DNA from: Chloroflexi bacterium RBG_13_51_36
Lineage (GTDB): Bacteria > Chloroflexota > Dehalococcoidia > GIF9 > AB-539-J10
DNA: 64,000 bases
NCBI GenBank assembly: GCA_001796515.1
Contig: MGMS01000010.1
Location: 82,209-146,208 of the forward strand
Direction of reading: 5' to 3'
The notes under the pieces: generated by a model
Seen by the model: the letters and a program-made list of their open reading frames with translations, nothing else
The model's database searches: none
What the model was told of the DNA's origin: nothing
Made by a program: the position numbers and the translations under genes
In this document: piece by piece, positions 1-64,000 of the stretch
Layout of the letters: each line of letters starts with the position of its first letter
Numbering within the stretch: position 1 is the first letter of the stretch

Positions 1-1070
1 ATCCAGGGGGCCCGGGCGACAGCTTCCCCTATGCTGCCCCGGGGTACTTCCTTGCCATTTTTGTCCAGGACTTTAAGCTCAGCCAGGGGCTTCCCTGCCG
101 TACCCAATTTGCGGTCGCGAACAGCACCTATAGTGACGATTATTAACTCCGTGAGTCCGTATATCTCGCACGCAGTCAAGTGAAACTTCTTCTCAAGCGC
201 CTCCAGGAAAAAGGCTGAAGATTTTGCCCCGGCACAAAGCACCTTCCTTAACGAACTAAGGTCATAGCTCTTCATCGTCTCTTCGTCTATCATAGCCATA
301 GCATTAAAGCTAGCCGGGACGCCGATAAGCATTGTTGCCTTTTCCCTCTGTATAGTCTCCAGGATATTCTTGGAACTGAAATGGGGGAGGATTGCTATAG
401 TGGCTCCCCTCTTGAGAGGCATAAGAACAACCAACCCGAATCCCAGGAGGTAGTTAAATGGGAGCAGCCCCAAGACAACATCGTTTCTCTCCAGTGCAAA
501 TTTCTCCACCACGATGGGCAGAATCGACAGGAATGACGAGTGAGTATGCACCACGCCCTTGTTCTTGCCCAGCACGCCCAGGGTGTAGAAAAGTATGGCT
601 TCATCTTCGCCCTTTATATCGATAGAGGGCGATGCAGCAGAGCTGCTGACCAGCATCTCATTGTAAGGCGCCGTGCCGACCTCAAGGACCTGTTTAAACA
701 GGGGGACATTGGGCAAGACTGAAGACAGCAGGGGGGAGAATCTTTCCTCCGTAATCAGGATTTTGGAATCGGATTCACGGAGTTGAGGCTCGAGTTCGGG
801 TGCCTTAGCTCCGGCATCGAAGAGCACAGCCGCAGCCCCGGCCTTGAGCACCCCGAAGCAGTTGATGACCCACTCGGGGGTACGGGACATCAGAATGCCC
901 ACATGGTCGCCCTTCTTTGTACCCAGACTGATAAGGGCGTTGGCTATCCTGTTGGAAGTTTCATCCAATTCGCGGTAGCTGACTTTGCGAGGGCCAAGGA
1001 CGATTGCAGTTTGCTGTGGCACCTCGCTGGCAGTTTCTTCTAGCATGAGTTTGAGATTCATTGTCTTCAT
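1..1070 (-). CDS. Acyl-CoA synthetase-like AMP-binding protein, 5' part only
   Basis: The frame is open from an ATG at 1070 to the window edge (about 356 codons), so it is absent from the ORF track. It reads as an ANL-superfamily adenylate-forming enzyme: an N-terminal segment with SYRELDETSNRIANAL, a middle LRKVLCAGAK stretch, the A5-type EIYGLTE motif, and GTAGKPLAELKVLD. A GGGGAG stretch sits 4-9 nt before the ATG. Oddity: the phosphate-binding loop, normally like YTSGTTGKPKG, reads FYTLGVLGKNKGV, so the Ser/Thr residues and the proline are lost. It may be a divergent or inactive ligase. Substrate cannot be told. Divergent from mutS2. Confidence 0.85.
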   Translation of the reverse strand, partial: MKTMNLKLMLEETASEVPQQTAIVLGPRKVSYRELDETSNRIANALISLGTKKGDHVGILMSRTPEWVINCFGVLKAGAAAVLFDAGAKAPELEPQLRESDSKILITEERFSPLLSSVLPNVPLFKQVLEVGTAPYNEMLVSSSAASPSIDIKGEDEAILFYTLGVLGKNKGVVHTHSSFLSILPIVVEKFALERNDVVLGLLPFNYLLGFGLVVLMPLKRGATIAILPHFSSKNILETIQREKATMLIGVPASFNAMAMIDEETMKSYDLSSLRKVLCAGAKSSAFFLEALEKKFHLTACEIYGLTELIIVTIGAVRDRKLGTAGKPLAELKVLDKNGKEVPRGSIGEAVARAPW

Positions 1071-1138
1071 AATCTCCCCGGATTTCACGAATTTTGACTA
1101 GGATTATGAGCTAGTTGCCCATTTTCTGTCAATGCAAT

Positions 1139-1178
1139 TGGGAGGCCATGCCAGTCAGGCCGATTCTATGGCTACGGA
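1139..1178 (+). repeat. Dispersed intergenic repeat, copy A (degenerate)
   Basis: CATGCCAGTCAGGCCGATTC lines up with the consensus CATACCAATTAGGCCTACTA found in seven other gaps of this window. It lies between the divergent ligase and mutS2, just upstream of the mutS2 promoter. This is the weakest copy together with copy E. Confidence 0.45.
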
Positions 1179-1187
1179 AGGTGATTT

Positions 1188-1215
1188 TTGAAAACTGGGG
1201 TGATTGCTTTATACT
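1188..1215 (+). promoter_or_regulatory. Predicted sigma-70-type promoter of mutS2
   Basis: TTGAAA and TATACT are separated by 16 nt. Transcription would start near 1222, giving a leader of about 45 nt. A second -10-like TATAGT lies around 1242, closer to the TTG start codon. Confidence 0.5.
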
Positions 1216-1266
1216 ATTCCATGCTTGATGGGGTGATGACAGTATAGTGGCTCGGGCAGGTTTACC

Positions 1267-3654
1267 TTGGGCGACAGGGATCTAGAACTGCTGGAATTTC
1301 ACAAGATAAGGGAGATACTTGCCGGCTTTACTTCGTTTTCCGCCAGTCGAGACCTTGCCCTTGCCCTCGTTCCCCTAACAGATGAAGAGGAAGTCCGCCT
1401 GCGGCTCAAGCAGTCGACTGAGGCGCGCAGGTTGCTGTCGCTCAGTCCCGATACCCATGTCGGCGAAGTCACTGACATACGGGAAATGGTGAAGATGGCG
1501 GCACTGGGCAAGGTTCTGGACCCTAAGTCCCTGCTGGAAATTCAGAAGACACTGAACGCTGCCCACCGACTAAAAAGTCACCTGATAGGCCTATCGCATG
1601 AACTGCCGTTGTTAAGTGGTCTGGCGCGAGGCATCGTGGTACTGGCCCAGCTCGTGAAGGATATCGATGGTTGCTTGAGTCCGACCGGCGATCTGTTGGA
1701 CACGGCCTCACCTAAGCTGGCATCGGTGAGACATCGAATGCGAGTGGTACGCCAGGAGGTGCTCACTCATCTGCAAGCTATAATCGCCTCGCCCCGAGGA
1801 CGGAAAATAGTCCAGGAACCGATTATTACCGAGCGGGAAGGACGGTATGTGATTCCCGTAAAGGTAGAATCTCGCCGGCAGATAAAGGGCATTGTCCATG
1901 ATGTTTCCAATACCGAGGCCACTGTGTTTATCGAGCCCTGGACAACTACGGACACACAGAATGAGCTCCGCGAACTGGTTGCCGAAGAGAAGCAGGAAAT
2001 AGAAAGAATCCTGAGAACACTCAGTGCCGAAGTCGGAGCGTTCCAGAACGAAATTTTCCAGAATATTGAGTTGGTTGCTGAGATTGACCTGGCACTTACC
2101 AAGGCCAGATATGCCAGGGAAGCCAAAGCCACCGAGCCTATTATCGTGGCTGCTGCTAGAAGTGCCAGTGCAGAGGGCAATGAACCGGGTGGAGTGCTCA
2201 GGCTCGTAGAGGCCAGACATCCATTGCTCAAAAAGAAGGCAGTGCCGTTGTCAATTGAGATTGGCCGGCATTTCTCCGCTCTGGTCATTACCGGGCCCAA
2301 TACCGGCGGCAAGACGGTCGCCCTCAAGACGATAGGGCTGCTCAGCCTGATGGCGCAGGCCGGCCTGCCCATTCCGGCTCAGGCAGAAAGCCGCATCCCC
2401 GTTTTTGACGGCGTGTATGCCGACATCGGTGATGAACAGAGCATTGAGCAGACGCTTTCCACTTTCAGCTGGCACATGGGGAACATCGTGCACATCATCA
2501 ACAACGCTACAGCAAAGAGCTTGGTGCTGTTAGATGAATTGGGTACCAATACTGACCCGGGCGAAGGTTCGGCTCTCGGCCGAGCTATATTGCTCCATTT
2601 TTTGTCACAGGGGACGATGACCGTGGCGACCAGTCACTACACTGAACTGAAGGCGCTGGCTCATGCTACCGACGGCATGCAGAACGCGGCCCTGGATGTG
2701 GACCCCGTTTCCCTGGCGCCGACCTATCACCTGACCGTGGGTATCCCGGGTGGCAGCAATGCTCTGGCTACGGCGTCTCGTCTGGGACTGCCCGCGGACA
2801 TTGTCGCCCAGGCGCGGGACATGCTTTCCCAAAGCGCCCAGGAGATTGAGTCTCTGCTCACCCATCTGGTGACGGAACAGAAGAATGTCGAGTCCCTGCG
2901 CAACGACCTGGAAAAAGAACTGAATGAAGCGGAACGGACCAGTACAGACCTGAAAAACAGACTGCGTCAGTTAGAAGAAGAAAGACGAAGAATCATCAAG
3001 CAAACGCGTGACCAGATAGTCCATGAGGCCGCCGAGCTACAGACGAAAATTCGTGAGACAGCAGCGGAATTGCGCAAGGAAAAGTCGCGGGAAAGAATCG
3101 AGCAGGCAAAAAAGACACTGGCCGAGGCACAGGAGCAGTTGAATGTCGGAGTATGGCAGGCCGGACCGGAGGTTGAGACAGATGAAACAGAAACCCAGCC
3201 AGGCCCAATCACCATCGGTGACACCGTCTGGCTGAAAGAGGCTGGCGTGCCGGCAACTCTACTTTCGGTGTTTGAGGAACGCGGGCTGGCCGAAGTCCAG
3301 GCGGGCAAAGTGAAGATGACCCTCAGGCTGGACGGTGTGGAGAAGAGAACGTCACCAGCGGGTGAGGTGAAGACGGGGGGCGCCCTGATAAGGAGGGAGA
3401 TGCGTAAGCCCAGGGTCTGTCTCGAGCTTGACCTGCGAGGAAAGAGGGCTGAGGAGGTCGAGCCATTGCTGGACGGCTATCTTAACGAAGCGTCTTTGAG
3501 TGGCTTGAGCAGGGTTCGCATCATTCATGGTTTCGGGACGGGCACCGTGCGCCAGATCGTCAGGGAGGTTCTGGCGTCTCATCCGTTGGTCACATCTTTC
3601 CAGCCCGGGGAGCAGGGCGAAGGCGGTGACGGCGTTACCATGGTCAGCATGTAG
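1267..3654 (+). CDS. mutS2: MutS2 ATPase/Smr-domain protein
   Basis: 795 aa, close to the usual length of MutS2. The start is TTG, with CAGG about 6 nt upstream. Visible parts: MutS core, Walker A GPNTGGKT (343-350), Walker B LVLLDELG (about 419-426), a long charged coiled-coil stretch (about 520-640), a KOW-like segment around 655-700, and a C-terminal Smr domain (about 719-795) with LDLRG and HGFGTG. MutS2 of Firmicutes suppresses recombination and also recognises collided ribosomes. It lacks the mismatch-binding domain of MutS1. The gene immediately downstream, 34 nt away, encodes a Vms1-like peptidyl-tRNA hydrolase, which favours the ribosome role here. Confidence 0.95.
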   Translation: MGDRDLELLEFHKIREILAGFTSFSASRDLALALVPLTDEEEVRLRLKQSTEARRLLSLSPDTHVGEVTDIREMVKMAALGKVLDPKSLLEIQKTLNAAHRLKSHLIGLSHELPLLSGLARGIVVLAQLVKDIDGCLSPTGDLLDTASPKLASVRHRMRVVRQEVLTHLQAIIASPRGRKIVQEPIITEREGRYVIPVKVESRRQIKGIVHDVSNTEATVFIEPWTTTDTQNELRELVAEEKQEIERILRTLSAEVGAFQNEIFQNIELVAEIDLALTKARYAREAKATEPIIVAAARSASAEGNEPGGVLRLVEARHPLLKKKAVPLSIEIGRHFSALVITGPNTGGKTVALKTIGLLSLMAQAGLPIPAQAESRIPVFDGVYADIGDEQSIEQTLSTFSWHMGNIVHIINNATAKSLVLLDELGTNTDPGEGSALGRAILLHFLSQGTMTVATSHYTELKALAHATDGMQNAALDVDPVSLAPTYHLTVGIPGGSNALATASRLGLPADIVAQARDMLSQSAQEIESLLTHLVTEQKNVESLRNDLEKELNEAERTSTDLKNRLRQLEEERRRIIKQTRDQIVHEAAELQTKIRETAAELRKEKSRERIEQAKKTLAEAQEQLNVGVWQAGPEVETDETETQPGPITIGDTVWLKEAGVPATLLSVFEERGLAEVQAGKVKMTLRLDGVEKRTSPAGEVKTGGALIRREMRKPRVCLELDLRGKRAEEVEPLLDGYLNEASLSGLSRVRIIHGFGTGTVRQIVREVLASHPLVTSFQPGEQGEGGDGVTMVSM

Positions 3655-3688
3655 CCGGATTATTTTGCCAGGCCGGGTGATCTTTATT

Positions 3689-4441
3689 ATGTTTATGTCA
3701 AAAAGATTCTATCTCGACAGAGCAAACGCAATCAGCTTTCTGGGCGAGATGGCTTCGGCTGAAAAGAAAGCAATATCGTTATATGTCCCACAAGGGACGA
3801 CTCAAAACAGGGTTGAGAGTCTGCTGGGGAAGATGTCTCTGGCAAATGCCGTAGCGCCAGACGTGGCTGAGGTTATAGCCAATTCGAGAATGGGAGCGGC
3901 GTTTTTCTGGAGCCCGACACAAACGTATCTAGTCTTGCCCCCGTTCCCAATATCAGAAGAATATATCACCGACGGCCACGATGTTGGGCCGCTGCATTCC
4001 CTTCTCGGCCGTGACTATCTTATTGCTCTTGTTCTTGTCCGGCTGGGAGCCTACAGCGTTGGCGTCTGCCGGGGCACGGAGCTCATAGATAGTAAAACGG
4101 GCACAGGTCTGGTGCACGCCCGCCACAAGAAGGGCGGCTCTTCGCAGGCGCGATTTGCCCGACATCGTGAAAAGCAAATAGAGACATTTCTGACCCGGGT
4201 TTGCGGTCATGTGCGTGAACATATCGAGCCCCATGCCCGGGCGCTCGACTATCTGGTCTACGGTGGAGCCAGGACTACCATACTGTCACTGCGCAGGCGG
4301 TGCCCGTTTCTGAATCAATTTGACGACCGTGTTCTGCGGATGCTGCTGGATATACCGGAGCCACGCCAGGTGGTACTGGAAAAAGCTGTTGGCACAGTTT
4401 GGTCCACCGATATTATCGAATGGTGTGGGGAGGACTCTTAA
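3689..4441 (+). CDS. Vms1/acVLRF1-like peptidyl-tRNA hydrolase (release-factor fold)
   Basis: 250 aa from the ATG at 3689 (GGGTGA about 8 nt upstream). The longer ORF-track start at 3527 would lie inside mutS2 and is rejected; an ATG at 3695 is the alternative. The core has AYSVGVCRG, a short strand, then HKKGGSSQARFARHREKQ (about 146-163) and LDYLVYGGART. This pattern matches the VLRF1 family (KAGGWSQQRFARRR in actinobacterial members), which is related to eRF1 and to the eukaryotic quality-control factor Vms1/ANKZF1. The Gln in GSSQ would be the catalytic residue that cleaves peptidyl-tRNA on stalled large subunits. It is probably co-transcribed with mutS2. Confidence 0.85.
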   Translation: MFMSKRFYLDRANAISFLGEMASAEKKAISLYVPQGTTQNRVESLLGKMSLANAVAPDVAEVIANSRMGAAFFWSPTQTYLVLPPFPISEEYITDGHDVGPLHSLLGRDYLIALVLVRLGAYSVGVCRGTELIDSKTGTGLVHARHKKGGSSQARFARHREKQIETFLTRVCGHVREHIEPHARALDYLVYGGARTTILSLRRRCPFLNQFDDRVLRMLLDIPEPRQVVLEKAVGTVWSTDIIEWCGEDS

Positions 4442-4442
4442 C

Positions 4443-4492
4443 GAATTCCAGGGAGACTGTACCAATAAGGCCTACTATAAATCGGGTATGAT
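4443..4492 (+). repeat. Dispersed intergenic repeat, copy B
   Basis: Begins directly after the stop codon of the Vms1-like gene. Contains CCAGGGAGACTGTACCAATA and AGGCCTACTATAAATCGGG. Shares the consensus CCAGGGACACCATACCAATTAGGCCTACTACAAATCAGG (given here in shortened form) with copies C-H. Confidence 0.75.
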
Positions 4493-4515
4493 GTCTCCGA
4501 AATGTGAGAGTGATC

Positions 4516-5199
4516 ATGTCTCTGACAAGATTAATTAAGGATGTGCTGAGGAAACCTGAGTCAATCCCAACCCCGGGTGCCATATTCTACAACGCGACAG
4601 TGTCAAAAGTTCTGCGCAAGCCTGAAGCAAAGATAGCTAATGACATTGTGACGAAGATGGGAAAAGGGACCATCGTTGATTTAGGTTCGGGAACGGGCTA
4701 TTTGTCAATAGAGATTGCCAAAAAGGCGCCCAGCCTGCGTGTCTATGGAATGGATCTCAGCAGGCAAATGGTCAAGATTGCCAGACGCCATGCCAGGGGC
4801 GTTGATAATGCTCAATTTGTGTTTGGCGATGCGGCTAGGCTCCCTTTCAAGGATAATTCAATAGACCTTGTGGTCAGTACGGGCGCTTCGCATCATTGGA
4901 GGACACCGCGCCTGGTGTTTGACGAATGCCATCGTGTTCTCAGAATTGACGGCGAAGCGTGGATATACGATGGATGTCCCGAGGTTTTCCACACCCCGGC
5001 TGATAGAAGAAAACTGCACAAAGAATATGGGTTTCTGATCGGCCGACTTGGATACAGAGTCTCTACACTGCATGGCTTCAGCAGGGAAGAATACCAGACC
5101 GTAATCAGGGATATGCTGGAGCAGACGGCATTCAGAGGCAACTACCAGATGGCCCTCACGGATATTTGGATGAAGATTACGCTCAAGAAACGCATGTGA
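4516..5199 (+). CDS. Class I SAM-dependent methyltransferase
   Basis: 227 aa from ATG 4516 (GAGAG 5 nt upstream). A GTG at 4504 is the alternative start. Motif I is VDLGSGTGYLS, motif II ends with YGMDLS, and the acidic loop is VFGDAARLPFKDNSIDLV, all typical of the UbiE/Methyltransf_11 type. The post-motif region reads STGASHHWRTP, which resembles small-molecule methyltransferases. The substrate is unknown. It stands alone between two copies of the dispersed repeat, so no operon partner suggests a role. Confidence 0.85.
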   Translation: MSLTRLIKDVLRKPESIPTPGAIFYNATVSKVLRKPEAKIANDIVTKMGKGTIVDLGSGTGYLSIEIAKKAPSLRVYGMDLSRQMVKIARRHARGVDNAQFVFGDAARLPFKDNSIDLVVSTGASHHWRTPRLVFDECHRVLRIDGEAWIYDGCPEVFHTPADRRKLHKEYGFLIGRLGYRVSTLHGFSREEYQTVIRDMLEQTAFRGNYQMALTDIWMKITLKKRM

Positions 5200-5210
5200 G
5201 CGCTACGTTA

Positions 5211-5259
5211 GTCCCAGGGACACCATACTAATTAGGCTCATTACAAATCAGGCAGTATA
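5211..5259 (+). repeat. Dispersed intergenic repeat, copy C
   Basis: Starts 12 nt after the methyltransferase stop. CCAGGGACACCATACTAATT followed by AGGCTCATTACAAATCAGG. This is one of the best matches to the consensus of the family. Confidence 0.75.
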
Positions 5260-5399
5260 TTTCTGGGGAATAACGAGTAAACCTCACGGAGCTCTGGCAA
5301 TCGAGCATAGTAAACCCACACTATGTCAAACAGTTTCGCATTTCCTGCAGTGGCAACGATGTGGACATAGCTCATGATTGGCGCGCTGGGCCTATCACC

Positions 5400-5429
5400 T
5401 TGGTCGACTTGGCGCATATCAGCTATAAT
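5400..5429 (+). promoter_or_regulatory. Possible promoter of the DUF362 gene
   Basis: A perfect TATAAT at 5424-5429 lies 32 nt before the ATG. The -35 (TTGGTC, 18-nt spacing) is poor. Confidence 0.35.
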
Positions 5430-5461
5430 TGGGCTATGCTCGGTAGACGGAGAGAATTGGC

Positions 5462-6355
5462 ATGACAAAAGTGGCATTGGTAAGGACCGTAGATAGGAGT
5501 AAAGGTGTCGGGCAAGCGATAGACCTTCTTGGCGTGAAATCTTTTCGCGGCAGAAGTGTGGTTCTGAAACCCAATTTCAACACAGCTGACCCGGCACCAG
5601 GTTCGACGCATAACGACACGCTACGCTCTCTGATTCTGTCGCTTCAACAGATGGGGGCGAAGCAAATCACCCTGGCTGAGCGAAGCGGACCCGGGAATAG
5701 CACCCGGAAGGTTATGGAGAAGAAGGGGATTTTCAGGCTAGCTCAAGAGTTGGCCTTCGATATCGTTAATCTGGAAGAGACAGGTCCCGAAGGCTGGAGC
5801 AAGATAGAGCCTGGAGAGAGTCATTGGAGCCAGGGTTTTCATTTTCCGAGGGTCTATCTCGAGGCGGAGTCGATTGTCCAGACATGCTGTCTTAAGACAC
5901 ATGCCTACGGCGGCCATTTCACACTCTCTTTGAAGAACTCGGTGGGACTTGTCCCATTGAGAGGCTACACTTATATGAATGAACTTCACTCATCACGATA
6001 CCAGCGGCAAATGATCGCTGAGATAAATACAGCCTATTCACCCGACTTAGTGATTTTGGACGGGGTGCAGGCTTTTGTTGACGGCGGCCCCGATCAAGGC
6101 ACGAAAGTAGAGGCCAAGGTAATGCTGGCTGGCACGGACCGAGTGGCCGTCGATGCTGTGGCGGTAGCAATTCTTCGTCTGTTGGGGACGACACCAGAGG
6201 TCAGCCGAGGGCCTATCTTTGAACAAGAGCAAATTGCGCGGGCCGCTGAACTGGGGCTGGGCGTATCCTCGGCAAGGGATATTCAGCTTATCACCGGAGA
6301 TGACGAGAGCGAGGCTTTTGCCGTCCAGGTCAGGGATATTCTGGCCCGTGGCTAA
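5462..6355 (+). CDS. DUF362 domain protein
   Basis: 297 aa with GGAGAG just upstream of the ATG. The sequence shows the DUF362 pattern: VVLKPNFN near residue 35, a CCLKTHAYGGHFTLSLKN stretch (about 142-159) and LVILDGVQAF with a later VDAVAVAILRLLG. The family is widespread in anaerobes and often carries ferredoxin domains. This one has no CxxCxxC cluster motif. The biochemical role of the family is not settled. It is preceded by repeat copy C and followed by a small membrane protein. Confidence 0.85.
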   Translation: MTKVALVRTVDRSKGVGQAIDLLGVKSFRGRSVVLKPNFNTADPAPGSTHNDTLRSLILSLQQMGAKQITLAERSGPGNSTRKVMEKKGIFRLAQELAFDIVNLEETGPEGWSKIEPGESHWSQGFHFPRVYLEAESIVQTCCLKTHAYGGHFTLSLKNSVGLVPLRGYTYMNELHSSRYQRQMIAEINTAYSPDLVILDGVQAFVDGGPDQGTKVEAKVMLAGTDRVAVDAVAVAILRLLGTTPEVSRGPIFEQEQIARAAELGLGVSSARDIQLITGDDESEAFAVQVRDILARG

Positions 6356-6434
6356 CCAGCCCGGAATCGACAGATCTTGCTGCTCTGTGCTGCAGTCCAG
6401 CAACTTGCATCGTCATTTTCGCCGGACTATATGG

Positions 6435-6440
6435 TATAAT
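6435..6440 (+). promoter_or_regulatory. -10 element close to the start of the small membrane protein
   Basis: TATAAT ends 11 nt before the TTG at 6452, so the transcript would have a leader of only about 5 nt. No good -35 is seen (TTGCAT lies 24 nt away). Confidence 0.35.
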
Positions 6441-6451
6441 CAACTTCTAGC

Positions 6452-6796
6452 TTGAAAAAGAGCGTGGATCCCAAATTACTGGCATTATACTTTGTGATCG
6501 GTGGATTGGTGGTCATGATCGTGACCTATTTTGGGAGCCAGGGAAAAAGTGAGCTTGCTGTTTTCGTTGCTTTCTTGCCTGCAACCACCCTGATAACTGT
6601 GTGCACCATATATTTCGCTGGCGGGACAGGCGCGGCCGTCTCTTATGCGAAGAGCATGCTGATACTGCTGCCTGCGTGGGTGCTTTATGCCGTTGGCTTG
6701 CTTCTTCTTCTGCCTCGTTTGGGCCTGGCGCTGTCGATTGTGGTGAGCGTTGCCGTGTACTTGGGAGCAGCGTTTCTGACCATGAAGCTGACATAG
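6452..6796 (+). CDS. Small four-helix membrane protein
   Basis: 114 aa with four hydrophobic segments (about 9-27, 36-54, 65-87 and 90-110) and few charges. Size and layout resemble GlpM/DUF3147-type proteins, but I cannot confirm the family from sequence motifs. The TTG start has no ribosome-binding site and is just behind a TATAAT box. A GTG at 6464 preceded by AAAAAGAG is an alternative start. Function unknown. Confidence 0.6.
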   Translation: MKKSVDPKLLALYFVIGGLVVMIVTYFGSQGKSELAVFVAFLPATTLITVCTIYFAGGTGAAVSYAKSMLILLPAWVLYAVGLLLLLPRLGLALSIVVSVAVYLGAAFLTMKLT

Positions 6797-6823
6797 CCAA
6801 CTGGTCGTCGCACCAAACCCCGA

Positions 6824-6863
6824 GAAACTCCACCAGCTTAGACCTACCATAAACCGACGCCAT
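6824..6863 (+). repeat. Dispersed intergenic repeat, copy H
   Basis: CACCAGCTTAGACCTACCAT followed by AAACC. It matches copy D (CCAATTAGACCTACCATGAA) almost base for base over its centre. It lies 28 nt after the small membrane protein gene. Confidence 0.6.
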
Positions 6864-6978
6864 TTCCCCGCATCAGTGCAACCTTTTTGGATTCCCCGCG
6901 TTCTAGTAGTCATAAAGGAGACAATGAAGAAAGTCTGGCAAATCGGACCAATAATCTTCATTGTAGAAGGAGGACAAA

Positions 6979-7782
6979 ATGAGTAACAAGAAGTTGGCGG
7001 CAATCCTGGGAGGGTGTATTGCAGTTATTGTTGCACTGGTAGCCGTAGCTGCTTTCCCACCCGCATCCGGAGAGCCGATCGACGGGGAGCCGGACGATGG
7101 GAACATGGATAAGAATCCCGCATTTCACATTAGTGTGATACCTGAGACGCCTCAGGAGATAGACGGGGTTGATGTCTACAGATTGTCCATTCCCGGACAG
7201 CGCTTTGTATTCCTGGTGACAATCGCCGACGAAGCGCAAGAAAGCGAACTTCCCGTACATATGTCAGCGACGGCTCCCGGCGCGGAAGTGGTCATCTATT
7301 ACGAGGACATATTTGAGGGAGAGGTTGCCGAGTTAGTCGTCATACCAGCACCGGCAAGCATTGGAACAATCATAGAGGTAACTATCACGGGAACTCGAGG
7401 CACTGCGACTGACGAAAAGGTTGTTGGCTTCGAAGTGGCGGAAGGTGAAGATGACAGGCGGGAATATGCAGAAATGTTGCTGGATAAATTTGTTACCTGG
7501 CTGGCAAGTAATCATCCTGAACTTGGAATCACAGAGGACACGGAATGGGATGGCACTACCGTAAGTCCTGTCTGGCTGGTTGTGTCTCATTATCTCTTCT
7601 TCTCGGAGGAATGGGAGGTCCATTTGGAGTGGCATGTGATGATAGCCCCACACGACTGGGCAAGGATCGACCTCCGTCATCGTTTCGACGAGTTAGCACC
7701 GTCATATGCTTTTGAGATTTCCTCGGTGGACGCTGCCAACGACCCTGTACCTATGGAAGTGCCAGAGACAGTCTGGCGTTAA
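6979..7782 (+). CDS. Exported hypothetical protein
   Basis: 267 aa with a strong ribosome-binding site (GAAGGAGG). Residues 1-28 form an uncleaved or cleavable signal sequence (KK then ILGGCIAVIVALVAVAAF). The Cys in it is not placed as a lipobox. Behind it is a low-complexity EPIDGEPDDGN linker, then a beta-rich region (about 45-155) that resembles an Ig-like or COG1470-type fold, then an alpha/beta region with SHYLFFSEEWEVHLEWHVMI, which looks like a small NTF2/PepSY-like domain. I do not recognise the family. It probably works outside the membrane. Confidence 0.75.
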   Translation: MSNKKLAAILGGCIAVIVALVAVAAFPPASGEPIDGEPDDGNMDKNPAFHISVIPETPQEIDGVDVYRLSIPGQRFVFLVTIADEAQESELPVHMSATAPGAEVVIYYEDIFEGEVAELVVIPAPASIGTIIEVTITGTRGTATDEKVVGFEVAEGEDDRREYAEMLLDKFVTWLASNHPELGITEDTEWDGTTVSPVWLVVSHYLFFSEEWEVHLEWHVMIAPHDWARIDLRHRFDELAPSYAFEISSVDAANDPVPMEVPETVWR

Positions 7783-7812
7783 ACTGGATTAGCTTCTATC
7801 AGGGGGAAGGCA

Positions 7813-8859
7813 ATGGAGCTTACACGTTCGAGAACTGGACTTCTGGCAGGTATATCTCTGCTGGCGGTAGTGTTTACTGTGGCACTGACTTTCGCCACGC
7901 TGCAACTTCCGGTCGTGCTCGGCAACTGGCTGTCCAAGTACTTCCCTGACATTCATCCTGTAATAGAACCGGAGCGAGTAGCCGAGTTCATGACAGTTGC
8001 CCGCCCTATCGGTTATGCCTGCCTGGCAGTAATAGCTATCTTGATAGTGGCCGGTATTGTGACCGGCAAAAGGAAGCTGTCCATCTTGGGTTCCCTTGCC
8101 TTCTTCCTGCCCACCTTTGGCTATTTCTTTGCGTCCATGTTCTTCCTGGCCGGTCTGAGCATATTGAGAGTTCTGTTTATCCCCTTCTGGGATCCCAGCG
8201 CAAACCTCATGAACTTTGGAGATATCAGCTACCTGGCCTATATGGCCCTGGTGTACCCGTTCTGGCTTGGGGGCATAGATATCAGAGAGGTCGTAGCTTG
8301 GGTTGCCATAGGCATTGGTCTCTTCATATTCGTTCTGGGGACTATCGCATGGTTTTACGGGAAAGCACAGAAAAGAAAGACCGTCGATTTCTGGATATAC
8401 AGGCATTCGCGGCATCCCCAGTATCTGGGCTTCATCATATGGAGCTACGGGGTAATGTTGTTCGCCGCCCAGCAGATGGTCCCGATGGGCGGCTCAAATC
8501 CCGGGGCAAGTTTGCCCTGGCTGCTGACGTCGCTGGTCATAATCTGGATTGCCCTGGCTGAGGAGAACAAAATGCGAAGGGAAGACAACGCAGCCTATGT
8601 GCAGTATACAGCCCATGCTCCCTTCATGTTTCCCATTCCGAAATTCATCTCTACCGTAGCAACATTTCCCATGAAGCTTGTACTTAAGAAGAACCGGCCG
8701 GAAACGGGGAAGGAGTTCCTAGCGACGTTTGCGGTTTATGCCACTTTACTTATCTTGCTGTCTTCTCCTTTCGTTTTGCTGGACTTTCCTGCCGGCATCG
8801 GGTGGTCTGACTGGCCGGGGTTTGTTCCTGGTATTCCCGGACCTATAATGAACCTGTAA
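7813..8859 (+). CDS. Integral membrane methyltransferase of the ICMT/PEMT fold
   Basis: 348 aa with about seven membrane helices and a C-terminal active region. The stretch RHSRHPQYLGFIIW (about 198-211) followed by AEENKMRREDNAAYVQYTAH is the RHPxYxG ... EE ... Y pattern of isoprenylcysteine/phospholipid methyltransferases, where the last two helices bind SAM. The N-terminal half (helices 1-4) is an addition compared with minimal family members of about 190 aa. Substrate unknown; a lipid or a membrane protein is likely. It begins 30 nt after the exported protein gene, so the two may form one transcript. Confidence 0.75.
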   Translation: MELTRSRTGLLAGISLLAVVFTVALTFATLQLPVVLGNWLSKYFPDIHPVIEPERVAEFMTVARPIGYACLAVIAILIVAGIVTGKRKLSILGSLAFFLPTFGYFFASMFFLAGLSILRVLFIPFWDPSANLMNFGDISYLAYMALVYPFWLGGIDIREVVAWVAIGIGLFIFVLGTIAWFYGKAQKRKTVDFWIYRHSRHPQYLGFIIWSYGVMLFAAQQMVPMGGSNPGASLPWLLTSLVIIWIALAEENKMRREDNAAYVQYTAHAPFMFPIPKFISTVATFPMKLVLKKNRPETGKEFLATFAVYATLLILLSSPFVLLDFPAGIGWSDWPGFVPGIPGPIMNL

Positions 8860-8898
8860 GCGGCATTGTGCTCGTTATCTCGCACTCTTATTGATGCG

Positions 8899-9495
8899 TT
8901 AGAATCTGAAGATTAGCCTTAGGATTGCTAGCAGGATAGTGAGAGCGGTACCAGCAACATTGCCGACATCGGTAGTATCATCGATATCAGGAGTATGACC
9001 CACATCCATGGGAGTGGACAGGAATTCTCCAAGCCTTCTCAGCGTCCCAGTTGAGCGTCCGCTCTCGTGTGATTCTATCAACTGAGCGATGCGTTCTTTT
9101 AGTTTCTCATCTGGGGGGCTTTTCTTTGCGCGCATTAGTTCTTGACGGAATTGCTGATACTTCGTGAAGATGCCTCTGTTGAGCCAGATTCCGTGACATG
9201 ATGGGCAGCGCACTAAGACAATATCCCGAGGGAAATACTTGTCAGTAAATCGGGCCATTGCGCAATCGTCTCTGGGGCAAAATAGGGTGGAATTCTCAAT
9301 CGTAGAGGGTGTCCGTAGAATTCCGGTATCCAGTATCTCGATTTTCTCTGCCTCTCCTTGTTTTGCCCGAAATGGCTCTGCCTCGTCGAACCAGATACCC
9401 CCACACTTCTCACACTGATCAATGATTATCGGTCCACCGTAATGCCCCACTATTCTGACCTGGTGCGTTTGAGTCCTATCGTTGGGGCAGAGCAT
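8899..9495 (-). CDS. Double zinc-ribbon protein (zf-TFIIB type) with C-terminal membrane helix
   Basis: 198 aa from ATG 9495. The ORF track begins at a TTG (9558) with no ribosome-binding site, while ATG 9495 lies exactly six bases behind a TATAAT box, which suggests a leaderless message. Two zinc ribbons are visible: CPND ... CEKCGGIWFD and CPRDDC ... CPSCHGIWLN. The centre is charged and helical, and the C-terminus (TALTILLAILRLIFRF) is a membrane anchor. Proteins of this type are common hypotheticals. The role is unknown. Confidence 0.75.
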   Translation of the reverse strand: MLCPNDRTQTHQVRIVGHYGGPIIIDQCEKCGGIWFDEAEPFRAKQGEAEKIEILDTGILRTPSTIENSTLFCPRDDCAMARFTDKYFPRDIVLVRCPSCHGIWLNRGIFTKYQQFRQELMRAKKSPPDEKLKERIAQLIESHESGRSTGTLRRLGEFLSTPMDVGHTPDIDDTTDVGNVAGTALTILLAILRLIFRF

Positions 9496-9501
9496 AGGTT
9501 C

Positions 9502-9507
9502 ATTATA
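9502..9507 (-). promoter_or_regulatory. -10 box giving a leaderless start for the zinc-ribbon gene
   Basis: On the minus strand TATAAT is followed by GAACCT and then the ATG, so the A of ATG falls at the expected transcription start. A TTGGCG is present but 20 nt upstream, which is longer than ideal. Confidence 0.5.
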
Positions 9508-9653
9508 TCGCACAGCATACGGAAAAACGCCAATTCCAGGGATACGGTTTGAATCCAATGGAACAACAACAAGAACAGTTTCTGGGGGAGTTCAGAGACA
9601 GATTGAGGCTGTATTAGAGGATTTAACAAAACACTGTTCTGTTGACGTTCGGT

Positions 9654-9708
9654 GAATTCCAGGAATATCATGCCAATTAGACCTACCATGAATCATGTGG
9701 TATCCCTT
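9654..9708 (+). repeat. Dispersed intergenic repeat, copy D
   Basis: GAATTCCAGGAATATCATGC then CAATTAGACCTACCATGAAT. It lies between two minus-strand genes, so here it is on the opposite side relative to transcription compared with copies B and C. Confidence 0.7.
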
Positions 9709-9746
9709 GGAATGTCGATCGTCGACGATTGGCAGAGGTCCTTGGC

Positions 9747-10601
9747 TCAACGCCTTCGGCGGCGTCTTAGCAGAGACAGGAACAACAATAAGCCAATTAC
9801 TATGAAGAAGAAATATGGCGGCGAGGCGGCTCCTTCGCCGGTTCCGGCAAACGCTATCGCCGCGTTGGGAGGTGCTATCAACGGAGCTGCTCCTTCAGCA
9901 GGTATTTCGTAAGCAGGTGTCTCGGCAAGAATCTCGTAGGCAGGTATTTCCATATCGAGATACTGTTCGGGCGCCCAACCCAGAGGGTTGTTTCTGCCGG
10001 TAGCCTCGGCCCAGATCCATCCTGGCTCACCCTCCAGCTCAAAGAAAACTGTTGCCTCGTTATAATCAGGTAGATAGACCAACGCAGCAGTGTGTTCAGA
10101 GAGAAGCATTATCGCCGACCGGAACCCGGCGGCTTTATACATGACCGCCAGTAATACCGTCATGTCTTCACAATCACCATTTCCAAACCCATCCTCCATA
10201 ATAGACGTCGCCAGTTCGTCGGCATTCCGGGCAAACTCCTCGTCTCCACTCCAGTCTACGTCAGAGGTGTACCTCACCCTGTCACGGACAAAACCGAATA
10301 TTGCCTCCGCCCTCTGTATTGGGTCTGAGTATTCATTGGCAATCTGCTCTCCCAGGCTATAGGCGACGTTAGCCTGTTCCCCAAGACTTTCGAAGGCTAT
10401 AACCGGACGAAAGCCTGTCTCACTTATTTGATAAAAACCATCTTCATCAAAGGCCGTGGTCCTGCATATGTCCCAGTCGTCAAAGGTATCGCCGCCCCTC
10501 GTGTAGAAACCTTCGGATGGAAATGCCCAGGCATAGCCAGCAGTCATCGCTGCAGCTAATAGAGCAGCTACTAAACCCAGCAAAACCCAGGTTCTCTTCA
10601 T
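9747..10601 (-). CDS. Secreted transglutaminase-like protein with C-terminal membrane anchor
   Basis: 284 aa. It has a signal sequence (MKRTWVLLGLVAALLAAAMT), a transglutaminase-like core with catalytic Cys144 in GDCED and His170 in SEHTAALVYL. The third residue appears to be Glu199 (WAEATG) instead of Asp. A short repeated linker (AYEILAE, then AYEIPAE) leads to a final hydrophobic helix (FFFIVIGLLLFLSLL) capped by six Arg. That tail resembles a sorting or retention anchor. The ATG overlaps the stop of the upstream DUF350 gene by 4 nt, so the two are co-translated. It is probably a protease or amidase-like enzyme outside the membrane. Confidence 0.8.
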   Translation of the reverse strand: MKRTWVLLGLVAALLAAAMTAGYAWAFPSEGFYTRGGDTFDDWDICRTTAFDEDGFYQISETGFRPVIAFESLGEQANVAYSLGEQIANEYSDPIQRAEAIFGFVRDRVRYTSDVDWSGDEEFARNADELATSIMEDGFGNGDCEDMTVLLAVMYKAAGFRSAIMLLSEHTAALVYLPDYNEATVFFELEGEPGWIWAEATGRNNPLGWAPEQYLDMEIPAYEILAETPAYEIPAEGAAPLIAPPNAAIAFAGTGEGAASPPYFFFIVIGLLLFLSLLRRRRRR

Positions 10602-11083
10602 AACGGTCCGGTCAGTGCCGCATGGAGTATCAATCCGAAGAAAACGAGATAACCAAAAACATGTAGCCCGGCAGCCACCGGGTTTTCATTAATACGGCCA
10701 AACGGGATATTGGGGGTTAGCTTGTCCACCACGTAGAATAGGGCTACACCAAGAAGCAAGCTTATCACAAAGCTCACAGCTAGGATCCCCCAAGTTCTGA
10801 AATCGAAGATGTACCACACTATTGGAGCTGTGACGGCAGTCAGCGCAGTAATCGCGCCATGGATAACAAGACCAATCAGGATGAAGAAGCCGGCTATGAA
10901 CAACCCGATGGCCATCGGGCTTTCCCGTATACGCTCGTGATAATCGACTTGGCGGATAAGAGCGTCCATTGCTCTGACTCCAAGCCATGCCAGAAGCGCA
11001 GAGACGACGACGAGCAATACGACCTTAGCTAACCATATCAGAACAATTACCCAGAAAGGGACGCCTAGACCTAACTCTGGCAT
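10598..11083 (-). CDS. DUF350-family membrane protein
   Basis: 161 aa with a perfect ribosome-binding site (TAAGGAGG). It has four or five membrane helices in two similar halves: a polar connector followed by a helix with ESPMAIGLFIAGFFILIGLV in the first and ENPVAAGLHVFGYLVFFGLI in the second. This internal duplication, with the conserved Asn/Ser-Pro, is the DUF350 signature. Function unknown. It is translationally coupled to the transglutaminase-like gene. Confidence 0.75.
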   Translation of the reverse strand: MPELGLGVPFWVIVLIWLAKVVLLVVVSALLAWLGVRAMDALIRQVDYHERIRESPMAIGLFIAGFFILIGLVIHGAITALTAVTAPIVWYIFDFRTWGILAVSFVISLLLGVALFYVVDKLTPNIPFGRINENPVAAGLHVFGYLVFFGLILHAALTGPL

Positions 11084-11434
11084 ATCAGTGCCTCCTTATT
11101 ACTTGTACTCGATTAACTACGGTGGCCTAACACAGGTTCCGACCACGGTCATTTGTTATGTAAGGTTCACAGAACTACTGTATTTTTCGCGGAATGACGG
11201 GACGCCGCAGTGTCCCGTACACCATCTACTTACAGAGCTATTATAGCATGGCACTTGTCTGTCCCCAGTATCCTGCTTTACGGTTCTTAGGACACCGTGC
11301 AAGTCAGGTACGCCACAAACCAGGTGTTGTATGCCGGGACTACCACGCACTGTACTTGCAGCATACCGTAAGGGGTGCTTAAATTAGATGTAAACGGATT
11401 ACGGGACAAAAGACAAAAGGAGGTGTTAGCAGAA
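11084..11434 (+). other. Divergent intergenic region of 351 bp
   Basis: No gene is seen. It holds a hairpin ACGGGAC-8 nt-GTCCCGT at 11197-11218 with no T run, an AT-rich TATTATAGC further on, and repeat copy E. It separates the divergent DUF350 and DUF4389 genes, so promoters for both should lie here, but no convincing -35/-10 pair stood out. Confidence 0.6.
11284..11333 (+). repeat. Dispersed intergenic repeat, copy E
   Basis: TAGGACACCGTGCAAGTCAG then GTACGCCACAAACCAGGT. Compared with the consensus it lacks one base in the centre and carries several transitions. Confidence 0.55.
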
Positions 11435-12076
11435 ATGGCAAAGGAAACGTCGCGGACCCCATCCAAGTATCCCGCCACTCTGGCAATCGACTACCCGGAC
11501 AGGCCCCTTAATCGGCTGACCACATTCTTCAGGATGTTCACGCTAATTCCAATCGCTATTATCCTGGCTTTAGTAAGTGGCGCGGTCTTTGGGAGCAGAA
11601 TGCATAACTGGTACGGGTTATTTGCTGCGGGAGGTATCTTGTTTCTGGCGACATTACTCATGATTCTTTTCCGGCAGAAGTACCCCAGGTGGTGGTTTGA
11701 TTGGAATATAGCCTTGGTCAAGTTCAGTACACGCGTTGGCGCTTATATTGGTTTGCTTACAGACGTATACCCGTCGACTGACGAAGAGCAGTCGGTCCAC
11801 ATCGAGATCCCCTATCCCGACGTCCCCAAAGACCTTAACCGGTGGTTACCGCTGGGGAAGTGGTTGTTCGCTCTGCCACACTACCTCATCCTGGCTGTCT
11901 TGACGGTCGGGGCCATCGTTTGCGTGGTGATAGCCTGGTTTGCTATCTTGTTCACCGGGCGGTATCCTAGAGGTCTATTCGACTTTGTGGTTGGCGTAGG
12001 TAGATGGGGGCTTAGAGTAGGCGCATATGCTTTCTTGCTGACGACGGACCGCTATCCTCTTTTCAGTTTGGACTAG
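11435..12076 (+). CDS. DUF4389 membrane protein
   Basis: 213 aa. The true start is the ATG at 11435 because AGGAGGTG lies 9 nt upstream; the track's GTG 11375 is too early. Two related halves: RPLNRLTTFFRMFTLIPIAI ... FDWNIALVKFSTRVGAYI and LNRWLPLGKWLFALPHYLIL ... GRYPRGLFDFVVGVGRWGLR followed by TTDRYPLF. The second half is the typical DUF4389 unit. Function unknown. The protein is predicted to have four helices. Confidence 0.8.
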   Translation: MAKETSRTPSKYPATLAIDYPDRPLNRLTTFFRMFTLIPIAIILALVSGAVFGSRMHNWYGLFAAGGILFLATLLMILFRQKYPRWWFDWNIALVKFSTRVGAYIGLLTDVYPSTDEEQSVHIEIPYPDVPKDLNRWLPLGKWLFALPHYLILAVLTVGAIVCVVIAWFAILFTGRYPRGLFDFVVGVGRWGLRVGAYAFLLTTDRYPLFSLD

Positions 12077-12098
12077 ATTTAACTGGCAAGATTAGCCG

Positions 12099-12150
12099 GA
12101 ACTCTAGGGACACCATACCGGTCTGGCTTACTGCAAATCAGATATCAGGT
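12099..12150 (+). repeat. Dispersed intergenic repeat, copy F
   Basis: CTAGGGACACCATACCGGTC then TGGCTTACTGCAAATCAGAT. Starts 23 nt after the DUF4389 stop codon. Confidence 0.7.
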
Positions 12151-12177
12151 CTTGGGTATTGCTCAGGAGAAACTAGA

Positions 12178-12582
12178 ATGAGAAAAGCAGCAGGTATTTT
12201 GATGATAGTTCATAGTGTGAGTACGATAGCCTTTATGGTTGGTTTTTTGATTCATTTTTTTTGGGGGCCAGCTACTGAAGGCTCTCCCCTTGTTATGGGT
12301 CTGGCAGCCATTATTGCGGGTGTATTTATTATCAGGGGTGGGGTCTTTTGCCTTAAGAGGAAATCTTGGGGAATATGCTTCGCTTCAAGCATTGTCCTCT
12401 TGGTTTTTATGATTCTTAATTTGCTTACTTTCGTCCCCTTCAATCCATTTTGGCCAGATCTTCCTCTTTGGGTAGTCTATTTTGTAGTTGTCCCTCTCTC
12501 CCTACCTTTAGGGATTCTCCCACAGACATTCGTTTGTCTCAGGAGAAGCGAGTGGCAGAAGAATTCTTCGCCGACTGGGTAA
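12178..12582 (+). CDS. Small four-helix membrane protein
   Basis: 134 aa with four hydrophobic segments and a short polar C-terminus. Upstream GCTCAGGAG precedes the ATG by about 9 nt. No family recognised. A second short frame begins inside its last 31 bases. Confidence 0.6.
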   Translation: MRKAAGILMIVHSVSTIAFMVGFLIHFFWGPATEGSPLVMGLAAIIAGVFIIRGGVFCLKRKSWGICFASSIVLLVFMILNLLTFVPFNPFWPDLPLWVVYFVVVPLSLPLGILPQTFVCLRRSEWQKNSSPTG

Positions 12583-12719
12583 TTGCTCAGGGTTATACAG
12601 TGTTTCAGGACTGGACTTCGTTCTACAATGAAGAGGATTTCCGAGTGGACGTGCAACCGGATGGCTATATCTGCATATGGGAGAACGATGGCGATGCAAC
12701 GGCCGTATATGTCCCATGA
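12552..12719 (+). CDS. Possible 55-aa protein overlapping the previous gene
   Basis: A GTG at 12552 stands 6 nt behind AGGAG. The frame gives a soluble, aromatic and acidic peptide (AEEFFADWVIAQGYTVFQDW, then FRVDVQPDGYICIWEND) with protein-like composition. The overlap with the upstream gene suggests translational coupling. It could also be the remnant of a larger gene. Confidence 0.4.
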   Translation: MAEEFFADWVIAQGYTVFQDWTSFYNEEDFRVDVQPDGYICIWENDGDATAVYVP

Positions 12720-12821
12720 CAGTTTGCGGACTTGTGCAAATAGCTTGACAGGAACTGCGCAAGGTCCTAGCATTTAACTGTAGAAGATTCATCCGAAAAC
12801 GACTGAACTGATGCAATTGCC

Positions 12822-13223
12822 ATGTCAAAGCTAAGCGTCGGAGGCATACAGCGGACCGCACGAATTACCTCGCTAATTCTCGGGATTGTACCTATTCTTG
12901 TATTTCTAGGCTTTACTATCCATCTGCTAATTGCCAAGTATTATGCCTGGCCTCATAATGGTCTAACGTGGTCGGAAATTGAGGTGGCTTTTGGTGCTCA
13001 GCTATTGTGGGGGCTAGTCTTAGGAGGTCCTCTGTTAATTGCCAGATTTGTCGCTGAAAGAAAGCCTCTCGCCGGGGCCATAGTCATGCTGATTCTGGCT
13101 ATCCCTTTTGTTTTTACGCCGCTTATAGCCCTTGATAGAGATGACTGGGCAGCCGCTATTGGATTAATATACATAGTCCCTGCTATTTTGTATTTGATAT
13201 CCTGGAGGAGGGGCAGGCTTTAG
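12822..13223 (+). CDS. Small four-helix membrane protein
   Basis: 133 aa with hydrophobic segments at about 16-38, 55-72, 80-98 and 108-125 and an Arg-rich end (SWRRGRL). The ATG has no clear ribosome-binding site. It resembles many unassigned four-helix proteins and I cannot name its family. Confidence 0.6.
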   Translation: MSKLSVGGIQRTARITSLILGIVPILVFLGFTIHLLIAKYYAWPHNGLTWSEIEVAFGAQLLWGLVLGGPLLIARFVAERKPLAGAIVMLILAIPFVFTPLIALDRDDWAAAIGLIYIVPAILYLISWRRGRL

Positions 13224-13268
13224 CATCCGTAGACAATCCTCCCTAAAAATGTAGCGGCCAGCAACTTG

Positions 13269-13315
13269 GCTTCCGGGGACAGCATACCAACCAGGCCTAC
13301 TACAAGGTAGGCACT
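13269..13315 (+). repeat. Dispersed intergenic repeat, copy G
   Basis: CCGGGGACAGCATACCAACC then AGGCCTACTACAAGGTAGGC. It lies 46 nt after the previous stop codon, in a convergent gap. Confidence 0.7.
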
Positions 13316-13316
13316 A

Positions 13317-13358
13317 AGTGAGGTTCTCCGGTCGCTTCGCTCACTCAGAGTGACAAGG
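13317..13358 (+). repeat. REP-like repeat of the TGTCATTCTGAG/GAAGC type
   Basis: Read on the minus strand it gives TTGTCACTCTGAGTGAGCGA then AGCGACCGGAG. Similar units occur at 14639 and 49331. It abuts copy G and the end of argG. Confidence 0.5.
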
Positions 13359-13370
13359 GGCGAACGGTGG

Positions 13371-14573
13371 TTATTCGGGTGGTTCGGGTTGCACCCTGGC
13401 CTGGGTCCTCACCGGCAGACCCCAGATATGGATGAAGCCGGGGGAGGCGCTATGGTCGAAGACATCCCCCTTATCGTAGGTAGCGAGACTGTAATCGTAA
13501 AGGGAATAGGGCGACTTTCTGCCCACTACCTGGCAGTTGCCTTTGAAGAGCTTCACCCTTATGGTGCCGGTGACATATCTCTGCGTACTTGCTACATAGG
13601 CGGCTAAGTCCTGACGCACACCTGTAAACCACAGCCCGTTGTAGACGAGGTCGGCATACTCAGTGGCTACCCTGGCCTTGAAGCGGAGTTGCTCTTTGGT
13701 CAGCACCAAATCCTCCAATGCCAGGTGAGCTTTCAGCAGGACCACGGCTGCCGGCGCCTCATAAATCTCCCTGGATTTTATGCCCACCAGCCTATTTTCC
13801 ACGTGGTCGATCCGGCCTATGCCGTGTCTGCCAGCCAGCTCATGAACCTTCTGCACGAGCGCGACAGGCTCTACCTTCCGGCCGTTAAGGGTTACCGGTA
13901 TCCCTCTTTCAAAACCAATGTCCAGATAGGCAGGCCGGGCCGGTGTCTTTTCCAGGGACCTTGTCCACAGGAAGATATCGTCAGGTGGTTCGTTCCAGGT
14001 ATCTTCGAGCACACCACATTCAATGCCACGGCCCCAGAGGTTCTCGTCTATGGAATAGGGACTGGCCCTGGTGACAGGGATAGGGATATTGTGGGCCTGC
14101 GCATATTTGATTGTCTGCTCGCGGGTCATCTTCCATTCCCGGGCCGGGGCTATTACCTTTAGCTCGGGGGCTAAGGCAGCTACACCGACATCGATCCTCA
14201 CCTGGTCGTTGCCCTTGCTCGTGCAGCCGTGAGCGACCATCCTTGCCTTTTCCTTCTTAGCCGTTTCCACCAGAAGTCGGACGATGAGAGGACGTCCCAG
14301 GGCTGTGGATAACGGATACTGCCCTTCGTAAACGGCATCCGCCCGGACGGCTGGGAAAACATACGACTTAATAAAGTTTTCTTTGGCGTCGATGACCAGC
14401 GCTTTTATGGCTCCGACTTTGAGGGCTTTCTGTCTGATGGCCTCCAAGTCAGGGACATTGCCGATATCTACAGTGAGGGTAATGACCTCCAGGTTGTATT
14501 TTTCCTGAAGCCATCTTACAGCCACGGAAGTATCCAGGCCACCGCTATATGCTAGTACTACTTTTCCTGCCAT
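13371..14573 (-). CDS. argG: Argininosuccinate synthase
   Basis: 400 aa, full family length, with AAGGAGG before the ATG. The N-terminal AYSGGLDTS is the PP-loop for ATP. Further conserved stretches are AHGCTSKGNDQVR, PYSIDENLWGR and the C-terminal LYDYSLATYD. It joins citrulline and aspartate in the arginine pathway. It is the last gene of the minus-strand arg cluster, separated from argD by a repeat-filled gap. argC and argH are not in the window. Confidence 0.97.
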   Translation of the reverse strand: MAGKVVLAYSGGLDTSVAVRWLQEKYNLEVITLTVDIGNVPDLEAIRQKALKVGAIKALVIDAKENFIKSYVFPAVRADAVYEGQYPLSTALGRPLIVRLLVETAKKEKARMVAHGCTSKGNDQVRIDVGVAALAPELKVIAPAREWKMTREQTIKYAQAHNIPIPVTRASPYSIDENLWGRGIECGVLEDTWNEPPDDIFLWTRSLEKTPARPAYLDIGFERGIPVTLNGRKVEPVALVQKVHELAGRHGIGRIDHVENRLVGIKSREIYEAPAAVVLLKAHLALEDLVLTKEQLRFKARVATEYADLVYNGLWFTGVRQDLAAYVASTQRYVTGTIRVKLFKGNCQVVGRKSPYSLYDYSLATYDKGDVFDHSASPGFIHIWGLPVRTQARVQPEPPE

Positions 14574-14592
14574 TTCACAGCCTCCTTCGGAG

Positions 14593-14636
14593 AAATCCGA
14601 AATCCTAATATCTAATTCCTAAACAAATTCAAAATA
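14593..14636 (+). repeat. AT-rich repeat AAATCCTAA...AAACAA...TCAAAAT, plus orientation
   Basis: AAATCCTAATATCTAATTCC then TAAACAAATTCAAAAT. The same type of sequence occurs inverted at 14711-14757 and again at 18661-18705, so the argG-argD gap holds an inverted pair. Confidence 0.5.
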
Positions 14637-14638
14637 TG

Positions 14639-14677
14639 TGAGATTGCTTCGTCGCCTTCGACTCCTCGCAATGACAT
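14639..14677 (+). repeat. REP-like repeat (GAGATTGCTTCG ... CGCAATGACA)
   Basis: GAGATTGCTTCGTCGCCTTC then GACTCCTCGCAATGACAT. This is the common GTCATTGCGAGGAGC...GAAGCAATCTC repeat seen in many bacterial genomes. It sits between the two inverted AT-rich repeats. Confidence 0.6.
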
Positions 14678-14710
14678 TGTTCTAGGTCGCCACGTTTTGG
14701 TCATTGGGGT

Positions 14711-14757
14711 TTTAGATTTTGATATTGTTCAGCATGTCGTATTTAGTGTTTAGGATT
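14711..14757 (-). repeat. AT-rich repeat, inverted copy that supplies the argD stop
   Basis: On the minus strand AAATCCTAAACACTAAATAC then GACATGCTGAACAATATCAA. The last codons of argD (QNPKH and the TAA) are read from this repeat. Confidence 0.5.
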
Positions 14758-15945
14758 TTGTATCTCTCCCAGTGCCTCTTTCAAAATGCCTATCGCCTCG
14801 TCCACTTCTTTTTCAGTTATGATTAGTGGCGGCATAAAACGCAAGGCATTGGGCTTCAGTCTATTGACCAGTAGGCCTTTATTCAGGCAAGCCAGTAACA
14901 ATTTGTCGCCTATTTCTTGGTTGAATTCCAAAGCTATCAGGAGCCCCCGACCTCTCACGTCGGTAATAAAATCAAATTGCTGCTTCAGGCTTCCCAGTTT
15001 GGTTAGAAAGTAATTTCCGACTCGTTTGGCCTGTGCCGGTATCTTGTGGTCGATCTGGTACTTCAGGGCGGCATGAGCGGCGGCGCAAACCAGCGGGTTG
15101 CCGCCAAAGGTGGAGCCGTGTTCGCCCAGGGAAAAGACGGAGGCGGCTTCCTTAGCCAGGAAAGCGCCAATGGGCACACCGCTGCCAATTCCTTTAGCCA
15201 GAGCCATTATGTCCGGCTCAACTCCGTACTGCTCATAGGCGAAGAGCGTCCCGGTTCGACCCGCCCCCGTCTGAACTTCGTCCAGAATGAGAAGGATGCC
15301 CTTCTCCCGGCACCAGCTTTGCACCTTCTTGAGATAGTCATTGTCGGGTATGTTCACCCCACCTTCTGCCTGGATTGGCTCCAGCAGTACAGCGCAGGTC
15401 TTCTCGCTGGTAGCTCCCTTGATTGCCTCGACATTGTTATATTCCACGTTGATGAAACCGATGGGCAGAGGTGTGTAAGATTCCTGAAATTTGCTTTGTC
15501 CTGTGGCGGCGGTCATAGCCAGAGTCCGCCCGTGAAAGGAGTTATAGGCAGTAATGACCTCGTAGGCGCCGTTCAGTCGAAGCTTGCCGTACCGACGAGC
15601 CAGTTTAACTGACCCTTCGTTAGCTTCAGCGCCGCTATTGCAGAAGAAAACCCTGTTTAGACAGCTGTACTGGATCAGGAGCTGAGCCAGCTCTAGTTGG
15701 GGCACAGTATAGAACTGGCTGGACGTATGGATCAAAGTCCTAGCTTGCTTTTCCAGGGCCTTTACGACCACCGGAGGGCAGTGCCCCAGGCTATTTGTTG
15801 CCCAGCCAGCGGTAAAGTCGAGGTATTTGCGGCCCTGGTCATCCCAGGCTCGAGCCCCCTTGCCACGAACTAGGGTCACGGGAGCTCTCTTAATCGTCTG
15901 TAGAAATAGCTTCTTCTCTAAATCCTGCCAATCATTCTGAGACAA
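14743..15945 (-). CDS. argD: Acetylornithine aminotransferase
   Basis: 400 aa from a TTG at 15945, chosen because AGGAGGT lies 7 nt upstream. The track's 16020 start would overlap argB by 89 bp. PLP class III features: FCNSGAEANEGSVKLAR, SFHGRT, LILDEVQTGAGRTG, ALAKGIGSGVPIGA (with the PLP Lys) and GEHGSTFGGNPLVCAA. It converts N-acetylglutamate semialdehyde to N-acetylornithine. The start overlaps the argB end by 14 bp. The C-terminal five residues come from a repeat sequence. Confidence 0.93.
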   Translation of the reverse strand: MSQNDWQDLEKKLFLQTIKRAPVTLVRGKGARAWDDQGRKYLDFTAGWATNSLGHCPPVVVKALEKQARTLIHTSSQFYTVPQLELAQLLIQYSCLNRVFFCNSGAEANEGSVKLARRYGKLRLNGAYEVITAYNSFHGRTLAMTAATGQSKFQESYTPLPIGFINVEYNNVEAIKGATSEKTCAVLLEPIQAEGGVNIPDNDYLKKVQSWCREKGILLILDEVQTGAGRTGTLFAYEQYGVEPDIMALAKGIGSGVPIGAFLAKEAASVFSLGEHGSTFGGNPLVCAAAHAALKYQIDHKIPAQAKRVGNYFLTKLGSLKQQFDFITDVRGRGLLIALEFNQEIGDKLLLACLNKGLLVNRLKPNALRFMPPLIITEKEVDEAIGILKEALGEIQNPKH

Positions 15946-16726
15946 TTGTTGTACCTCCTGATTCTGTTTGCCGGGCCTTTGCGGTGATGTCATCACGCAA
16001 GGCGCCGGCGACTTTGCCATTTATGATACGCACGACCTTCGCGGTAGTCAAAGCTCTAAGGCTGGCTTCTATTTTAGGAATCATACCACCGGAAGCCACG
16101 CCGGAGATGACCATATCTTTCGCCTCAGCCAGGTTGAGCCTGGGCACCACCTGCCCCGAGCCATCATGAATACCATCAACATCGGTCAGGAATATCAACT
16201 TCTCTGCAGCTAAGGCTGCAGCGATCTCCCCTGCCGCTGTATCTCCGTTGACATTCAGTAGAGTGACCCTGCCTTCCACCGAGCCGAAACTTATGGGCGC
16301 GACTACTGGCATATAGCCGGCCTTTAGCAGGAGTATCAAGGGACTGGGGTCAACAGCGGTAATCTCGCCGACATAGCCCATCTCGGGGCTCTTGACGCTT
16401 GCCCAGAGCAAGTTCCCGTCACAGCCGCTCAGGCCGACTGCCCTGCCGCCCAGAGCCTGAATAGCTACTACCAGTTCCTTATTCACCAACCCGCCCAGGG
16501 CCGCCGCCACCACCTTCAGGGTCTCGGCATCGGTGACTCTCAAGCCATTCACAAAGCTAGTGGGAATGCCCAGTCGAGCCAGCCACTCCGAACTCACCTT
16601 GGCACCACCGTGAACCGCCACCAAAGATTTGCCCTGCTTCTGAAGCTCCACCAGGTCTTCTAAGGTAGTATCATGGCTGCCTAGAGTGCTGCCCCCAATC
16701 TTGACGACAACGATTCTCTTCTGCAT
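15932..16726 (-). CDS. argB: Acetylglutamate kinase
   Basis: 264 aa. Conserved parts are VVKIGGSTLGS, VAVHGGAKVSSEWL, RVTDAETLKVV, LNVNGDTAAGEIA, LIFLTDVDGIHDG and SGGMIPKIEASLRAL. It phosphorylates N-acetylglutamate. It lacks the N-terminal helix used by arginine-sensitive hexameric forms, so arginine inhibition of this enzyme is less likely. The ATG shares one base with the argJ stop (TAATG). Confidence 0.93.
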   Translation of the reverse strand: MQKRIVVVKIGGSTLGSHDTTLEDLVELQKQGKSLVAVHGGAKVSSEWLARLGIPTSFVNGLRVTDAETLKVVAAALGGLVNKELVVAIQALGGRAVGLSGCDGNLLWASVKSPEMGYVGEITAVDPSPLILLLKAGYMPVVAPISFGSVEGRVTLLNVNGDTAAGEIAAALAAEKLIFLTDVDGIHDGSGQVVPRLNLAEAKDMVISGVASGGMIPKIEASLRALTTAKVVRIINGKVAGALRDDITAKARQTESGGTTIVSE

Positions 16727-17925
16727 TACGTAGTATATGCGCTGTTAATAGTAACATATTTCTCGGAGAGGTCGCAGCCCCAGGCGGTGGCTTGGCCTTC
16801 TCCCAAGTTCAGGCAGACTCTTATGAGTACATCAACGCCCCGACTCAAAGATGACATCATTTCGGCTTTGCTGAAGGTGGTGGGGCAACCCTGCTTCATG
16901 ACACAAACGTCATTCAAGTAGACATCCAGTTTGTGTTCGCTAACCCTGGCTCCGCTTCGCCCTAAGGCGGCGACGATGCGCCCCCAGTTAGGGTCGTTGC
17001 CATGAACAGCTGCTTTCACCAGCGGTGAGCCAGCGACGATCCGAGCTGCCTGACGAGCCCAAACCCAATCCTCCGCCCCTTCTACCGTGACCTCAATGAG
17101 TTTTGTGGCTCCCTCTCCATCCCGAGCTATGGACTTAGCGAGATGAGTGCAAACTGCGTTTAAGGCTTCCTGGAAGGTGCCGCCATTATGGGATTTGATA
17201 GGTTCGTTGCCGGCCTGGCCGTTGGCGAATAGGAGTGCACAATCGCTGGGACTGGTGTCTCCATCAATACTTACCATGTTGAAGGAACAGTCCACGGCCT
17301 CGTGTAATGCGGCCGGCAGGAAATCGGCACCCACTGCGGCGTTGGTGGCGATAAAACAGAGCATGGTAGCCATGTTGGGATGAATCATACCTGCCCCCTT
17401 AGCTACTCCGCCAATGGTGAATTTCTTGCCATCTGAATCTACTTGGACAGCTATTTCTTTGGGTCTGGTATCCGTAGTCATTATTGCCCGACAAAAGTCA
17501 TGGCCGCCTTTTCTGGTGGGCCTAATCTTGGGAATCGAAGCCCTGATTTTGTCCATGGGCAATGGCGCGCCAATGATGCCGGTACTGGCGACAAGGACTT
17601 CCTCAGGGGATATGTCTAGCCGAGCGGCTGTTAGTCTTGCCATTTCCACGGCATCTGCCAGTCCTTGCTCGCCCACGCAGGCATTGGCACAACCGGAATT
17701 CGCCACTACAGCCCGCGCCTGTCCTCTTGCCGCATGCCTCTGGGATAAAACAACTGGAGCTGACTTAATCTGGTTGGTAGTGAAAACGCCGGCAGCCACG
17801 CAGGGAACTTCGGAACACAGGACAGCCAGATCAAGCTCGTCTTTGTTCTTTATCCCGGCGCGAACCGCACCAGCCAGGAATCCTGAAGCTGAGGTAACAC
17901 TGCCTGAAGGAATTAAGTCTAACAT
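16726..17925 (-). CDS. argJ: Bifunctional ornithine acetyltransferase/N-acetylglutamate synthase
   Basis: 399 aa from ATG 17925. Conserved: TTNQIKSAPV, VANSGCANAC, STGIIGAPLPM, KGAGMIHPNMATMLCF with the Ala-Thr autocleavage site, SIDGDTSPSD and HGNDPNWGRI. It recycles the acetyl group from acetylornithine to glutamate. No ribosome-binding site precedes either the ATG or the TTG at 17943. A promoter ends 8 nt before the ATG, so the mRNA is probably leaderless. First gene of the argJBD(G) operon. Confidence 0.94.
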   Translation of the reverse strand: MLDLIPSGSVTSASGFLAGAVRAGIKNKDELDLAVLCSEVPCVAAGVFTTNQIKSAPVVLSQRHAARGQARAVVANSGCANACVGEQGLADAVEMARLTAARLDISPEEVLVASTGIIGAPLPMDKIRASIPKIRPTRKGGHDFCRAIMTTDTRPKEIAVQVDSDGKKFTIGGVAKGAGMIHPNMATMLCFIATNAAVGADFLPAALHEAVDCSFNMVSIDGDTSPSDCALLFANGQAGNEPIKSHNGGTFQEALNAVCTHLAKSIARDGEGATKLIEVTVEGAEDWVWARQAARIVAGSPLVKAAVHGNDPNWGRIVAALGRSGARVSEHKLDVYLNDVCVMKQGCPTTFSKAEMMSSLSRGVDVLIRVCLNLGEGQATAWGCDLSEKYVTINSAYTT

Positions 17926-17933
17926 AGGATTCA

Positions 17934-17962
17934 AATATAACAAGAAATGGGGGTAGCGTCTA
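17934..17962 (-). promoter_or_regulatory. Predicted argJ promoter, leaderless arrangement
   Basis: On the minus strand TAGACG, 17 nt, TATATT, then TGAATCCT and the ATG. The message would begin one or two bases before the start codon. Confidence 0.45.
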
Positions 17963-18118
17963 TGTCCGCCGACCTCGCGGCCCAGGCAATCACTTTTCTA
18001 GGTTGCTCGGTCGGTTCACTCTTCAAAATGATGAAAAGGAGAGAACGCCCTGCAATGATGGACTATTTCGGTTATTTCAGGATTATATGCTTGCCACAAG
18101 GTTTCACTTCGTGCTGTC

Positions 18119-18619
18119 CTATTTGTGTCGAGAACCTTCCTTATGAAGAACTTGTTGGTTCTTCTCCAAATACGAAATAACCCTTTTCCCTATGTCCGTT
18201 AATACCCAATAACTTCCCGTTGACCGATTTTCTATTTGAACGATATTATGCAACCTAAGGTCTCCATATACTTGTTTATCTTGATTTGAGGATAACACCT
18301 TGTGGTCAGGCAAACCTGTTTTTAGGCTTTCCTTATCGTGATAAAGTATCCGTAGTATGTTGTCGGGAACATCTGTGTAAATACCCACCGAAAGCAGTCT
18401 CTTTATTATTGGCTTCAGTTGCAGATAAGATGCGAATCTGAGGATAGAAAATACAACTGCAAAAATGCCGAGCGAAATTCCGATGACGGCATACCAAGGT
18501 AGTTCCTTTATCCAAGCTACCCGAGCAGTACCTACTACCGATAACAGAATTGCGAAGATGACGTTATCCAAAAGGCTATTGAGTCTAGCTTGCAACCATC
18601 GCATACCGTATTCTACCAT
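18119..18619 (-). CDS. Membrane protein with a C-terminal winged-helix-like domain
   Basis: 166 aa from ATG 18619 (AGGGTG 9 nt upstream); the track uses TTG 18649, which overlaps a -10-like TATACT. Two helices (about 20-37 and 43-64) are followed by a soluble part with DNILRILYHDKESL ... DLRLHNIVQIENRSTGSYWVLTDIGKRVISYL, the sequence pattern of a winged helix. It might sense a membrane state or anchor a DNA-binding domain. Family unknown. Confidence 0.65.
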   Translation of the reverse strand: MVEYGMRWLQARLNSLLDNVIFAILLSVVGTARVAWIKELPWYAVIGISLGIFAVVFSILRFASYLQLKPIIKRLLSVGIYTDVPDNILRILYHDKESLKTGLPDHKVLSSNQDKQVYGDLRLHNIVQIENRSTGSYWVLTDIGKRVISYLEKNQQVLHKEGSRHK

Positions 18620-18660
18620 TTGTTTTTGCACCCTGCGTTGAGTATACAACCACGGGTTAT

Positions 18661-18705
18661 TTACATTCTGTGCTTTGATATTGTTTAGGATTTGATGCTT
18701 GTGAC
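18661..18705 (-). repeat. AT-rich repeat, third copy
   Basis: On the minus strand CAAATCCTAAACAATATCAA then AGCACAGAATGTAA. Same family as 14593-14636 and 14711-14757. It lies between dnaE and the small membrane protein. Confidence 0.45.
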
Positions 18706-18752
18706 TTGAAGCGGAGCGCCTTTAGTGGGAAAAAGAGAGTTTGCCTCCGTTT

Positions 18753-21700
18753 TCACGCGAGCCTGAAGTTGCTTTCACCCACTATCTCGCTCAATTCTCC
18801 GGCTAATTCGGGGCAGTAATTCACTGTCATGTCGGGCATGTCTAGGTTAGTCACCTCACCATCGCCCACCACGCTTAGAGAGACTTTATCTTGGCCGGGA
18901 TAGCTCTTGAGGATATCCACAATTTTGTGGAGGCATGCGATGTCTTTGCCGGCGTCGCCCGACTGGTTGACATCTATCATGACATGGCGATGCGGAGGCT
19001 CGCTTAGCACTTCCTGTCTCACAGGTAAGAGCATGGCCTCTTGACAGTTTAATTGCACTTCCCCATCCCGAATCTTCACCACTCCTTTGATGCTGATGAT
19101 GTTGCCCTCCTGCCATATCCCCTGGGTGCTCTCGTAGAGCCTAGGCCAGGCGATAACCTCGATACTGGCATCTAGGTCTTCAATTGAGGCGACGACAAAT
19201 AGGCGATTATCTCGGGTGTGGGCCTGGCGCACCGAGATCACCATCCCTCTAACGGTCACCGTTTCATCAATCAGGTCCATATTGATTTCGCCGCAGGAGA
19301 CAACGCCCGGTGAGGATGGTTCTCTGGCGAGGAAGTCAAGGGGTTGCGAGAAATAAACTCCTAACAATTCTCTTTCCCACATGAGTTTTTGCTTGGTGGA
19401 TACATCTTCCTCGGCTCGCTGGTAGTCGACACGAGGGTTGGGGGAGCTTTGCCCCCATAAATCAAACATGCTGACTTGTCCCGATTCCTTGGCTCTTTGT
19501 TTCGTTTGAGATAGGGAGATAATCTTGTTCAGCGAGTCGAGCAGGGCCTTACGGCTGCCCAGGGAGTCGAAGACACCGACTTTGATCAGGCTTTCCAATA
19601 CCTTTTTGTTGATGTTGCGAAGGTCAGTTCGATAAGAGAAGTCCTCTATGGACTTGAAATCGCCTTCTGAGTCCCGGCCAGACAAGATGTTCTCAATCGG
19701 GGAGAAGCCGACATTCTTGATTGAAGCCAGTCCAAAGCGGATGGCCGCATCACTTCCATCGTCCTTCTCAATGATGAAGCTAGCATGACTCCTGTTGATG
19801 TCTGGTGGGAGTACCTTGATGCCCAGTCTACGGCATTCAGCAATCGCCGACCGGACCTTTTCCATGTTATCCGAGTAAGTATTGAGAAAGGCGGTCATAT
19901 ATTCGACGGGGTAATTTGCCTTTAAATAGGCGGTGCGGCAGGCAATGAGGCCATAGCTAACGCTGTGAGCTTTATTGAATGCATAGCCGGCGAAAGGCTC
20001 GATCAGGGAGAATACTTCCTTAGCTAACTCCTGCGATATGCCCTTTTTCTTCGCCCCGGCGATGAAATTGCGCTCCTCTTTCTTCATAACCGAAGGTATC
20101 TTCTTACCCATCGCCTTACGAAGGATATCGGCCTCGCCCAAGCTGTAGCCGGCCAAGGCTTGAGCTATGAATATCACCTGCTCCTGATAAACGATAACTC
20201 CGTAGGTTTCTCTTAGAATCTCCTCCAGAATGGGATGGGGGTAATGAATAGGGGCAATACCCTGCTTGGCCCTGATGAAAGTGGGAATTTGTTCCATAGG
20301 GCCGGGGCGATAGAGTGCCACCATAGCAGCTATATCGCTGAAGTTGGTGGGCTTGAGTTCCTTTATATAGCGGCGCATTCCGGCGCTTTCCAGCTGGAAA
20401 ATGCCCTTGGTTTCCCCCGAGGCCAGCAGCTCAAAAGTCCCGGCATCGTCGAGAGGGATATGCTGCAAATCTAAGGAGATTCCACGATTCTGGGCAATAA
20501 TTTCCTTGACTTTAGTCAAGATAGTCAGATTGGACAGTCCTAGGAAATCCATTTTCAGCAGTCCCAGGCGGGCGATGTCGCCCATATGGAACTGGGTCAT
20601 GACAGTGCGCTGGTCACCTTTTCCCAGCAGTTGCAGTGGCACATACTCGATTAAGGGCTCATGCGCTATCACTACACCGGCCGCATGAGTGCTGACGTGC
20701 CTGACCATTCCCTCCAATTTCCTGGCCGAGTCAATCAGGTTACGTATGGCTGCATCCTGGTGGTAAATGTCATAAAGCTCGCGGCTCCGTTCCAGCGCTC
20801 TTTCCAGGGTTATGGTCAGTTCCAGCGGGATAAGTCGAGCCACCATGTCGACCTGGGCATAAGGCATGCCTAAGGCTCGCCCGGTGTCTCTTATCGCGGC
20901 TCGGGCTCCCATGGTGCCAAAGGTAACGATTTGAGCTACGTGGTCGGAACCATATTTCTGGTTAACGTAGGACAGGACTTCGTCGCGGCGGTCGTCCTGG
21001 AAATCCAGATCAATATCAGGGAGCTCGCGGCGCTCGACGTTGAGAAATCGTTCGAAAACCAGTCCATATGCCAGCGGGTCGACATCAGTGACGCCGAGGC
21101 AATAAAGAGCCAGGCTGGCAGCAGCACTTCCCCGGACGCCAAAGTAGATATCCCGTTCTCGGGCAAAGGAGATTATGTCCCAAACAACGAGGAAGTAATG
21201 GGCAAATTGCGTCTTCTGGATGACATCAAGCTCATAGCTAAGCCGTTCCTTGACCTCTGAGCCTGGCTCAGGGTATCGTTTTCCCAGGCCCTGCCAGCAG
21301 AGCTCCGCCAGGAAATCATCGGCTGTCTGGCCCTGAGGCACCTCCATGTGCGGCAGATGTAGCTTGGTGAAATCCAGTTCCAGTTGACACATATCCGCAA
21401 TGGCTTGAGTATTCTCCACGGCCTGAGGTAAGTCAGCAAACAGTTGTTGTGCCTCTTCGGGGCTTCTAAGATAGAAAAAGTCGCCAGCCAGCTTCAGCCT
21501 TTTTTCATCGTACACAGAGGTATTGGTCCCTATGCACAAAAGAAGTTCATGGGCCGGAGCGTCTTGTTTATCAACGTAATGCACGTCAAAGGTGGCCACC
21601 GGTGGTATATTGAGTTTGGTGGACAGCAAGACGAGCTCCTGATTGATTTGCTCCAGTTCAGGAATAGGATGCCTTTGAATCTCCAGGTAGTAATCGCCGA

Positions 21701-22196
21701 AAACCTCCTTGTACCAGGAAGCTGTTCTGTCAAGCTCGTCTTTTCGCCCTTCGAGTATGAGCCGAGCCAGTTCCCCATGGGCACACCCGGAAAGGGCAAT
21801 AAGCCCGTCATGATGAAGTTTGAGGAGCTCTTTGTCGACCCTGGGCTTATAGTAGAATCCCTCGAGGTGACTTTTGGTAACCAGTTGGAGCAAATTGCGA
21901 TAGCCGTTTTCGTTCTTAGCTAGCAGAGTAAGATGATAGTGGGTTTTGTGGGCTGCCTCTCGGCTACGGCGATCGGTCGCGGCGACATAGACCTCGCAGC
22001 CAATGATTGGCTTTATCCCTGCTTCCTTGGCCGCCACATAGAAATCGATGACGCCATACATGGCGCCGTGGTCGGTGATAGCCAGACTATCCATGCCCAT
22101 CTCCTTGGTCCGGGAAATAAGCTGAGGAATGCGACACATACCATCGAGTAAGCTATATTCAGAGTGTACGTGAAGGTGGGCAAACTTCTGCGGCAT
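18753..22196 (-). CDS. dnaE: DNA polymerase III alpha subunit
   Basis: 1147 aa, a full-length DnaE1. N-terminal PHP domain (HLHVHSEYSLLDG ... AITDHGAMYG), polymerase core with the catalytic aspartates in LPDIDLDFQDD, FGTMGARAAIRD, and HHH-type elements with GEADILRKAMGKK. The OB-fold near the C-terminus has VRGMVISVRQAHTRDNRLF. It is the main replicative polymerase. The ATG has no ribosome-binding site and stands 7 nt behind a TATAAT. Confidence 0.97.
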   Translation of the reverse strand: MPQKFAHLHVHSEYSLLDGMCRIPQLISRTKEMGMDSLAITDHGAMYGVIDFYVAAKEAGIKPIIGCEVYVAATDRRSREAAHKTHYHLTLLAKNENGYRNLLQLVTKSHLEGFYYKPRVDKELLKLHHDGLIALSGCAHGELARLILEGRKDELDRTASWYKEVFGDYYLEIQRHPIPELEQINQELVLLSTKLNIPPVATFDVHYVDKQDAPAHELLLCIGTNTSVYDEKRLKLAGDFFYLRSPEEAQQLFADLPQAVENTQAIADMCQLELDFTKLHLPHMEVPQGQTADDFLAELCWQGLGKRYPEPGSEVKERLSYELDVIQKTQFAHYFLVVWDIISFARERDIYFGVRGSAAASLALYCLGVTDVDPLAYGLVFERFLNVERRELPDIDLDFQDDRRDEVLSYVNQKYGSDHVAQIVTFGTMGARAAIRDTGRALGMPYAQVDMVARLIPLELTITLERALERSRELYDIYHQDAAIRNLIDSARKLEGMVRHVSTHAAGVVIAHEPLIEYVPLQLLGKGDQRTVMTQFHMGDIARLGLLKMDFLGLSNLTILTKVKEIIAQNRGISLDLQHIPLDDAGTFELLASGETKGIFQLESAGMRRYIKELKPTNFSDIAAMVALYRPGPMEQIPTFIRAKQGIAPIHYPHPILEEILRETYGVIVYQEQVIFIAQALAGYSLGEADILRKAMGKKIPSVMKKEERNFIAGAKKKGISQELAKEVFSLIEPFAGYAFNKAHSVSYGLIACRTAYLKANYPVEYMTAFLNTYSDNMEKVRSAIAECRRLGIKVLPPDINRSHASFIIEKDDGSDAAIRFGLASIKNVGFSPIENILSGRDSEGDFKSIEDFSYRTDLRNINKKVLESLIKVGVFDSLGSRKALLDSLNKIISLSQTKQRAKESGQVSMFDLWGQSSPNPRVDYQRAEEDVSTKQKLMWERELLGVYFSQPLDFLAREPSSPGVVSCGEINMDLIDETVTVRGMVISVRQAHTRDNRLFVVASIEDLDASIEVIAWPRLYESTQGIWQEGNIISIKGVVKIRDGEVQLNCQEAMLLPVRQEVLSEPPHRHVMIDVNQSGDAGKDIACLHKIVDILKSYPGQDKVSLSVVGDGEVTNLDMPDMTVNYCPELAGELSEIVGESNFRLA

Positions 22197-22203
22197 TGGT
22201 TAG

Positions 22204-22231
22204 ATTATAGCACTTGCCGCGGGGGCCCCAA
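22204..22231 (-). promoter_or_regulatory. Predicted dnaE promoter, leaderless arrangement
   Basis: On the minus strand TTGGGG, 16 nt, TATAAT, CTAACCA, ATG. Transcription would start at the base before the ATG or on it. Confidence 0.5.
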
Positions 22232-22275
22232 ATGAGGAATTTTCGACTATATATCAAAAAGTCTCTTGACGGTTA

Positions 22276-22290
22276 TAGCGAGTGTCGCTA
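22276..22290 (+). promoter_or_regulatory. Palindrome TAGCGA-GTG-TCGCTA
   Basis: A perfect 6-bp inverted repeat with a 3-nt centre in the gap between the divergent dnaE and the OYE-type reductase, preceded by TTGACG at 22266-22271. It has the form of an operator for a dimeric regulator. The regulator is unknown. Confidence 0.35.
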
Positions 22291-22449
22291 GCTACCGAGT
22301 TTGAACTGACTGCCATGTTCGAAACTTGGGGCCCGTGTTAATAATGTGCAGAAATAGACTGACGCCGAAGGTCAGAGTGGCGGCTTCTGGTTTTGTGGTA
22401 AACTTGGGAGAAACGGAATACGGTTTCCAAACAAAGTGAGGAGCGGGCG

Positions 22450-24411
22450 ATGATTGCAACTCGATTAAAGAAGGTTTTTGAGCCAACGAGCATAGGCCGG
22501 ATGCAACTGAAGAACCGCATAGTCATGCCGCCGATGGGAACTAACTATGCCGAAGCGGGCGGCGCTGTTAGCCAGAGAATGCTCGATTACTATGAGGCAA
22601 GAGCTAAGGGTGGGGTAGGATTGATTATTGTAGAAGGAAGTGCTCCCAGCGTGCGATGCAACATATCTTTCCAAGGACGTCCATCCTACCAGGCATCCTT
22701 GGGAGATGATAAGTTTATCCCCGGATGGAGAAGACTCACGGATGCCGCTCATAAATACGGTGCCAAGATAGCTATCCAGATAATGCACGCCACCCTGGAG
22801 AACTGGGATGGAAAGGCAGTGCAAGTGGGGCCATCGCCTGTAATAGTGCCCGCCAGAGTTATGGGTATCCTGGGAGGCCCTCCTCACGAACTAACCGTGG
22901 CAGAGATTGCGGAAAGGGTGGAGTGGTTTGTCTCAGCTGCCAGACGTGCCAGGGAGGCTGGCTTTGACGGCGTCGAGATCCACGGTGCTCATCAGTACAT
23001 TGTGGCCGCTTTTCTCTCCTCGGCTACCAACCAGCGAAAGGACAACTACGGTGGCTCGGTCGAGAATAAGGCCAGATTCTTGACGGAGATACTTCAGGCT
23101 ACTATAAAAGAAGTGGGCCCCGATTTTCCTGTCTGGGTCAGGTTCAATGCCAGGGAATGGGGAGTGGAGAACGGCGTCACCATTGAGGAGACCAGACAGT
23201 TGATACCGCTGGTGGTAAAGGTGGGTGCTCAGGCACTTCACGTGTCCGGTTATGGCGTGGGGTCCTACATAACCACGGCTCCAATTCCGGATACACCGGG
23301 CCTTCTGGTGCCTCTGGCTGAGGAGGTCAAGAAGCTGGCCGATGTGCCGGTAATTGCGGTGGGCAGACTGGATCTTGAGCTTGGCGAGAAGATTCTCGAA
23401 GAAGGCAAAGCTGACCTTATAGCCATAGGCCGGCGTCTTCTGGCCGACCCGGACTTGCCCAACAAAGTGGCCGAAGGAAGGCTTGCCGAAGTCATCTCAT
23501 GCATCGACTGCATGGAGTGTATCGAGCGGCTGGCTTTTGACGAACGAGGCGAGGGCCTCACCTGCGTCGTCAACCCCGCCGCAGGCAAGGAGAAGGCATT
23601 TCAAGTCAAGCCCGCGGGCAAGGCCAGGAAGGTAGTCGTGGTCGGTGGGGGACCGGCCGGCATGCAAGCTGCTATGGTGGCGGCACGGAGAGGCCACAAG
23701 GTTACCCTGTTTGAGAAAAATGCGAAGCTGGGTGGGCAACTGAACATAGCTGCGTTACCTCCGTTCAAGGGTGATATCTTCCCCTGGATAGACTATCTGG
23801 TCAGCCAGGTTAAGAGGGCTGGGGTGAAGGTCAAGCTCAATACGGACGCCACCGCTGCAATGATTGTTGCAGAGAGACCGGATGCTGTTGTGATAGCTTC
23901 AGGAGGGATTCCAGCCATGCCCGACATCTCCGGCATTGACAAGCCGAACGTGGTTACTGCTCAGGATGTGCTCTCGGGCAAAGCCAAGGCCGGACAAAAT
24001 GTGGTCATCATTGGTGGTGGCATGGTCGGCTGCGAGACAGGGCACTATCTGGCGGAGAAAGGCAAGACGGTGACTATCATAGAGATATTGAAGCGGATGG
24101 CTAACGACATGTTTCCCATGACAAGGCGCCGGCTCATGGACGGGCTGAGGAGCAAAAAGGTGACCCTGCTGACCAGCGCGACCTGTGAGGAGATAAAGGA
24201 AGGCGCTGTTCAGGTGTGTACTGCGGATGGCAAGAGGGAGACCATTCCAACCGACACGATTGTTATAGCCGTCGGCTATAAGGCAAATGATCGCCTATAC
24301 AAAGCTCTGGAAGGTAAGGTCCCTGAGATGCACTGCATAGGCAATTCTGCCAAGCCTCGGAAAATACTGGAAGCTAACAGCGAGGGATACCAGACCGGGC
24401 TGGCTTTGTGA
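22450..24411 (+). CDS. Old-yellow-enzyme/2,4-dienoyl-CoA reductase-type FMN, Fe-S, FAD oxidoreductase
   Basis: 653 aa. The N-terminal TIM barrel (1-350) has IVMPPMGTNYAE and GFDGVEIHGAHQYIVAAFLS. A 4Fe-4S motif CIDCMECI ... C follows at about 352-376, then a FAD domain (VVVGGGPAGMQAA) and a nested NAD(P)H domain (VVIIGGGMVGCETG). This is the FadH/BaiCD/trimethylamine dehydrogenase layout. Likely reaction: reduction of an activated C=C bond with NAD(P)H, probably on an enoyl-CoA or cyclic enone. Ribosome-binding site GTGAGGAG. Neighbours handle acyl-CoA or ring-cleavage products. Confidence 0.92.
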   Translation: MIATRLKKVFEPTSIGRMQLKNRIVMPPMGTNYAEAGGAVSQRMLDYYEARAKGGVGLIIVEGSAPSVRCNISFQGRPSYQASLGDDKFIPGWRRLTDAAHKYGAKIAIQIMHATLENWDGKAVQVGPSPVIVPARVMGILGGPPHELTVAEIAERVEWFVSAARRAREAGFDGVEIHGAHQYIVAAFLSSATNQRKDNYGGSVENKARFLTEILQATIKEVGPDFPVWVRFNAREWGVENGVTIEETRQLIPLVVKVGAQALHVSGYGVGSYITTAPIPDTPGLLVPLAEEVKKLADVPVIAVGRLDLELGEKILEEGKADLIAIGRRLLADPDLPNKVAEGRLAEVISCIDCMECIERLAFDERGEGLTCVVNPAAGKEKAFQVKPAGKARKVVVVGGGPAGMQAAMVAARRGHKVTLFEKNAKLGGQLNIAALPPFKGDIFPWIDYLVSQVKRAGVKVKLNTDATAAMIVAERPDAVVIASGGIPAMPDISGIDKPNVVTAQDVLSGKAKAGQNVVIIGGGMVGCETGHYLAEKGKTVTIIEILKRMANDMFPMTRRRLMDGLRSKKVTLLTSATCEEIKEGAVQVCTADGKRETIPTDTIVIAVGYKANDRLYKALEGKVPEMHCIGNSAKPRKILEANSEGYQTGLAL

Positions 24412-24521
24412 AGGTTTCAGGTAGGTCGGCTATCCGGACAATTGGATGGGCAGGAACAGAATCAGAGTATGTCTGAGGACAGGATTGTACGCTTGCTTGG
24501 CCTGCAAAACATGGTAATCTC

Positions 24522-24551
24522 TTGACGTAGGATACTGTAGGCCAATAGTAT
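24522..24551 (+). promoter_or_regulatory. Possible promoter of the FAH-family gene
   Basis: TTGACG and TAGTAT with an 18-nt spacer, about 30 nt before the gene. The -10 matches four of six bases. Confidence 0.35.
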
Positions 24552-24580
24552 GCGGGGGCTACAGGAGGAAGGAGAAGGGA

Positions 24581-25585
24581 ATGAAGCTGGTGACCTTCGG
24601 AGTTGCCACACCAGTTGGCCAGATACAGCGCATCGGAGCCATACACCAGAACAAGATCATCGATCTCAATATGGGCTATACGCGTTACCTGGCTGATAGG
24701 CACGGCAGTGACCAGGCCTGCGAATTAGCCGCAGCAATGCTGCCGCCTCAGATGATTGCCTTCTTCCGGATGGGAGAAGAGGGGAAAGACAGGGCTGAGT
24801 TGACCATTGACTTTGTGGCGAAATACAAGGTAAAAGGCGGCCTGCTTGGTCCCCGGGGCGAGAAGATAGTGTATGAGATGAATGAGGTCAAGCTGAAGGC
24901 ACCGGTGCCGCGCCCAAATTCCCTTCGGGACTATATTACCTTCGAGGGCCACGCCAGCTTTTCCGGAAAGAAGCAACTCGACAAAGGCTGGTATGAGATA
25001 CCTGTATGCTATAAGGGTAGTCCCGACACAGTCATTGGCCCCGAGGACGTCATTCCCTGGCCTGCCTTCACTGATATGCTGGACTATGAGCTGGAATATG
25101 GCATTTATGTTGGCAAAAAGGGCAAAAACATCCCGAGGGAACGGGCAAAGGAGTACATCGCAGGCTATACCATATTCAACGATATCAGTGCCCGCGATAT
25201 CCAGCTCAGAGAGATGCTGGCGGGAGGAGTCGGTCCGGCCAAGGGCAAGGACACCTGTAGTGTCATGGGGCCTTGCCTGCTGGCATCCGATGAGGTAGAC
25301 CCTATGAACCTGCGGATGACAGCCCGCGTAAATGGTGAAGTGTGGTCGGACAATAACAGCGGCACGGCTTACTGGACCTGGCCCCAGATTATTGAATTTG
25401 CTTCTATGGAGGAAACGCTATATCCCGGTGATTTTCTGGGCTCGGGGACGGTGGAAGGCGGCTGTGGCATGGAACTCAACCGGTGGATTCAGCCAGGCGA
25501 TACCATTGAACTGGAGGTGGAAGGTATCGGCATCCTCAGGAACCGCGTTGGAGATAAGCCGCCCAAACGCACGTTCGTTCGTTAG
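24581..25585 (+). CDS. Fumarylacetoacetate hydrolase family protein
   Basis: 334 aa with GGAGGAAGGAG before the ATG. Contains the FAH core: RDYITFEGH, the metal-binding acidic cluster in DYELEYGIYVG, YTIFNDISARDIQ, GKDTCSVMGPCLL and GDFLGSGTVEGGCG. Members cleave C-C bonds of acylpyruvates or act as decarboxylases, hydratases or isomerases. The exact reaction is not clear. It lies between the OYE-type reductase and a metallo-hydrolase, so it is probably in a catabolic pathway. Confidence 0.9.
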   Translation: MKLVTFGVATPVGQIQRIGAIHQNKIIDLNMGYTRYLADRHGSDQACELAAAMLPPQMIAFFRMGEEGKDRAELTIDFVAKYKVKGGLLGPRGEKIVYEMNEVKLKAPVPRPNSLRDYITFEGHASFSGKKQLDKGWYEIPVCYKGSPDTVIGPEDVIPWPAFTDMLDYELEYGIYVGKKGKNIPRERAKEYIAGYTIFNDISARDIQLREMLAGGVGPAKGKDTCSVMGPCLLASDEVDPMNLRMTARVNGEVWSDNNSGTAYWTWPQIIEFASMEETLYPGDFLGSGTVEGGCGMELNRWIQPGDTIELEVEGIGILRNRVGDKPPKRTFVR

Positions 25586-25676
25586 TATTTCTGTTCCCGA
25601 TTTCATCCTGATTTTTCATACCGTTAGATATAGCCGATGCCTGAAGTCTAAGAGGAGTTAGAAGGGGGGCAGTACT

Positions 25677-26606
25677 ATGAACAAAGGACATGCGATTCCG
25701 ACACGGGAAGCGGGGGTCAAGCAGTTGGCTCCCGGCGTTTATGCTTACATTCAGGCCAAGGCTACTTGGTACTGGAGCAACGCCGGATTCATTGTGGGCA
25801 ACGATTATGTGGTTGTCGTGGACTCGCTGGCTACGGTTGACCTGACACAGAGGTTCAGGGATGAAATCAGAAAGATCACAGACAAGTCAATCCGCTATCT
25901 AATCAACACCCATCACCATGGAGACCATACCTATGGAAACCATGTGTTTGCGGGGGCTACCATAATCTCACATGACCGCTGCCGCCGTGAGTTAATGGGG
26001 ACAGCCATAATGGACCCTGGCTTGCTGAATACCATCTTCCCTGAATTCGATTTCCGGGGAATCGCGGCTACGCCAGCTCATATCACATTTGACAAACATC
26101 TCACACTGCAAATGGACGGGCGGGAAATCCGACTGCTACACTTCGGGCCTGGCCACACCGTCGACGACATAATTGTGTATTTGCCGGAAGAAGGTATTAT
26201 CTTTGCCGGCGACTTCATTTTCTTATATTCCACCCCGCTAGGCATGGAAGGGTCCTTTGCTGGCTGGCTGAAGAACCTGGATGCAATGGCCAAGCTTGAT
26301 GCTCGAGTCTATATCCCCGGCCACGGGCCTGTGTGTGGAATAGAAGGGCTGAACCTGTGTCGCGATTATCTTGTCTTTGTGCAAAGCGAGGCCAGGAAAC
26401 GGTTCGACAAAGGCCTGACCGTTGATGAAGCTGCCAAAGACATTGCCCTTGGGCAATTCAAGCAGTGGCCTAACCATGAGCGCATTCTGATCAACATGGA
26501 ACGCCTGTGGCGCGAGTTCCGCGGCGAAGACCCCAGCACCTCCAAGTTGAACATTGCCGAAGTCTTCTTGCGCATGGACGCCATGACCAAGGCGGGAGAG
26601 TTGTAG
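25677..26606 (+). CDS. Metallo-beta-lactamase-fold hydrolase
   Basis: 309 aa, ribosome-binding site GGGGGG. The metal motif is TTHHHGDH-like (NTHHHGDHTYGNH, about 79-91), with further ligands in FGPGHTVDD, FAGDF and PGHGPV. The sequence is nearest the SoxH/quinoprotein-relay type of MBL hydrolases. Predicted cytoplasmic, since no signal peptide is seen. It may act on a thioester or lactone of the adjacent pathway. Confidence 0.88.
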   Translation: MNKGHAIPTREAGVKQLAPGVYAYIQAKATWYWSNAGFIVGNDYVVVVDSLATVDLTQRFRDEIRKITDKSIRYLINTHHHGDHTYGNHVFAGATIISHDRCRRELMGTAIMDPGLLNTIFPEFDFRGIAATPAHITFDKHLTLQMDGREIRLLHFGPGHTVDDIIVYLPEEGIIFAGDFIFLYSTPLGMEGSFAGWLKNLDAMAKLDARVYIPGHGPVCGIEGLNLCRDYLVFVQSEARKRFDKGLTVDEAAKDIALGQFKQWPNHERILINMERLWREFRGEDPSTSKLNIAEVFLRMDAMTKAGEL

Positions 26607-26716
26607 TACAGAATTGGGATTAGTTGTGGATTAGATGGACTATCTTGCCTCCCTGGAGCATATAGGAGGGGAACTTGCTGAGATGTTTTGCTCGTATCGC
26701 TGACCAACACACGTTA

Positions 26717-26745
26717 TTGACAAAAGGCATGCCCGATGATATAGT
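26717..26745 (+). promoter_or_regulatory. Strong promoter of the thiolase/DUF35/ligase operon
   Basis: TTGACA, 17 nt, TATAGT. Transcription would start near 26752. Confidence 0.65.
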
Positions 26746-26758
26746 TGGCACAATCGCA

Positions 26759-26778
26759 GATTGAATGTTCGTTCAATC
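26759..26778 (+). promoter_or_regulatory. Operator-like palindrome GATTGAA-N6-TTCAATC
   Basis: Seven-base inverted arms around TGTTCG, placed just after the predicted transcription start. TGAATG..CGTTCA-like palindromes are typical of TetR-family repressors of fatty-acid genes. No TetR gene is in the window; the XRE-cupin regulator at 32223 is the only nearby candidate. Confidence 0.55.
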
Positions 26779-26966
26779 GCCCGGGTGAGAATTGTCTGAA
26801 GAGTTCACCGCACACACTTTCGGTAACGACCAGGCTTTGGTCAAAGAGCGCAGAGATCATATCGTCACTCCACGTATGTAAGAGAACAAATCCATACTAT
26901 GTTGCGGGCAACTAGGGCGGGCAATAACACTGGTGTCGCTGACACACAGGGAAAGGAGCTATCAAA

Positions 26967-28337
26967 GTGATTACTCTAAAGGAAGGAAACTGGCGCATTC
27001 CCAAATGGAACAGAAAAGTATTCGCCGTTGCCGGGGGGTTGACAAATTACAGGAAGTTCTGCCCGGAAATGAAGATCGAAGAGCAGGCGATGGTGGCATT
27101 CCGGCAGATGTTGGAGAACAACGACCTAAGGTTTTCTCCGGTGGAAATCAAGGGATTAGTCAACTTTCTTGCCTGTGGTAGTTTTGCCGACCACTTTCAG
27201 GACCAGCTCCTGTGCGAAGCCAAGGTCACTGATTACCTCGGTCTTGACCCGATGTATGACATAGGTATCAAGACTGGCGGCGCCACAGGTGGCTCCACTG
27301 TCCTGACGGCTGCCATGGCGATCGCCAGTGGATATGCTGATGTGGCGTTAGCAATTGGCTGGGAGCGCATGTCCGAAGTGGATACGCGGACCGGCAACTA
27401 CTACATCGCTACTGCCGCCTGCAAAGACTTTGAGACGCGGCTCTCCCGCATTTATTCTGCCTACTATGCTCCTATGGCCGTCCGTTTCGCCTGGGCCTAC
27501 AATCTCTCCGAAGAAACCAGGGCCAAGGTGGCAGTGAAGAACCACCTATATGCGTATTACTCACCGTATTCTCAACAGCCGGGCAAATACACAATCCAGG
27601 ATGTGCTTAATAGCCCTATGTCGACCTACCCGTTGCGTTTCCTGGAATGCTGTGCCATGACAGATGGCGCTGCCTGCATGCTACTTTGCGATGAAAAGAC
27701 TGCCTATAAGTTGACCGATAAACCTTGCGAGCTTTTCATAGCCGGCGGTAGCCATACCTTGAGAGTAGCGGATCGTAGAGACATGGAAATCCCGTTACTG
27801 CCGCACGAGACTCCCGAAATGTATAGGGGCTTGCGCAAAAAAGAAGGGCAACGTTGGCCAGGATTTGAGAGCTTCGCTGCGGCCCGATTTGCCGCTTATT
27901 TCGCCTACAGAATGGCTGGCATCACGAACCCGCTTAAAGAGCTTGACCTGGTGGAGCTGCACGATGCATTTACCATAAGTGACATTCAGACTTACGGGGA
28001 CATCGGACTCCGCCCGTATGGGCAGGAGCCTGACTACATTGAATCTGGTGATGCATATTTCGGTGGTAAATGTCCAGCCAATCTGTCCGGAGGGTTGATT
28101 GGCACCATGCATGCTGTGGGGGCAACCGGCATCTTCTCAGGGGTTGAATGTCTCTGGCAACTACAGGGCAAATATGATAAGTTCCATGGCGACCGCAGGA
28201 TTTGGGATTCTTTTGGCAAGAAGAAGCCGGAAGATTGGAAGAGTCTGCAAGTCCCTAATGCTAAGCAGGCACTCTGGATATCTCACGCTGGTGTCGGGTC
28301 ACATGTGACGGCAGGCATTCTCAGGAAGGCTTTCTGA
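26967..28337 (+). CDS. Thiolase-fold protein lacking the nucleophilic cysteine
   Basis: 456 aa from a GTG with AAGGAG 8 nt upstream. Thiolase features: DVALAIGWERMSEV, LHDAFTISDIQ and GGLIGTMHAVGATG. In place of the CASG nucleophile loop it has KTGGATGGST (about 102-111), so no Cys is available. With a DUF35 gene starting 12 nt later, it resembles the SCP2-thiolase/DUF35 pairs, in which Cys-less members such as Ltp2 are retro-aldolases. A thiolytic role is therefore doubtful. The final LSG... and SHAGVGSHVTAGILRKAF region is conserved in this subgroup. Confidence 0.85.
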   Translation: MITLKEGNWRIPKWNRKVFAVAGGLTNYRKFCPEMKIEEQAMVAFRQMLENNDLRFSPVEIKGLVNFLACGSFADHFQDQLLCEAKVTDYLGLDPMYDIGIKTGGATGGSTVLTAAMAIASGYADVALAIGWERMSEVDTRTGNYYIATAACKDFETRLSRIYSAYYAPMAVRFAWAYNLSEETRAKVAVKNHLYAYYSPYSQQPGKYTIQDVLNSPMSTYPLRFLECCAMTDGAACMLLCDEKTAYKLTDKPCELFIAGGSHTLRVADRRDMEIPLLPHETPEMYRGLRKKEGQRWPGFESFAAARFAAYFAYRMAGITNPLKELDLVELHDAFTISDIQTYGDIGLRPYGQEPDYIESGDAYFGGKCPANLSGGLIGTMHAVGATGIFSGVECLWQLQGKYDKFHGDRRIWDSFGKKKPEDWKSLQVPNAKQALWISHAGVGSHVTAGILRKAF

Positions 28338-28349
28338 AGGAGGAAAACT

Positions 28350-28871
28350 GTGGCATCGAAGAGAAAAACAACGAAATATACTGGCAAACCGGCAAAGGTT
28401 CTTCAATCAGAACCGGCTATAGTTATAGAGTGGCCGAGGAGTCTGGCGCACAGACACACCTATGGAAAACTCTCTCCGTTCTTCAAAGGCCTGACAGAGG
28501 GTAAATTGCTGGCCACCAAATGCGTCAATCGCGAATGCGGAGAGCACAGGTTGTGGCTGCCGCCGCGGGCCGACTGCCCGGACTGCAACCAGCCCATGGT
28601 CTGGGAAGAACTGCCGCAGCCAATCATTGGGACGGTGCACACCTATGCGCGTGTGGAATACGCTGGCGCTGGCATAGAGCTCACCACCCCCTATTTCCAG
28701 ATTGACGTCGAGTTGCCCGGAGTATGCACTATATTCAAGGGCTATCTGCAGCATGGCACCCCCGAAATTGGCATGAAAGTAAAGGCTTGCTTCCGCACGG
28801 AAGACCCGAGCAACACGATTCTGGATATGTACTGGATTCCGGTACCTAGTGACGCGGATGTGCGGTCTTGA
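28350..28871 (+). CDS. DUF35 zinc-ribbon/OB-fold partner protein
   Basis: 173 aa from GTG 28350 with GGAGGAAAA upstream. A rubredoxin-like zinc ribbon (KCVNREC ... CPDC, about 57-78) is followed by an OB fold with GTVHTYARVEYAG and GMKVKACFRTED. Proteins of this type bind thiolases or HMG-CoA synthases and bridge CoA intermediates. The N-terminus has a basic extension of some 35 residues. It pairs with the thiolase-like gene 12 nt upstream. Confidence 0.85.
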   Translation: MASKRKTTKYTGKPAKVLQSEPAIVIEWPRSLAHRHTYGKLSPFFKGLTEGKLLATKCVNRECGEHRLWLPPRADCPDCNQPMVWEELPQPIIGTVHTYARVEYAGAGIELTTPYFQIDVELPGVCTIFKGYLQHGTPEIGMKVKACFRTEDPSNTILDMYWIPVPSDADVRS

Positions 28872-28930
28872 ACAGGTAATCGGTAGGGAGCAAATCAGCA
28901 CAAGTGCTAACAAGAAGGGAGGGAGACGGC

Positions 28931-30892
28931 ATGGGGAAGTTACTTTGGGAGCCGACCGAAGAACGAAAGAAAAATGCGAACATAACCCGCTTTATAGAGT
29001 TCGTTAACAAAAGACATAAACAGAATTTTCACTCTTACAGAGGGCTTTATGACTGGTCCGTGGACAAGATACCGGATTTCTGGGCTTCTGTGTGGGATTT
29101 TGTTGGAGTAAGAGCCTCCAAACGCTACGAAACGGTGGTTGATGATGTGACCAAGATGCCGGGCGCAAAATGGTTTTCTGGCGCGAGGCTAAATTTCGCC
29201 GAGAACCTACTGAGATGCCGGGATGAGAAAATAGCCTTCATCTTCAAGGGAGAAACTCAGAAGTCAACGCGAATGAGCTATGCTGAACTGTATGACTCTG
29301 TGGCACGCCTGGCAGAGTCTCTTCGGAAGATAGGAATCAAAGCTGGAGACCGGGTAGCTGCCTATATGCCTAATATGATAGAGACAGCTGTGGCGATGCT
29401 TGCCAGCACAAGCATCGGGGCTGTCTGGGCTTCATGTGCCACCGATATCGGTTCTGGAGCAGCCATTGATCGCTTTGGTCAAATCGGACCAAGAGTCTTG
29501 TTTACCGTTAACGGCTATTTCTATAAAGGGAAAGCTTTTGATTCTCTCTCTAACGCTGCTGAAATTGTGAGGGGAGTGCCTTCTATTGAGAAAGTCATAG
29601 TGGCCCGCTACAGGGAAGAGAAACCCGATATCAGCCATATTCCTCACTCCGTATATTATGATGATTTTCTATCACGGGGGAAACCCGAAATTCACTTCGA
29701 ACAATTGCCCGCAGACCATCCTGTGTTTATCATGTTCTCATCAGGGACGACCGGCAAGCCGAAGTGTATGGTTCAGGGAGCAGCGGGAATTCTGGTCAAT
29801 CAATTGAAGGAGTTGATAATCCATACCGATTTGAAGCGAGACGATGTTCACTTCTTCATCACAACCTGTAGCTGGATGATGTGGAACTGGATGCTGACTT
29901 CTTTAGCCACAGGCAACACCATTATTCTGTATGATGGAAACCCCAGCTATCCCGGGACGGGGGCCATGTGGAAACTGATCCAGGATGAAAAAGTGACTAT
30001 GTTTGGCTGCAGCGCCAGTTATATCAACTATCTCAGGAGCGAAAACATTAAGCCGGGCAAAGACTACGATTTGTCATCATTAAAGGAAATATGGCAAACC
30101 GGTTCGCCTCTCTCAGCGGACGGGTTCGAGTACGTGTATCAGGAAATCAAGAAGGACCTGCATTTCAATTCCAGTGCAGGCGGGACAGACATCAATGGCT
30201 GCTTTTTCACCGGAAGTCCGATTCAGCCCGTATACGCTGGTGAGTTGCAGGGGCCGGGCCTGGGTATGAAGGTGAAAGCGTATGATGAAAAAGGGCGTCC
30301 GATTTTTGACCGGCAGGGCGAACTCGTCTGTGAGGCCGCTGCCCCGCCTATGCCGCTTTCTTTCTGGAATGATCCGGACGGTAAGAGATACAGGGACGCT
30401 TATTTTGGTGTTTATCCTGGCGTGTGGCGTCACGGCGACTACATCGTATATCATAGTGACACGGGAGGAGCTACTTTCTACGGTCGCTCTGATGCAGTGC
30501 TGAAGCCGTCCGGGGTTCGCATAGGTACGGCCGAAATATATAACGTCATGGAAGGGCTGCCGGAGGTCGCGGATAGCCTGGCAGTAGGGCAGAGCTGGGA
30601 AGGGGACCAACGCGTCCTCCTCTTTGTCAAATTGGCTCAAGGATATCAGCTGACGGAAGATCTGGAGAACAAAATCAAGAAGAGTCTGCGCGAAAAAGCT
30701 TCCCCCAGACACGTCCCGGCCAGAATCATTGTGGTGCCCGATATCCCCTACACCACGAACATGAAGAAGGTAGAAAGCGCTGTCACGAACATAATCCATG
30801 GCAGGCCTGTCACGAACAGAGATGCCCTGGGCAATCCCGAATGCCTGGACTTCTTTGAGAAGCTTGTCGCGGAGGGGGCACTCAAATCTTAA
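28931..30892 (+). CDS. Acetoacetyl-CoA synthetase-like acyl-CoA ligase
   Basis: 653 aa from ATG 28931 (GGGAGGGAG upstream); the GTG 28904 of the track has no such site. Long N-terminal ACAS-type domain (LWEPTEERKKNANITRF), phosphate loop FSSGTTGKPK, GGTDINGCF, and YGRSDAVLKPSGVRIGTAEI. The order and length match AacS. The final lysine motif reads TTNMKKVES where most AacS have SGKKVE. It activates acetoacetate or a related 3-keto or short-chain acid with ATP. Confidence 0.88.
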   Translation: MGKLLWEPTEERKKNANITRFIEFVNKRHKQNFHSYRGLYDWSVDKIPDFWASVWDFVGVRASKRYETVVDDVTKMPGAKWFSGARLNFAENLLRCRDEKIAFIFKGETQKSTRMSYAELYDSVARLAESLRKIGIKAGDRVAAYMPNMIETAVAMLASTSIGAVWASCATDIGSGAAIDRFGQIGPRVLFTVNGYFYKGKAFDSLSNAAEIVRGVPSIEKVIVARYREEKPDISHIPHSVYYDDFLSRGKPEIHFEQLPADHPVFIMFSSGTTGKPKCMVQGAAGILVNQLKELIIHTDLKRDDVHFFITTCSWMMWNWMLTSLATGNTIILYDGNPSYPGTGAMWKLIQDEKVTMFGCSASYINYLRSENIKPGKDYDLSSLKEIWQTGSPLSADGFEYVYQEIKKDLHFNSSAGGTDINGCFFTGSPIQPVYAGELQGPGLGMKVKAYDEKGRPIFDRQGELVCEAAAPPMPLSFWNDPDGKRYRDAYFGVYPGVWRHGDYIVYHSDTGGATFYGRSDAVLKPSGVRIGTAEIYNVMEGLPEVADSLAVGQSWEGDQRVLLFVKLAQGYQLTEDLENKIKKSLREKASPRHVPARIIVVPDIPYTTNMKKVESAVTNIIHGRPVTNRDALGNPECLDFFEKLVAEGALKS

Positions 30893-31045
30893 TGTGCTCT
30901 CATAACGAACGAAAGGAGCCGAAAGATTAAGAGCGACGGGGACCAGTGGCGACATTGCGGAAATATATATCAAGAAAGTGCATGAGTCCTTAGGCATTGT
31001 CAGGTGTGTCTACTGCGCAGAGAGTACCCTCGAGGGAGATGAGTC

Positions 31046-32209
31046 ATGGATTTTGATTTAAGCGAAGAGCAGAATCTAACGCGGCAGGCGATCCGGACTT
31101 TCGCTGAAAAACAAATCGCCCCGATCGCCCGGAAGCTAGACGAAAAGGAAGAGTTTTCTGCCGAGTTAACGCACGAAATGGCGGAGCTAGGGTTGCTGGG
31201 TTGCTTTGTTCCGGAGAAATATGGCGGCTCAAATATGGGCTATATCTCCTATGCAATTGCGGTTGAAGAACTGGCCAGGGTGGATGCTTCCCAGGCTGCT
31301 ACTATTGCGGCGGGTAACTCTCTGGGAATCGGTCCCATCTATTATTTTGGTAGCGAAAAGCAAAAGCAAGAGTGGCTTCCCATGCTCTGTTCAGGGGAGT
31401 GTCTGGCCGCGTTCGGTCTGACGGAGCCTGAGGCTGGCTCCGACGCCGGGAGTTCCCGAACTACCGCCGAACTCAAAGATGATCGCTGGATTATCAACGG
31501 GCACAAGATTTTCATCACCAACTCAGCTTGCTCATTAACCGGCGTTATCATCGTCCAGGCTGTCACTGGTAAGCATGAGGATGGCAGGCCGGAGCTCAGT
31601 TGCCTCATAGTTCCCAGCGGCACAACAGGTTTGACAGCTAACGAGATGAAAAACAAGATGATGTGGCGAGCATCCAACACGGGTGAGCTCTTCTTCGATG
31701 ATTGCATTGTGCCCAGGGCAAACCTTCTGGGCAAAAGAGGCGACGGCTTCCATCAAATGCTTGCCACGTTGGATGGCGGACGCCTCAGCATCGCCGCTAT
31801 GGGATTGGGCGGATCTCAGGCGGCTTTCGAGTTGGCCTTACAATACGCTAATTCCCGCATCCAGTTTGGACGACCCATCGCTTCATTTCAAATCAACGCT
31901 TTTAAGCTGGCCGACATGGCGTTAGAGGTTGAACTGGCCAGGAATCTACTCTACAAGGTCTGCTGGTTGCGAGAGAAGGAACGTCCCATTACCAAAGAGG
32001 CAGCCATGGCAAAATTATTCTGTTCCGAAGTTATGCGCCGCTGTGTCCATCACGCGGTTCAACTTCATGGGGGGTACGGGTTGATGAAGGAGTATGAAGT
32101 CGAGAGGTTATACAGGGACCAGAGGATTCTGGAAATCGGAGAGGGAGCATCGGAAATACTACGCATCGTGATTGCCCGCAACGTTGGCGTCTCGGGAAGG
32201 GCAATCTAG
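31046..32209 (+). CDS. Acyl-CoA dehydrogenase
   Basis: 387 aa, normal family length. FAD-linked fold with AFGLTEPEAGSDAGS, WIINGHKIFITNS, QFGRPIASFQ, LHGGYGLMKEYEVERLYRD and EIGEGASEILR, where the Glu of EGASEI would be the catalytic base. Its electrons would pass to ETF, which is not present here. It follows the ligase gene by 153 bp with no sign of a terminator, so it probably belongs to the same operon. Confidence 0.93.
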   Translation: MDFDLSEEQNLTRQAIRTFAEKQIAPIARKLDEKEEFSAELTHEMAELGLLGCFVPEKYGGSNMGYISYAIAVEELARVDASQAATIAAGNSLGIGPIYYFGSEKQKQEWLPMLCSGECLAAFGLTEPEAGSDAGSSRTTAELKDDRWIINGHKIFITNSACSLTGVIIVQAVTGKHEDGRPELSCLIVPSGTTGLTANEMKNKMMWRASNTGELFFDDCIVPRANLLGKRGDGFHQMLATLDGGRLSIAAMGLGGSQAAFELALQYANSRIQFGRPIASFQINAFKLADMALEVELARNLLYKVCWLREKERPITKEAAMAKLFCSEVMRRCVHHAVQLHGGYGLMKEYEVERLYRDQRILEIGEGASEILRIVIARNVGVSGRAI

Positions 32210-32222
32210 AAAGAAGGGCAAC

Positions 32223-32912
32223 ATGAAGAAGGAGAAAGCGAAACGCAGGACTTTGGCCAAACCGAGTCTGACTAAGAGCAGCGTAGCGAGGCACGATGAT
32301 CTTCTCACTGATCTGGCCAACGTCAACCGTATGGAAGCAGTCAAGGAGAGAAGGGAATCACTTGGCGACCGCATTCGGAGGGTTCGCGAAATGCGGGGGC
32401 TTACCATTAGGGACCTGAGTAGTCGAACAGGGATGGATATAGATACCCTGAGACGCATAGAATCGAGCAAAGTAATCCCGGCACTAGGGCAGTTGGTCAG
32501 GCTAGGCAGAGCACTTGATATGAAGATGGGCTACTTCATATCTCCGGGAATTGACCAGCCCATGACTGTGGTGCGTAAGCATGAAGGACGGCGCGTATCT
32601 CGCTATGGAGATGCCAAGGGCATGCTGTATGGCTACTCTTACGAATCACTGGCACCAGAAAAGGCCGACCGCTTGATGGAGCCCTTTATCATTACGCTGC
32701 GGCCCACAGAGACGGAAGAGTTCTCCTCCCACATTGGACAGGAGTTTCTTTACGTCCTGGAAGGCGAAGTGAAAGTGCAGGTTGGCGACCACGTCGAATT
32801 TCTGGAACCCGGAGATGCCGTCTACTATGACTCTAATCAGCCTCACCTCGTTAGGTGTGCCGGCACACCTATAACCAAGGTATTGGCTGTTCTCTGTACC
32901 GGGTCAACATAA
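32223..32912 (+). CDS. XRE-family regulator with cupin sensor domain
   Basis: 229 aa from ATG 32223 (AAGGG 4 nt upstream); the track start at 32172 would overlap the dehydrogenase. A basic N-terminal tail leads to an HTH_3 domain (LGDRIRRVREMRGLTIRDLS ... RRIESSKVIPALGQL), then a cupin with FSSHIGQEFLYVLEGEVKVQ and EPGDAVYYDSNQPH. Such regulators bind a small acid or acyl compound. It begins 13 nt after the dehydrogenase stop, so it is probably an autoregulated controller of this catabolic operon. Confidence 0.88.
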   Translation: MKKEKAKRRTLAKPSLTKSSVARHDDLLTDLANVNRMEAVKERRESLGDRIRRVREMRGLTIRDLSSRTGMDIDTLRRIESSKVIPALGQLVRLGRALDMKMGYFISPGIDQPMTVVRKHEGRRVSRYGDAKGMLYGYSYESLAPEKADRLMEPFIITLRPTETEEFSSHIGQEFLYVLEGEVKVQVGDHVEFLEPGDAVYYDSNQPHLVRCAGTPITKVLAVLCTGST

Positions 32913-33007
32913 ACTACAAGACCGGCGTGGTCTCCCCCCGGGACTTACCTCCTGTTATTCAGTCTGCTGGCTTCTTGCCAACCCGACGAACATCTGGTGC
33001 AGAATAC

Positions 33008-33035
33008 TTGACAGCACAACGGGAGATGATACAGT
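33008..33035 (+). promoter_or_regulatory. Promoter of the sigma-factor operon
   Basis: TTGACA, 16 nt, TACAGT, about 80 nt before the sigma gene. It looks like a housekeeping rather than an ECF-type promoter. Confidence 0.55.
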
Positions 33036-33115
33036 ATGAGCTAAGATTCTACGGAAACCAAGTTACTACCGGTGCATTATACTGATGGGGTACGTTTGTT
33101 TTTTTGCTGGTTGAT

Positions 33116-33679
33116 ATGGATTTAAACGAAGAAAAGGAACTTGTCGGACATGCGCAAAAAGACCCCGATGCTTTTGCCCAGCTTTACGACCAGTATTATC
33201 CCAGAATCTTTGGCTATGTTTTGAGGCGAAGTGCCAATCTCGAGGCTGCCCAGGATATTACCTCAGAGACATTTCTGAAAGCGTTGAGGAAACTCTGGCA
33301 ATTTCAGTGGCGCAGCGTCTCCTTTTCCTCCTGGCTATACAAAATCGCTACTAATGAAGTCAACCAGTATTATAGAAAAGCCGAATACAGGAAATCGGTA
33401 TCACTGGAGGAACTGCAGGAACAGGGTTTCGAACTTCTGTCGCCCCACGACCCCGAAAACGAACTGATAGAGGCACAGGAAAAGGTAAAACAACATCAGG
33501 ACTTTCTGGAGATTCAGAAGAAAATCGTCCGGCTACCTGCCAAATACCAGGAGGTCATTGCTCTTAGATTCTTCGAAAGAAAACAGATCAAAGAGATAGC
33601 TGAAATCCTGGGCAAGAGAGAGGGGACGATAAAGTCCCTGCTCCATCGAGCAGTAGAAAAACTGAGAGAAGCAGAATAG
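33116..33679 (+). CDS. RNA polymerase sigma factor, ECF type
   Basis: 187 aa from ATG 33116 (a TTG at 33104 is possible). Sigma-2 region: FAQLYDQYYPRIFGYVLRRS ... QDITSETFLKALRKLWQFQW. Sigma-4 region: RLPAKYQEVIALRFFERKQI ... ILGKREGTIKSLLHRAVEKL. The neighbour 95 nt downstream encodes a protein with a small cytoplasmic head, one membrane helix and a large outside beta-propeller, which is a plausible anti-sigma factor. Confidence 0.9.
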   Translation: MDLNEEKELVGHAQKDPDAFAQLYDQYYPRIFGYVLRRSANLEAAQDITSETFLKALRKLWQFQWRSVSFSSWLYKIATNEVNQYYRKAEYRKSVSLEELQEQGFELLSPHDPENELIEAQEKVKQHQDFLEIQKKIVRLPAKYQEVIALRFFERKQIKEIAEILGKREGTIKSLLHRAVEKLREAE

Positions 33680-33773
33680 TAAACCTCCCCGCAGAACGCA
33701 CAAGATTTCCCGATTGAGTAATGCAACCTTTTCCCGCATCCTGCATTTACACTGATATAAGGAGGGAAAGTCT

Positions 33774-35867
33774 ATGAAATACGAGGACTTAATCAAGAAA
33801 CTGGAAAATCTCAGGACTCCGGAAATCGAGCTTTCCGGTCACAAGCGGGTCTTGAAAATGTTTTTGCTCAACTCCGAGCGTTTCAGGAAGAGGACTGTTA
33901 TGGATTGGGCCAAGGTGTTGGCGCCCATCACCGCTGCTGTCCTCTTAATTACCATGGTAGGATTCTCTGCTGCGGACCTGCAAGAGCCTCTGCATCTGGG
34001 GGGCAGTCAAATCAGCACGTTCGCTTCTTATGAGGCATTGCAGGAGTTTGTGAAAACGAACGCAGGATACAAACAATTCTCTTGGGGGTTGTTCAGGGGA
34101 GGCGCCACTCTTGCACCGGCGGGTGCGGAAGATTCCGCTAATGTACCCTCTGTAACAAATCACTCTACGACCAATATTCAAGTCACTGGCGTGGATGAGG
34201 CAGATATCGTTAAGACCGACGGAGAGTACATCTACGTCGCTTCAGGGAACAAGACCACCATCGTGAAGGCATATCCCCCTGAACAAGGCGAGGTCCTATC
34301 TGAAATCGAGCTAGAGGGAACAGTGATAGGAATATTCATCAGCGCAGACAAGCTGGTCGTGTTTGAGGAGGAGACGCCTTATTATGCTTATTATGATGAT
34401 GTCCGGTCGGGAGCTGCAGAAAAATTTTACATGCCTTACCAATCGCCTAAGGCGTATATCAAGGTGTATGACGTAGCAGACAGAGAAAACCCCCGCTTGC
34501 AGAGAGAGCTTTCCGCCCAAGGTCAATACGTCAGTTCAAGGATGATAGGCGATTACGTTTATGTGGTGGTGAACGAGCCTGTATATCAACAAGAACAAGA
34601 CGATGAAGTGAACCTTCCCAAGATTAGCTCCGGCGGCAACGAGACCGAAATACCCGCCACAGATATCTACTATTCCGATGTTGCTGACTATTACTATATG
34701 TACACCACTATTATAGCCGTGAACACGCAGAACGATGACCAGGAGCCAACATATGAAACAATCCTGCTGGGAGCCTCTAGCAACCTGTATGTCTCTCAGA
34801 ACAACATTTACCTGACCTTCCCGGTGTGGGGAGGGGATGTAGGGGATTTTGGAGGAACCTCTATCCACCGGATTCATATAGAAGGTGACCAAATAACACC
34901 TGCTGCCAGCGGCGAGGTTCCCGGGACAGTGCTGAACCAGTTCTCCATGGATGAGTACGACGGCTACTTCAGGGTGGCAACCACAACCTACGGGGAAACA
35001 ACCCAGAATAACGTGTACATTCTGAATATGTCCCTCAACATTACCGGCTCGCTGCCCGACCTGGCTCCTGGTGAAAGGATTTATTCGGCCAGGTTCATGG
35101 GTGACAGATGCTATCTGGTGACCTTCAAGCAGGTTGACCCACTCTTCGTGATAGATTTGCACGACCCCTATGACCCTGAGGTCCTCGGCTATCTGAAGGT
35201 AACTGGATACTCAGACTATCTCCATCCCTACGACGAAACGCACATTATAGGGATAGGTAAGGAGACAACGGACGCGGGGGAATTTGCCTGGTATCAAGGA
35301 GTCAAGATATCGCTCTTCGATGTCACCGATGTCAGCAACCCGGTGGAGATATCCAAGCTTGAAATAGGGGACAGGGGCACCGACTCGCCCGTTTTGTGGG
35401 ACCACAAAGCCTTCCTGTTTGATAAGTCCAAGAATTTGCTGGTGATGCCAATTGGGGAGGCGAAGGTGAACCAGGCTGACTATCCTAGTGGAGTTCCTTC
35501 TTGGGCTTATGGCGAGCCTGTCTACCAAGGCGCATATGTCTTCGATATATCCCTAAACGTGTCTTCGAACGACGATGCGCTCCAACTCAAGGGCAGAATC
35601 ACCCATGCCGAGAATATCACCGGCCCTGAACAAGGCTACTACGGTCCCTTTGCGATAGAGAGGTCACTTTACATAGGCAATGTTCTCTACACTATCTCGA
35701 AAGCTAAGATAATGATGAACAGCCTCGAAAATCTGGATTACATCAATGAGGTGGAGCTTCCATACTCAACCTGGACACCTTATGACTACTTGCCAGGGGA
35801 CGAGGAGCCCCGACCCATGGAACCATCTCAGGGTGCTGAATCTGGAGCAGAAACGCTTCCAGAGTAG
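33774..35867 (+). CDS. Membrane-anchored beta-propeller protein, possible anti-sigma factor
   Basis: 697 aa with AAGGAGGG before the ATG. Residues 1-45 are charged and cytoplasmic, one helix spans about 46-66 (LAPITAAVLLITMVGFSAA), and the rest is the PF09826-type beta-propeller: TNIQVTGVDEADIVKTDGEY, IYVASGNKTTIV, YVSSRMIGDYVYVVVNEPVY, RIYSARFMGDRCYLVTFKQVDP. There is no zinc HxxxCxxC motif in the head. The layout resembles RsgI-like transmembrane anti-sigma factors. Its place directly behind an ECF sigma supports this, but binding is not shown. A copper- or ligand-sensing role is not visible. Confidence 0.85.
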   Translation: MKYEDLIKKLENLRTPEIELSGHKRVLKMFLLNSERFRKRTVMDWAKVLAPITAAVLLITMVGFSAADLQEPLHLGGSQISTFASYEALQEFVKTNAGYKQFSWGLFRGGATLAPAGAEDSANVPSVTNHSTTNIQVTGVDEADIVKTDGEYIYVASGNKTTIVKAYPPEQGEVLSEIELEGTVIGIFISADKLVVFEEETPYYAYYDDVRSGAAEKFYMPYQSPKAYIKVYDVADRENPRLQRELSAQGQYVSSRMIGDYVYVVVNEPVYQQEQDDEVNLPKISSGGNETEIPATDIYYSDVADYYYMYTTIIAVNTQNDDQEPTYETILLGASSNLYVSQNNIYLTFPVWGGDVGDFGGTSIHRIHIEGDQITPAASGEVPGTVLNQFSMDEYDGYFRVATTTYGETTQNNVYILNMSLNITGSLPDLAPGERIYSARFMGDRCYLVTFKQVDPLFVIDLHDPYDPEVLGYLKVTGYSDYLHPYDETHIIGIGKETTDAGEFAWYQGVKISLFDVTDVSNPVEISKLEIGDRGTDSPVLWDHKAFLFDKSKNLLVMPIGEAKVNQADYPSGVPSWAYGEPVYQGAYVFDISLNVSSNDDALQLKGRITHAENITGPEQGYYGPFAIERSLYIGNVLYTISKAKIMMNSLENLDYINEVELPYSTWTPYDYLPGDEEPRPMEPSQGAESGAETLPE

Positions 35868-35925
35868 GCAAACTTGAATTGAGGAGCGGAGTCAAACAGC
35901 GTAAATATTATGGGAGGGGAACAAG

Positions 35926-37212
35926 ATGAAGAACATAGCGATAATCGTATTAGCTTTGGTGTTGCTGTTGCCGGTGGTGGCCTCTATTCAACTTGCCCAG
36001 CCGGCAGCAGGCGAAGTTCTTCAATCAGATAAAGAACGGATAACTTCACCGGATGTCCTCACTGATGAGCAAGCATTACTGGTTGAAGGAAACAGTGCCT
36101 TCGCCTTCGAGCTTTATCGGGCGCTTAGAGGCAAGGAGGGTAATCTTTTCTACTCTCCCTACAGCATCTCACTGGCACTGGCCATGACCTACGCCGGAGC
36201 CCGTGGTGAAACTGCTCAGCAGATGGCCGATACACTTCAATTTTTGCTGGAGCAGGCGAAGCTGCACCCGGCGTTTAACTGGCTCGATGCCAAACTCGCC
36301 AGCAGGGGCCAAGGTGTTCAAGGCAAGGATGGCGAAGGATTCAGACTGAACGTAGTAAACGCCATCTGGGGGCGGAAGGGGGCTACGTTCTTACCAGCAT
36401 TCCTCGATGCACTGGCCGAGAACTATGGCGCCGGCTTGCGAATACTGGACTTCATAAGGGAAGCGGAGAAGTCCCGCATCATCATTAATGATTGGGTCAG
36501 TAACCAGACGGAAGGTCGCATTGAAGACCTTATCCCGCAGGGCGCGATTGATGCGCTAACCCGCCTGGTGCTGACCAATGCTATTTACTTCAATGCCGCC
36601 TGGGCGTACCCTTTCGATGAGGGCCTGACAGCAGACGGCCCGTTCTACCTTCTCGACGGCGGGCAAGTCACAGTGCCGATGATGAGGGAGACGGAGGCAT
36701 TCGGCTACACCGATGGGGAAGGATACCAAGCAGTTGAGCTGCTCTATGATGGTGGTGAACTCTCCATGGTTGCCCTTCTGCCTGAATCCGGCGAGTTCCA
36801 GGCTTTTGAAGAGACTCTTAATGCTCAGCAGGTCAGTGATATCATAGCCGGTCTGCGACTCACGCAAGTCACCCTGACCATGCCCAAATTCGAATTTGAG
36901 TCGGAATTCAGTTTGAACGATGCCCTCAGCGAAATGGGCATGCCGATTGCCTTTTCCGAGGGCGACGCGGATTTCTCCGGAATGACCGGTGAGCGCACGA
37001 CATTCATATCGCACGTCATACACAAGGCGTTCGTGGCCGTGGATGAAGCTGGCACCGAGGCTGCTGCTGCCACCGCAGTGATTATGAGAGACTCAGCGAT
37101 ACTCGAACCCGATGTGGAAGTCATGATAGACCGCCCCTTCATCTTCCTGGTTCGCGACATTGAGACTGGCTCTATTCTCTTTGTCGGGCGCGTTCTCAAT
37201 CCCTCTATCTAG
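35926..37212 (+). CDS. Secreted serpin-type protease inhibitor
   Basis: 428 aa with a signal peptide (MKNIAIIVLALVLLLPVVAS). It has a full serpin fold: NLFYSPYSISLALAMTYAGA, VLTNAIYFNAAWAYPF, HKAFVAVDEAGTEAAAATAV and DRPFIFLVRDIETGSILFVG. The hinge GTEAAAATA is that of inhibitory serpins. The scissile bond should fall in the RDSAIL stretch, which suggests no simple trypsin-type specificity. It lies 58 nt after the propeller gene with its own GGGAGGGG site, and a terminator follows. Confidence 0.93.
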   Translation: MKNIAIIVLALVLLLPVVASIQLAQPAAGEVLQSDKERITSPDVLTDEQALLVEGNSAFAFELYRALRGKEGNLFYSPYSISLALAMTYAGARGETAQQMADTLQFLLEQAKLHPAFNWLDAKLASRGQGVQGKDGEGFRLNVVNAIWGRKGATFLPAFLDALAENYGAGLRILDFIREAEKSRIIINDWVSNQTEGRIEDLIPQGAIDALTRLVLTNAIYFNAAWAYPFDEGLTADGPFYLLDGGQVTVPMMRETEAFGYTDGEGYQAVELLYDGGELSMVALLPESGEFQAFEETLNAQQVSDIIAGLRLTQVTLTMPKFEFESEFSLNDALSEMGMPIAFSEGDADFSGMTGERTTFISHVIHKAFVAVDEAGTEAAAATAVIMRDSAILEPDVEVMIDRPFIFLVRDIETGSILFVGRVLNPSI

Positions 37213-37263
37213 GTAAATGGTGCTTGGACTGGCGGAAGGCCTGTCAAGCGATTTGCATAGGGC

Positions 37264-37306
37264 AAGGGCTGGATATCCCACCAAAGGGGAAATCCAGCCC
37301 TTCTGA
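37264..37306 (+). terminator. Rho-independent terminator after the serpin gene
   Basis: An 11-bp perfect stem, AAGGGCTGGAT / ATCCAGCCCTT, with a 17-nt loop, ending in TTCTGATTT. Confidence 0.7.
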
Positions 37307-37430
37307 TTTCACGGATAACCGTAAGGCATCAACCAAGCTTCGCCGCTTTCCTCATTGGCCGCCCCCGGGCAAGCTAGTAAGACGAAAGACAACCTTGGTC
37401 CCCTACGAAAGTAAGATTACAAATGGGTGA

Positions 37431-37459
37431 TTGACGGCAACGCGCAGTGGTCTTAGACT
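37431..37459 (+). promoter_or_regulatory. Promoter of the HTH/coiled-coil gene set
   Basis: TTGACG, 17 nt, TAGACT. The start codon of the HTH gene lies about 30 nt further on. Confidence 0.5.
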
Positions 37460-37489
37460 ATATTCAGTTAGTTTTAGGGGGTGTTGCAT

Positions 37490-37744
37490 ATGCCTGTAAA
37501 GATAAATGGTCGGATTTATTATAGAACTGCCGAAGTCTGCCAGATAGTGGGCATAGGTAAGAGCACTCTTTTCCGTTGGATCAGACAAAACATCGTACAG
37601 GATGCTGAATACAGAGATAGGAAAGGGTGGAGGCTATTCGCGGAGGACGAACTGCGGAGCCTTGAGGCGGAGACCAAAAGAATTCAGAAGAATCATGTGG
37701 CCGAAATGCGAAAAATACCCTCGATTATAGGGAGCAGATTCTAG
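37490..37744 (+). CDS. Small MerR-type helix-turn-helix protein
   Basis: 84 aa from ATG 37490 (AGGGGGTG 6 nt upstream). IYYRTAEVCQIVGIGKSTLF followed by a wing WRLFAEDELRSLEAETKRI is the MerR/excisionase-type winged HTH. It has no effector domain. It lies 10 nt before a coiled-coil gene, and may control that operon or bind DNA as a structural part with those proteins. Confidence 0.8.
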   Translation: MPVKINGRIYYRTAEVCQIVGIGKSTLFRWIRQNIVQDAEYRDRKGWRLFAEDELRSLEAETKRIQKNHVAEMRKIPSIIGSRF

Positions 37745-37754
37745 GAGGTGCACC

Positions 37755-38225
37755 GTGGCGACTACAATGACTAAGAATCCACAAGCCAGGAAGGCGGGAG
37801 GCAAAGACGGGGAAGAAATGGTCGAGATTCCCTCGGAAGTCCCTCAGGAGGACAGGGATACTCTTAATGAGTTGATGAGCCAGGCCCAAACCGCGTATGA
37901 GTCCTATCTGCAGGCTCAGAGAAAGGTAGCGGCAGCGTATCAGGAGCGCCAGCGCCGGGTGGAGGTGTCCTTCAAAGACGTCGAAGAGCACGCTGCTAAA
38001 ATATGCGCAGTAGCCATAGAAAAAGCCGCGCGGGTCCTGGAAAAGGCCGAGCAGGAAGCCGAGGAGACGTATAACAAAGCGAAAATGAATGCTACGCAAG
38101 TCTATCAGGACGGTGTGAATGAGGCGTTGAGAGTACGCAGAGAGACCGTCGAGCAGGCCTGGGAAGAAGCCAAAAGGACTTCAGACAAAATCTGGAAGGC
38201 CTTTCAGGGAGAGATTAAGATATAG
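37755..38225 (+). CDS. Coiled-coil protein
   Basis: 156 aa from GTG 37755 with TAGGAGGTG just upstream. After a basic, disordered N-terminus (about 1-30), nearly the whole protein is a heptad-rich helix with many Ala, Glu, Lys and Arg (LQAQRKVAAAYQERQRRVEV, AIEKAARVLEKAEQEAEETY). It has no membrane helix. The family is not recognised. It lies between the HTH and the DivIVA-like gene and may assemble with the latter. Confidence 0.75.
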   Translation: MATTMTKNPQARKAGGKDGEEMVEIPSEVPQEDRDTLNELMSQAQTAYESYLQAQRKVAAAYQERQRRVEVSFKDVEEHAAKICAVAIEKAARVLEKAEQEAEETYNKAKMNATQVYQDGVNEALRVRRETVEQAWEEAKRTSDKIWKAFQGEIKI

Positions 38226-38317
38226 AAATATGGTGGGATCTGGAGAGATGGAATAGGGATTGAGGAGTTGGGTTGATGCTTCTGCTGTTCTTGGTCCCAT
38301 GAGCAAGGGGGAATATT

Positions 38318-39367
38318 ATGAGTAATAGTGCTAGGGACGATGTCGCTATGTTGGGCGGCCGTGAGTTTAAGCGTGTGAAAAACGGGCTGGATGAAACTCA
38401 GGTAGCGCCTTTCATTGATGAGCTTATTAAGGAGCGGGATAAACTGACCAAATCCCAGGATCATATCGCATCTCTCAATAGACTTGCGGAAAGGGCTATT
38501 GTTGAAGCGGATAAGCTGGCTTTACAGATCAAGACGGAAGCTACGGAACAAGCCAAAGCTGAGAGTGCTGCTATCATGGATAAAGCCAAAGAACAAGCTC
38601 GGCAGCTGGCGGAAAAGAAGATGGCTGAAGCTGTGGAGCTTGCTACCGAAAAGGCTAATGCAATCAAGGCCAAAGCTGAAGAACAAGCAGCAATCCTGCT
38701 GGAGAACGAGAAAACTAGAATCCGTAATGACCTGCGTAACCTTGTAAATGAGCAATTCGGCTACTTGCTGGAAGAACTGGAACGCCTCAAGCAGCAGGCA
38801 GCGGCAATACAGGCAGATTTTGACAATAGGTCGCCTGAACCCAGGGCACAGAAGAGCGCTGCAACTGCGGAAATCACGGAAAAGTTAGGCGCCGTCGCAG
38901 ATGAGATTGCGAAAATGAGCAATACCCTGGTCGCAGAAGGGAGCCAGAAAAAAGTCGCTGAGGAGAGCACGAAGAGGACAATTGATGAATACGTGGAGCC
39001 AAGCCAGGCTACGGCCAGCACGGAAAGAGATTTCGAATTGTCAAATCATCTTCAAATGCAGGAACAGCCGGAGTCGGGCAAGCCGCAATGGGAAGTGGAA
39101 ATCCTGCCTCCGTTTGAGATAGCCAAGATTATGGAAGTCGTGTCCTTCCTCGATCAATTACCCGAAGTTGCCAATACTGAAATGATTGTACCTCAGATAG
39201 ACGTGCCTTTGATTTTGGTCTTCCTGCGCAGGCCCATGAACGTTGTCGATGTGCTGCAGAAGATTCCGGCGGTGGCTCATGTCCAAGAAGTTACGGCTGA
39301 CAAAGCTGCCACCAACGGCAGACCAAAGAAAGTCCGCATAAGCCTCTCAGCGGAGAGAAGGTCGTAA
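38318..39367 (+). CDS. DivIVA-like coiled-coil protein with a C-terminal alpha/beta domain
   Basis: 349 aa with AAGGGGG before the ATG. The N-terminus (GREFKRVKNGLDETQVAPFIDELIKERD, quoted here in part as EFKRVKNGLDETQVAPFIDE) follows the DivIVA pattern EFxRxxxGYDxxEVxxFL. Then comes an Ala/Glu/Lys coiled coil (about 45-160), a spacer, and a compact domain (about 262-340) with EVEILPPFEIAKIMEVVSFL and IDVPLILVFLRRPMNVVDVL that looks like a ferredoxin-like beta-alpha-beta fold. A role in cell-pole or division organisation is possible but unproved. Confidence 0.75.
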   Translation: MSNSARDDVAMLGGREFKRVKNGLDETQVAPFIDELIKERDKLTKSQDHIASLNRLAERAIVEADKLALQIKTEATEQAKAESAAIMDKAKEQARQLAEKKMAEAVELATEKANAIKAKAEEQAAILLENEKTRIRNDLRNLVNEQFGYLLEELERLKQQAAAIQADFDNRSPEPRAQKSAATAEITEKLGAVADEIAKMSNTLVAEGSQKKVAEESTKRTIDEYVEPSQATASTERDFELSNHLQMQEQPESGKPQWEVEILPPFEIAKIMEVVSFLDQLPEVANTEMIVPQIDVPLILVFLRRPMNVVDVLQKIPAVAHVQEVTADKAATNGRPKKVRISLSAERRS

Positions 39368-39744
39368 GATAAGGAAATAACCAATACGGGTTTTTGCGAC
39401 TATAAACGCCCAAGATCTCCTGGAGCTTGGGTCACCACTAGACCATCGTGTTATCGGTATAAGTAAATGGGGTGGCAGTCTCAGGAGTTGTCATCGGGCA
39501 ACAGATTCCTGCCAGTACCAGGTGTTTCTTCGGTCATCCCAGAATAGCGACTGGTCGCAGGAAATAGCTTTTTCAGAAGTTTTTGCCTCAATCGGTATTT
39601 CAGGGCTATCTGGTAGCTCGTGCTCGAAAGAGGGTTGAGACTACCCCTTTCTTTGTCAAGGGATTCCTTAAGGGATATTCAAAAATCTTCCTAGCTTCGT
39701 GCTATGATTTGGGGCATATTTCTCGAGGGAGAGGTCAGGAGTTC
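39368..39744 (+). other. 377-bp region without a convincing gene
   Basis: It has a hairpin CCCAAG-AT-CTC/GAG-CTTGGG at 39409-39431 without a T run, which may end the coiled-coil operon. The second half is open in the frame of the next gene (54 codons), but its composition and the good ribosome-binding site at 39745 argue against coding. Confidence 0.5.
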
Positions 39745-40824
39745 ATGATCGCATTTGAGGCGCGATGCAGCACTACTGCTATGGGGATAATGCCTCATCG
39801 GGATGTTGAGCGAGCACTGGAGCTTGCTCTGGGTCTGGATATCCCGTTCTGGCCCCAGCTTCCCAAGGTGAGCCTTTATGAAGATATGTATGTTCAAGCA
39901 TCACAGAATTTCCCTGGTATAGTTATTGACTTTGACAAAGGGAGGCTTAATTTCAACACTGCGCGATTTGAACAAGAACTCGACGGATATTTCGGGAAAA
40001 TGGACGCCCCGGAGGCTTTTGCCCTCACAGCCGAGTATTCCGCGGTACTCCACAAGTTTCTCTCTAGGGACCTTCAAGGCTACAAAGCTATCAGGGGACA
40101 GAACATTGGTCCCGTGAGCTTTGGCTTCAAGGTGCTCGATGAGAACCTTAAACCCATCATTTATAATGATGAGGCAAGGGCCATATTGTTTGATTTCATT
40201 CAGAAGAAAGCCAACATCCAGTATATGGAACTTAAAGAGAGGAATCCCGATGCCTTTGTCTGGCTGGATGAGCCAGGGCTGGGTTACGTGTTCAGTGGTC
40301 TATCCGGATATAATGAGCAACAAGCTAAACAAGACTACCATAATTTTGTCGCCGGACTGGAAGGGCCCAAAGGGCTGCATCTCTGCGCCGAGGTGAATTT
40401 GCCCTATCTGTTGGAGTTGGGTGTGGAGATTCTCTCCTTCGATGCCTATCAAATTGGGTTTATGCCCAAGGAATATGCAGGCAGCGTATCTGAATTCATC
40501 AAGGAAGGCGGGATTATCTCGTGGGGCATTGCTCCCACTGAATCCACAGTCCTGATGACGCACACACCAAAAACACTGGCAGCGATCCTATCAGATTACT
40601 GGGAGGTAATCTCGCAGAATACAGGTCTGTCCTTGCATCAAATTGCCATGCAGGCGTTGGTGGCGCCAGCCAGATGTTGCCTCAGTGACATAGGGCAAAG
40701 TGGTACCACCGGTAGGGAGACAGGCGAATGCCAAATCTCTAGCTCCGAGGAAGAGATTGTAGAGAAGGCATTTGCCTTCTTGCCTGAGATTTCGCAGATA
40801 CTAAGAGATAAGTATGGCGTGTAA
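39745..40824 (+). CDS. MetE/UROD-fold protein, probable methyltransferase core
   Basis: 359 aa from ATG 39745 (CAGGAG 4 nt upstream). Only the C-terminal-type barrel of cobalamin-independent methionine synthase is present. Zinc ligands appear as His-x-Cys in KGLHLCAEVN (about 211-220) and a late Cys in PARCCLSDIG. Other parts: ATAMGIMPH-like N-terminus (TTAMGIMPHRDVERALELAL), WLDEPGLG and SWGIAPTE. Short MetE-like proteins of this type occur in archaea and Dehalococcoides-like bacteria and may use a corrinoid protein as methyl donor. The substrate is not certain. Confidence 0.8.
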   Translation: MIAFEARCSTTAMGIMPHRDVERALELALGLDIPFWPQLPKVSLYEDMYVQASQNFPGIVIDFDKGRLNFNTARFEQELDGYFGKMDAPEAFALTAEYSAVLHKFLSRDLQGYKAIRGQNIGPVSFGFKVLDENLKPIIYNDEARAILFDFIQKKANIQYMELKERNPDAFVWLDEPGLGYVFSGLSGYNEQQAKQDYHNFVAGLEGPKGLHLCAEVNLPYLLELGVEILSFDAYQIGFMPKEYAGSVSEFIKEGGIISWGIAPTESTVLMTHTPKTLAAILSDYWEVISQNTGLSLHQIAMQALVAPARCCLSDIGQSGTTGRETGECQISSSEEEIVEKAFAFLPEISQILRDKYGV

Positions 40825-40837
40825 AGAGGAGACTGAT

Positions 40838-41410
40838 ATGAAAGTATTAGGTATTATGGGCAGTCCACGTAGGCAAAGCAATACCGAAATCCTTCTCGAT
40901 AAGGCACTGGAAGGTGCCAGTGAGGCTGGAGCCGAAGTAGAAAAGGTACTGGTATCGAAGCTCAAAATCGCACCATGCCTTGAAATATATGCCTGTCGTA
41001 AGGATGGCGACTGCGCCATCAAGGATGATATGCAAGCGCTCTATGCTAAGCTTCTGGAAGCAGACCATATCGTTTTTGCCTCACCCATATTCTTTTATGG
41101 TGTTACCAGCCAGGCGAAGGCCATCATAGATAGATGTCAGGCGCTTTGGGTAAGAAGACATGAATTGGGCGTGGGCAAGGAAGATAGGCGAGTGCGGAGA
41201 GGGGTGTTCATTTCGGTAGGTGCTACCCGGGGCAAAAAGCTCTTTGACGGCGCAGTACTCACGGTGAAGTATTTCTTCGATGCCATCGGTGTGGAATACT
41301 CCGGTGGTTTGTTAGTCAGGGGCATCGATGTCAAAGCCCAGATTAAGGAGCATCCCGCCACTCTCGAAGATGCGTTCCGCCTCGGTCAAGAGCTTGTCCA
41401 TGGAGGATAG
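40838..41410 (+). CDS. NADPH-dependent FMN reductase/flavodoxin-fold protein
   Basis: 190 aa from ATG 40838 (GAGGAG 6 nt upstream). FMN-binding start: VLGIMGSPRRQSNTEILLDK. The middle reads IAPCLEIYACRKDGDCAIKDDM, which resembles the iron-sulfur flavoprotein motif but with too few Cys for a cluster. SPIFFYGVTSQAKAIIDR is typical. It begins 13 nt after the MetE-like gene, so the two may share a transcript. Confidence 0.88.
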   Translation: MKVLGIMGSPRRQSNTEILLDKALEGASEAGAEVEKVLVSKLKIAPCLEIYACRKDGDCAIKDDMQALYAKLLEADHIVFASPIFFYGVTSQAKAIIDRCQALWVRRHELGVGKEDRRVRRGVFISVGATRGKKLFDGAVLTVKYFFDAIGVEYSGGLLVRGIDVKAQIKEHPATLEDAFRLGQELVHGG

Positions 41411-41419
41411 GGACGGACG

Positions 41420-41578
41420 ATGAAGGCAATAAGAACTGACAATCTCACCAAGATGTTTGGTCAGCTTGTCGTCCTACATCATACCTCATTTGATTGGGCT
41501 CTTACTTTTTCTCGGAGATGGAAGCTGACCAGCAGCGAGTGTAGCAGTGATTTGAACGAGGTGCCGCTAACTGTGTAA
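41420..41578 (+). pseudogene. 5' remnant of an ABC transporter ATPase gene
   Basis: A 52-codon frame begins AIRTDNLTKMFGQLVVLHHT, which is the usual start of an ABC ATPase (I..NLTK.FG..VAL...S). The similarity ends after about 25 residues, before Walker A, and the remaining codons look random up to the TAA. The rest of the gene is missing. Confidence 0.5.
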
Positions 41579-41662
41579 AATGATGAAGCTGCTACGGATT
41601 CAAGTAGCGTAAAGAGGCAAGTCTCTTAATTATGGTCAACCCTAGACCGCGGGAGGTGTTTC

Positions 41663-42694
41663 ATGTCATTGTCACCGGAAGAAAAGCGCAGAATCTACGA
41701 GGAAGAGAAAGCACGGATTGAGGCGGAGCAGAAACAACGGATGACTGCTGGTGGGTCATCCACGGGGCTGGAACCGAATGTCGCCGGGTTGCTTTGTTAC
41801 TCGGGGGGCTGGATTAGTGGCATTGTGTTTCTGGTAATCGAGCAGAAGAATAAATTTGTCCGCTTCCATGCCCTCCAGTCAATAGTCACATTTGCTGCAT
41901 TGACTGTAGCCGGTGCTCTTCTGGGCTGGATACCGTATGCGGGGGTCGTGTTCGGCACCGTTATAGTCATCCTGGCCTTCATCCTGTGGGTGGTTCTGAT
42001 GGTCAAGGCTTACCAGGGTGAATTGTATAAGGTCCCGGTCGCCGGTCAGGTGGCTGCGGGATTGATGCCTGCTAATTGGGGTGCCGAAAAGCCTGTAACA
42101 GGGGAAGAACAGAAGACGGCTGAGGCAACGAGCACCGGAGGAGATGAAAGACCGCCGGAGCCTAAAGCGGCACAAGCGCAAAACGTGGCAGAAAAGGCTA
42201 GGGAGTTTGGGAGACGAACGGAGGATTACTTCGCCAGGACAAGGGCCGGCAGGGTTGCCGGCTATAGCGTGACCATCTTCTTTAATGTAGTTTTCCTTAT
42301 ATTCTTTTCCTTCTTCCACCGGTACATAGCCTGGTACCATACTGAGCCGGACGGCGCCATTACCAGATTGCCACTCCTTACCAGCGATTATTTCACCTGG
42401 CTTCCCATTCTGGTTACGGCGCTGGCCATCTCGATAGCCGCCCACATTGTATTGATTGCTTACGATAGGTACTGGCTGCGGGAGGTTACTCACATTATCC
42501 TCGGGGCGATTGGTGCTACGGTGGTTGCCAAGCTGATAGCCATATTCCCATTTGATTTCAGCGTGATTCCTAATCCCTCCGCTGCTGATATGGTGCCGGT
42601 GGCAGTAACCATTGTCCTGGTCATCATCGCCGTTGGCCTGGGAATCGGGGCGCTGGTTCGTCTCATAAAGTTATTGGTCGGCGTAGCACAGTGA
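41663..42694 (+). CDS. Two-part membrane protein with DUF4870-like N-terminal half
   Basis: 343 aa, ribosome-binding site GGGAGG. A charged start (SPEEKRRIYEEEKARIEAEQ) is followed by a Tic20/DUF4870-like unit (LLCYSGGWISGIVFLVIEQK, KFVRFHALQSIVTFAAL) of three or four helices. A linker rich in Glu, Pro and Ala (about 135-180) leads to a second membrane unit with FFNVVFLIFFSFFHRYIAWY, DRYWLREVTHIILGAIGATV. The function is unknown. A 57-aa membrane protein gene follows 31 nt later. Confidence 0.75.
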   Translation: MSLSPEEKRRIYEEEKARIEAEQKQRMTAGGSSTGLEPNVAGLLCYSGGWISGIVFLVIEQKNKFVRFHALQSIVTFAALTVAGALLGWIPYAGVVFGTVIVILAFILWVVLMVKAYQGELYKVPVAGQVAAGLMPANWGAEKPVTGEEQKTAEATSTGGDERPPEPKAAQAQNVAEKAREFGRRTEDYFARTRAGRVAGYSVTIFFNVVFLIFFSFFHRYIAWYHTEPDGAITRLPLLTSDYFTWLPILVTALAISIAAHIVLIAYDRYWLREVTHIILGAIGATVVAKLIAIFPFDFSVIPNPSAADMVPVAVTIVLVIIAVGLGIGALVRLIKLLVGVAQ

Positions 42695-42725
42695 AGGCGA
42701 GACTCCCAGAAAAGGAGGTTGTAAC

Positions 42726-42899
42726 ATGTCTAGAAATGCCAAAATTGCCTACGTCAGCCTCATTGGTCTGGTGGGGTTGATAGTGCTTTTGGTGGGGATA
42801 TTCACGTCCTTTAGCTTCGGCATCGCTCTAATCATAGCCATAGCCTGCTGGGTGGGGAGCGGCATCCTGGCGAAATACTGGGAAGTCAATAAAAAATGA
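42726..42899 (+). CDS. 57-aa membrane protein
   Basis: Too short for the ORF track. AAAGGAGG stands 6 nt before the ATG, and the peptide (SRNAKIAYVSLIGLVGLIVL ... CWVGSGILAKYWEVNKK) has two helices with positive ends. It is probably an operon partner of the preceding membrane protein. Confidence 0.7.
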   Translation: MSRNAKIAYVSLIGLVGLIVLLVGIFTSFSFGIALIIAIACWVGSGILAKYWEVNKK

Positions 42900-43013
42900 C
42901 AGAAAGACTGAGATCAACTGTATTCTTCTCTGCGTCGCTACGCGATTAGGGAAGCCAGCGAAGCAACACCATTGAGCAGAGCGTAGGAAGGAAAGGGTTG
43001 ACTCTCAAGCCGG

Positions 43014-44345
43014 TTAGTAGCGTTTAGCTTGCCGCGTAGATTTTACATTGCCCCGGTAATCCGGAGCGGTGATGTTGAATACCAGGTTTATCCTGGGGTC
43101 CACCATTCGTGAACTGATTCGCGGTTCAATCTCTTCTAAAGAGAGACATGTAGTGACCACCATGGGCAGCCGGGCATTATAGCGGTAGTTTATCAAGTGA
43201 TATAGTTTCTCCTGAGCCCAGGGCGTGGCCGATTGCTCCCCGAAGTCATCGAGTATCAGCAGCGGCGTCTCTTTGAGCTTCTCGAAAAATTCGTCATAGG
43301 ATATTTTGCTGTCCGGACTGAATGTCGAACGTAAATGGTCCAAAAGCTCGGGGACAACCACAAATAAGACCGGCTTCCCTTGTGCCCGTTGATAGTTAGC
43401 GATAGCTGCTGCCAGATGGGTCTTCCCACAGCCATTGACACCGTGGAATATCAACCAACCTTCCGGGGAGCGAGCGAATTCCACCGCCAACCTGAAAGCC
43501 TCGTGCAAATTTTGCCGCTGTTCCAGGGGAAGTTCCGTCCTCTTGTGGTCAAAATTGTCAAAGGTCATATTTCGCAATAGCTCCAGCTCTAAGCTGCCTT
43601 GAGGCTCGGAGGGCAATTTTTGCTCAATCGTCCATACCTGGCAAAATTCATTATCAGCAAGATGGCCGCGTAAGCGTTCGTCTATTCTTTCCATAGGTAC
43701 ATCGGTAGTGAGCACTGTGGCCAACTTAATATTGAAGCGATGATGAAGGAGTTGCTCCAGCTTCTCTTTAGCCCAGGCTGTAGCGCTTCCCAGGGTAAGG
43801 TCATCAAGCACTAATAGAGGCACATTCTTCACTTGCTCGAACAGCTCGTCATAAGTAGTGTCGCTGGCAGGACTGAATGCGGAGCGGAGGTGGTCCAGGA
43901 GGTCAGCAGCGGTGATATAGAATGCTGGTTCCCCTAGCTTGAGACGGTGACTGGCGATAGCACAAGCCAGGTGTGTTTTACCAGAGCCGCTGGGACCCAA
44001 AAATACCAGCCAACCCTGAGGACTATCAGCAAAGGCTTTGGCAGCCTGGCAGACCTGAGCAAAGCGCTCTTGGGAAGCGGCATTTGCCCCTTTCCCCTTA
44101 GGAGATAAATTGCCAAAGGTAAGCTGAGACAGGGAACCCAAGTTGCTGTATTTCTCAAGATACTCTGTTTTTTTCTTTCTCAGCTCCCCTTTACTGCATC
44201 GGCAGGGTACCACCCGGCTGAAATCAGCTTTCCCTGAATCTAGAGCAGGGTGAACAAAGCCTGCCCCTTTGCAGACAGGGCAGATTCGACCCGCGCCTTC
44301 TTCTGTTGAGGGAAGGGGAGCGTTATCTTCTGACCATGTGTCCAT
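43014..44345 (-). CDS. Tandem AAA+ DnaC/DnaI-like helicase loader
   Basis: 443 aa from ATG 44345 (AAGGG 5 nt upstream); GTG 44405 of the track would overlap dnaD by 83 bp. A zinc-ribbon-like N-terminus (CPVCKGAGF ... CRC) is followed by two DnaC/IstB-type ATPase domains. Domain 1 has GPSGSGKTH and LLVLDDL, domain 2 GVNGCGKTH and LLILDDF. The two share long stretches (LLDHLRSAFSP and LLDHLRSTFSP), so they came from a duplication. Usual loaders of 250-310 aa have one. It lies in an operon behind dnaB and dnaD and should load DnaB on DNA. Confidence 0.85.
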   Translation of the reverse strand: MDTWSEDNAPLPSTEEGAGRICPVCKGAGFVHPALDSGKADFSRVVPCRCSKGELRKKKTEYLEKYSNLGSLSQLTFGNLSPKGKGANAASQERFAQVCQAAKAFADSPQGWLVFLGPSGSGKTHLACAIASHRLKLGEPAFYITAADLLDHLRSAFSPASDTTYDELFEQVKNVPLLVLDDLTLGSATAWAKEKLEQLLHHRFNIKLATVLTTDVPMERIDERLRGHLADNEFCQVWTIEQKLPSEPQGSLELELLRNMTFDNFDHKRTELPLEQRQNLHEAFRLAVEFARSPEGWLIFHGVNGCGKTHLAAAIANYQRAQGKPVLFVVVPELLDHLRSTFSPDSKISYDEFFEKLKETPLLILDDFGEQSATPWAQEKLYHLINYRYNARLPMVVTTCLSLEEIEPRISSRMVDPRINLVFNITAPDYRGNVKSTRQAKRY

Positions 44346-44961
44346 ATTGGCCCTTGATGTATTTGTCGGGGTCAATCTTTTTAATATTTCTCCTATGTTC
44401 TCCACTGTCTTTACCTTCGCGGGCCCATCTTTCCAGGATGCGGGCGATATATCTCCAGCTGCGTTTATTCAGGGCAACTGCTTCCTTGAAGGCTTCTTCA
44501 ATCCACTGGGGCGGATAAAGCTTCTCGGCTTCCTTAAGTTCCTCAGCAATCATGGGTGTTATCATGCCGATATTCTGCTCGTAGAGAGCGAAGATGTTGA
44601 TGGCCGATGGCTGAAGGCTATCGCCGGCCAGGGAATAGACATCCTCAGGCACTCCATCTATATTTGAGGTCGAGTGTGATAGAGCACCGTGCTCCACAGC
44701 CGAGTTGAGAGCCCGTCGAAGTGTCTCTTCGCTTAACTCAGGTGATACCCGATGCCTTTCAGCTTTCAGTTCCTTGTAGGCAACCCTGACAACATCGGTG
44801 TGAGGGCGGAACGATTTTCTGCGCATAAGATACGACACGTACAACACTACTTTTAGTTCGGCCAGGTCTTGAATCTTAGGCATCACGTGAGTAAAAAACG
44901 AGTCAGGTAAGGAGACAAAACTTGTTTCGCTGTGAGAACTCAACAATTGCCTGTCAGGCAT
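44323..44961 (-). CDS. DnaD-domain replication protein
   Basis: 212 aa from ATG 44961; TTG 44979 is also possible and neither has a strong site. The N-terminal part (FVSLPDSFFTHVMPKIQDLA, then RRALNSAVEHGALSH) is a winged helix. The C-terminal DnaD/DnaB2 domain has YEQNIGMITPMIAEELKEAE and EAFKEAVALNKRSWRYIARI followed by LERWAREGK. In Firmicutes DnaD works with a DnaI-type loader in primosome assembly, which matches the neighbours. It overlaps the loader start by 23 bp. Confidence 0.85.
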   Translation of the reverse strand: MPDRQLLSSHSETSFVSLPDSFFTHVMPKIQDLAELKVVLYVSYLMRRKSFRPHTDVVRVAYKELKAERHRVSPELSEETLRRALNSAVEHGALSHSTSNIDGVPEDVYSLAGDSLQPSAINIFALYEQNIGMITPMIAEELKEAEKLYPPQWIEEAFKEAVALNKRSWRYIARILERWAREGKDSGEHRRNIKKIDPDKYIKGQYGHMVRR

Positions 44962-44997
44962 CTTCACACCATTGACCAACCAAGAAAAGTCCGTGGT

Positions 44998-46374
44998 TTA
45001 GGAGGCAGAAACCGGCTCAGTCTCCAGATTATCGAATTTGGTAGTCCTTTCCAGGAAGCGCAGCTTTCTTTGTCCCAAAGGACCGTTGCGGTGCTTAGCT
45101 ACGATAATATCAGCGATGCCGCGAGGATAAGGTTCTGTTTCAATGTCATGGACCTTGCTCCAATCTTCGGGAGAGTAATTCAGATCTTCCCGGTGAATGA
45201 AAATGACCACGTCAGCATCCTGCTCAATGCTACCAGATTCGCGCAGGTCAGAAAGTTGAGGTATATGGGAGGGACGCGCTTCGATGGCCCGACTAAGTTG
45301 CGATAGGGCCAAGACGGGCACATTCAGTTCCCGGGCCAAAGTCTTCAGGGCACGAGTTATGCTACTGAGCTCTTGGACTCGGGTTTCGTTTTTGCCATCG
45401 CCCTGTATCAATTGCAGATAATCGATGATAATCAGGTCAATGCCGCGTTCGAAGTGAAGTCGCCGTGCCTTACTCCTTATATCTAGGACACGAAGTTGAG
45501 GCGAATCATCAACGTAAATCGGTGCCTCGGACAGGATGCCACTCGCTTCCATGATCTTCATCTCATCCCTCTCGCTAAAGCGCCCAAGACGAACCTTTGC
45601 AGAATCGACCCCTGATTCGCTGGCTAGAAGTCTATGTACGACTGACTCTCGGGACATTTCCAAACTGAACAGTGCGATGCAGGCCTTCTGGTTGATAGCA
45701 GCGTTTCTAGCAACATTTAGGGCCAAGCTGGTCTTACCCAGACTAGTCTTGGCGGCCAAAACGACCAGGTCGGTCCTCTGCAATCCTCCCAGGAAATCAT
45801 CTAAAGCCGCAAAACCAGTTAGAATATGAGGTATTTCCCCTGTCCTAAGTGTAGTAGATGGCCCAGCTTTGTCAAAATATTGACCTAGGACATCGCGAAT
45901 CGGAACAAGGCCTCGAAGCCCTTGCCTGGCTCGAACTTTGAACAAGATATCTTCGGCGTCGTTTAGGCTGGCCTCAACATTTGGGCTGGCTTCGTAGCCA
46001 AGGACCTTGATCTGCTCAGCGGCGGCGATTAGCCGCCGCATTACCGCTGTATCGGATACTATTTGAGCATAATATTCAACATGGAGGGATGTCGGCACAT
46101 TGCCTATTAGATGGCTTAAGAAGGCGGCACCACCAACTTGTTCCAGCTTGTCCTGGCGCATCAGCTCATGGGCCGCTGTAATCTGGTTTATGACTTCATT
46201 GCGCTGATAAAGAGAAAAACAAGCCTGGTAAATCGCCCGATTTGTTTCTGAGAAAAAATCCTCGGGCTTGAGAGAAGCAGCAATCTTCAGTATGGCATCA
46301 GGGTCAATGAGCAGAGAGCCAATTACTGCCTCTTCGGCTTCAATATCATGAGGTGGTGACTTTTCCTCGGCCAC
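44998..46374 (-). CDS. dnaB: Replicative DNA helicase
   Basis: 458 aa from a GTG two bases after the rplI stop. N-terminal domain (IEAEEAVIGSLLIDPDAI), linker, then RecA-type motor: TGFAALDDFLGGL, Walker A AKTSLGKTS (208-216; usually ARPSMGKTA), LFSLEMS, LIIIDYLQLI, LALSQLSRAIEAR and DLRESGSIEQDADVV. The linker contains FDKAGPSTTLRTG (167-179), a repeat-derived insert. It unwinds DNA at the fork; the dnaD and loader genes follow in the same operon. Confidence 0.95.
   Translation of the reverse strand: MAEEKSPPHDIEAEEAVIGSLLIDPDAILKIAASLKPEDFFSETNRAIYQACFSLYQRNEVINQITAAHELMRQDKLEQVGGAAFLSHLIGNVPTSLHVEYYAQIVSDTAVMRRLIAAAEQIKVLGYEASPNVEASLNDAEDILFKVRARQGLRGLVPIRDVLGQYFDKAGPSTTLRTGEIPHILTGFAALDDFLGGLQRTDLVVLAAKTSLGKTSLALNVARNAAINQKACIALFSLEMSRESVVHRLLASESGVDSAKVRLGRFSERDEMKIMEASGILSEAPIYVDDSPQLRVLDIRSKARRLHFERGIDLIIIDYLQLIQGDGKNETRVQELSSITRALKTLARELNVPVLALSQLSRAIEARPSHIPQLSDLRESGSIEQDADVVIFIHREDLNYSPEDWSKVHDIETEPYPRGIADIIVAKHRNGPLGQRKLRFLERTTKFDNLETEPVSAS
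45838..45876 (-). repeat. Repeat-derived insert inside dnaB
   Basis: Encodes FDKAGPSTTLRTG in the DnaB linker. Peptides such as FDKLR and PSTTLRTG are translations of a palindromic repeat that recurs inside Chloroflexota genes. The codons here have diverged from the usual repeat DNA, so the insertion is old. Confidence 0.55.
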
Positions 46375-46376
46375 GC

Positions 46377-47003
46377 CTACTCGGTCTCCTCTTCCTTCCC
46401 TTTCTCCTCCTCGTCCCCTTTCTCTTCCTTTTTCCCTTTCCTCCTCTTCTTCTCTTTCTCTTGCTTTGTCTCCACTTCTTTGTCTGTGTCTGCCTGTTTT
46501 TCCTTCTCTTTCGTCTTAGGTTGCTTTTTCTCCACTCTTTTCTCTGTCTCTGTCTTTTCTTCTTCCTCGATAACCACCGTGATTCTCGGCCTAATGTCAC
46601 TGGCTAACTTAACGGCTACTTCGTAACTACCCGTTTGGCGGAAAGGTTTCTCCAAGTCTATCTTCTTTTTGTCAATAACAGAACCTGTGGCCCGACCCAA
46701 TTCTTCAGCTATGTCGGCAGCGGTAACGGAGCCAAACAAGCGCTCTCCCGCACCCATGCGAGCCTTAAACCGAATTTCCTTCCCCTCAATTTGTTGGGCC
46801 AGTTCGACGAGCTTATCCCGGTCAATATTCTCCTCAAGCTTCTCCCTCTCCAGCCTGGACTCGACTTGCTTCATGACCGTGGGGGTGGCTACCAAAGCTA
46901 AACCCCGAGGAAGAAGAAAATTCTTTGCATAGCCCTTGCTTACCTCTTTTATTTCTCCGGCCTTTCCCTTTCCCGGAAGGTCTTCTAACAAAACGACTTT
47001 CAT
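46377..47003 (-). CDS. rplI: Ribosomal protein L9 with long charged tail
   Basis: 208 aa with GGGAGGAG before the ATG. Residues 1-146 are a complete bL9: VVLLEDLPGKGKAGEIKEVS, KGYAKNFLLPRGLA and the C-domain with LFGSVTAADIAEEL. Normal L9 ends near 148-150. This one has about 60 more residues made almost only of Lys, Glu, Arg, Asp, Gln and Thr. The tail is encoded by purine-only DNA. First gene of the rplI-dnaB-dnaD-loader set. Confidence 0.95.
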   Translation of the reverse strand: MKVVLLEDLPGKGKAGEIKEVSKGYAKNFLLPRGLALVATPTVMKQVESRLEREKLEENIDRDKLVELAQQIEGKEIRFKARMGAGERLFGSVTAADIAEELGRATGSVIDKKKIDLEKPFRQTGSYEVAVKLASDIRPRITVVIEEEEKTETEKRVEKKQPKTKEKEKQADTDKEVETKQEKEKKRRKGKKEEKGDEEEKGKEEETE

Positions 47004-47042
47004 AAAACTCCTCCCCCAACGCTCAGGACTCTGAGTGCTGGG

Positions 47043-47975
47043 TCACAATGATAGAAACCTCTCTGCCGATATAGCCGCAGTGGCACCATCTCCAGCCGCA
47101 GTTATCGCCTGCCTGGCCGACTTATGGCGCACATCTCCTACGGCAAATATTCCAGGAATCTTTGTTTCCATGAGTTCATTGGTGATTATGTAGCCTTCTT
47201 CGTCCAAAGGCAGCAGCCCCCGCCACTGGGCGCTATTGGGTTGCGCGCCGATAGCTACAAAAACACCTGCCAGCTGTAATGTTGATAGTTTAGCATTTTT
47301 CGCATTTTTTAGCATGAGTTGCATGACTAGACCATCGCCCTCAATTTGAGTCACTACAGTATCCCAGATAAACTCTATCTTCGGTTCGGCCATGGCTTTT
47401 TCCTGAAGTATCTTGTCGGCTCGCAGCTGGCTGCGGCGGTGGATGACCTTAACCGAGGAGGCAAATTTGCTGAGGTAAAGAGCCTCAGTTACGGCACTAT
47501 CGCCACCACCTATTACAGCCACCGTTCTAGCTTTAAATAAAGGGGCGTCACAGGTAGCACAATAGGAAACTCCCCTGCCCACAAATCTATCTTCCCCAGG
47601 CACGCCCAGTTTACGAAACTGTGAGCCAGAGGCAATGATTATCGATTCAGTTACAAAATCGCCTTCGCTGGTGCTGACCAGATTATGCTTCTGGTTGGGT
47701 ACCACCTTGGCAACTTCGGTGAGCAAGGTTTCCAATCCATAACTGGTAGCTTGCTCGTGGATGAGTTGTCCCAACTCAATACCGGAGATACCTTTGGGAA
47801 AGCCAGGGTAATTCTCCACCCGCTCTGCGTTCGTTATTTGCCCGCCCATTATTCCTTTCTCGATAAGCAAGGTATTGAGCCTTGAGCGGGCGCAATAGAG
47901 CCCGGCGGTGAGTCCGGCCGGGCCACCACCAATGATGACCACCTGGTAAGTTTTATCCATGGCTTGAAACATCAT
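47043..47975 (-). CDS. trxB: Thioredoxin reductase
   Basis: 310 aa from ATG 47975 (GGGAGGG about 12 nt upstream); an ATG at 47960 is also possible. FAD motif VVIIGGGPAGLTAGLYCARS, redox centre SYCATCDAPLF (CxxC), NADPH motif VIGGGDSAVTEALYLS and FAVGDVRHKSARQAITAAGD. It reduces thioredoxin with NADPH or, in some anaerobes, another donor. It ends 40 nt before rplI and may be in the same transcript. Confidence 0.94.
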   Translation of the reverse strand: MMFQAMDKTYQVVIIGGGPAGLTAGLYCARSRLNTLLIEKGIMGGQITNAERVENYPGFPKGISGIELGQLIHEQATSYGLETLLTEVAKVVPNQKHNLVSTSEGDFVTESIIIASGSQFRKLGVPGEDRFVGRGVSYCATCDAPLFKARTVAVIGGGDSAVTEALYLSKFASSVKVIHRRSQLRADKILQEKAMAEPKIEFIWDTVVTQIEGDGLVMQLMLKNAKNAKLSTLQLAGVFVAIGAQPNSAQWRGLLPLDEEGYIITNELMETKIPGIFAVGDVRHKSARQAITAAGDGATAAISAERFLSL

Positions 47976-48125
47976 AATTTGCCAGCGCCCTCCCACAAAT
48001 CACGGCGCCCCTCAGCTCGGCAGAATCTTGCCCTCTACCGGGGCTTGAGCGATCTCATATAAACCGGGACCAAGTTTACACTAATTATACCATCGGCTCT
48101 TGCCTTTGGATTGGGCACCTCCGCC

Positions 48126-49292
48126 CTAACCCGGACGGAATTCTTGTTTGATCTTATCAAGCATTCCTGATTGGAGAATATCAGCTACAGTCATTGCCAT
48201 CGCTTTGGCTGCGTCCAGTAAGCCATTGTGTCCTCCATCAGAAGCGGCGGCGGCGGCAAACTCCGGCGTATGTATCAATACCTCCCGGGGTGCAATGGCT
48301 ACTGTGGGATGTATGCTGGGCACCACCTGACTGACATTTCCCATATCGGTGCTGCCTAGGCCAACGCCAGGGTCGAAGTGTTCAACTTGGCGCCCCAGCG
48401 ATTCTAGATTCTGCTTGAACAGCCTGGTCAAAATCGTGTTGTTTTTCATTGGAGCATAAGCCCTGTCTCTCCATCTATATTCTAGTCTTGCTCCACTAGC
48501 AACAGATGCCCCCGCAAAACAGTTCAAAACCTTTTTCTTTAATTCAGCGAGATAATCGTCATCTAAGGCGCGCACCAGAAAGACAGCAGCACTGTGAGCG
48601 GGTACTATGTTGGGTGCTTCACCCCCGTCAGTGATGATACCATGGATGCGGGCATCTCCCCTTATGTGCTGGCGCAGCGAGTTTATTGATGTGAAAGCAA
48701 GGATCATAGCGTCAAGGGCATTTATGCCTTTGTGAGGCTGAGCGGCAGCGTGGGCTGGCCGGCCGAAGAATTCCACTTCTAAGGTACTGGCGGCGAGTGC
48801 CTCCTGGGTTGGCATGTTCCTCGTGTCAGGATGCACTATCATGGCCACATCTATTTCCTTAAAAGCTCCCGCTCTGACCATGTCTATCTTGCCACCGAGG
48901 CCTTCCTCTCCAGGAGTACCCATAGCCACAATGCTGCCTCCTAACTGGTCAATGACAGACTTACTGGCAACAGCAGCCCCAACTGCTGAAACGCCTATGA
49001 TGTTATGTCCACAACCATGCCCTATCTTGGGCAAAGCATCATATTCAGCAAGTAGAGCAATTCTAGGGCTGCCCTGGCCGTATGTCGCCCGGAAGGCTGT
49101 GGCCAAGCCAGCGATGCCTCGTTCCACATGAAGTCCGTTATCTTCAAGATACTTAGTAAGCCAAGCCGATGCCTTTTCTTCCTTGAAGCCCAGCTCAGGA
49201 TTGTCATGAATATTCAGGCTCAACTGGATAAGCTGCTGCCTCTGCGATTGGACGCTATCTTTTGCCTTTAGCTTCAGTTTCTCTATGTCCAT
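48126..49292 (-). CDS. M20-family amidohydrolase (aminobenzoyl-glutamate/peptide type)
   Basis: 388 aa from ATG 49292; AAAGGAGG is present but 15 nt upstream, so ATG 49340 is not excluded. Metal-site motifs: ALLAEYDALPKIGHGCGHNI, GTPGEEGLGGK with the catalytic Glu, VHPDTRN and ASDGGHNG at the end. Dimerisation domain FFGRPAHAAAQPHKGINALD. The family removes acyl or amide groups from amino acids and peptides. The substrate is unknown. Confidence 0.9.
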   Translation of the reverse strand: MDIEKLKLKAKDSVQSQRQQLIQLSLNIHDNPELGFKEEKASAWLTKYLEDNGLHVERGIAGLATAFRATYGQGSPRIALLAEYDALPKIGHGCGHNIIGVSAVGAAVASKSVIDQLGGSIVAMGTPGEEGLGGKIDMVRAGAFKEIDVAMIVHPDTRNMPTQEALAASTLEVEFFGRPAHAAAQPHKGINALDAMILAFTSINSLRQHIRGDARIHGIITDGGEAPNIVPAHSAAVFLVRALDDDYLAELKKKVLNCFAGASVASGARLEYRWRDRAYAPMKNNTILTRLFKQNLESLGRQVEHFDPGVGLGSTDMGNVSQVVPSIHPTVAIAPREVLIHTPEFAAAAASDGGHNGLLDAAKAMAMTVADILQSGMLDKIKQEFRPG

Positions 49293-49330
49293 CGTGGTTT
49301 GTCGATTCCTCCTTTCATTCCAACCATTAG

Positions 49331-49372
49331 TTTTCCGCATACTGTCATTCTGGGCGAAGCCGAGAGTCCGAA
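49331..49372 (+). repeat. REP-like repeat TGTCATTCTGGGCGAAGCCG
   Basis: TGTCATTCTGGGCGAAGCCG then AGAGTCCGAATTT. Same family, opposite orientation, as the unit at 13317-13358. It lies in the divergent gap upstream of the M20 gene. Confidence 0.5.
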
Positions 49373-49414
49373 TTTGCTTAAGGTGATATAATAGGCGTCT
49401 TCTGCTCCAATAAC

Positions 49415-49443
49415 TTGAACCACTAACGAATAGTCATTATACT
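49415..49443 (+). promoter_or_regulatory. Promoter of the yceD-rpmF-fabD-nusB block
   Basis: TTGAAC, 17 nt, TATACT, with a leader of about 27 nt to the yceD ATG. Confidence 0.6.
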
Positions 49444-49476
49444 TTGTATTTGGTCTAAATTTCTAGGTTATGGCAG

Positions 49477-49935
49477 ATGGAAAGTCAACCTCTGAACGCT
49501 TTGATAAACGTGGCCTCGTTGCTGAAAGAGCCCGTTGGCTCCAGCGAAAGCCATGACATAAACGGGGTAATCGGCGAGGAAGTTGAGGGTTTTGTGGAAG
49601 GAAAGGCGAAGGTAATTCATACGAGTCGAGGAGTTTTAATTCAGTGTGAAGCGAAAGCCGAGGTGAGACTCGTATGTAGCCGCTGCCTTGGTGTATTCTC
49701 ATGCCCGATAGGTTTCACTGCAGAAGAAGAATTTCTGCAGGTATCTGATTTGCCAGGTGATTCAGCAGGCTCTTCGTTGGAAGAATCCGAAGAATTCACC
49801 ATCGATGAGGGAAATGTACTTGACCTGGGGGAGTTAATACGGCAATATGTATTGCTGAATTTGCCCATGAAACCCCTATGTCGTCTTGACTGCCCAGGAA
49901 TGAAGGAGGAGAATTCAAATGCCGCCACTGCCTAA
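49477..49935 (+). CDS. yceD: YceD/DUF177 protein
   Basis: 152 aa. The DUF177 pattern: AKVIHTSRGVLIQCEAKAEV, VCSRCLGVFSCPI, then EFTIDEGNVLDLGELIRQYV and the final PMKPLCRLDCPG. In bacteria and plants this protein assists 23S rRNA or large-subunit assembly, and its gene is almost always next to rpmF, as here (17-bp overlap). Confidence 0.9.
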   Translation: MESQPLNALINVASLLKEPVGSSESHDINGVIGEEVEGFVEGKAKVIHTSRGVLIQCEAKAEVRLVCSRCLGVFSCPIGFTAEEEFLQVSDLPGDSAGSSLEESEEFTIDEGNVLDLGELIRQYVLLNLPMKPLCRLDCPGMKEENSNAATA

Positions 49936-50110
49936 GAAGAAAACCTCGCAAGCGCGCCAGGGCAAGAGGCGCAGCCATCTGAAAATAGCACCACCGGCCC
50001 GGGATGTATGTTCGCATTGCCACAGTCCCAAGTTACCTCACCATGTTTGTCCTACTTGTGGCTGGTACAATGATCGAGAGGTGACCGAAATCAAACCCGC
50101 CAAGAAATAG
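49919..50110 (+). CDS. rpmF: Ribosomal protein L32
   Basis: 63 aa. Starts PPLPKKKTSQARQGKRRSHL and carries the zinc motif CSHCHSPKLPHHVCPTCGWY (C-x2-C ... C-x2-C). The AAGGAGG inside the end of yceD serves as its ribosome-binding site. Confidence 0.95.
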   Translation: MPPLPKKKTSQARQGKRRSHLKIAPPARDVCSHCHSPKLPHHVCPTCGWYNDREVTEIKPAKK

Positions 50111-50115
50111 TTCCC

Positions 50116-51066
50116 ATGGCTGAGTTGTCCAAGGTAGCTTATGTTTTCCCAGGGCAAGGCTCCCAAAGCGTCAGTATGGGATTGGACCTGTATGACAGCT
50201 ATCATTCGGCCAAGGAGGTTTTCGAGGCAGCCGATGCATCTTTGGGATTTCCCCTATCCCGTTTGTGCTTTGAAGGCCCTGAAGAGGAACTGACAAAGAC
50301 ACACAACGTCCAGCCGGCGATACTGGTTGTCAGCATTGCCTGCCTTAAAGCGCTGCAAGAAGCCAGACGGGGTGATTCTCCGTCTCCGGTCTCTGTTGCT
50401 GGACATAGTCTGGGTGAATATACTGCCCTGGTGGCTGCTGGCGCACTGGGCTTAGCTGAAGCTGTTCTACTTGTCAGGGAGAGAGGAAGATTAATGTATG
50501 AGGCCGGGCTCAAGCATCCCGGGAGTATGCTAGCTGTAATAGGACTTGATGAAGAAACGGTCAACGATATATGTCTTCAAAGTGGAGCTGAAGTCTCCAA
50601 TGTAAACTGTCCCGGGCAGATTGTGATTAGTGGAGCCGCCCCAGCTCTGGCTGAAGCTAGTAGATTGGCCAAGACCAGAGGTGCCCGCGTCCTTATCCCT
50701 CTGAAGGTTAGCGGGGCTTTTCACTCTGCCTTGATGGAGCCAGTCATAGTTGAATTCAGCAAAGTCGTCTCGGATGTCATATTTAAGCTGCCCGCCGTTC
50801 CCGTAATATCCAATGTAACCGCTCGGCCGTTAACCGATGTTTATTCGATAAGACAGGAATTAGTGAAACAGCTTCGCAACTGTATCCGATGGCAAGGGTC
50901 GGTGGAATACATGATGCACAATGGGGTCACTACCTTCTACGAGATAGGTCCGGGGAGGGTGCTAAGCGGTTTGATCAGGCGAATCAATTCGGAAGTACAA
51001 ATCTTCAATATATCTGGCGCTTCAGATATAGCACAGCTAGCACCTAGATTGAGTCCAACTGAGTAG
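50116..51066 (+). CDS. fabD: Malonyl-CoA:ACP transacylase
   Basis: 316 aa, full length, 5 nt after the rpmF stop. YVFPGQGSQSVSMG at the start, nucleophile serine in GHSLGEYTALVAAG, catalytic His in SGAFHSALM, and Gln/Arg-type substrate contacts (VRERGRLM). It loads malonyl groups onto ACP for fatty-acid synthesis. The other fab genes are not in this window. Confidence 0.95.
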   Translation: MAELSKVAYVFPGQGSQSVSMGLDLYDSYHSAKEVFEAADASLGFPLSRLCFEGPEEELTKTHNVQPAILVVSIACLKALQEARRGDSPSPVSVAGHSLGEYTALVAAGALGLAEAVLLVRERGRLMYEAGLKHPGSMLAVIGLDEETVNDICLQSGAEVSNVNCPGQIVISGAAPALAEASRLAKTRGARVLIPLKVSGAFHSALMEPVIVEFSKVVSDVIFKLPAVPVISNVTARPLTDVYSIRQELVKQLRNCIRWQGSVEYMMHNGVTTFYEIGPGRVLSGLIRRINSEVQIFNISGASDIAQLAPRLSPTE

Positions 51067-51130
51067 CACCCCATGAGAAATTCGTCTCTCTTTCCCAGAA
51101 GAATCGAATATTCTTAAGAGCGAGTAAGCA

Positions 51131-51574
51131 ATGGCTGGCATCAGGCGGAAGGCAAGAATCGCTGCTCTCCAGACTCTCTATGAGCTTGATTGCACGAGGC
51201 ATAAGGCGGAGGAAACCGGAGCTCGTTTGAAAGCTGAGAAGACGCTGACTCAAGAAACACTCGGCTTTGCTGAGGAACTGATGAGAGGAGTGCTGCAGCA
51301 CAAATCTGAGCTCGATGCCGTTATCAAGAAATTTGCCACTGCCTTTCCATTAGAGCAAATGTCTATCGTTGATAGAAATATTCTGCGTCTGGCTATTTTC
51401 GAAATTCTGTTCACTGACAAAACTCCTGTCAAGGTAGCTATAAATGAGGCTATAGAGTTAGCCAAGAGTTTTGGCAGTGAGTCTTCTTCACGGCTAGTAA
51501 ACGGAGTCCTCGGAGTAGTGGCAAGAGAACGCGACGAAAGACGGAAAGATGGCAAAAGAACTGAAGAAAGGTGA
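51131..51574 (+). CDS. nusB: Transcription antitermination factor NusB
   Basis: 147 aa. IRRKARIAALQTLYELDCTR, VDRNILRLAIFEILFTDKTP, KVAINEAIELAKSFGSESSS and FVNGVLG-type end (RLVNGVLGVVARERDERRKD). It binds BoxA RNA with NusE to support rRNA transcription. The end overlaps the following transporter remnant by 26 bp. Confidence 0.94.
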   Translation: MAGIRRKARIAALQTLYELDCTRHKAEETGARLKAEKTLTQETLGFAEELMRGVLQHKSELDAVIKKFATAFPLEQMSIVDRNILRLAIFEILFTDKTPVKVAINEAIELAKSFGSESSSRLVNGVLGVVARERDERRKDGKRTEER

Positions 51575-52974
51575 AATCCCGGGAACACCGAGGCAGTTTG
51601 CTATTTTCGCGACCATTGTTGTGGCAGTTGCCTTCCTGTGTTACCGGGGGCTAGGAGACATCCACCAAGCTATAGCAGCTACCGTTTGTATAGCTTTGGT
51701 TGTGGGGACTTTAATGTTTTGGAGATTCAGAGTGGCCATAGCTTTCATAGGAATCTCGGTTTTGCTTCTGACAGGGACGATGAACTTGGAGCATGCCATA
51801 GAATTCATGAATTTGGATGTTATTGTTTTTCTGATAGGCATGGCAGTGATAGTTGCACTTCTCCGAGACACTGGCTTCTTCCGTTGGCTGGGCATCAAGA
51901 TAATCAAGCTTGCTAGATATTAGCCCAGGAACGTAATGATTTCTCTTCTGGTTCTTTCCGCGGTTATGGCTGCCTGTGTGGACGAAGTAACTTCCATACT
52001 TTTTATGACAGCACTCGTATTTGAGCTTTGCGAACGTTATAAGGTTGACCCCGTAAACTACGTAATATCGGTTGTGCTGGCCACAAATATTGGGAGTTCC
52101 TGGACCGTTCTGGGGAACCCCATTGGAATATTGCTGGCCCTCAGAGCTGGACTGAGCTTTGAAGATTTCATGCGGTGGTCTTTTCCAGTCAGTTTGATTG
52201 GCCTTATTTGCGTCATGGTCATAATTTTGGTGTGGCAACGTGGTGACCTCAAAGCACTCAGGACCAGGATTAATGCCCAGATGGAAAGCGGCATTGCCAA
52301 TTTGGATGAATGGGCTGAAGTAAAAGATAGAGCCTTTTTCAAATGGGGAATTGTCCTGTTTCTGGGGGTGGTGGTTTTTCTGGCTTTGCACTACCGCCTT
52401 GAGCTGCTATTTGGTCTGGAAAGGGACACGCTGCTTGTTGCTATTTCCATCACGGGCGCTGGGATCGCCATGTTCTGGAAAAGAGACAAGGCTGAGGAAT
52501 ATTTGGAGAGAGGTGTCTCGCGGGGGACACTGGTATTCTTCATGTTCTTATTTTCTGTGGCAGGCAGCCTTGCCTATACCGGTGTTACCGGCAAGATTGC
52601 AGGTGTTGCCACGGGGCTAACGGCTAGCCCGGTACTACTTCACTATAATTATAGCCTTGGGGGCTGCCTTCGGCTCAGCGGCGCTGGATAACGTGGTTCT
52701 GGTAGCCGCACTCATCCCCGTAGTTCAGGCTTTGGGAGCGGCTGGGGTTAATAACTTTCCAATGTGGTGGGCATTGCTTCAGGGAGCGTGTTACGGCGGC
52801 AACATCACCATGGTCGGCTCGACAGCCAATATCGTGGCTCTGGGCATGTTGGAAAAGCGCACAGGTTATCATATGACATTCCGTAAGTGGATTCTAGTTG
52901 GCTTAGTTGGTGGTCTCTTGCCCCTGTTTGTTGCCCAAGTACTGTTACTTGTTCAACTGCCTCTTATGCCTTGA
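51549..52974 (+). pseudogene. Broken ArsB/NhaD-type (SLC13-like) ion transporter gene
   Basis: Three ORF pieces make one family member. Piece 1 (51549) ends at an in-frame TAG at 51921-51923, after IIKLARY. Piece 2 resumes in the same frame (NVMISLLVLSAVMAACVDEV). Near 52621-52645 the frame changes by one, and piece 3 continues in another frame (TIIIALGAAFGSAALDNVVL). The joined product has the expected order, including ATNIGSSWTVLGNPIGILLA and GACYGGNITMVGSTANIVAL. Either the gene is decaying or there are sequence errors. TAG serves as an ordinary stop in other genes here. Confidence 0.8.
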
Positions 52975-53134
52975 ATCCAACTTTGAAGTGGTAACCTCTT
53001 ATCGGGGATGTTCCAGAAGAAGCTGCCTTTCTTGCCGAAGTCTGTTGTCCTGCCTGCCCTGTTGTAGACTGCAACGCTGGTCCTGATGATGGACATTTCT
53101 CGGAGTAAATCTCTGAACATTTTCCGCCGAAATC

Positions 53135-53163
53135 TTGTTTTTTTTAGCAGGGTTTGTTATACT
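53135..53163 (+). promoter_or_regulatory. Possible promoter of the Hdr-Nfn-Mvh operon
   Basis: TTGTTT, 17 nt, TATACT. It lies upstream of a hairpin terminator and 111 nt before the first gene. Confidence 0.45.
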
Positions 53164-53184
53164 TCTCAGCCGTGTTAAATCTAC

Positions 53185-53242
53185 GTTACGGGAAGGACAG
53201 GGTGGCTACAATCGCTTTTGCAGGGCCACCCGTTTTTGTAAC
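53185..53242 (+). terminator. Hairpin with T run, terminator or leader attenuator
   Basis: Stem GGGTGGC (53200-53206) / GCCACCC (53225-53231), followed by GTTTTTG. An outer pair GTTAC (53185-53189) / GTAAC (53238-53242) could form a competing or extended structure. It may end transcription from the broken transporter gene or attenuate the downstream operon. Confidence 0.6.
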
Positions 53243-53273
53243 CAATTCTGAAGAGTCGAGGTAAATATCAAAC

Positions 53274-54422
53274 GTGGAAGTGCTAAGTCCTTACAAAGAA
53301 GCTACAGATGTAATACTCGAGGCCGGCGGCGAACCTCTTAAGCTATGTTACCAGTGTGGTCTTTGTACCGGCATTTGTCCCTGGAATTTGGTTCGAAGTT
53401 TTCTCGTTCGTCGCATCATGCACGAAGCTCAGCTTGGGGCGGTTGATTTTGGGGGTGAGGATGTCTGGACTTGTGTCACATGTCGGGCCTGTGTCCAGCG
53501 CTGCCCCCGAGGCGTAGAGATAATAGATGTTATGAGAGCTATACGCCGAGCTGTAGCCAGCATGGGTATCGGCGTTGTCCCTGACGCCCTGAGAATCTCG
53601 GCTAAGAACATCGCTGGCGTAGGTAATCCACTTGGTGAGGTACCAGAGAAGCGAAATGACTGGGCTAAAGACCTTAAGGTGAAACAATTTGCCTCGGGCA
53701 CCGAAATACTTTATTTCCCGTGCTGTATCCCTTCATACGACCCTGATGTGAAAACGGTAGCTCGATCTGTCGCCACGATCTTCAATAAGCTTAAGATTGA
53801 TTATGGCATCATAGGCACTGAAGCAAAATGCTGTGGCGAATCAATTAGAAAGGCCGGGCAGGAAGATACGTTCCAAAGTCTGGCTCAAAACAACATCAAT
53901 CTCTTTACCAGTAGTGGTGTCAAGACTGTGGTAGTTTCTTCACCGCATTGCTACCACACTTTTAAGAATGAATATCCCGAGCTTGGAGGCAAATTCGAAG
54001 TAATTCATATCACTCAGTATCTAGCTTCACTTATCGACGAAGGGAAATTGAAGCTCTCTAAGAAGATAAACAAAAAGGTAGTCTATTCCGACCCCTGCTA
54101 TTTGGGGAGACACAACGATATCTACGATGAGCCTAGGAAGATTCTGCAGAGCATTCCCGGCGTGGAATTGATTGAATTTCCTGATGCTCGCGAGAATGGC
54201 CTCTGTTGTGGAGGTGGGGGCGGCAGAATCTGGATGGATACTCCGAAAGGAGAGAGGTTCTCCGATATAAGGGTAGAACAGGCTGCTGCGAAAGGAGCCG
54301 ATATCGTAGCTATAGCTTGTCCCTACTGCTTCCTCAACTATAGAGACAGTGTACTCTCCATGGGCAAGGCAGAGACTATGCAGGTTAAAGATATCGTTGA
54401 ACTCGTTGCTGAAGCAATATGA
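53274..54422 (+). CDS. HdrD-like (fused HdrC-HdrB) heterodisulfide reductase subunit
   Basis: 382 aa from GTG 53274 (GAGGT 11 nt upstream). Two 4Fe-4S motifs at the N-terminus (CYQCGLCTGICP, CVTCRACVQRCP; about 25-77) are the HdrC part. Two CCG domains follow: CC ... CCGES ... HC, and DPCYLGRHNDIYD ... LCCGGGGG ... CPYC, the latter typical for the noncubane 4Fe-4S clusters of HdrB. In methanogens such a subunit reduces CoM-S-S-CoB. Bacteria use related units for other disulfides or carriers. First gene of the run; hdrA follows 15 nt later. Confidence 0.9.
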   Translation: MEVLSPYKEATDVILEAGGEPLKLCYQCGLCTGICPWNLVRSFLVRRIMHEAQLGAVDFGGEDVWTCVTCRACVQRCPRGVEIIDVMRAIRRAVASMGIGVVPDALRISAKNIAGVGNPLGEVPEKRNDWAKDLKVKQFASGTEILYFPCCIPSYDPDVKTVARSVATIFNKLKIDYGIIGTEAKCCGESIRKAGQEDTFQSLAQNNINLFTSSGVKTVVVSSPHCYHTFKNEYPELGGKFEVIHITQYLASLIDEGKLKLSKKINKKVVYSDPCYLGRHNDIYDEPRKILQSIPGVELIEFPDARENGLCCGGGGGRIWMDTPKGERFSDIRVEQAAAKGADIVAIACPYCFLNYRDSVLSMGKAETMQVKDIVELVAEAI

Positions 54423-54437
54423 TAACGGAGTAATGAG

Positions 54438-56420
54438 ATGGAGGAGATAAGGATTGGCGTTTACATCTGCCACTGCGGAGTGAATATTGCAGCAACAGTC
54501 GACGTGGCCGAGGTAGCAAGATATGCTGGGACATTGCCCGGAGTAGTGCTATCCCGTGATTATGTATTCATGTGTTCCGACCCAGGGCAAGACCTTATTA
54601 GAAAAGACATTAAGGAATATAACCTCAATCGTGTTATAGTCTCTTCTTGCTCCCCGAGGTTGCATGAGCTCACCTTCCGCCGGGTTTGTGAGAGCGCCGG
54701 TTTGAATCGTTATCTATTCGAAATGGTAAATATAAGGGAGCAATGCTCTTGGACCAATGAAGACAAAGAGGCAAATACAGAGAAAGCGAAGGCTTTGGTT
54801 GACGCTGCGGTGAGGCGTGTTCATTACCAGGAGCCATTGGAAATTAAGGATGCCCCCTATAATCCCAATACTCTAATTGTAGGCGGAGGGATTGCCGGAA
54901 TTCAAGCTGCTTTGGAAATTGCCAACTCTGAGCATAAAGTCTATTTGGTAGAAAGGGAGCCCTCAATCGGCGGGCATATGATTCAGCTTGACAAGACCTT
55001 CCCTACTTTGGATTGTTCTCAATGCATTCTCACTCCAAAGATGAGTGAGGTAGGCTCACACCCCTATATTGAACTGTTAACCTATAGTGAGGTGGAGGAG
55101 GTTTCAGGGTACGTGGGGAATTTCAAGGCAAAAATAAGGAAGAAGGCAAGACATGTGGATGTAAGCAAATGTACTGGCTGTGCTGTATGCATGCAAAAAT
55201 GCCCTTATAAGACAGATAGTGAATTTGAGCTAGGCTTAGCCAAGAGAAAAGCTGCTTATATTCCTTTTCCCCAGGCTGTGCCCAACGTTGCCACTGTTGA
55301 CCCCAATATCTGTATTTATATAAAGTCGGAGGGAAAGAAATGCGGAGCTTGTATAAAATCCTGCGAGGCAGGTGCAATAACTGCAGAAACACTTCTTCAT
55401 CAGACCGACGAGATAATCGAGGTTGAGGTAGGTTCAATAATCCTGGCTACTGGTTTCACCACCATGGATCCGAAACTCATTCCCCAATACGGCTACGGTA
55501 AATACGACAATGTCATAACTGGGCTTGAATTTGAGAGGATAGTGAGCCCTACAGGGCCTACGGGAGGGAAAATCCAACTTAAAGATGGCAAAGAGCCAGA
55601 GAGCGTGGCCATAGTCCATTGTGTCGGCAGCCGAGATAAGAATTACCACGAGTATTGCTCCCGTATTTGCTGCATGTATGCCTTGAAACAGGCAAATTAC
55701 ATCAAAGAAGAGCTACCAGATGCGGATGTCTACCAGCTATACATAGACATGCGCTGTTTTGGAGATGGATATGAGGAATTTTATAACCGCCTTTCAAGTG
55801 CAGGAGTCAACTTTGTTCGTGGAAAGGTAGCTCAAGTCACTGATCAGGCTATAAATGATGAGGAAGCCGGAAAACTTATTGTGGTTGCTGAGGATACTCT
55901 TTTAGGACGCATGCTCCGTATTCCGGTAGACATGGTTATTTTGTGTAATGCCGTGGAGCCTCAAGCCGATGCTGGAGAAGTGGCAAAACGTTTTACCATA
56001 AATCGAAAGGCGACGGGTTTCTTCCTGGAGAGGCATCCCAAGCTTGATCCGGTAGCTACACCTACTGAAGGGACTTTTGTCGCTGGTTGTTGCCAGAGTC
56101 CCAAAGACATCCCGGATACAGTAGCCCAGGCTTCAGCAGCGGCAGCAAGGGTTTTGTCACTGATAAGCAAAGGCAGAATTACACTGGAGGCCGCCGTTTC
56201 GGTAATTGACGAGGAGAAGTGTAGCGGCTGCCGGATCTGTAATCTTCTCTGCCCTTATGGTGCTATTTCTTTCATCGAGGATGAAAAGAAATCCCGAATT
56301 AACGAGGCTTTGTGCAAGGGTTGTGGCACCTGCGGTGCTGCTTGCCCTTCAGGAGCTATTACCGCACGTCACTTCACTAACGAGCAAATTCTAGCTCAGG
56401 TGGAAGCCTTAGTCAGCTAG
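54438..56420 (+). CDS. hdrA: HdrA-like electron-bifurcating FAD/Fe-S subunit
   Basis: 660 aa with GGAG before the ATG. N-terminal domain (GVYICHCGVNIAATVDVAEV) with SCSPRLHELTFR, FAD site VGGGIAGIQAALE (about 148-160), HdrA-type Cys cluster at LDCSQCILTPKM, Fe-S motifs CTGCAVCMQKCP (245-256) and CGACIKSC (302-309), and two C-terminal 4Fe-4S motifs (CSGCRICNLLCP, CKGCGTCGAACP). The FAD is the bifurcation site in known Hdr-Mvh complexes. It is in one run with HdrD-like, MvhD, Nfn and hydrogenase genes. Confidence 0.94.
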   Translation: MEEIRIGVYICHCGVNIAATVDVAEVARYAGTLPGVVLSRDYVFMCSDPGQDLIRKDIKEYNLNRVIVSSCSPRLHELTFRRVCESAGLNRYLFEMVNIREQCSWTNEDKEANTEKAKALVDAAVRRVHYQEPLEIKDAPYNPNTLIVGGGIAGIQAALEIANSEHKVYLVEREPSIGGHMIQLDKTFPTLDCSQCILTPKMSEVGSHPYIELLTYSEVEEVSGYVGNFKAKIRKKARHVDVSKCTGCAVCMQKCPYKTDSEFELGLAKRKAAYIPFPQAVPNVATVDPNICIYIKSEGKKCGACIKSCEAGAITAETLLHQTDEIIEVEVGSIILATGFTTMDPKLIPQYGYGKYDNVITGLEFERIVSPTGPTGGKIQLKDGKEPESVAIVHCVGSRDKNYHEYCSRICCMYALKQANYIKEELPDADVYQLYIDMRCFGDGYEEFYNRLSSAGVNFVRGKVAQVTDQAINDEEAGKLIVVAEDTLLGRMLRIPVDMVILCNAVEPQADAGEVAKRFTINRKATGFFLERHPKLDPVATPTEGTFVAGCCQSPKDIPDTVAQASAAAARVLSLISKGRITLEAAVSVIDEEKCSGCRICNLLCPYGAISFIEDEKKSRINEALCKGCGTCGAACPSGAITARHFTNEQILAQVEALVS

Positions 56421-56461
56421 AAGGAACCAGAGCAGTCCAATTCGAATTGAGAGGGAACGAG

Positions 56462-57652
56462 GTGCAAACGAAGAATACATTGGCCATAACTTTGCGCGAT
56501 GAGCTATGTTCCCGATGTTCTATCTGTCGTTCAGCGTGTCCTTTTGAAGCTATTTCCCAAATCGAGGACAAGATCGTTGTGGATATTGAAAAGTGCATGG
56601 TATGTGGTATCTGCAGCAGTGCCTGCCCTTCCGGCGTTATCACACCATACTACTATAGCTACAATGCGTTGGTGGAGAAACTGAAGGCAGAAAAGACCCC
56701 GGATACGGTAGATCTTGTGATAGCCTGCCGTGGCAGCACCGACCCTTGGCTTCAATTACCTGACGCCATGGCTGAGCTGGATTTGAAGAGGGCGATCTTG
56801 TTCAGGGTGCCCTGTGTAGGACGTCTATCTCCAATCTTCTATGTGACTGCGCTCTCTATGGGTATTCAGCGGATCGTTGCCATTCAGTGCAAAGAGAATT
56901 TTTGCCGTTTCACGAAGGGTAGTTTAGTGAACCGCGGTCGTCTCGCCATGCTAGGAAGTTTGGTTAGATCCTTAGGTTACCCAAATGGCACTATTACCAT
57001 TATCGAAGGGGCAAAACAAGTAGAATACGACACGGCGAAGTGCGTTGGCTGCGACAAGTGCGTCCATGCTTGCCCCTACGAGGCGATAGAAGCACAGCCG
57101 TTGGCGACCCCCAAGATAAATTACGAAAAATGTACCGGCTGTGGCGCCTGCGTCGTTGTCTGCCCACATCTGGCACTGGAAATACGCGGGTACGAATGCA
57201 TAAATGTGGCAGAGGTAATCAAAGACTATGGCGAACGGATAAAGGAAACGAAGGGAGGAGCACCGGCGATTCTGGTCCTCTGCTGTCAGTGGGCCGAGTT
57301 CGCCAATCTTGACCGTAACGAGAAAGGCTTGATCAGACCCAATGTAGCCCTCTTGGAAATACCTTGCTTCAGCAAGCTTGACCCAATAAATGTCCTTCAG
57401 GCTTTTGCTTGTGGTTTTGACGCTGTACTTGCTTTTGTATGCTCTGATGATGACTGTAAATCCAAGGAGTCAAGGGTGACGACCGAAGATAATATGAAAG
57501 TCCTTACGACTAGCCTGAAGCTGATGGGGCTGGCGAACAGCTTCAAGATCCATAAGAGTTCACCGAGAACCATAGGGGATTTTGATGCTCAGGTTGATTT
57601 GTTCGTGAGTACAGTCTTGCTCCCGGAAAAGAGGATGGGGACGCAGATATGA
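56462..57652 (+). CDS. Double ferredoxin-MvhD fusion protein
   Basis: 396 aa from GTG 56462 (GAGGG 6 nt upstream); TTG 56447 of the track is less likely. Layout: 2x4Fe-4S ferredoxin (CSRCSICRSACP, CMVCGICSSACP), an MvhD-like domain (VIACRGSTDPWLQL ... VPCVGRLSP ... QCKENFCRFTKGS), a second 2x4Fe-4S ferredoxin (CVGCDKCVHACP, CTGCGACVVVCP) and a second MvhD-like domain (CCQWAEFANLDRN ... IPCFSKLDP ... VCSDDDCKSKES). A tandem repeat of this unit is uncommon. It should pass electrons between HdrA, Nfn and the hydrogenase. It overlaps the next gene by 4 nt. Confidence 0.85.
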   Translation: MQTKNTLAITLRDELCSRCSICRSACPFEAISQIEDKIVVDIEKCMVCGICSSACPSGVITPYYYSYNALVEKLKAEKTPDTVDLVIACRGSTDPWLQLPDAMAELDLKRAILFRVPCVGRLSPIFYVTALSMGIQRIVAIQCKENFCRFTKGSLVNRGRLAMLGSLVRSLGYPNGTITIIEGAKQVEYDTAKCVGCDKCVHACPYEAIEAQPLATPKINYEKCTGCGACVVVCPHLALEIRGYECINVAEVIKDYGERIKETKGGAPAILVLCCQWAEFANLDRNEKGLIRPNVALLEIPCFSKLDPINVLQAFACGFDAVLAFVCSDDDCKSKESRVTTEDNMKVLTTSLKLMGLANSFKIHKSSPRTIGDFDAQVDLFVSTVLLPEKRMGTQI

Positions 57653-58506
57653 ACAGAATACTAGTGAAGAAAGAATTGGCTCCCAAGATAAAGCTTATAG
57701 AGTTTGAGAATCGCGATATTGCCTCGAAAGCAAAGCCCGGACAGTTTGTTGTAATACAAATGGGAGAAAAAGGCGAGAGATTTCCCCTTACTATCAGCGG
57801 AATAGACCCGGGCAAGGGTATGGTGAGAGTCATATTTAATGAAGTAGGTAAGAGCTCCAAGAGGCTGGGGGCTTTGGCTGAAGGGGAAGAGATTGGTAAT
57901 GTAGCAGGCCCGCTGGGAAATCCGGCAGAAATTGAGAAATTTGGCACCGTGCTTTGTTTCGGAGGCGGAGTAATGACTGGCCCTATGGCCTACGAGGCGG
58001 CTGCCTTTAAGAAAGCAGGCAACCGAGTAATCACAGTGATTGGAGCCAGGAATAAGGAGCTTCTCATTCTCAAGGACGAGATGAATGCTCTCAGCGACAA
58101 GCTCTACGTTTCCACGGATGATGGCTCAGAGGGGTACAAGGGGCTGGACTTTCTCCGAGACATCTTGGAGGGGGAGAAAGTCGACCGTGTGATTGGCATG
58201 AGTGTGGCGACTGCCACGTTGAGAACACTATGCGAGCTCACCAGACCCTATGGTGTCAAAACGATAGTGTCACTTACCCCCATCATGCTGGACGGCACCG
58301 GGATGTGTGGGGTCTGTCGGGTTGTTGTGGGTGGGCAGACGAAATTCGCCTGTGTCGATGGGCCGGAATTCGATGGTCATCTGGTGGACTGGGATTTGCT
58401 CGAATCGCGGAAGAGAGTCTATTCCCACGAGGAGAGAGTGTCAACCCTCCTTGATGAGCAGGTCGGAAAGGATTGTGCATCCCGCTTCCAGCAAACAAGA
58501 AAGTAG
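57649..58506 (+). CDS. NfnA-like FAD/NAD-binding, 2Fe-2S subunit
   Basis: 285 aa. Ferredoxin-NADP reductase fold: FAD region FPLTISGIDPGKGMVRVIFN, NAD(P) region GTVLCFGGGVMTGP and VIGMSVATATLRTLCELTRP, and the small 2Fe-2S part GMCGVCRV ... FACVDGPEFDGHLV. It is similar to the sulfide dehydrogenase/NfnA subunit, which works with NfnB in transfer between ferredoxin, NADH and NADPH. The ATG overlaps the upstream stop (ATGA) and NfnB starts 3 nt after its stop. Confidence 0.9.
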   Translation: MNRILVKKELAPKIKLIEFENRDIASKAKPGQFVVIQMGEKGERFPLTISGIDPGKGMVRVIFNEVGKSSKRLGALAEGEEIGNVAGPLGNPAEIEKFGTVLCFGGGVMTGPMAYEAAAFKKAGNRVITVIGARNKELLILKDEMNALSDKLYVSTDDGSEGYKGLDFLRDILEGEKVDRVIGMSVATATLRTLCELTRPYGVKTIVSLTPIMLDGTGMCGVCRVVVGGQTKFACVDGPEFDGHLVDWDLLESRKRVYSHEERVSTLLDEQVGKDCASRFQQTRK

Positions 58507-58508
58507 CT

Positions 58509-59918
58509 ATGCCTGAGAAACTAAAGCTAAATTCCATTCCTATGAACAAGCAACCCCCGGAGGTTCGTAGGAGAAATCCTTACGAGGTAGCCCAGGGATA
58601 TACCTATGAACAGGCAGTTGAGGAGGCAAAACGCTGCATTCAGTGTAAGAAGCCAGCGTGTATCCAGGGCTGCCCGGTCGACATAGACATTCCGAGTTTT
58701 GTCAAAGCTTTGGCGGAAGGAGACTTGCCCCAGGCAGCTAAGATTATCTATGGTACCAATACTCTTCCCGCCATATGTGGGCGGGTTTGTCCCCAGGAAA
58801 CACAATGTCAGGAAAACTGTACGTTGGGGAAAAAGGGCGACCCCGTGTTTATAGGTAGGCTGGAGAGGTTCGTTGCTGACTGGGCAAGAGAAAACCCTGA
58901 GGAATCAGGTATATTCAAAATAGCTCTGCCCAAACCTACAGGCAAAAAGGTGGCGATTATCGGCTCAGGGCCAGCCGGGCTTACTTGTGCCTCTGATTTG
59001 GCTAAGGCTGGGCACAAGGTTGTCATATATGAAGCTTTGCACCTCGCTGGAGGTGTAGCTGTCTACGGAATACCAGAATTCAGGCTGCCGAAGAAGATTG
59101 TCCAAGCCGAAATTGACTACTTGGTTAATGTACTCGGTGTGGAACTTAAGCGCAACCAAGTGGTCGGCAGGTCGGCAACCCTTGATGAGTTACTGGCGGA
59201 CGGCTATCACTCCATATTTCTTGGCATTGGCGCTGGAGCACCGATGTTTCTCAACATACCAGGGGAGAACTCGAATATGGTCTATTCGGCAAACGAGTTT
59301 CTCGTCCGGTTGAACCTCATGAAGGCCTACCTCTTCCCGGCATATGATACGCCGGTGAAGGTTGGGAAAAGGGTGGCGGTTGTTGGTGCAGGTAACGTCG
59401 CTATGGATGCAGCTCGGTGGGCTGTGAGAATGGGCGCTGATGAGGTCTATATTGTTTATCGTCGTACCGAAGCTGAGATGCCGGCTAGGATAGAGGAGGT
59501 AGAGAATGCCCGTGAAGAAGGAGTCATCTTCAAAGTGCTGACTCTTCCTGTGCGGGTAATCCCCAGTGCCCACGGCTCAGTGGAGGCGATAGAGTGCGTT
59601 CAGATGGAGCTTGGTGAACCGGATGAGAGTGGTAGGAGACGTCCGATAGTGAAGCCGGGCAGCGAGTTCTGCATGGAGATTGACACGTTGATCCCGGCAC
59701 TGGGGACGCAGCCTAATCCATTAGTGCCCAGACAAACACCTGACCTGAAGACTACCAGTCGCGGTACAGTTGTTGCCGATGAGAAAGGCAAGACTACCAA
59801 GGAGAAAGTGTGGGCCGGTGGAGACATAGTTACCGGTGCTGCTACGGTCATTAGTGCCATGGGGGCGGGTCGGCGAGCAGCTACAGATATCGATGCTCGC
59901 CTCAAAAATCATAGCTGA
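58509..59918 (+). CDS. NfnB-like/GltA-type NADPH oxidoreductase
   Basis: 469 aa from ATG 58509; the track's 58473 start lies in the upstream gene. N-terminal Fe-S region: CIQCKKPACIQGCPVDIDIP and CGRVCPQETQCQENCTLG. FAD motif VAIIGSGPAGLTCASDLAKA, NADPH motif VAVVGAGNVAMDAARWAVRM and GGDIVTGAATVISAMGAGRR. With the preceding gene it makes up an Nfn-type transhydrogenase pair; alone it would be called glutamate synthase small-subunit type. Confidence 0.92.
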   Translation: MPEKLKLNSIPMNKQPPEVRRRNPYEVAQGYTYEQAVEEAKRCIQCKKPACIQGCPVDIDIPSFVKALAEGDLPQAAKIIYGTNTLPAICGRVCPQETQCQENCTLGKKGDPVFIGRLERFVADWARENPEESGIFKIALPKPTGKKVAIIGSGPAGLTCASDLAKAGHKVVIYEALHLAGGVAVYGIPEFRLPKKIVQAEIDYLVNVLGVELKRNQVVGRSATLDELLADGYHSIFLGIGAGAPMFLNIPGENSNMVYSANEFLVRLNLMKAYLFPAYDTPVKVGKRVAVVGAGNVAMDAARWAVRMGADEVYIVYRRTEAEMPARIEEVENAREEGVIFKVLTLPVRVIPSAHGSVEAIECVQMELGEPDESGRRRPIVKPGSEFCMEIDTLIPALGTQPNPLVPRQTPDLKTTSRGTVVADEKGKTTKEKVWAGGDIVTGAATVISAMGAGRRAATDIDARLKNHS

Positions 59919-59944
59919 CTTGGATATTTGGAGAGTTGGTTTTT

Positions 59945-59991
59945 CTTGCCAGACGTGCTATCATTACAGGCCGTGTCATCGGGCTGGCAAG
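59945..59991 (+). other. Inverted repeat between the nfnB-like and mvhD genes
   Basis: CTTGCCAG and CTGGCAAG, 8 bp, with a 31-nt loop and no T run. It might be an mRNA-processing or stabilising hairpin between the Nfn and hydrogenase halves of the operon. Confidence 0.35.
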
Positions 59992-60083
59992 CAAGCGCGT
60001 ATGAAAACTGTCCTTTTGTTCAATTTGTACTCCACGAAAAAGAGCGAAACAGACCTTTCATGGGTAATTCGTTAGGAGGATAG

Positions 60084-60527
60084 ATGGACAACTTTGAACC
60101 AAAGATAGTAGCCTTTTGCTGTAACTGGTGCTCTTATGCTGGTGCCGACCTGGCTGGCACTTCCAGAATACAGTATTCTCCCAATATAAGAGTAATCAGA
60201 GTGATGTGTAGCGGCAGAGTGAACCCCCTGTTTGTGATTAAGGCGCTCAGCATTGGTGCTGACGGCGTGTTGGTTCTCGGTTGCCATCCCGGCGATTGCC
60301 ACTATATTGAGGGAAATTACAAGACGATGCGCCGTATCCCGCTGCTGAAGAAGATGTTGAAGCAGCTTGGGATAGAAGAGGAAAGGGTCCGGCTGGAGTG
60401 GGTTTCGGCGTCAGAAGGAGCGAAATTTGCTGAGGTGACCGATGGTTTCACGGAATCCGTAAGGAAACTTGGGCCAAGTTCGTTAGGCCATTCGAAACAG
60501 GGTTCTAAGGAGGCAAAGCATGGCTAA
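60084..60527 (+). CDS. mvhD: Hydrogenase delta (MvhD) iron-sulfur subunit
   Basis: 147 aa with TAGGAGG before the ATG. Typical Mvh[61 protein letters not shown]. Its 2Fe-2S cluster passes electrons from MvhAG to HdrA. It overlaps mvhG by 8 bp. Confidence 0.95.
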
Positions 60528-61479
60528 ACTCAAGATAGCGCTTTATTGGGCGGCCAGTTGTGGGGGATGTGAGATTGCGACTCTAGCTATACACGAAAAG
60601 ATACTGAAGCTAGCCGAGGTCGCAGACATCGTTTTCTGGCCGGTAGGCATGGATTTCAAGTATGCTGACGTAGAGAAGATGGCTGATAAAAGTGTGGATG
60701 TCTGCCTTTTCAACGGAGCTATTAGGAATGAAGAAAATGAACACATGGCCAAGCTACTGCGAGCCAAATCTAAGATAATGATAGCCTATGGCTCTTGTGC
60801 TCACGAAGGCTGTATTCCCGGGCTGTCCAATTTCTACAACCGACAACTGACGTTCGATCGGGTCTACATTGAAACGCCGTCGACTGAGAATCCTAGGAAG
60901 ATTTTCCCTCAGACGAAAGTCAAAGTACCTGAGGGCGAGCTCGATATTCCTGAGTTCTATGACACGGTTAAGACTCTAGCCCAGACCGTAGACGTCGATT
61001 ACTTCGTCCCCGGTTGTCCCCCGGAAGAGAGGACTACTTGGCTTGCCCTTGAAGCTTTGATTTCAGGTAAGCTACCGCCGAAAGGGACCGTCATAAGTCA
61101 CGCGGTAAAAGCTGTTTGCGACGAGTGTCCCCGCAAGAAAGAGGAAAAGAAAATCAAGAAATTCTATCGACCTTACGAAAAAATGCCTGAGCCAGAAAGG
61201 TGTCTGCTGGAGCAGGGATTCTTGTGCTACGGTGTGGCTACTCGCGGTGGTTGTGGTGCTCTCTGCCCTCAAGCTAATATGCCATGCACCGGCTGTTACG
61301 GACCGGTGGAAGGGGTAATTGACCAGGGAGCTCATTTTCTGAGTGCTCTTTCGTCTATCATTGACTCCAACGATCCCGAGGAGATTCAAAAAATAATCGA
61401 CGATATTCCTGACCCGGCAGGCACTCTCTACCGTTACAGTCTGCCAGATTCGCTACTTAGGAGGGCACGGATAAAATGA
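60520..61479 (+). CDS. mvhG: [NiFe] hydrogenase small subunit (MvhG type)
   Basis: 319 aa. Proximal-cluster Cys in [14 protein letters not shown], then [11 protein letters not shown] and VPGCPPEE. The C-terminal Cys-rich part ([20 protein letters not shown], then [15 protein letters not shown]) binds the other clusters. No twin-arginine signal, so it is cytoplasmic, as expected for group 3c. Overlaps mvhD and mvhA. Confidence 0.95.
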
Positions 61480-62942
61480 AAAAAATAATGATAGACCCCA
61501 TTACCCGCCTTGAAGGTCATGGCAAGATTACCATCTTCCTCAAGGACGATGGCAGTGTGGCCAACGTTTATTTCCAGGTTCCCGAACTCAGAGGCTTCGA
61601 GAAATTCTGCGAGGGACGGCCGGCTGAGGACATGCCCCAGATAACACAGCGTATTTGTGGCGTTTGTCCTGAAGCCCACCATATGGCAGCAACGAAAGCC
61701 CTGGATGACCTGTTTCATGTCGAACCAACCAGCACTGCCAAAAAGCTGCGTGAGCTCCTTTACAGCGCTTTTTACGTAACTGACCATACCACCCACTTCT
61801 ACATCCTTGGCGCCCCTGATTTCGTTATGGGGCCGGATGCACATCCTGCAGAACGCAATATCCTGGGAGTAATAGGCAAGGTAGGACTGGAGCTAGGTGG
61901 TGCTGTGATCAATACCCGCAAACAGAATCACTGGATTATCCAGACAGTCGGCGGCCGTCCGATACACCCCTGTTTCGGACTACCCGGCGGCGTGAGCAGA
62001 GCCATAAATGAAGAAGAAAGAGCAAAAATAGAAGAAATAGCCAAGCAGTCAGTGGAGTTCGGCAAGGTATCGCTTAAAGTCTTCGACGACGTCGTTCTCA
62101 AGAACAAAGTGTACCTGGACATGGTCCTGAGCGATACCTATACCCAGAAGTCGTATAACATGGGATTGGTTGATAAGAACAATAAGGTCAATTTCTACGA
62201 TGGCAAAGTACGAGTGGTCGGACCTGATGGCAAAGAGTTATGTAAATATGCTCCCCGCGAATATCTGGAACATATAGCTGAACGAGTTGAGCCATGGACA
62301 TACCTCAAGTTTCCCTATCTCAAGAAGGTTGGCTGGAAAGGTTTCGTTGATGGCAAAGACAGTGGAGTGTATCGAGCCACACCCCTGTCCCGCCTGAATG
62401 CTGCCGATGGTATGGCTACCCCTCTGGCCCAGGAAGCATACGAGAAGATGTACTCCACTCTTGGGGGCAAGCCGGCCAACTATACTCTGGCAACCCACTG
62501 GGCACGCCTCGTTGAACTTCTTTACGCTGCTGAGAGGTTGCTGGAGCTCAGTAAAGACCCGGAAATAACCAGTCCGAACATTCGCAACATACCGACAGCG
62601 AAGCCCGACGAAGGAATAGCCATTGTGGAAGCACCTAGGGGCACCCTCACCCATCATTACATAACCGATGAAAGAGGGGTGATAAAGAAGTGTAACTTGA
62701 TCGTGGGCACTACCAATAACTATGCTCCTTTGTTTATGTCAATTAAGAAAGCAGCCGAAGACTTTATAAAGCCTGGAGTAGAGATAACTGAGGGACTGCT
62801 TAACCGCATCGAGATGGCGTGGCGTCCCTATGATCCCTGCTTGTCCTGCGCTACACATGCTTTGCCCGGGCAGTTACCTCTGGAAGTGACTATATATGAT
62901 GCCCAGGGCAACGAGGTCAAGAAACTGAGCCAGGGCGTTTAG
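61476..62942 (+). CDS. mvhA: [NiFe] hydrogenase large subunit (MvhA type)
   Basis: 488 aa. The two Ni-binding motifs are RICGVCPEAHH (about 59-69) and DPCLSCATH at 453-461. Behind the His is a 27-residue tail (ALPGQLPLEV ...) that would be cut off by the maturation protease encoded next. Start ITRLEGHGKITIFL and ETPRGTLTHHY-like motif (EAPRGTLTHHYITDE) agree with group 3 hydrogenases. It oxidises or makes H2 in the cytoplasm. Confidence 0.96.
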   Translation: MKKIMIDPITRLEGHGKITIFLKDDGSVANVYFQVPELRGFEKFCEGRPAEDMPQITQRICGVCPEAHHMAATKALDDLFHVEPTSTAKKLRELLYSAFYVTDHTTHFYILGAPDFVMGPDAHPAERNILGVIGKVGLELGGAVINTRKQNHWIIQTVGGRPIHPCFGLPGGVSRAINEEERAKIEEIAKQSVEFGKVSLKVFDDVVLKNKVYLDMVLSDTYTQKSYNMGLVDKNNKVNFYDGKVRVVGPDGKELCKYAPREYLEHIAERVEPWTYLKFPYLKKVGWKGFVDGKDSGVYRATPLSRLNAADGMATPLAQEAYEKMYSTLGGKPANYTLATHWARLVELLYAAERLLELSKDPEITSPNIRNIPTAKPDEGIAIVEAPRGTLTHHYITDERGVIKKCNLIVGTTNNYAPLFMSIKKAAEDFIKPGVEITEGLLNRIEMAWRPYDPCLSCATHALPGQLPLEVTIYDAQGNEVKKLSQGV

Positions 62943-62964
62943 TGACAGGTTGTCGTAAGTCCGA

Positions 62965-63420
62965 ATGAAGACCCTGGTTCTAGGGCTGGGGAATAGCATA
63001 CTCTCCGACGATGGTGTAGGGATCAGGGCGGCTCATGAAGTGGCCAACCAACTCAGCAATCCCCAGGTGACTGTAGTTGAAACAAGTGCGGCTGGCCTTA
63101 GCCTGTTAGATTCTATTGTCGGCTACGATAAAGTCATTATCATTGATGCCATCCAGACTGAGAAGGGGGAAGCTGGGCAGATATATCGTATGGGGACTGC
63201 AGATTTCTCCTGCACCAAGCACTTCTCTTCACCTCATCAAATAAACCTGGTCACAGCTCTGGAGTTGGGCAAGATGCTCAATTTGGCAATGCCTCAAGAG
63301 ATCGTTGTTTTCGCTGTGGAAGCAGAAGATATCACCAGCTTCAGCGAGAAATGCACGCTCGAGGTAGAGAAGGCAATTCCCATAGTGGTCAAGATGGTGC
63401 TGGAGGAGTTAGTCAGCTAG
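62965..63420 (+). CDS. Hydrogenase maturation protease
   Basis: 151 aa. HyaD/HycI family: LVLGLGNSILSDDGVGIRAA, IIIDAIQTEKGEAG and FSSPHQINLV, which give the Glu/Asp, Asp and His nickel-sensing positions. It removes the C-terminal peptide of MvhA after Ni insertion. Starts 22 nt after mvhA. Its 3' end overlaps that of moaC by 12 bp on the other strand. Confidence 0.93.
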   Translation: MKTLVLGLGNSILSDDGVGIRAAHEVANQLSNPQVTVVETSAAGLSLLDSIVGYDKVIIIDAIQTEKGEAGQIYRMGTADFSCTKHFSSPHQINLVTALELGKMLNLAMPQEIVVFAVEAEDITSFSEKCTLEVEKAIPIVVKMVLEELVS

Positions 63421-63885
63421 ATAAAGCCCGCTTTTGCCCCCGCTCTTCTTCACCAGGCGAATGTCTCCGATAGCCATGCTTCTGTCCACTGCTTTGCACA
63501 TGTCATAGATAGTCAGGGCGCTCACAGCGACAGCTACCAGTGCTTCCATTTCAAATCCTGTTTTCCCTATCCCCTTGGTGCTGGCCGTGATTTCAACGGA
63601 GCACTCGCTGGAATTGGGTGCTCGGCTCTTTTCGCGGAGGTTAAATTCCACTGCAATGTGGGTGAGCTGGAGTGGGTGACAGAGAGGTATGAGGCGGTGG
63701 GTTTCTTTTGCCGCCATGACTCCAGCCGTTTTTGCCACGGCCAGGACATCTCCTTTCGCCAATTCACCTTTGCGGATAAGCTTCAGGGTGGCGGGTTTCA
63801 TCTGTATCCTGCCTTTGGCTATTGCCTGGCGTTCTGTTTCTCTCTTCTGGGTGACGTCTATCATGTGAATTTGTCCTGACTCCAT
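63409..63885 (-). CDS. moaC: Cyclic pyranopterin monophosphate synthase
   Basis: 158 aa from ATG 63885 (GGAGG 6 nt upstream; GTG 63891 in the track is less likely). Conserved MoaC motifs: MIDVTQKRETERQAIAKG, AAKETHRLIPLCHPLQLTHI, KTGFEMEALVAVAVSALTIY, DMCKAVDRSM and LVKKSGGKSG. Acts after MoaA in molybdopterin formation. Two bases separate it from the moaA stop, so the two are coupled. Confidence 0.95.
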   Translation of the reverse strand: MESGQIHMIDVTQKRETERQAIAKGRIQMKPATLKLIRKGELAKGDVLAVAKTAGVMAAKETHRLIPLCHPLQLTHIAVEFNLREKSRAPNSSECSVEITASTKGIGKTGFEMEALVAVAVSALTIYDMCKAVDRSMAIGDIRLVKKSGGKSGLYLAD

Positions 63886-63887
63886 TC

Positions 63888-64000
63888 TCACCCTCCAATC
63901 TGCGACATTTTTCGCTTCACCGGCCTGTCGTTCGTTTCCTTCAAATGATGATGCTCCGGCTTGGAAGCAACTGCCCTCAAGATTAGTTGTTTTAGCTCCT
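63888..64000 (-). CDS. moaA: GTP 3',8-cyclase MoaA, last 36 codons
   Basis: The minus-strand frame entering from the right edge ends RPVKRKMSQIGG and TGA. The terminal Gly-Gly after MxxIGG is the essential C-terminus of MoaA. Only this end lies in the window, and it is not in the ORF track. Confidence 0.8.
   Translation of the reverse strand, partial: ELKQLILRAVASKPEHHHLKETNDRPVKRKMSQIGG

Follow-up and report, generated by a model that had tools for sequence, protein, structure and literature searches.

MutS2 was long regarded as an anti-recombination protein. In Bacillus subtilis, the only species for which this has been demonstrated, MutS2 splits collided ribosomes, and the same study left open how the chain exits from the tRNA after splitting (PMC10897456). 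MutS2 is found in 97% of the genomes that have RqcH, so the co-occurrence of the two is normal (PMC11633108). No dedicated factor has been identified for the release of the nascent chain from 50S-peptidyl-tRNA in bacterial RQC, and in B. subtilis Pth can end RQC (PMC11317155). Among the relatives of eukaryotic Vms1, acVLRF-1 was described by Burroughs and Aravind, who presented bacterial VLRF-1 as a standalone protein, independent of other RQC components (PMC6514570). Both families are already known, and a search of mostly open-access literature returned no earlier report of a MutS2-VLRF1 pairing. We know of no acVLRF1 with known biochemistry. Here we describe a mutS2-VLRF1 gene pair in the window, the 64,000-nt stretch of Chloroflexi bacterium RBG_13_51_36 that was analysed. 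Four features appear to be new, no paper on them having been found: the conserved tie to mutS2, the confinement of this tie to a single VLRF1 clade, the absence of RqcH from the setting and the dispensability of a motif glutamine.

The mutS2-VLRF1 locus

The source assembly comprises 1.93 Mb in 57 contigs and is ~91% complete; among named genomes, Dehalococcoidia and Chloroflexota MAGs are closest to it. Each of the two genes is present as a single copy at the thresholds used. An earlier note, made from the sequence, had placed here a MutS2 with Smr and KOW-like parts and, 34 nt downstream, a VLRF1-family gene whose product carries a sequence motif; layout, domains and motif are all borne out, and the fold search described below keeps the second protein in the eRF1/VLRF1 group (Table 1). 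A consensus scan places a promoter match ~50 nt upstream of mutS2, and a scan of the + strand of the intergenic gap found no terminator-like site.

Table 1. Coordinates of the gene pair and of the SmpB-tmRNA locus (window positions, or genome:contig:position)
Feature	Position	Strand	Details
Sigma-70-like promoter match TTGAAA-16-TATACT	1188..1215	+	consensus scan only, 10/12 matches, weak
mutS2 (rqcU), 795 aa	1267..3654	+	start TTG 1267, stop TAG 3652-3654
Intergenic gap, 34 nt	3655..3688	+	sequence
VLRF1 (acVLRF1 family), 250 aa	3689..4441	+	start ATG 3689 (alternative ATG 3695), stop TAA 4439-4441
Catalytic-loop motif KKGGSSQARFARHR	4127..4168	+	VLRF1 residues 147-160; G149, G150, S152, Q153, R155
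SmpB	G000:C16:46037-46462		source genome
tmRNA, full-length	G000:C16:46499-46835		source genome, adjoins SmpB

The first gene encodes a MutS2/RqcU protein, with a full-length match to TIGR01069 (803 bits, cut-off 400) and the Pfam domains MutS_V, Smr and MSSS/SH3 (KOW-like). The Walker A motif GPNTGGKT (residues 343-350) lies in the MutS core and ATPase, the KOW-like domain spans residues 650-689, and the C-terminal Smr domain carries LDLRG (721-725) and HGFGTG (754-759). Walker A is kept in 82 of 82 VLRF1-linked MutS2 proteins.

The second gene encodes an acVLRF1 protein. Its Pfam matches are of the aeRF1 type only, led by PF18859 (108.4 bits, cut-off 27.1), which also matches all 33 clade members, and followed by baeRF family 10 as second best (54 bits) and eRF1 domain 2 (30 bits); NF041024, 'acVLRF1 family peptidyl-tRNA hydrolase', scores 125, exactly its cut-off. 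A short N-terminal domain is followed by an eRF1 domain-2-like catalytic domain. The AlphaFold model, built with 33 relatives in the alignment, has a pLDDT of 90.8 and a pTM of 0.85, and Foldseek against the PDB returned eRF1/aRF1 first, then Balon, Pelota/Dom34 and Vms1 (6r84, 6r87, 6r86, 5whg). Whole-chain TM-scores are only ~0.35-0.45, which we attribute to differences in domain orientation and number; with 8hku, a shorter aRF1 chain, 126 columns align at 3.3 A. The VLRF1 profile aligns to archaeal aRF1 (3agk) from residue 5 and skips the NIKS-bearing segment, so the stop-codon-binding region is lost as expected of acVLRF1, and the model shows no C-terminal domain. With the NIKS segment absent and the chain ending after its second domain, VLRF1 looks like an aRF1 minus codon reading and the GTPase-binding domain, an anatomy that would suit a factor working without a stop codon.

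Other genes of the window were read from their translations. One ORF (43014-44405) has two tandem DnaC/IstB-like ATPase stretches with two GxxGxGKTHLA motifs and may represent two helicase loaders fused into one; a dnaB-like helicase gene (44998-46374) lies ~600 nt away. The product of 35926-37212 resembles a serpin (protease inhibitor) and begins with a signal-peptide-like stretch, an arsenite/sodium-type permease ORF at 51936-52691 looks truncated and is possibly frameshifted, and a run of heterodisulfide-reductase-like and F420-non-reducing-hydrogenase-like genes occupies 53274-62942.

The catalytic loop and its glutamine

The loop of the window VLRF1 reads GGSSQ (residues 149-153), matching the GGxSQ pattern of acVLRF1, and the glutamine is kept throughout the sampled members of the window's own genus. 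Across 92 distinct proteins of the mutS2-linked clade, the Gln position holds Q in 54, A in 25, S in 12 and E in 1, so that Gln is replaced in 38 of 92 (~40%). The tree shows 9 changes at this position, at least 6 of them forced by supported branches, and within one genus two species differ, with GGSSQ in G343 and GGSSA in G381. The rest of the loop is intact: none of the 36 profile-selected clade members departs from G149, G150, S152, R145, R155, F156, R160, K162 or E165, and the loop has the same length in all 36.

A hydrolysis mechanism requiring the Gln side chain can therefore not be general for the module, and the plain label 'peptidyl-tRNA hydrolase' for VLRF1 is weakened. Lost Gln need not equal lost function. 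In yeast Vms1, GG and R288 mutants are fully inactive, while Q295L is strongly impaired (PMC5989216), and in the aligned clade sequences the GG and the loop arginine critical in Vms1 are invariant; moreover, in bacterial release factors the Gln backbone amide can serve in hydrolysis (PMC6742477).

The same observations bear on the chemistry of release. VLRF1 could be an endonuclease that cuts the 3' CCA end of the tRNA and performs no ester hydrolysis, as Vms1/ANKZF1 has been described to do (PMC11317155), and the Gln side chain would then not be needed, in keeping with its dispensability in this clade and with the pattern of the yeast mutants. Backbone-amide hydrolysis would tolerate Gln loss likewise, however, and the acidic residue of nucleases is missing from the RNase H-like core of the aeRF1 superfamily (PMC6514570). 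We regard CCA cutting as possible but somewhat doubtful; it is a version of the release model rather than its competitor.

An unlikely reading is that VLRF1 is a non-catalytic ligand of the A site or the 50S subunit, like Dom34/Pelota or Balon, which aids MutS2 in splitting or holds the split 50S while Pth, or nothing, releases the chain. The 38 Gln replacements would fit such a ligand, as would the fold matches to Balon and Pelota, the second rank of baeRF family 10 and the presence of Pth in the source genome. Against it, the loop length, GG, Ser and Arg are kept in all 36 profile-selected members, whereas baeRF families that lost Gln have a poorly conserved loop of variable length (PMC6514570), and the 250-aa VLRF1 lacks the C-terminal domain of Dom34 and Balon.

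Recurrence of the pair and its rescue setting

acVLRF1 was searched for in 301 phylum and 245 class genomes, and ~10 kb around the matches was fetched. In these samples mutS2 lies directly upstream on the same strand at 32 loci from 15 families, all of them in one Chloroflexota class, Dehalococcoidia. In a tree of 71 VLRF1 proteins, all 32 linked proteins fall into one clade of 36 (support 100/97), and the other acVLRF1 clades of this tree are never beside mutS2. The clade alignment was then used to scan GTDB species genomes, a set that partly overlaps the first sample; this returned 80 loci, all from Chloroflexota, of which 66 are linked, 7 lie at a contig edge and 7 are not linked. After merging and de-duplication, 77 of the 85 assessable proteins among the 92 distinct clade members have mutS2 directly upstream on the same strand. 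The survey of Chloroflexota neighbourhoods thus gives the recurrent linkage on which the earlier note had made its reading depend.

The spacing of the pair is operon-like: relatives often have 0-50 nt between stop and start, and much of the genus to which the window belongs has 34 nt. One pair overlaps by 4 nt, and a few are ~600 nt apart. Order, strand and tight spacing recur in 15 families, which places the pair far beyond chance. Many apparently shared ORF clusters proved to be antisense shadows of mutS2 or VLRF1; once ORFs overlapping the two genes were removed, no other neighbour cluster occurred in more than 2 of the 15 families, and general synteny was rejected as the cause of the linkage. 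Conservation of a pair in a changing neighbourhood usually indicates a functional unit. That the genes are merely co-transcribed or co-inherited, with MutS2 acting in DNA recombination and sharing no pathway with VLRF1, is very unlikely: it would accord with the long-held view of MutS2 and with the clade members that lack an adjoining mutS2, but the linkage survives divergence to ~38-45% protein identity while all other neighbours change, and it joins a ribosome-binding fold to MutS2, a demonstrated ribosome splitter in B. subtilis.

The clade members without an adjoining mutS2 are L047, L056, L060, L107, L134, L174 and L179; L169, also counted as non-linked, follows a same-strand mutS2 at a distance of 1.45 kb. 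In the class sample, 58 of the 69 genomes with acVLRF1 also have mutS2, and 105 of the 163 mutS2 genomes have no acVLRF1, which makes VLRF1 an addition to MutS2 rather than a requirement.

Several acVLRF1 proteins stand apart from the linked clade. A second, unlinked clade (L089, L090, L092, L094-L098) has motifs such as HRKGGRSEKRFARRTEEQ, and most of its genomes have no mutS2 match (G425, G500, G445, G483, G308, G324); G162 and G475 carry both acVLRF1 types. Further unlinked proteins (L054, L057, L065-L068, L074, L077, L078, L080, L093) mostly have a classical-looking GGQS, in contrast to GGSS in the mutS2-linked clade. Weaker phylum matches to PF18859 (E ~1e-14 to 1e-4, mostly in frames of 350-500 aa) probably represent other baeRF-type relatives and were left out of the acVLRF1 count.

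The earlier note had also suggested rescue possibly without RqcH or tmRNA, and only the first half holds. A search by the NFACT-R domain detected RqcH in B. subtilis and the other controls but in none of the 245 class genomes, and the source genome lacks it as well. RqcH occurs in 134 of the 301 phylum genomes, none of them from Dehalococcoidia. Strong acVLRF1 matches occur in 15 genomes of the phylum sample, three of them outside the class, and not one of these is RqcH-positive. Rescue free of tmRNA is rejected, as SmpB and full-length tmRNA lie side by side in the source genome; SmpB is present in 208 of the 245 class genomes. A search of the source genome for ArfB found only two RF-1-domain proteins, both of RF1/RF2 size, and hence no ArfB.

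A proposed release model and its relation to known systems

We consider it probable that the pair is a conserved two-gene rescue unit in which MutS2 splits collided ribosomes and VLRF1 then frees the chain from 50S-peptidyl-tRNA, as an RqcH-free form of bacterial RQC. Collision sensing, splitting and release are modelled on B. subtilis MutS2 (PMC10897456) and yeast Vms1 (PMC5989216). The KOW-like and Smr domains of MutS2 would let it recognise collided ribosomes, while its ATPase would split the stalled ribosome, leaving a 50S subunit with peptidyl-tRNA. VLRF1, as a codon-independent relative of aRF1/eRF1, could then enter the empty A site of the split 50S, perhaps in physical contact with MutS2, and bring its GGxS loop to the peptidyl transferase centre. 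The nascent chain would be detached by ester hydrolysis, or by a cut at the CCA end as reported for Vms1/ANKZF1, and release would take place without RqcH alanine tailing, alongside an intact trans-translation system. Counting against this release model are the missing Gln in many clade members, the non-obligatory presence of VLRF1 beside MutS2, Pth in the genome and the clade members without an adjoining mutS2.

With the gene of a splitting factor joined to that of a Vms1 relative where RqcH is missing from the whole class sample, the conserved pair offers a direct candidate and a test system for chain release; it also suggests that split-and-release can run with neither tailing nor tags. Because Gln has been lost naturally with the rest of the loop intact, the clade offers a means to decide between ester hydrolysis and CCA cleavage, the two debated modes of action of VLRF1/Vms1. 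Only tentatively, and with somewhat less than even confidence, we extend the model to a second, RqcH-free bacterial RQC of splitting and untagged release, in which VLRF1 would be the long-sought dedicated release factor, the Gln side chain would be unneeded, and the reach may go beyond Chloroflexota. This last possibility arises because, in the FCB group, which contains Bacteroidota, mutS2 is found in 1,781 of 1,956 genomes and rqcH in only 404 (PMC11633108), and Bacteroidetes have a bVLRF-1 of their own (PMC6514570).

Compared to known systems, VLRF1 shares with Balon and other baeRF-1 proteins, which enter the ribosomal A site, a bacterial aeRF1 fold. Balon is a larger hibernation factor (~360 aa in PDB entries), whereas the VLRF1 model lacks a third domain and the conserved neighbour of VLRF1 is mutS2 and no hibernation factor. 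With Vms1/ANKZF1 of eukaryotic RQC it shares an eRF1 domain-2-like catalytic domain, a GxxQ-type loop and a presumed action on the split large subunit without a stop codon. It differs in lacking the Zn finger, ankyrin repeats and VIM (250 aa; Pfam) and in having GGSSQ instead of GGSQ, with a Gln that varies across the clade. The window MutS2 is full-length and has the ATPase, KOW-like and Smr domains of B. subtilis MutS2/RqcU; the latter feeds RqcH/RqcP alanine tailing, whereas the source genome and its class are without RqcH and the gene partner is VLRF1. The closest match is the acVLRF1 family (Burroughs and Aravind 2019; PF18859, NF041024), with which the window protein shares the profile match, the GGxSQ motif, the missing stop-codon domain and an origin in Chloroflexi. 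Unlike acVLRF1 as published, many members of this clade are without the Gln by which the motif is said to be defined, and the clade as a whole is tied to mutS2.

Follow-up and report, generated by a model that had tools for sequence, protein, structure and literature searches.

Electron bifurcation is normally pictured as the work of separate enzymes that exchange free ferredoxin. In known Nfn transhydrogenases the bifurcating FAD is carried by NfnB; these enzymes are not known to have a third Fe-S subunit and draw on free ferredoxin. MvhD is described, from solved complexes, as a [2Fe-2S] connector that joins a hydrogenase or a formate dehydrogenase to HdrA (PMC12350162). An arm composed of a ferredoxin and an MvhD domain also forms the C-terminal part of HdrA2 (type Ia HdrA), as in HdrA2B2C2 of Methanosarcina acetivorans (PMC5296606, PMC12054007), and an MvhD-type connector is reported beside MetV/MetF in the MetVF-HdrABC-MvhD systems of Moorella, Sporomusa and marine Chloroflexi (PMC9430772, PMC5736913). 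In Sporomusa ovata, a pull-down with tagged MvhD recovered MetF together with HdrA and HdrB (PMC9430772). Physical coupling of Hdr to Nfn has been proposed for ANME-1, where GltD/NfnB is inserted into HdrA (type III HdrA; PMC9012536, PMC12054007), and the StnABC transhydrogenase is likewise described as having a GltD/NfnB-like subunit coupled to a different electron-transfer module (PMC10482914).

The window (the 64,000-nucleotide stretch of DNA that was analysed, from a Dehalococcoidia MAG) contains a gene, at 56462-57652 on the + strand, whose 396-residue product carries the ferredoxin-plus-MvhD arm of HdrA2, in the same order, but twice. Only Fer4 and FlpD domains were found in this tandem protein by Pfam, and it therefore differs from HdrA2 in having neither the FAD-binding thioredoxin-reductase core nor the HdrA N-terminal domain. 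With the MvhD of methanogens (HdrABC-MvhAGD, FdhAB-MvhD-HdrABC) it shares FlpD membership, the four invariant cysteines and its best fold matches, but it has two MvhD domains, each with a ferredoxin, it does not lie beside MvhG here, and homologues usually have no HdrA alongside. One branch of its family mirrors the MetVF-HdrABC-MvhD arrangement, except that the tandem protein replaces the single MvhD and HdrABC is not directly beside the locus. The window operon also encodes NfnA and NfnB that are homologous to NfnAB over their full length, to which it adds a third, conserved Fe-S gene; this would be a separate Fe-S wire, unlike the insertion in ANME-1 HdrA, and is built from MvhD rather than from the NuoE/NuoF-like subunits of StnABC. 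The parts are already known, namely the HdrA2 arm, the single MvhD beside MetVF, Nfn and the ANME-1 HdrA-NfnB fusions. In the open-access literature searched (paywalled papers and figures lay outside the search), no account was found of the doubled protein, of its family with two partner types or of the tandem-NfnA-NfnB cassette.

The tandem gene is a single uninterrupted frame with a GTG start at 56462; a TTG start at 56447 is possible, and the GTG is the likelier of the two because AGAGGG lies 6 nt upstream of it. The sequence-only reading had described alternating ferredoxin and MvhD-like units, and this architecture was borne out by Pfam, which placed two FlpD domains (PF02662) and four Fer4 sites in the order ferredoxin, MvhD, ferredoxin, MvhD. 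When the pieces were scored separately, residues 79-184 gave 40.3 bits and residues 263-385 gave 63.0 bits against the curated FlpD cut-off of 22.3 bits, and both domains can therefore be placed in the MvhD family. The first ferredoxin domain (56483-56647, + strand) contains eight invariant cysteines (C16, C19, C22, C26, C45, C48, C51 and C55) and is followed by the first MvhD domain (56708-57007, + strand; C89, C118, C143 and C148). The second ferredoxin domain (57017-57190, + strand) likewise has eight invariant cysteines (C194, C197, C200, C204, C224, C227, C230 and C234), and the second MvhD domain (57263-57616, + strand) has the invariant C275, C302, C327 and C332, preceded by a variable C274. 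Chance or an annotation artefact was rejected as the source of this architecture, which recurs in more than 80 genomes as a cross-domain family.

All 24 of these invariant cysteines (16 in the ferredoxin domains and four in each MvhD domain) are present in 65 of 65 full-length homologues. Those of the MvhD domains align with the four invariant cysteines of MvhD itself; in a joint alignment of N-terminal domains, C-terminal domains and stand-alone MvhD proteins, columns 35, 68, 96 and 101 are cysteine throughout. It had been pointed out from the sequence that the first MvhD domain lacks the CCxW motif and the second keeps it as CCQW, which is literally true (the first has ACRG at this position), but the specialisation that this implied is not supported. 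The first cysteine of the motif is absent from every first domain; it occurs in 23 of the 65 second domains and, among stand-alone MvhD proteins, in 82%, and so CCxW varies within the MvhD family and is no defining marker of it. Neither domain looks degenerate, since the complete set of family cysteines is kept in both, and the idea of a degenerate first domain was rejected on these grounds. The missing CCxW does not imply the loss of a [2Fe-2S] site, and the protein as a whole is predicted to hold four [4Fe-4S] and two [2Fe-2S] clusters.

An AlphaFold2 single-chain model of the tandem protein, built from 18 homologues, was of moderate confidence (pLDDT 69.9, pTM 0.49). The top four Foldseek matches to it in the PDB all came from Hdr complexes and were the MvhD chains of these (5odc_D, 5odh_D, 8rvu_F and 7bkb_F), with one of the two domains aligned. 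The best NCBIfam match was to the C-terminal ferredoxin-MvhD region of HdrA2 (NF040770; residues 188-360 on profile positions 573-742). In a tree of the modules, which is unrooted as to whether the N-terminal or the C-terminal half is the older type, the N modules form one clade and the C modules another (100/99 each), with the arms of HdrA and HdrA2 in a third group. Because each half forms a single, fully supported clade and both show largely identical branching of their hosts, the arm was doubled once, at an early date that preceded the split between the two branches of the family described below.

The tandem gene lies within an operon that runs on the + strand from 53274 to 63420 in the order HdrCB-HdrA-tandem-NfnA-NfnB-MvhD-MvhG-MvhA-HycI. 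The fused HdrC-HdrB (53274-54422) has a Fer4 dicluster and two CCG domains, and is followed by a full-length HdrA of the methanogen type (54438-56420), which has no fused MvhD and scores 732 bits over its full length to 5odc_A. In the ferredoxin domain inserted in this HdrA, the second motif is CX9C rather than CX2C (CIYIKSEGKKCGACIKSC). The 3' end of the tandem gene overlaps the start of NfnA (57649-58506; 276 bits to 5jca_S) by 4 bp. NfnA, a FAD/[2Fe-2S], NAD-binding protein, and the GltD-like NfnB (58509-59918; 567 bits to 4ylf_B) align over their full length with solved Nfn, and the [2Fe-2S] motif DGTGMCGxCR...C is present. There is a gap of 165 bp before the next gene, in which no terminator-like site was found on the + strand. 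Domain matches identify the remaining genes as an ordinary single MvhD (60084-60527), the hydrogenase small subunit MvhG (60520-61479), the [NiFe] hydrogenase large subunit MvhA (61476-62942) and a hydrogenase maturation protease of the HycI/HyaD type (62965-63420). A full HdrABC-MvhAGD set is thus encoded together, with HdrC and HdrB fused, and the operon contains no MetV/MetF. Elsewhere in the genome there are CODH/ACS (CdhC) and three MTHFR-family genes, which are consistent with a Wood-Ljungdahl pathway. At 51549-52974 (+ strand) a CitMHS citrate/anion-transporter gene is broken at two points, with a stop in frame near 51921 and a change of frame near 52660, and so falls into three frames; it is either a pseudogene or the product of assembly errors.

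The most informative comparison is that of the window operon with two operons from the same genus. One (L206) has the order HdrCB-HdrA-NfnA-NfnB-MvhD-MvhG-MvhA-HycI and no tandem gene; the other (L215) has HdrCB-HdrA-single MvhD-NfnA-NfnB-MvhD-MvhG-MvhA, and its single MvhD (141 aa) occupies exactly the position of the tandem gene in the window. The flanking proteins of the window are 86-92% (HdrCB), 87-92% (MvhG) and 73-88% (MvhD) identical to their counterparts in these operons, and the values are lower for NfnA (52%) and NfnB (64-66%). In the NfnA tree, the window protein joins the NfnAs that accompany tandem genes in other Dehalococcoidia and in Cloacimonadota (98/91) and is separate from the 29 ordinary Dehalococcoidia NfnAs, and its NfnB pairs with that of another tandem carrier, L032 (100/97), apart from the NfnB of its own genus. 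These gene orders and trees are most simply explained by an exchange in which a tandem-NfnA-NfnB cassette took the place of native genes in an existing Hdr-Nfn-Mvh operon, since the same-genus operons hold nothing or a single MvhD at this place and the NfnA and NfnB of the window are of tandem-associated lineage. The exchange has no sharp edge and may extend beyond the three genes, because HdrA itself shares only 71-72% identity with the HdrA proteins of its genus. GC content gives the cassette no foreign mark (0.49-0.52, compared with 0.51 for the window).

A scan of the genome collection recovered some 20 loci that show the complete architecture, and whole-genome searches (E <= 1e-30) found the tandem protein in 84 of 257 Bathyarchaeia genomes, in 15 of 393 Dehalococcoidia genomes and in one of 125 genomes sampled from the phylum of the Cloacimonadota carrier. 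Its distribution is patchy in bacteria and it is common in Bathyarchaeia, which suggests that the gene may have been transferred from archaea to bacteria. It constitutes a coherent family with two types of partner, NfnA (with or without NfnB) and MetV/MetF. The idea that Deltaproteobacteria are genuine hosts of the MetV branch was rejected: the locus that bears this label (L045) sits in a genome of the window's own class, and a search of that class recovers records labelled Dehalococcoidia. The Deltaproteobacteria label of L045 and of similar public records looks wrong. Just after MvhG-MvhA, L045 encodes a fusion protein (6533-8749) in which a response-regulator domain is joined to a GltD/NfnB-like reductase and to a ferredoxin; L086 and L094 have comparable GltD-like ORFs, roughly 600 aa long.

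Among 40 mapped Bathyarchaeia loci, NfnA directly follows the tandem gene on the same strand in 32, of which 31 also have NfnB; seven others have MetF and/or MetV instead, and one is truncated where its contig ends. NfnA also directly follows in all bacterial loci of the Nfn type, which occur in Dehalococcoidia and in the Cloacimonadota record (L032-L035 and L037). The MetV type prevails among the Dehalococcoidia carriers, typically with the order MvhG-MvhA-HycI-(MvhD)-tandem-MetV followed by hypF, hypD, hypE and hypB, and with no HdrA. Strict co-inheritance of NfnB with the tandem gene was considered and holds only in part: NfnB is of the family-native lineage in L034 and L037, and for this reason NfnA is the tighter partner of the two. 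L037 is also the only locus with Stn-like genes beside an Nfn-type tandem gene; in a single cluster there (4687-17293), the tandem gene and its NfnA are found together with StnABC-like NuoE/NuoF/NuoG-NfnB genes, a formate dehydrogenase and one more NfnA-NfnB pair.

The tandem protein is probably a dedicated Fe-S relay for a flavoprotein, which is the best reading because the chain has two MvhD-type arms and is kept beside a flavoprotein. It would be a flavin-free relay subunit derived from one ancient doubling of the C-terminal arm of an HdrA2-type protein, its steady partner being the FAD/NAD(H) flavoprotein NfnA (together with NfnB) in the window's branch and MetV/MetF in the other. The original suggestion was that one MvhD domain binds HdrA and the other a different flavoprotein such as Nfn. 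The Nfn part is well supported, both by the NfnA that follows in 32 of 40 Bathyarchaeia loci and by the separate, tandem-linked NfnA lineage. The HdrA part is supported only locally: a link to HdrA is plausible in the window operon, where HdrA is directly upstream and the single MvhD of L215 has the same position, but as a general rule the proposal fails, because HdrA is rarely adjacent and the second branch adjoins MetV/MetF. Apart from the window, L031 is the one locus in which HdrA lies directly upstream on the same strand; since nearly all carrier genomes checked encode HdrA somewhere, a link to it in trans is conceivable in the others. The broader proposition that the tandem protein ties Nfn to the Hdr-Mvh machinery has a little better than an even chance of being correct, and the assignment of individual MvhD domains to partners commands less confidence than that.

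The window operon, in which the tandem protein lies between HdrA and NfnAB in the place of a sister species' single MvhD, suggests how such a relay might operate. Electrons from H2, entering through MvhA, MvhG and MvhD, would be split at the HdrA flavin, one branch leaving by way of HdrCB for a disulfide-like acceptor or some other one. The second would pass from the Fe-S clusters of HdrA into the chain of up to six clusters in the tandem protein and on to NfnAB and NAD(P)H, or in reverse, and free ferredoxin would not be needed. The natural path in this operon would thus be HdrA (or MvhG) to the tandem protein to NfnA/NfnB, with cluster types, physical complex, direction of flow and domain-partner contacts all inferred. 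A bolder version can be put forward tentatively, as possible but doubtful: that HdrA-HdrCB-MvhAGD and NfnAB, with their two bifurcating flavins, are joined by the six-cluster protein into a hard-wired supercomplex that passes low-potential electrons directly from H2/HdrA through Nfn to NADPH, or the reverse, with no diffusible ferredoxin, and that the tandem gene belongs more generally to an exchangeable cassette, shared across domains of life, by which MvhD-type electron arms are fitted to unrelated flavoenzymes (Nfn, MetF).

The ordinary MvhD of the same operon could serve HdrA, which counts against the link between HdrA and the tandem protein. The tandem protein might instead wire the [NiFe] hydrogenase MvhAG, through MvhG, directly to NfnA or MetV/MetF and bypass HdrA, so that the operon would comprise an H2:NAD(P) enzyme and a separate, ordinary HdrABC-MvhAGD. 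Two loci (L040 and L156) have the order MvhG-MvhA-tandem-NfnA with neither HdrA nor a downstream NfnB, a layout that suggests such a hydrogenase-to-NfnA wire, and the gene order of the Dehalococcoidia MetV branch, which lacks HdrA, points the same way. However, MvhAG is not nearby in most Nfn-type Bathyarchaeia loci, and in both the window and L215 the MvhD-type protein is placed between HdrA and NfnA while a separate MvhD precedes MvhG; this alternative is credible but unlikely.

It is far less probable that both MvhD domains dock on an HdrA dimer, one per protomer, with the Nfn genes as mere neighbours. HdrA is described as dimeric in solved complexes, with MvhD bound to it (PMC12350162), it is directly upstream in the window and L031, and it is available in trans in 23 of the 24 carrier genomes checked (a count by which the notion of carriers without HdrA was rejected). 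Nevertheless, HdrA docking as a requirement of the family is contradicted by the loci in which NfnA(B) or MetV/MetF alone is adjacent. The pairing with NfnA is conserved and phylogenetically distinct across two domains of life, MetV/MetF replaces NfnA in the sister branch, and the HdrA genes near archaeal loci are mostly divergent or separate, those examined often having an MvhD-like domain of their own. Equally improbable is that the protein acts as a soluble electron buffer of the polyferredoxin kind and has no fixed partner. The many Fe-S sites and the absence of a catalytic domain would suit such a role, but the strict gene pairing, the 24 invariant cysteines and the conservation of two module types do not, and MvhD is described as a connector, not a free carrier, in solved complexes (PMC12350162). 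If the relay reading is true, it would name a partner for NfnAB in Bathyarchaeia and some Dehalococcoidia, and a conserved wire of the MvhD type next to Nfn or to methylene-folate reductase would mean direct channelling of electrons between enzymes. The carriers belong to uncultured lineages that are abundant and whose way of life may be acetogenesis or fermentation. The tandem gene, NfnA and NfnB form a compact, testable three-gene unit, for which sister species with and without the tandem gene provide a natural comparison.

In Bathyarchaeia, a thioredoxin-reductase-like FAD/NAD(P) protein is encoded on the strand of the tandem gene in 28 of the 40 mapped loci, often (L126-L155) about 100-260 bp before it, and may be a further partner. 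A divergently transcribed HdrA2-like gene (~790 aa, with an MvhD-like C-terminal domain) lies upstream of the tandem cassette in eleven Bathyarchaeia loci (L128-L130, L133-L136, L138, L148, L149 and L158); the four cluster cysteines are missing from 11 of 14 compared MvhD-like domains fused to HdrA2-like proteins. Directly before the tandem gene of L031 (880-6946) are an HdrA fragment fused to NuoE, a NuoF, a NuoG-like/Pyr_redox chimera and another HdrA, which together would constitute an NADH-linked Hdr assembly. In L014, a 312-aa protein (644-1582, - strand) consists of an HdrC-like dicluster part followed by a ferredoxin and an MvhD domain; its gene adjoins one for a glycolate/lactate-oxidase-like FAD protein, and it appears to be another ferredoxin-MvhD arm coupled to a flavoenzyme.
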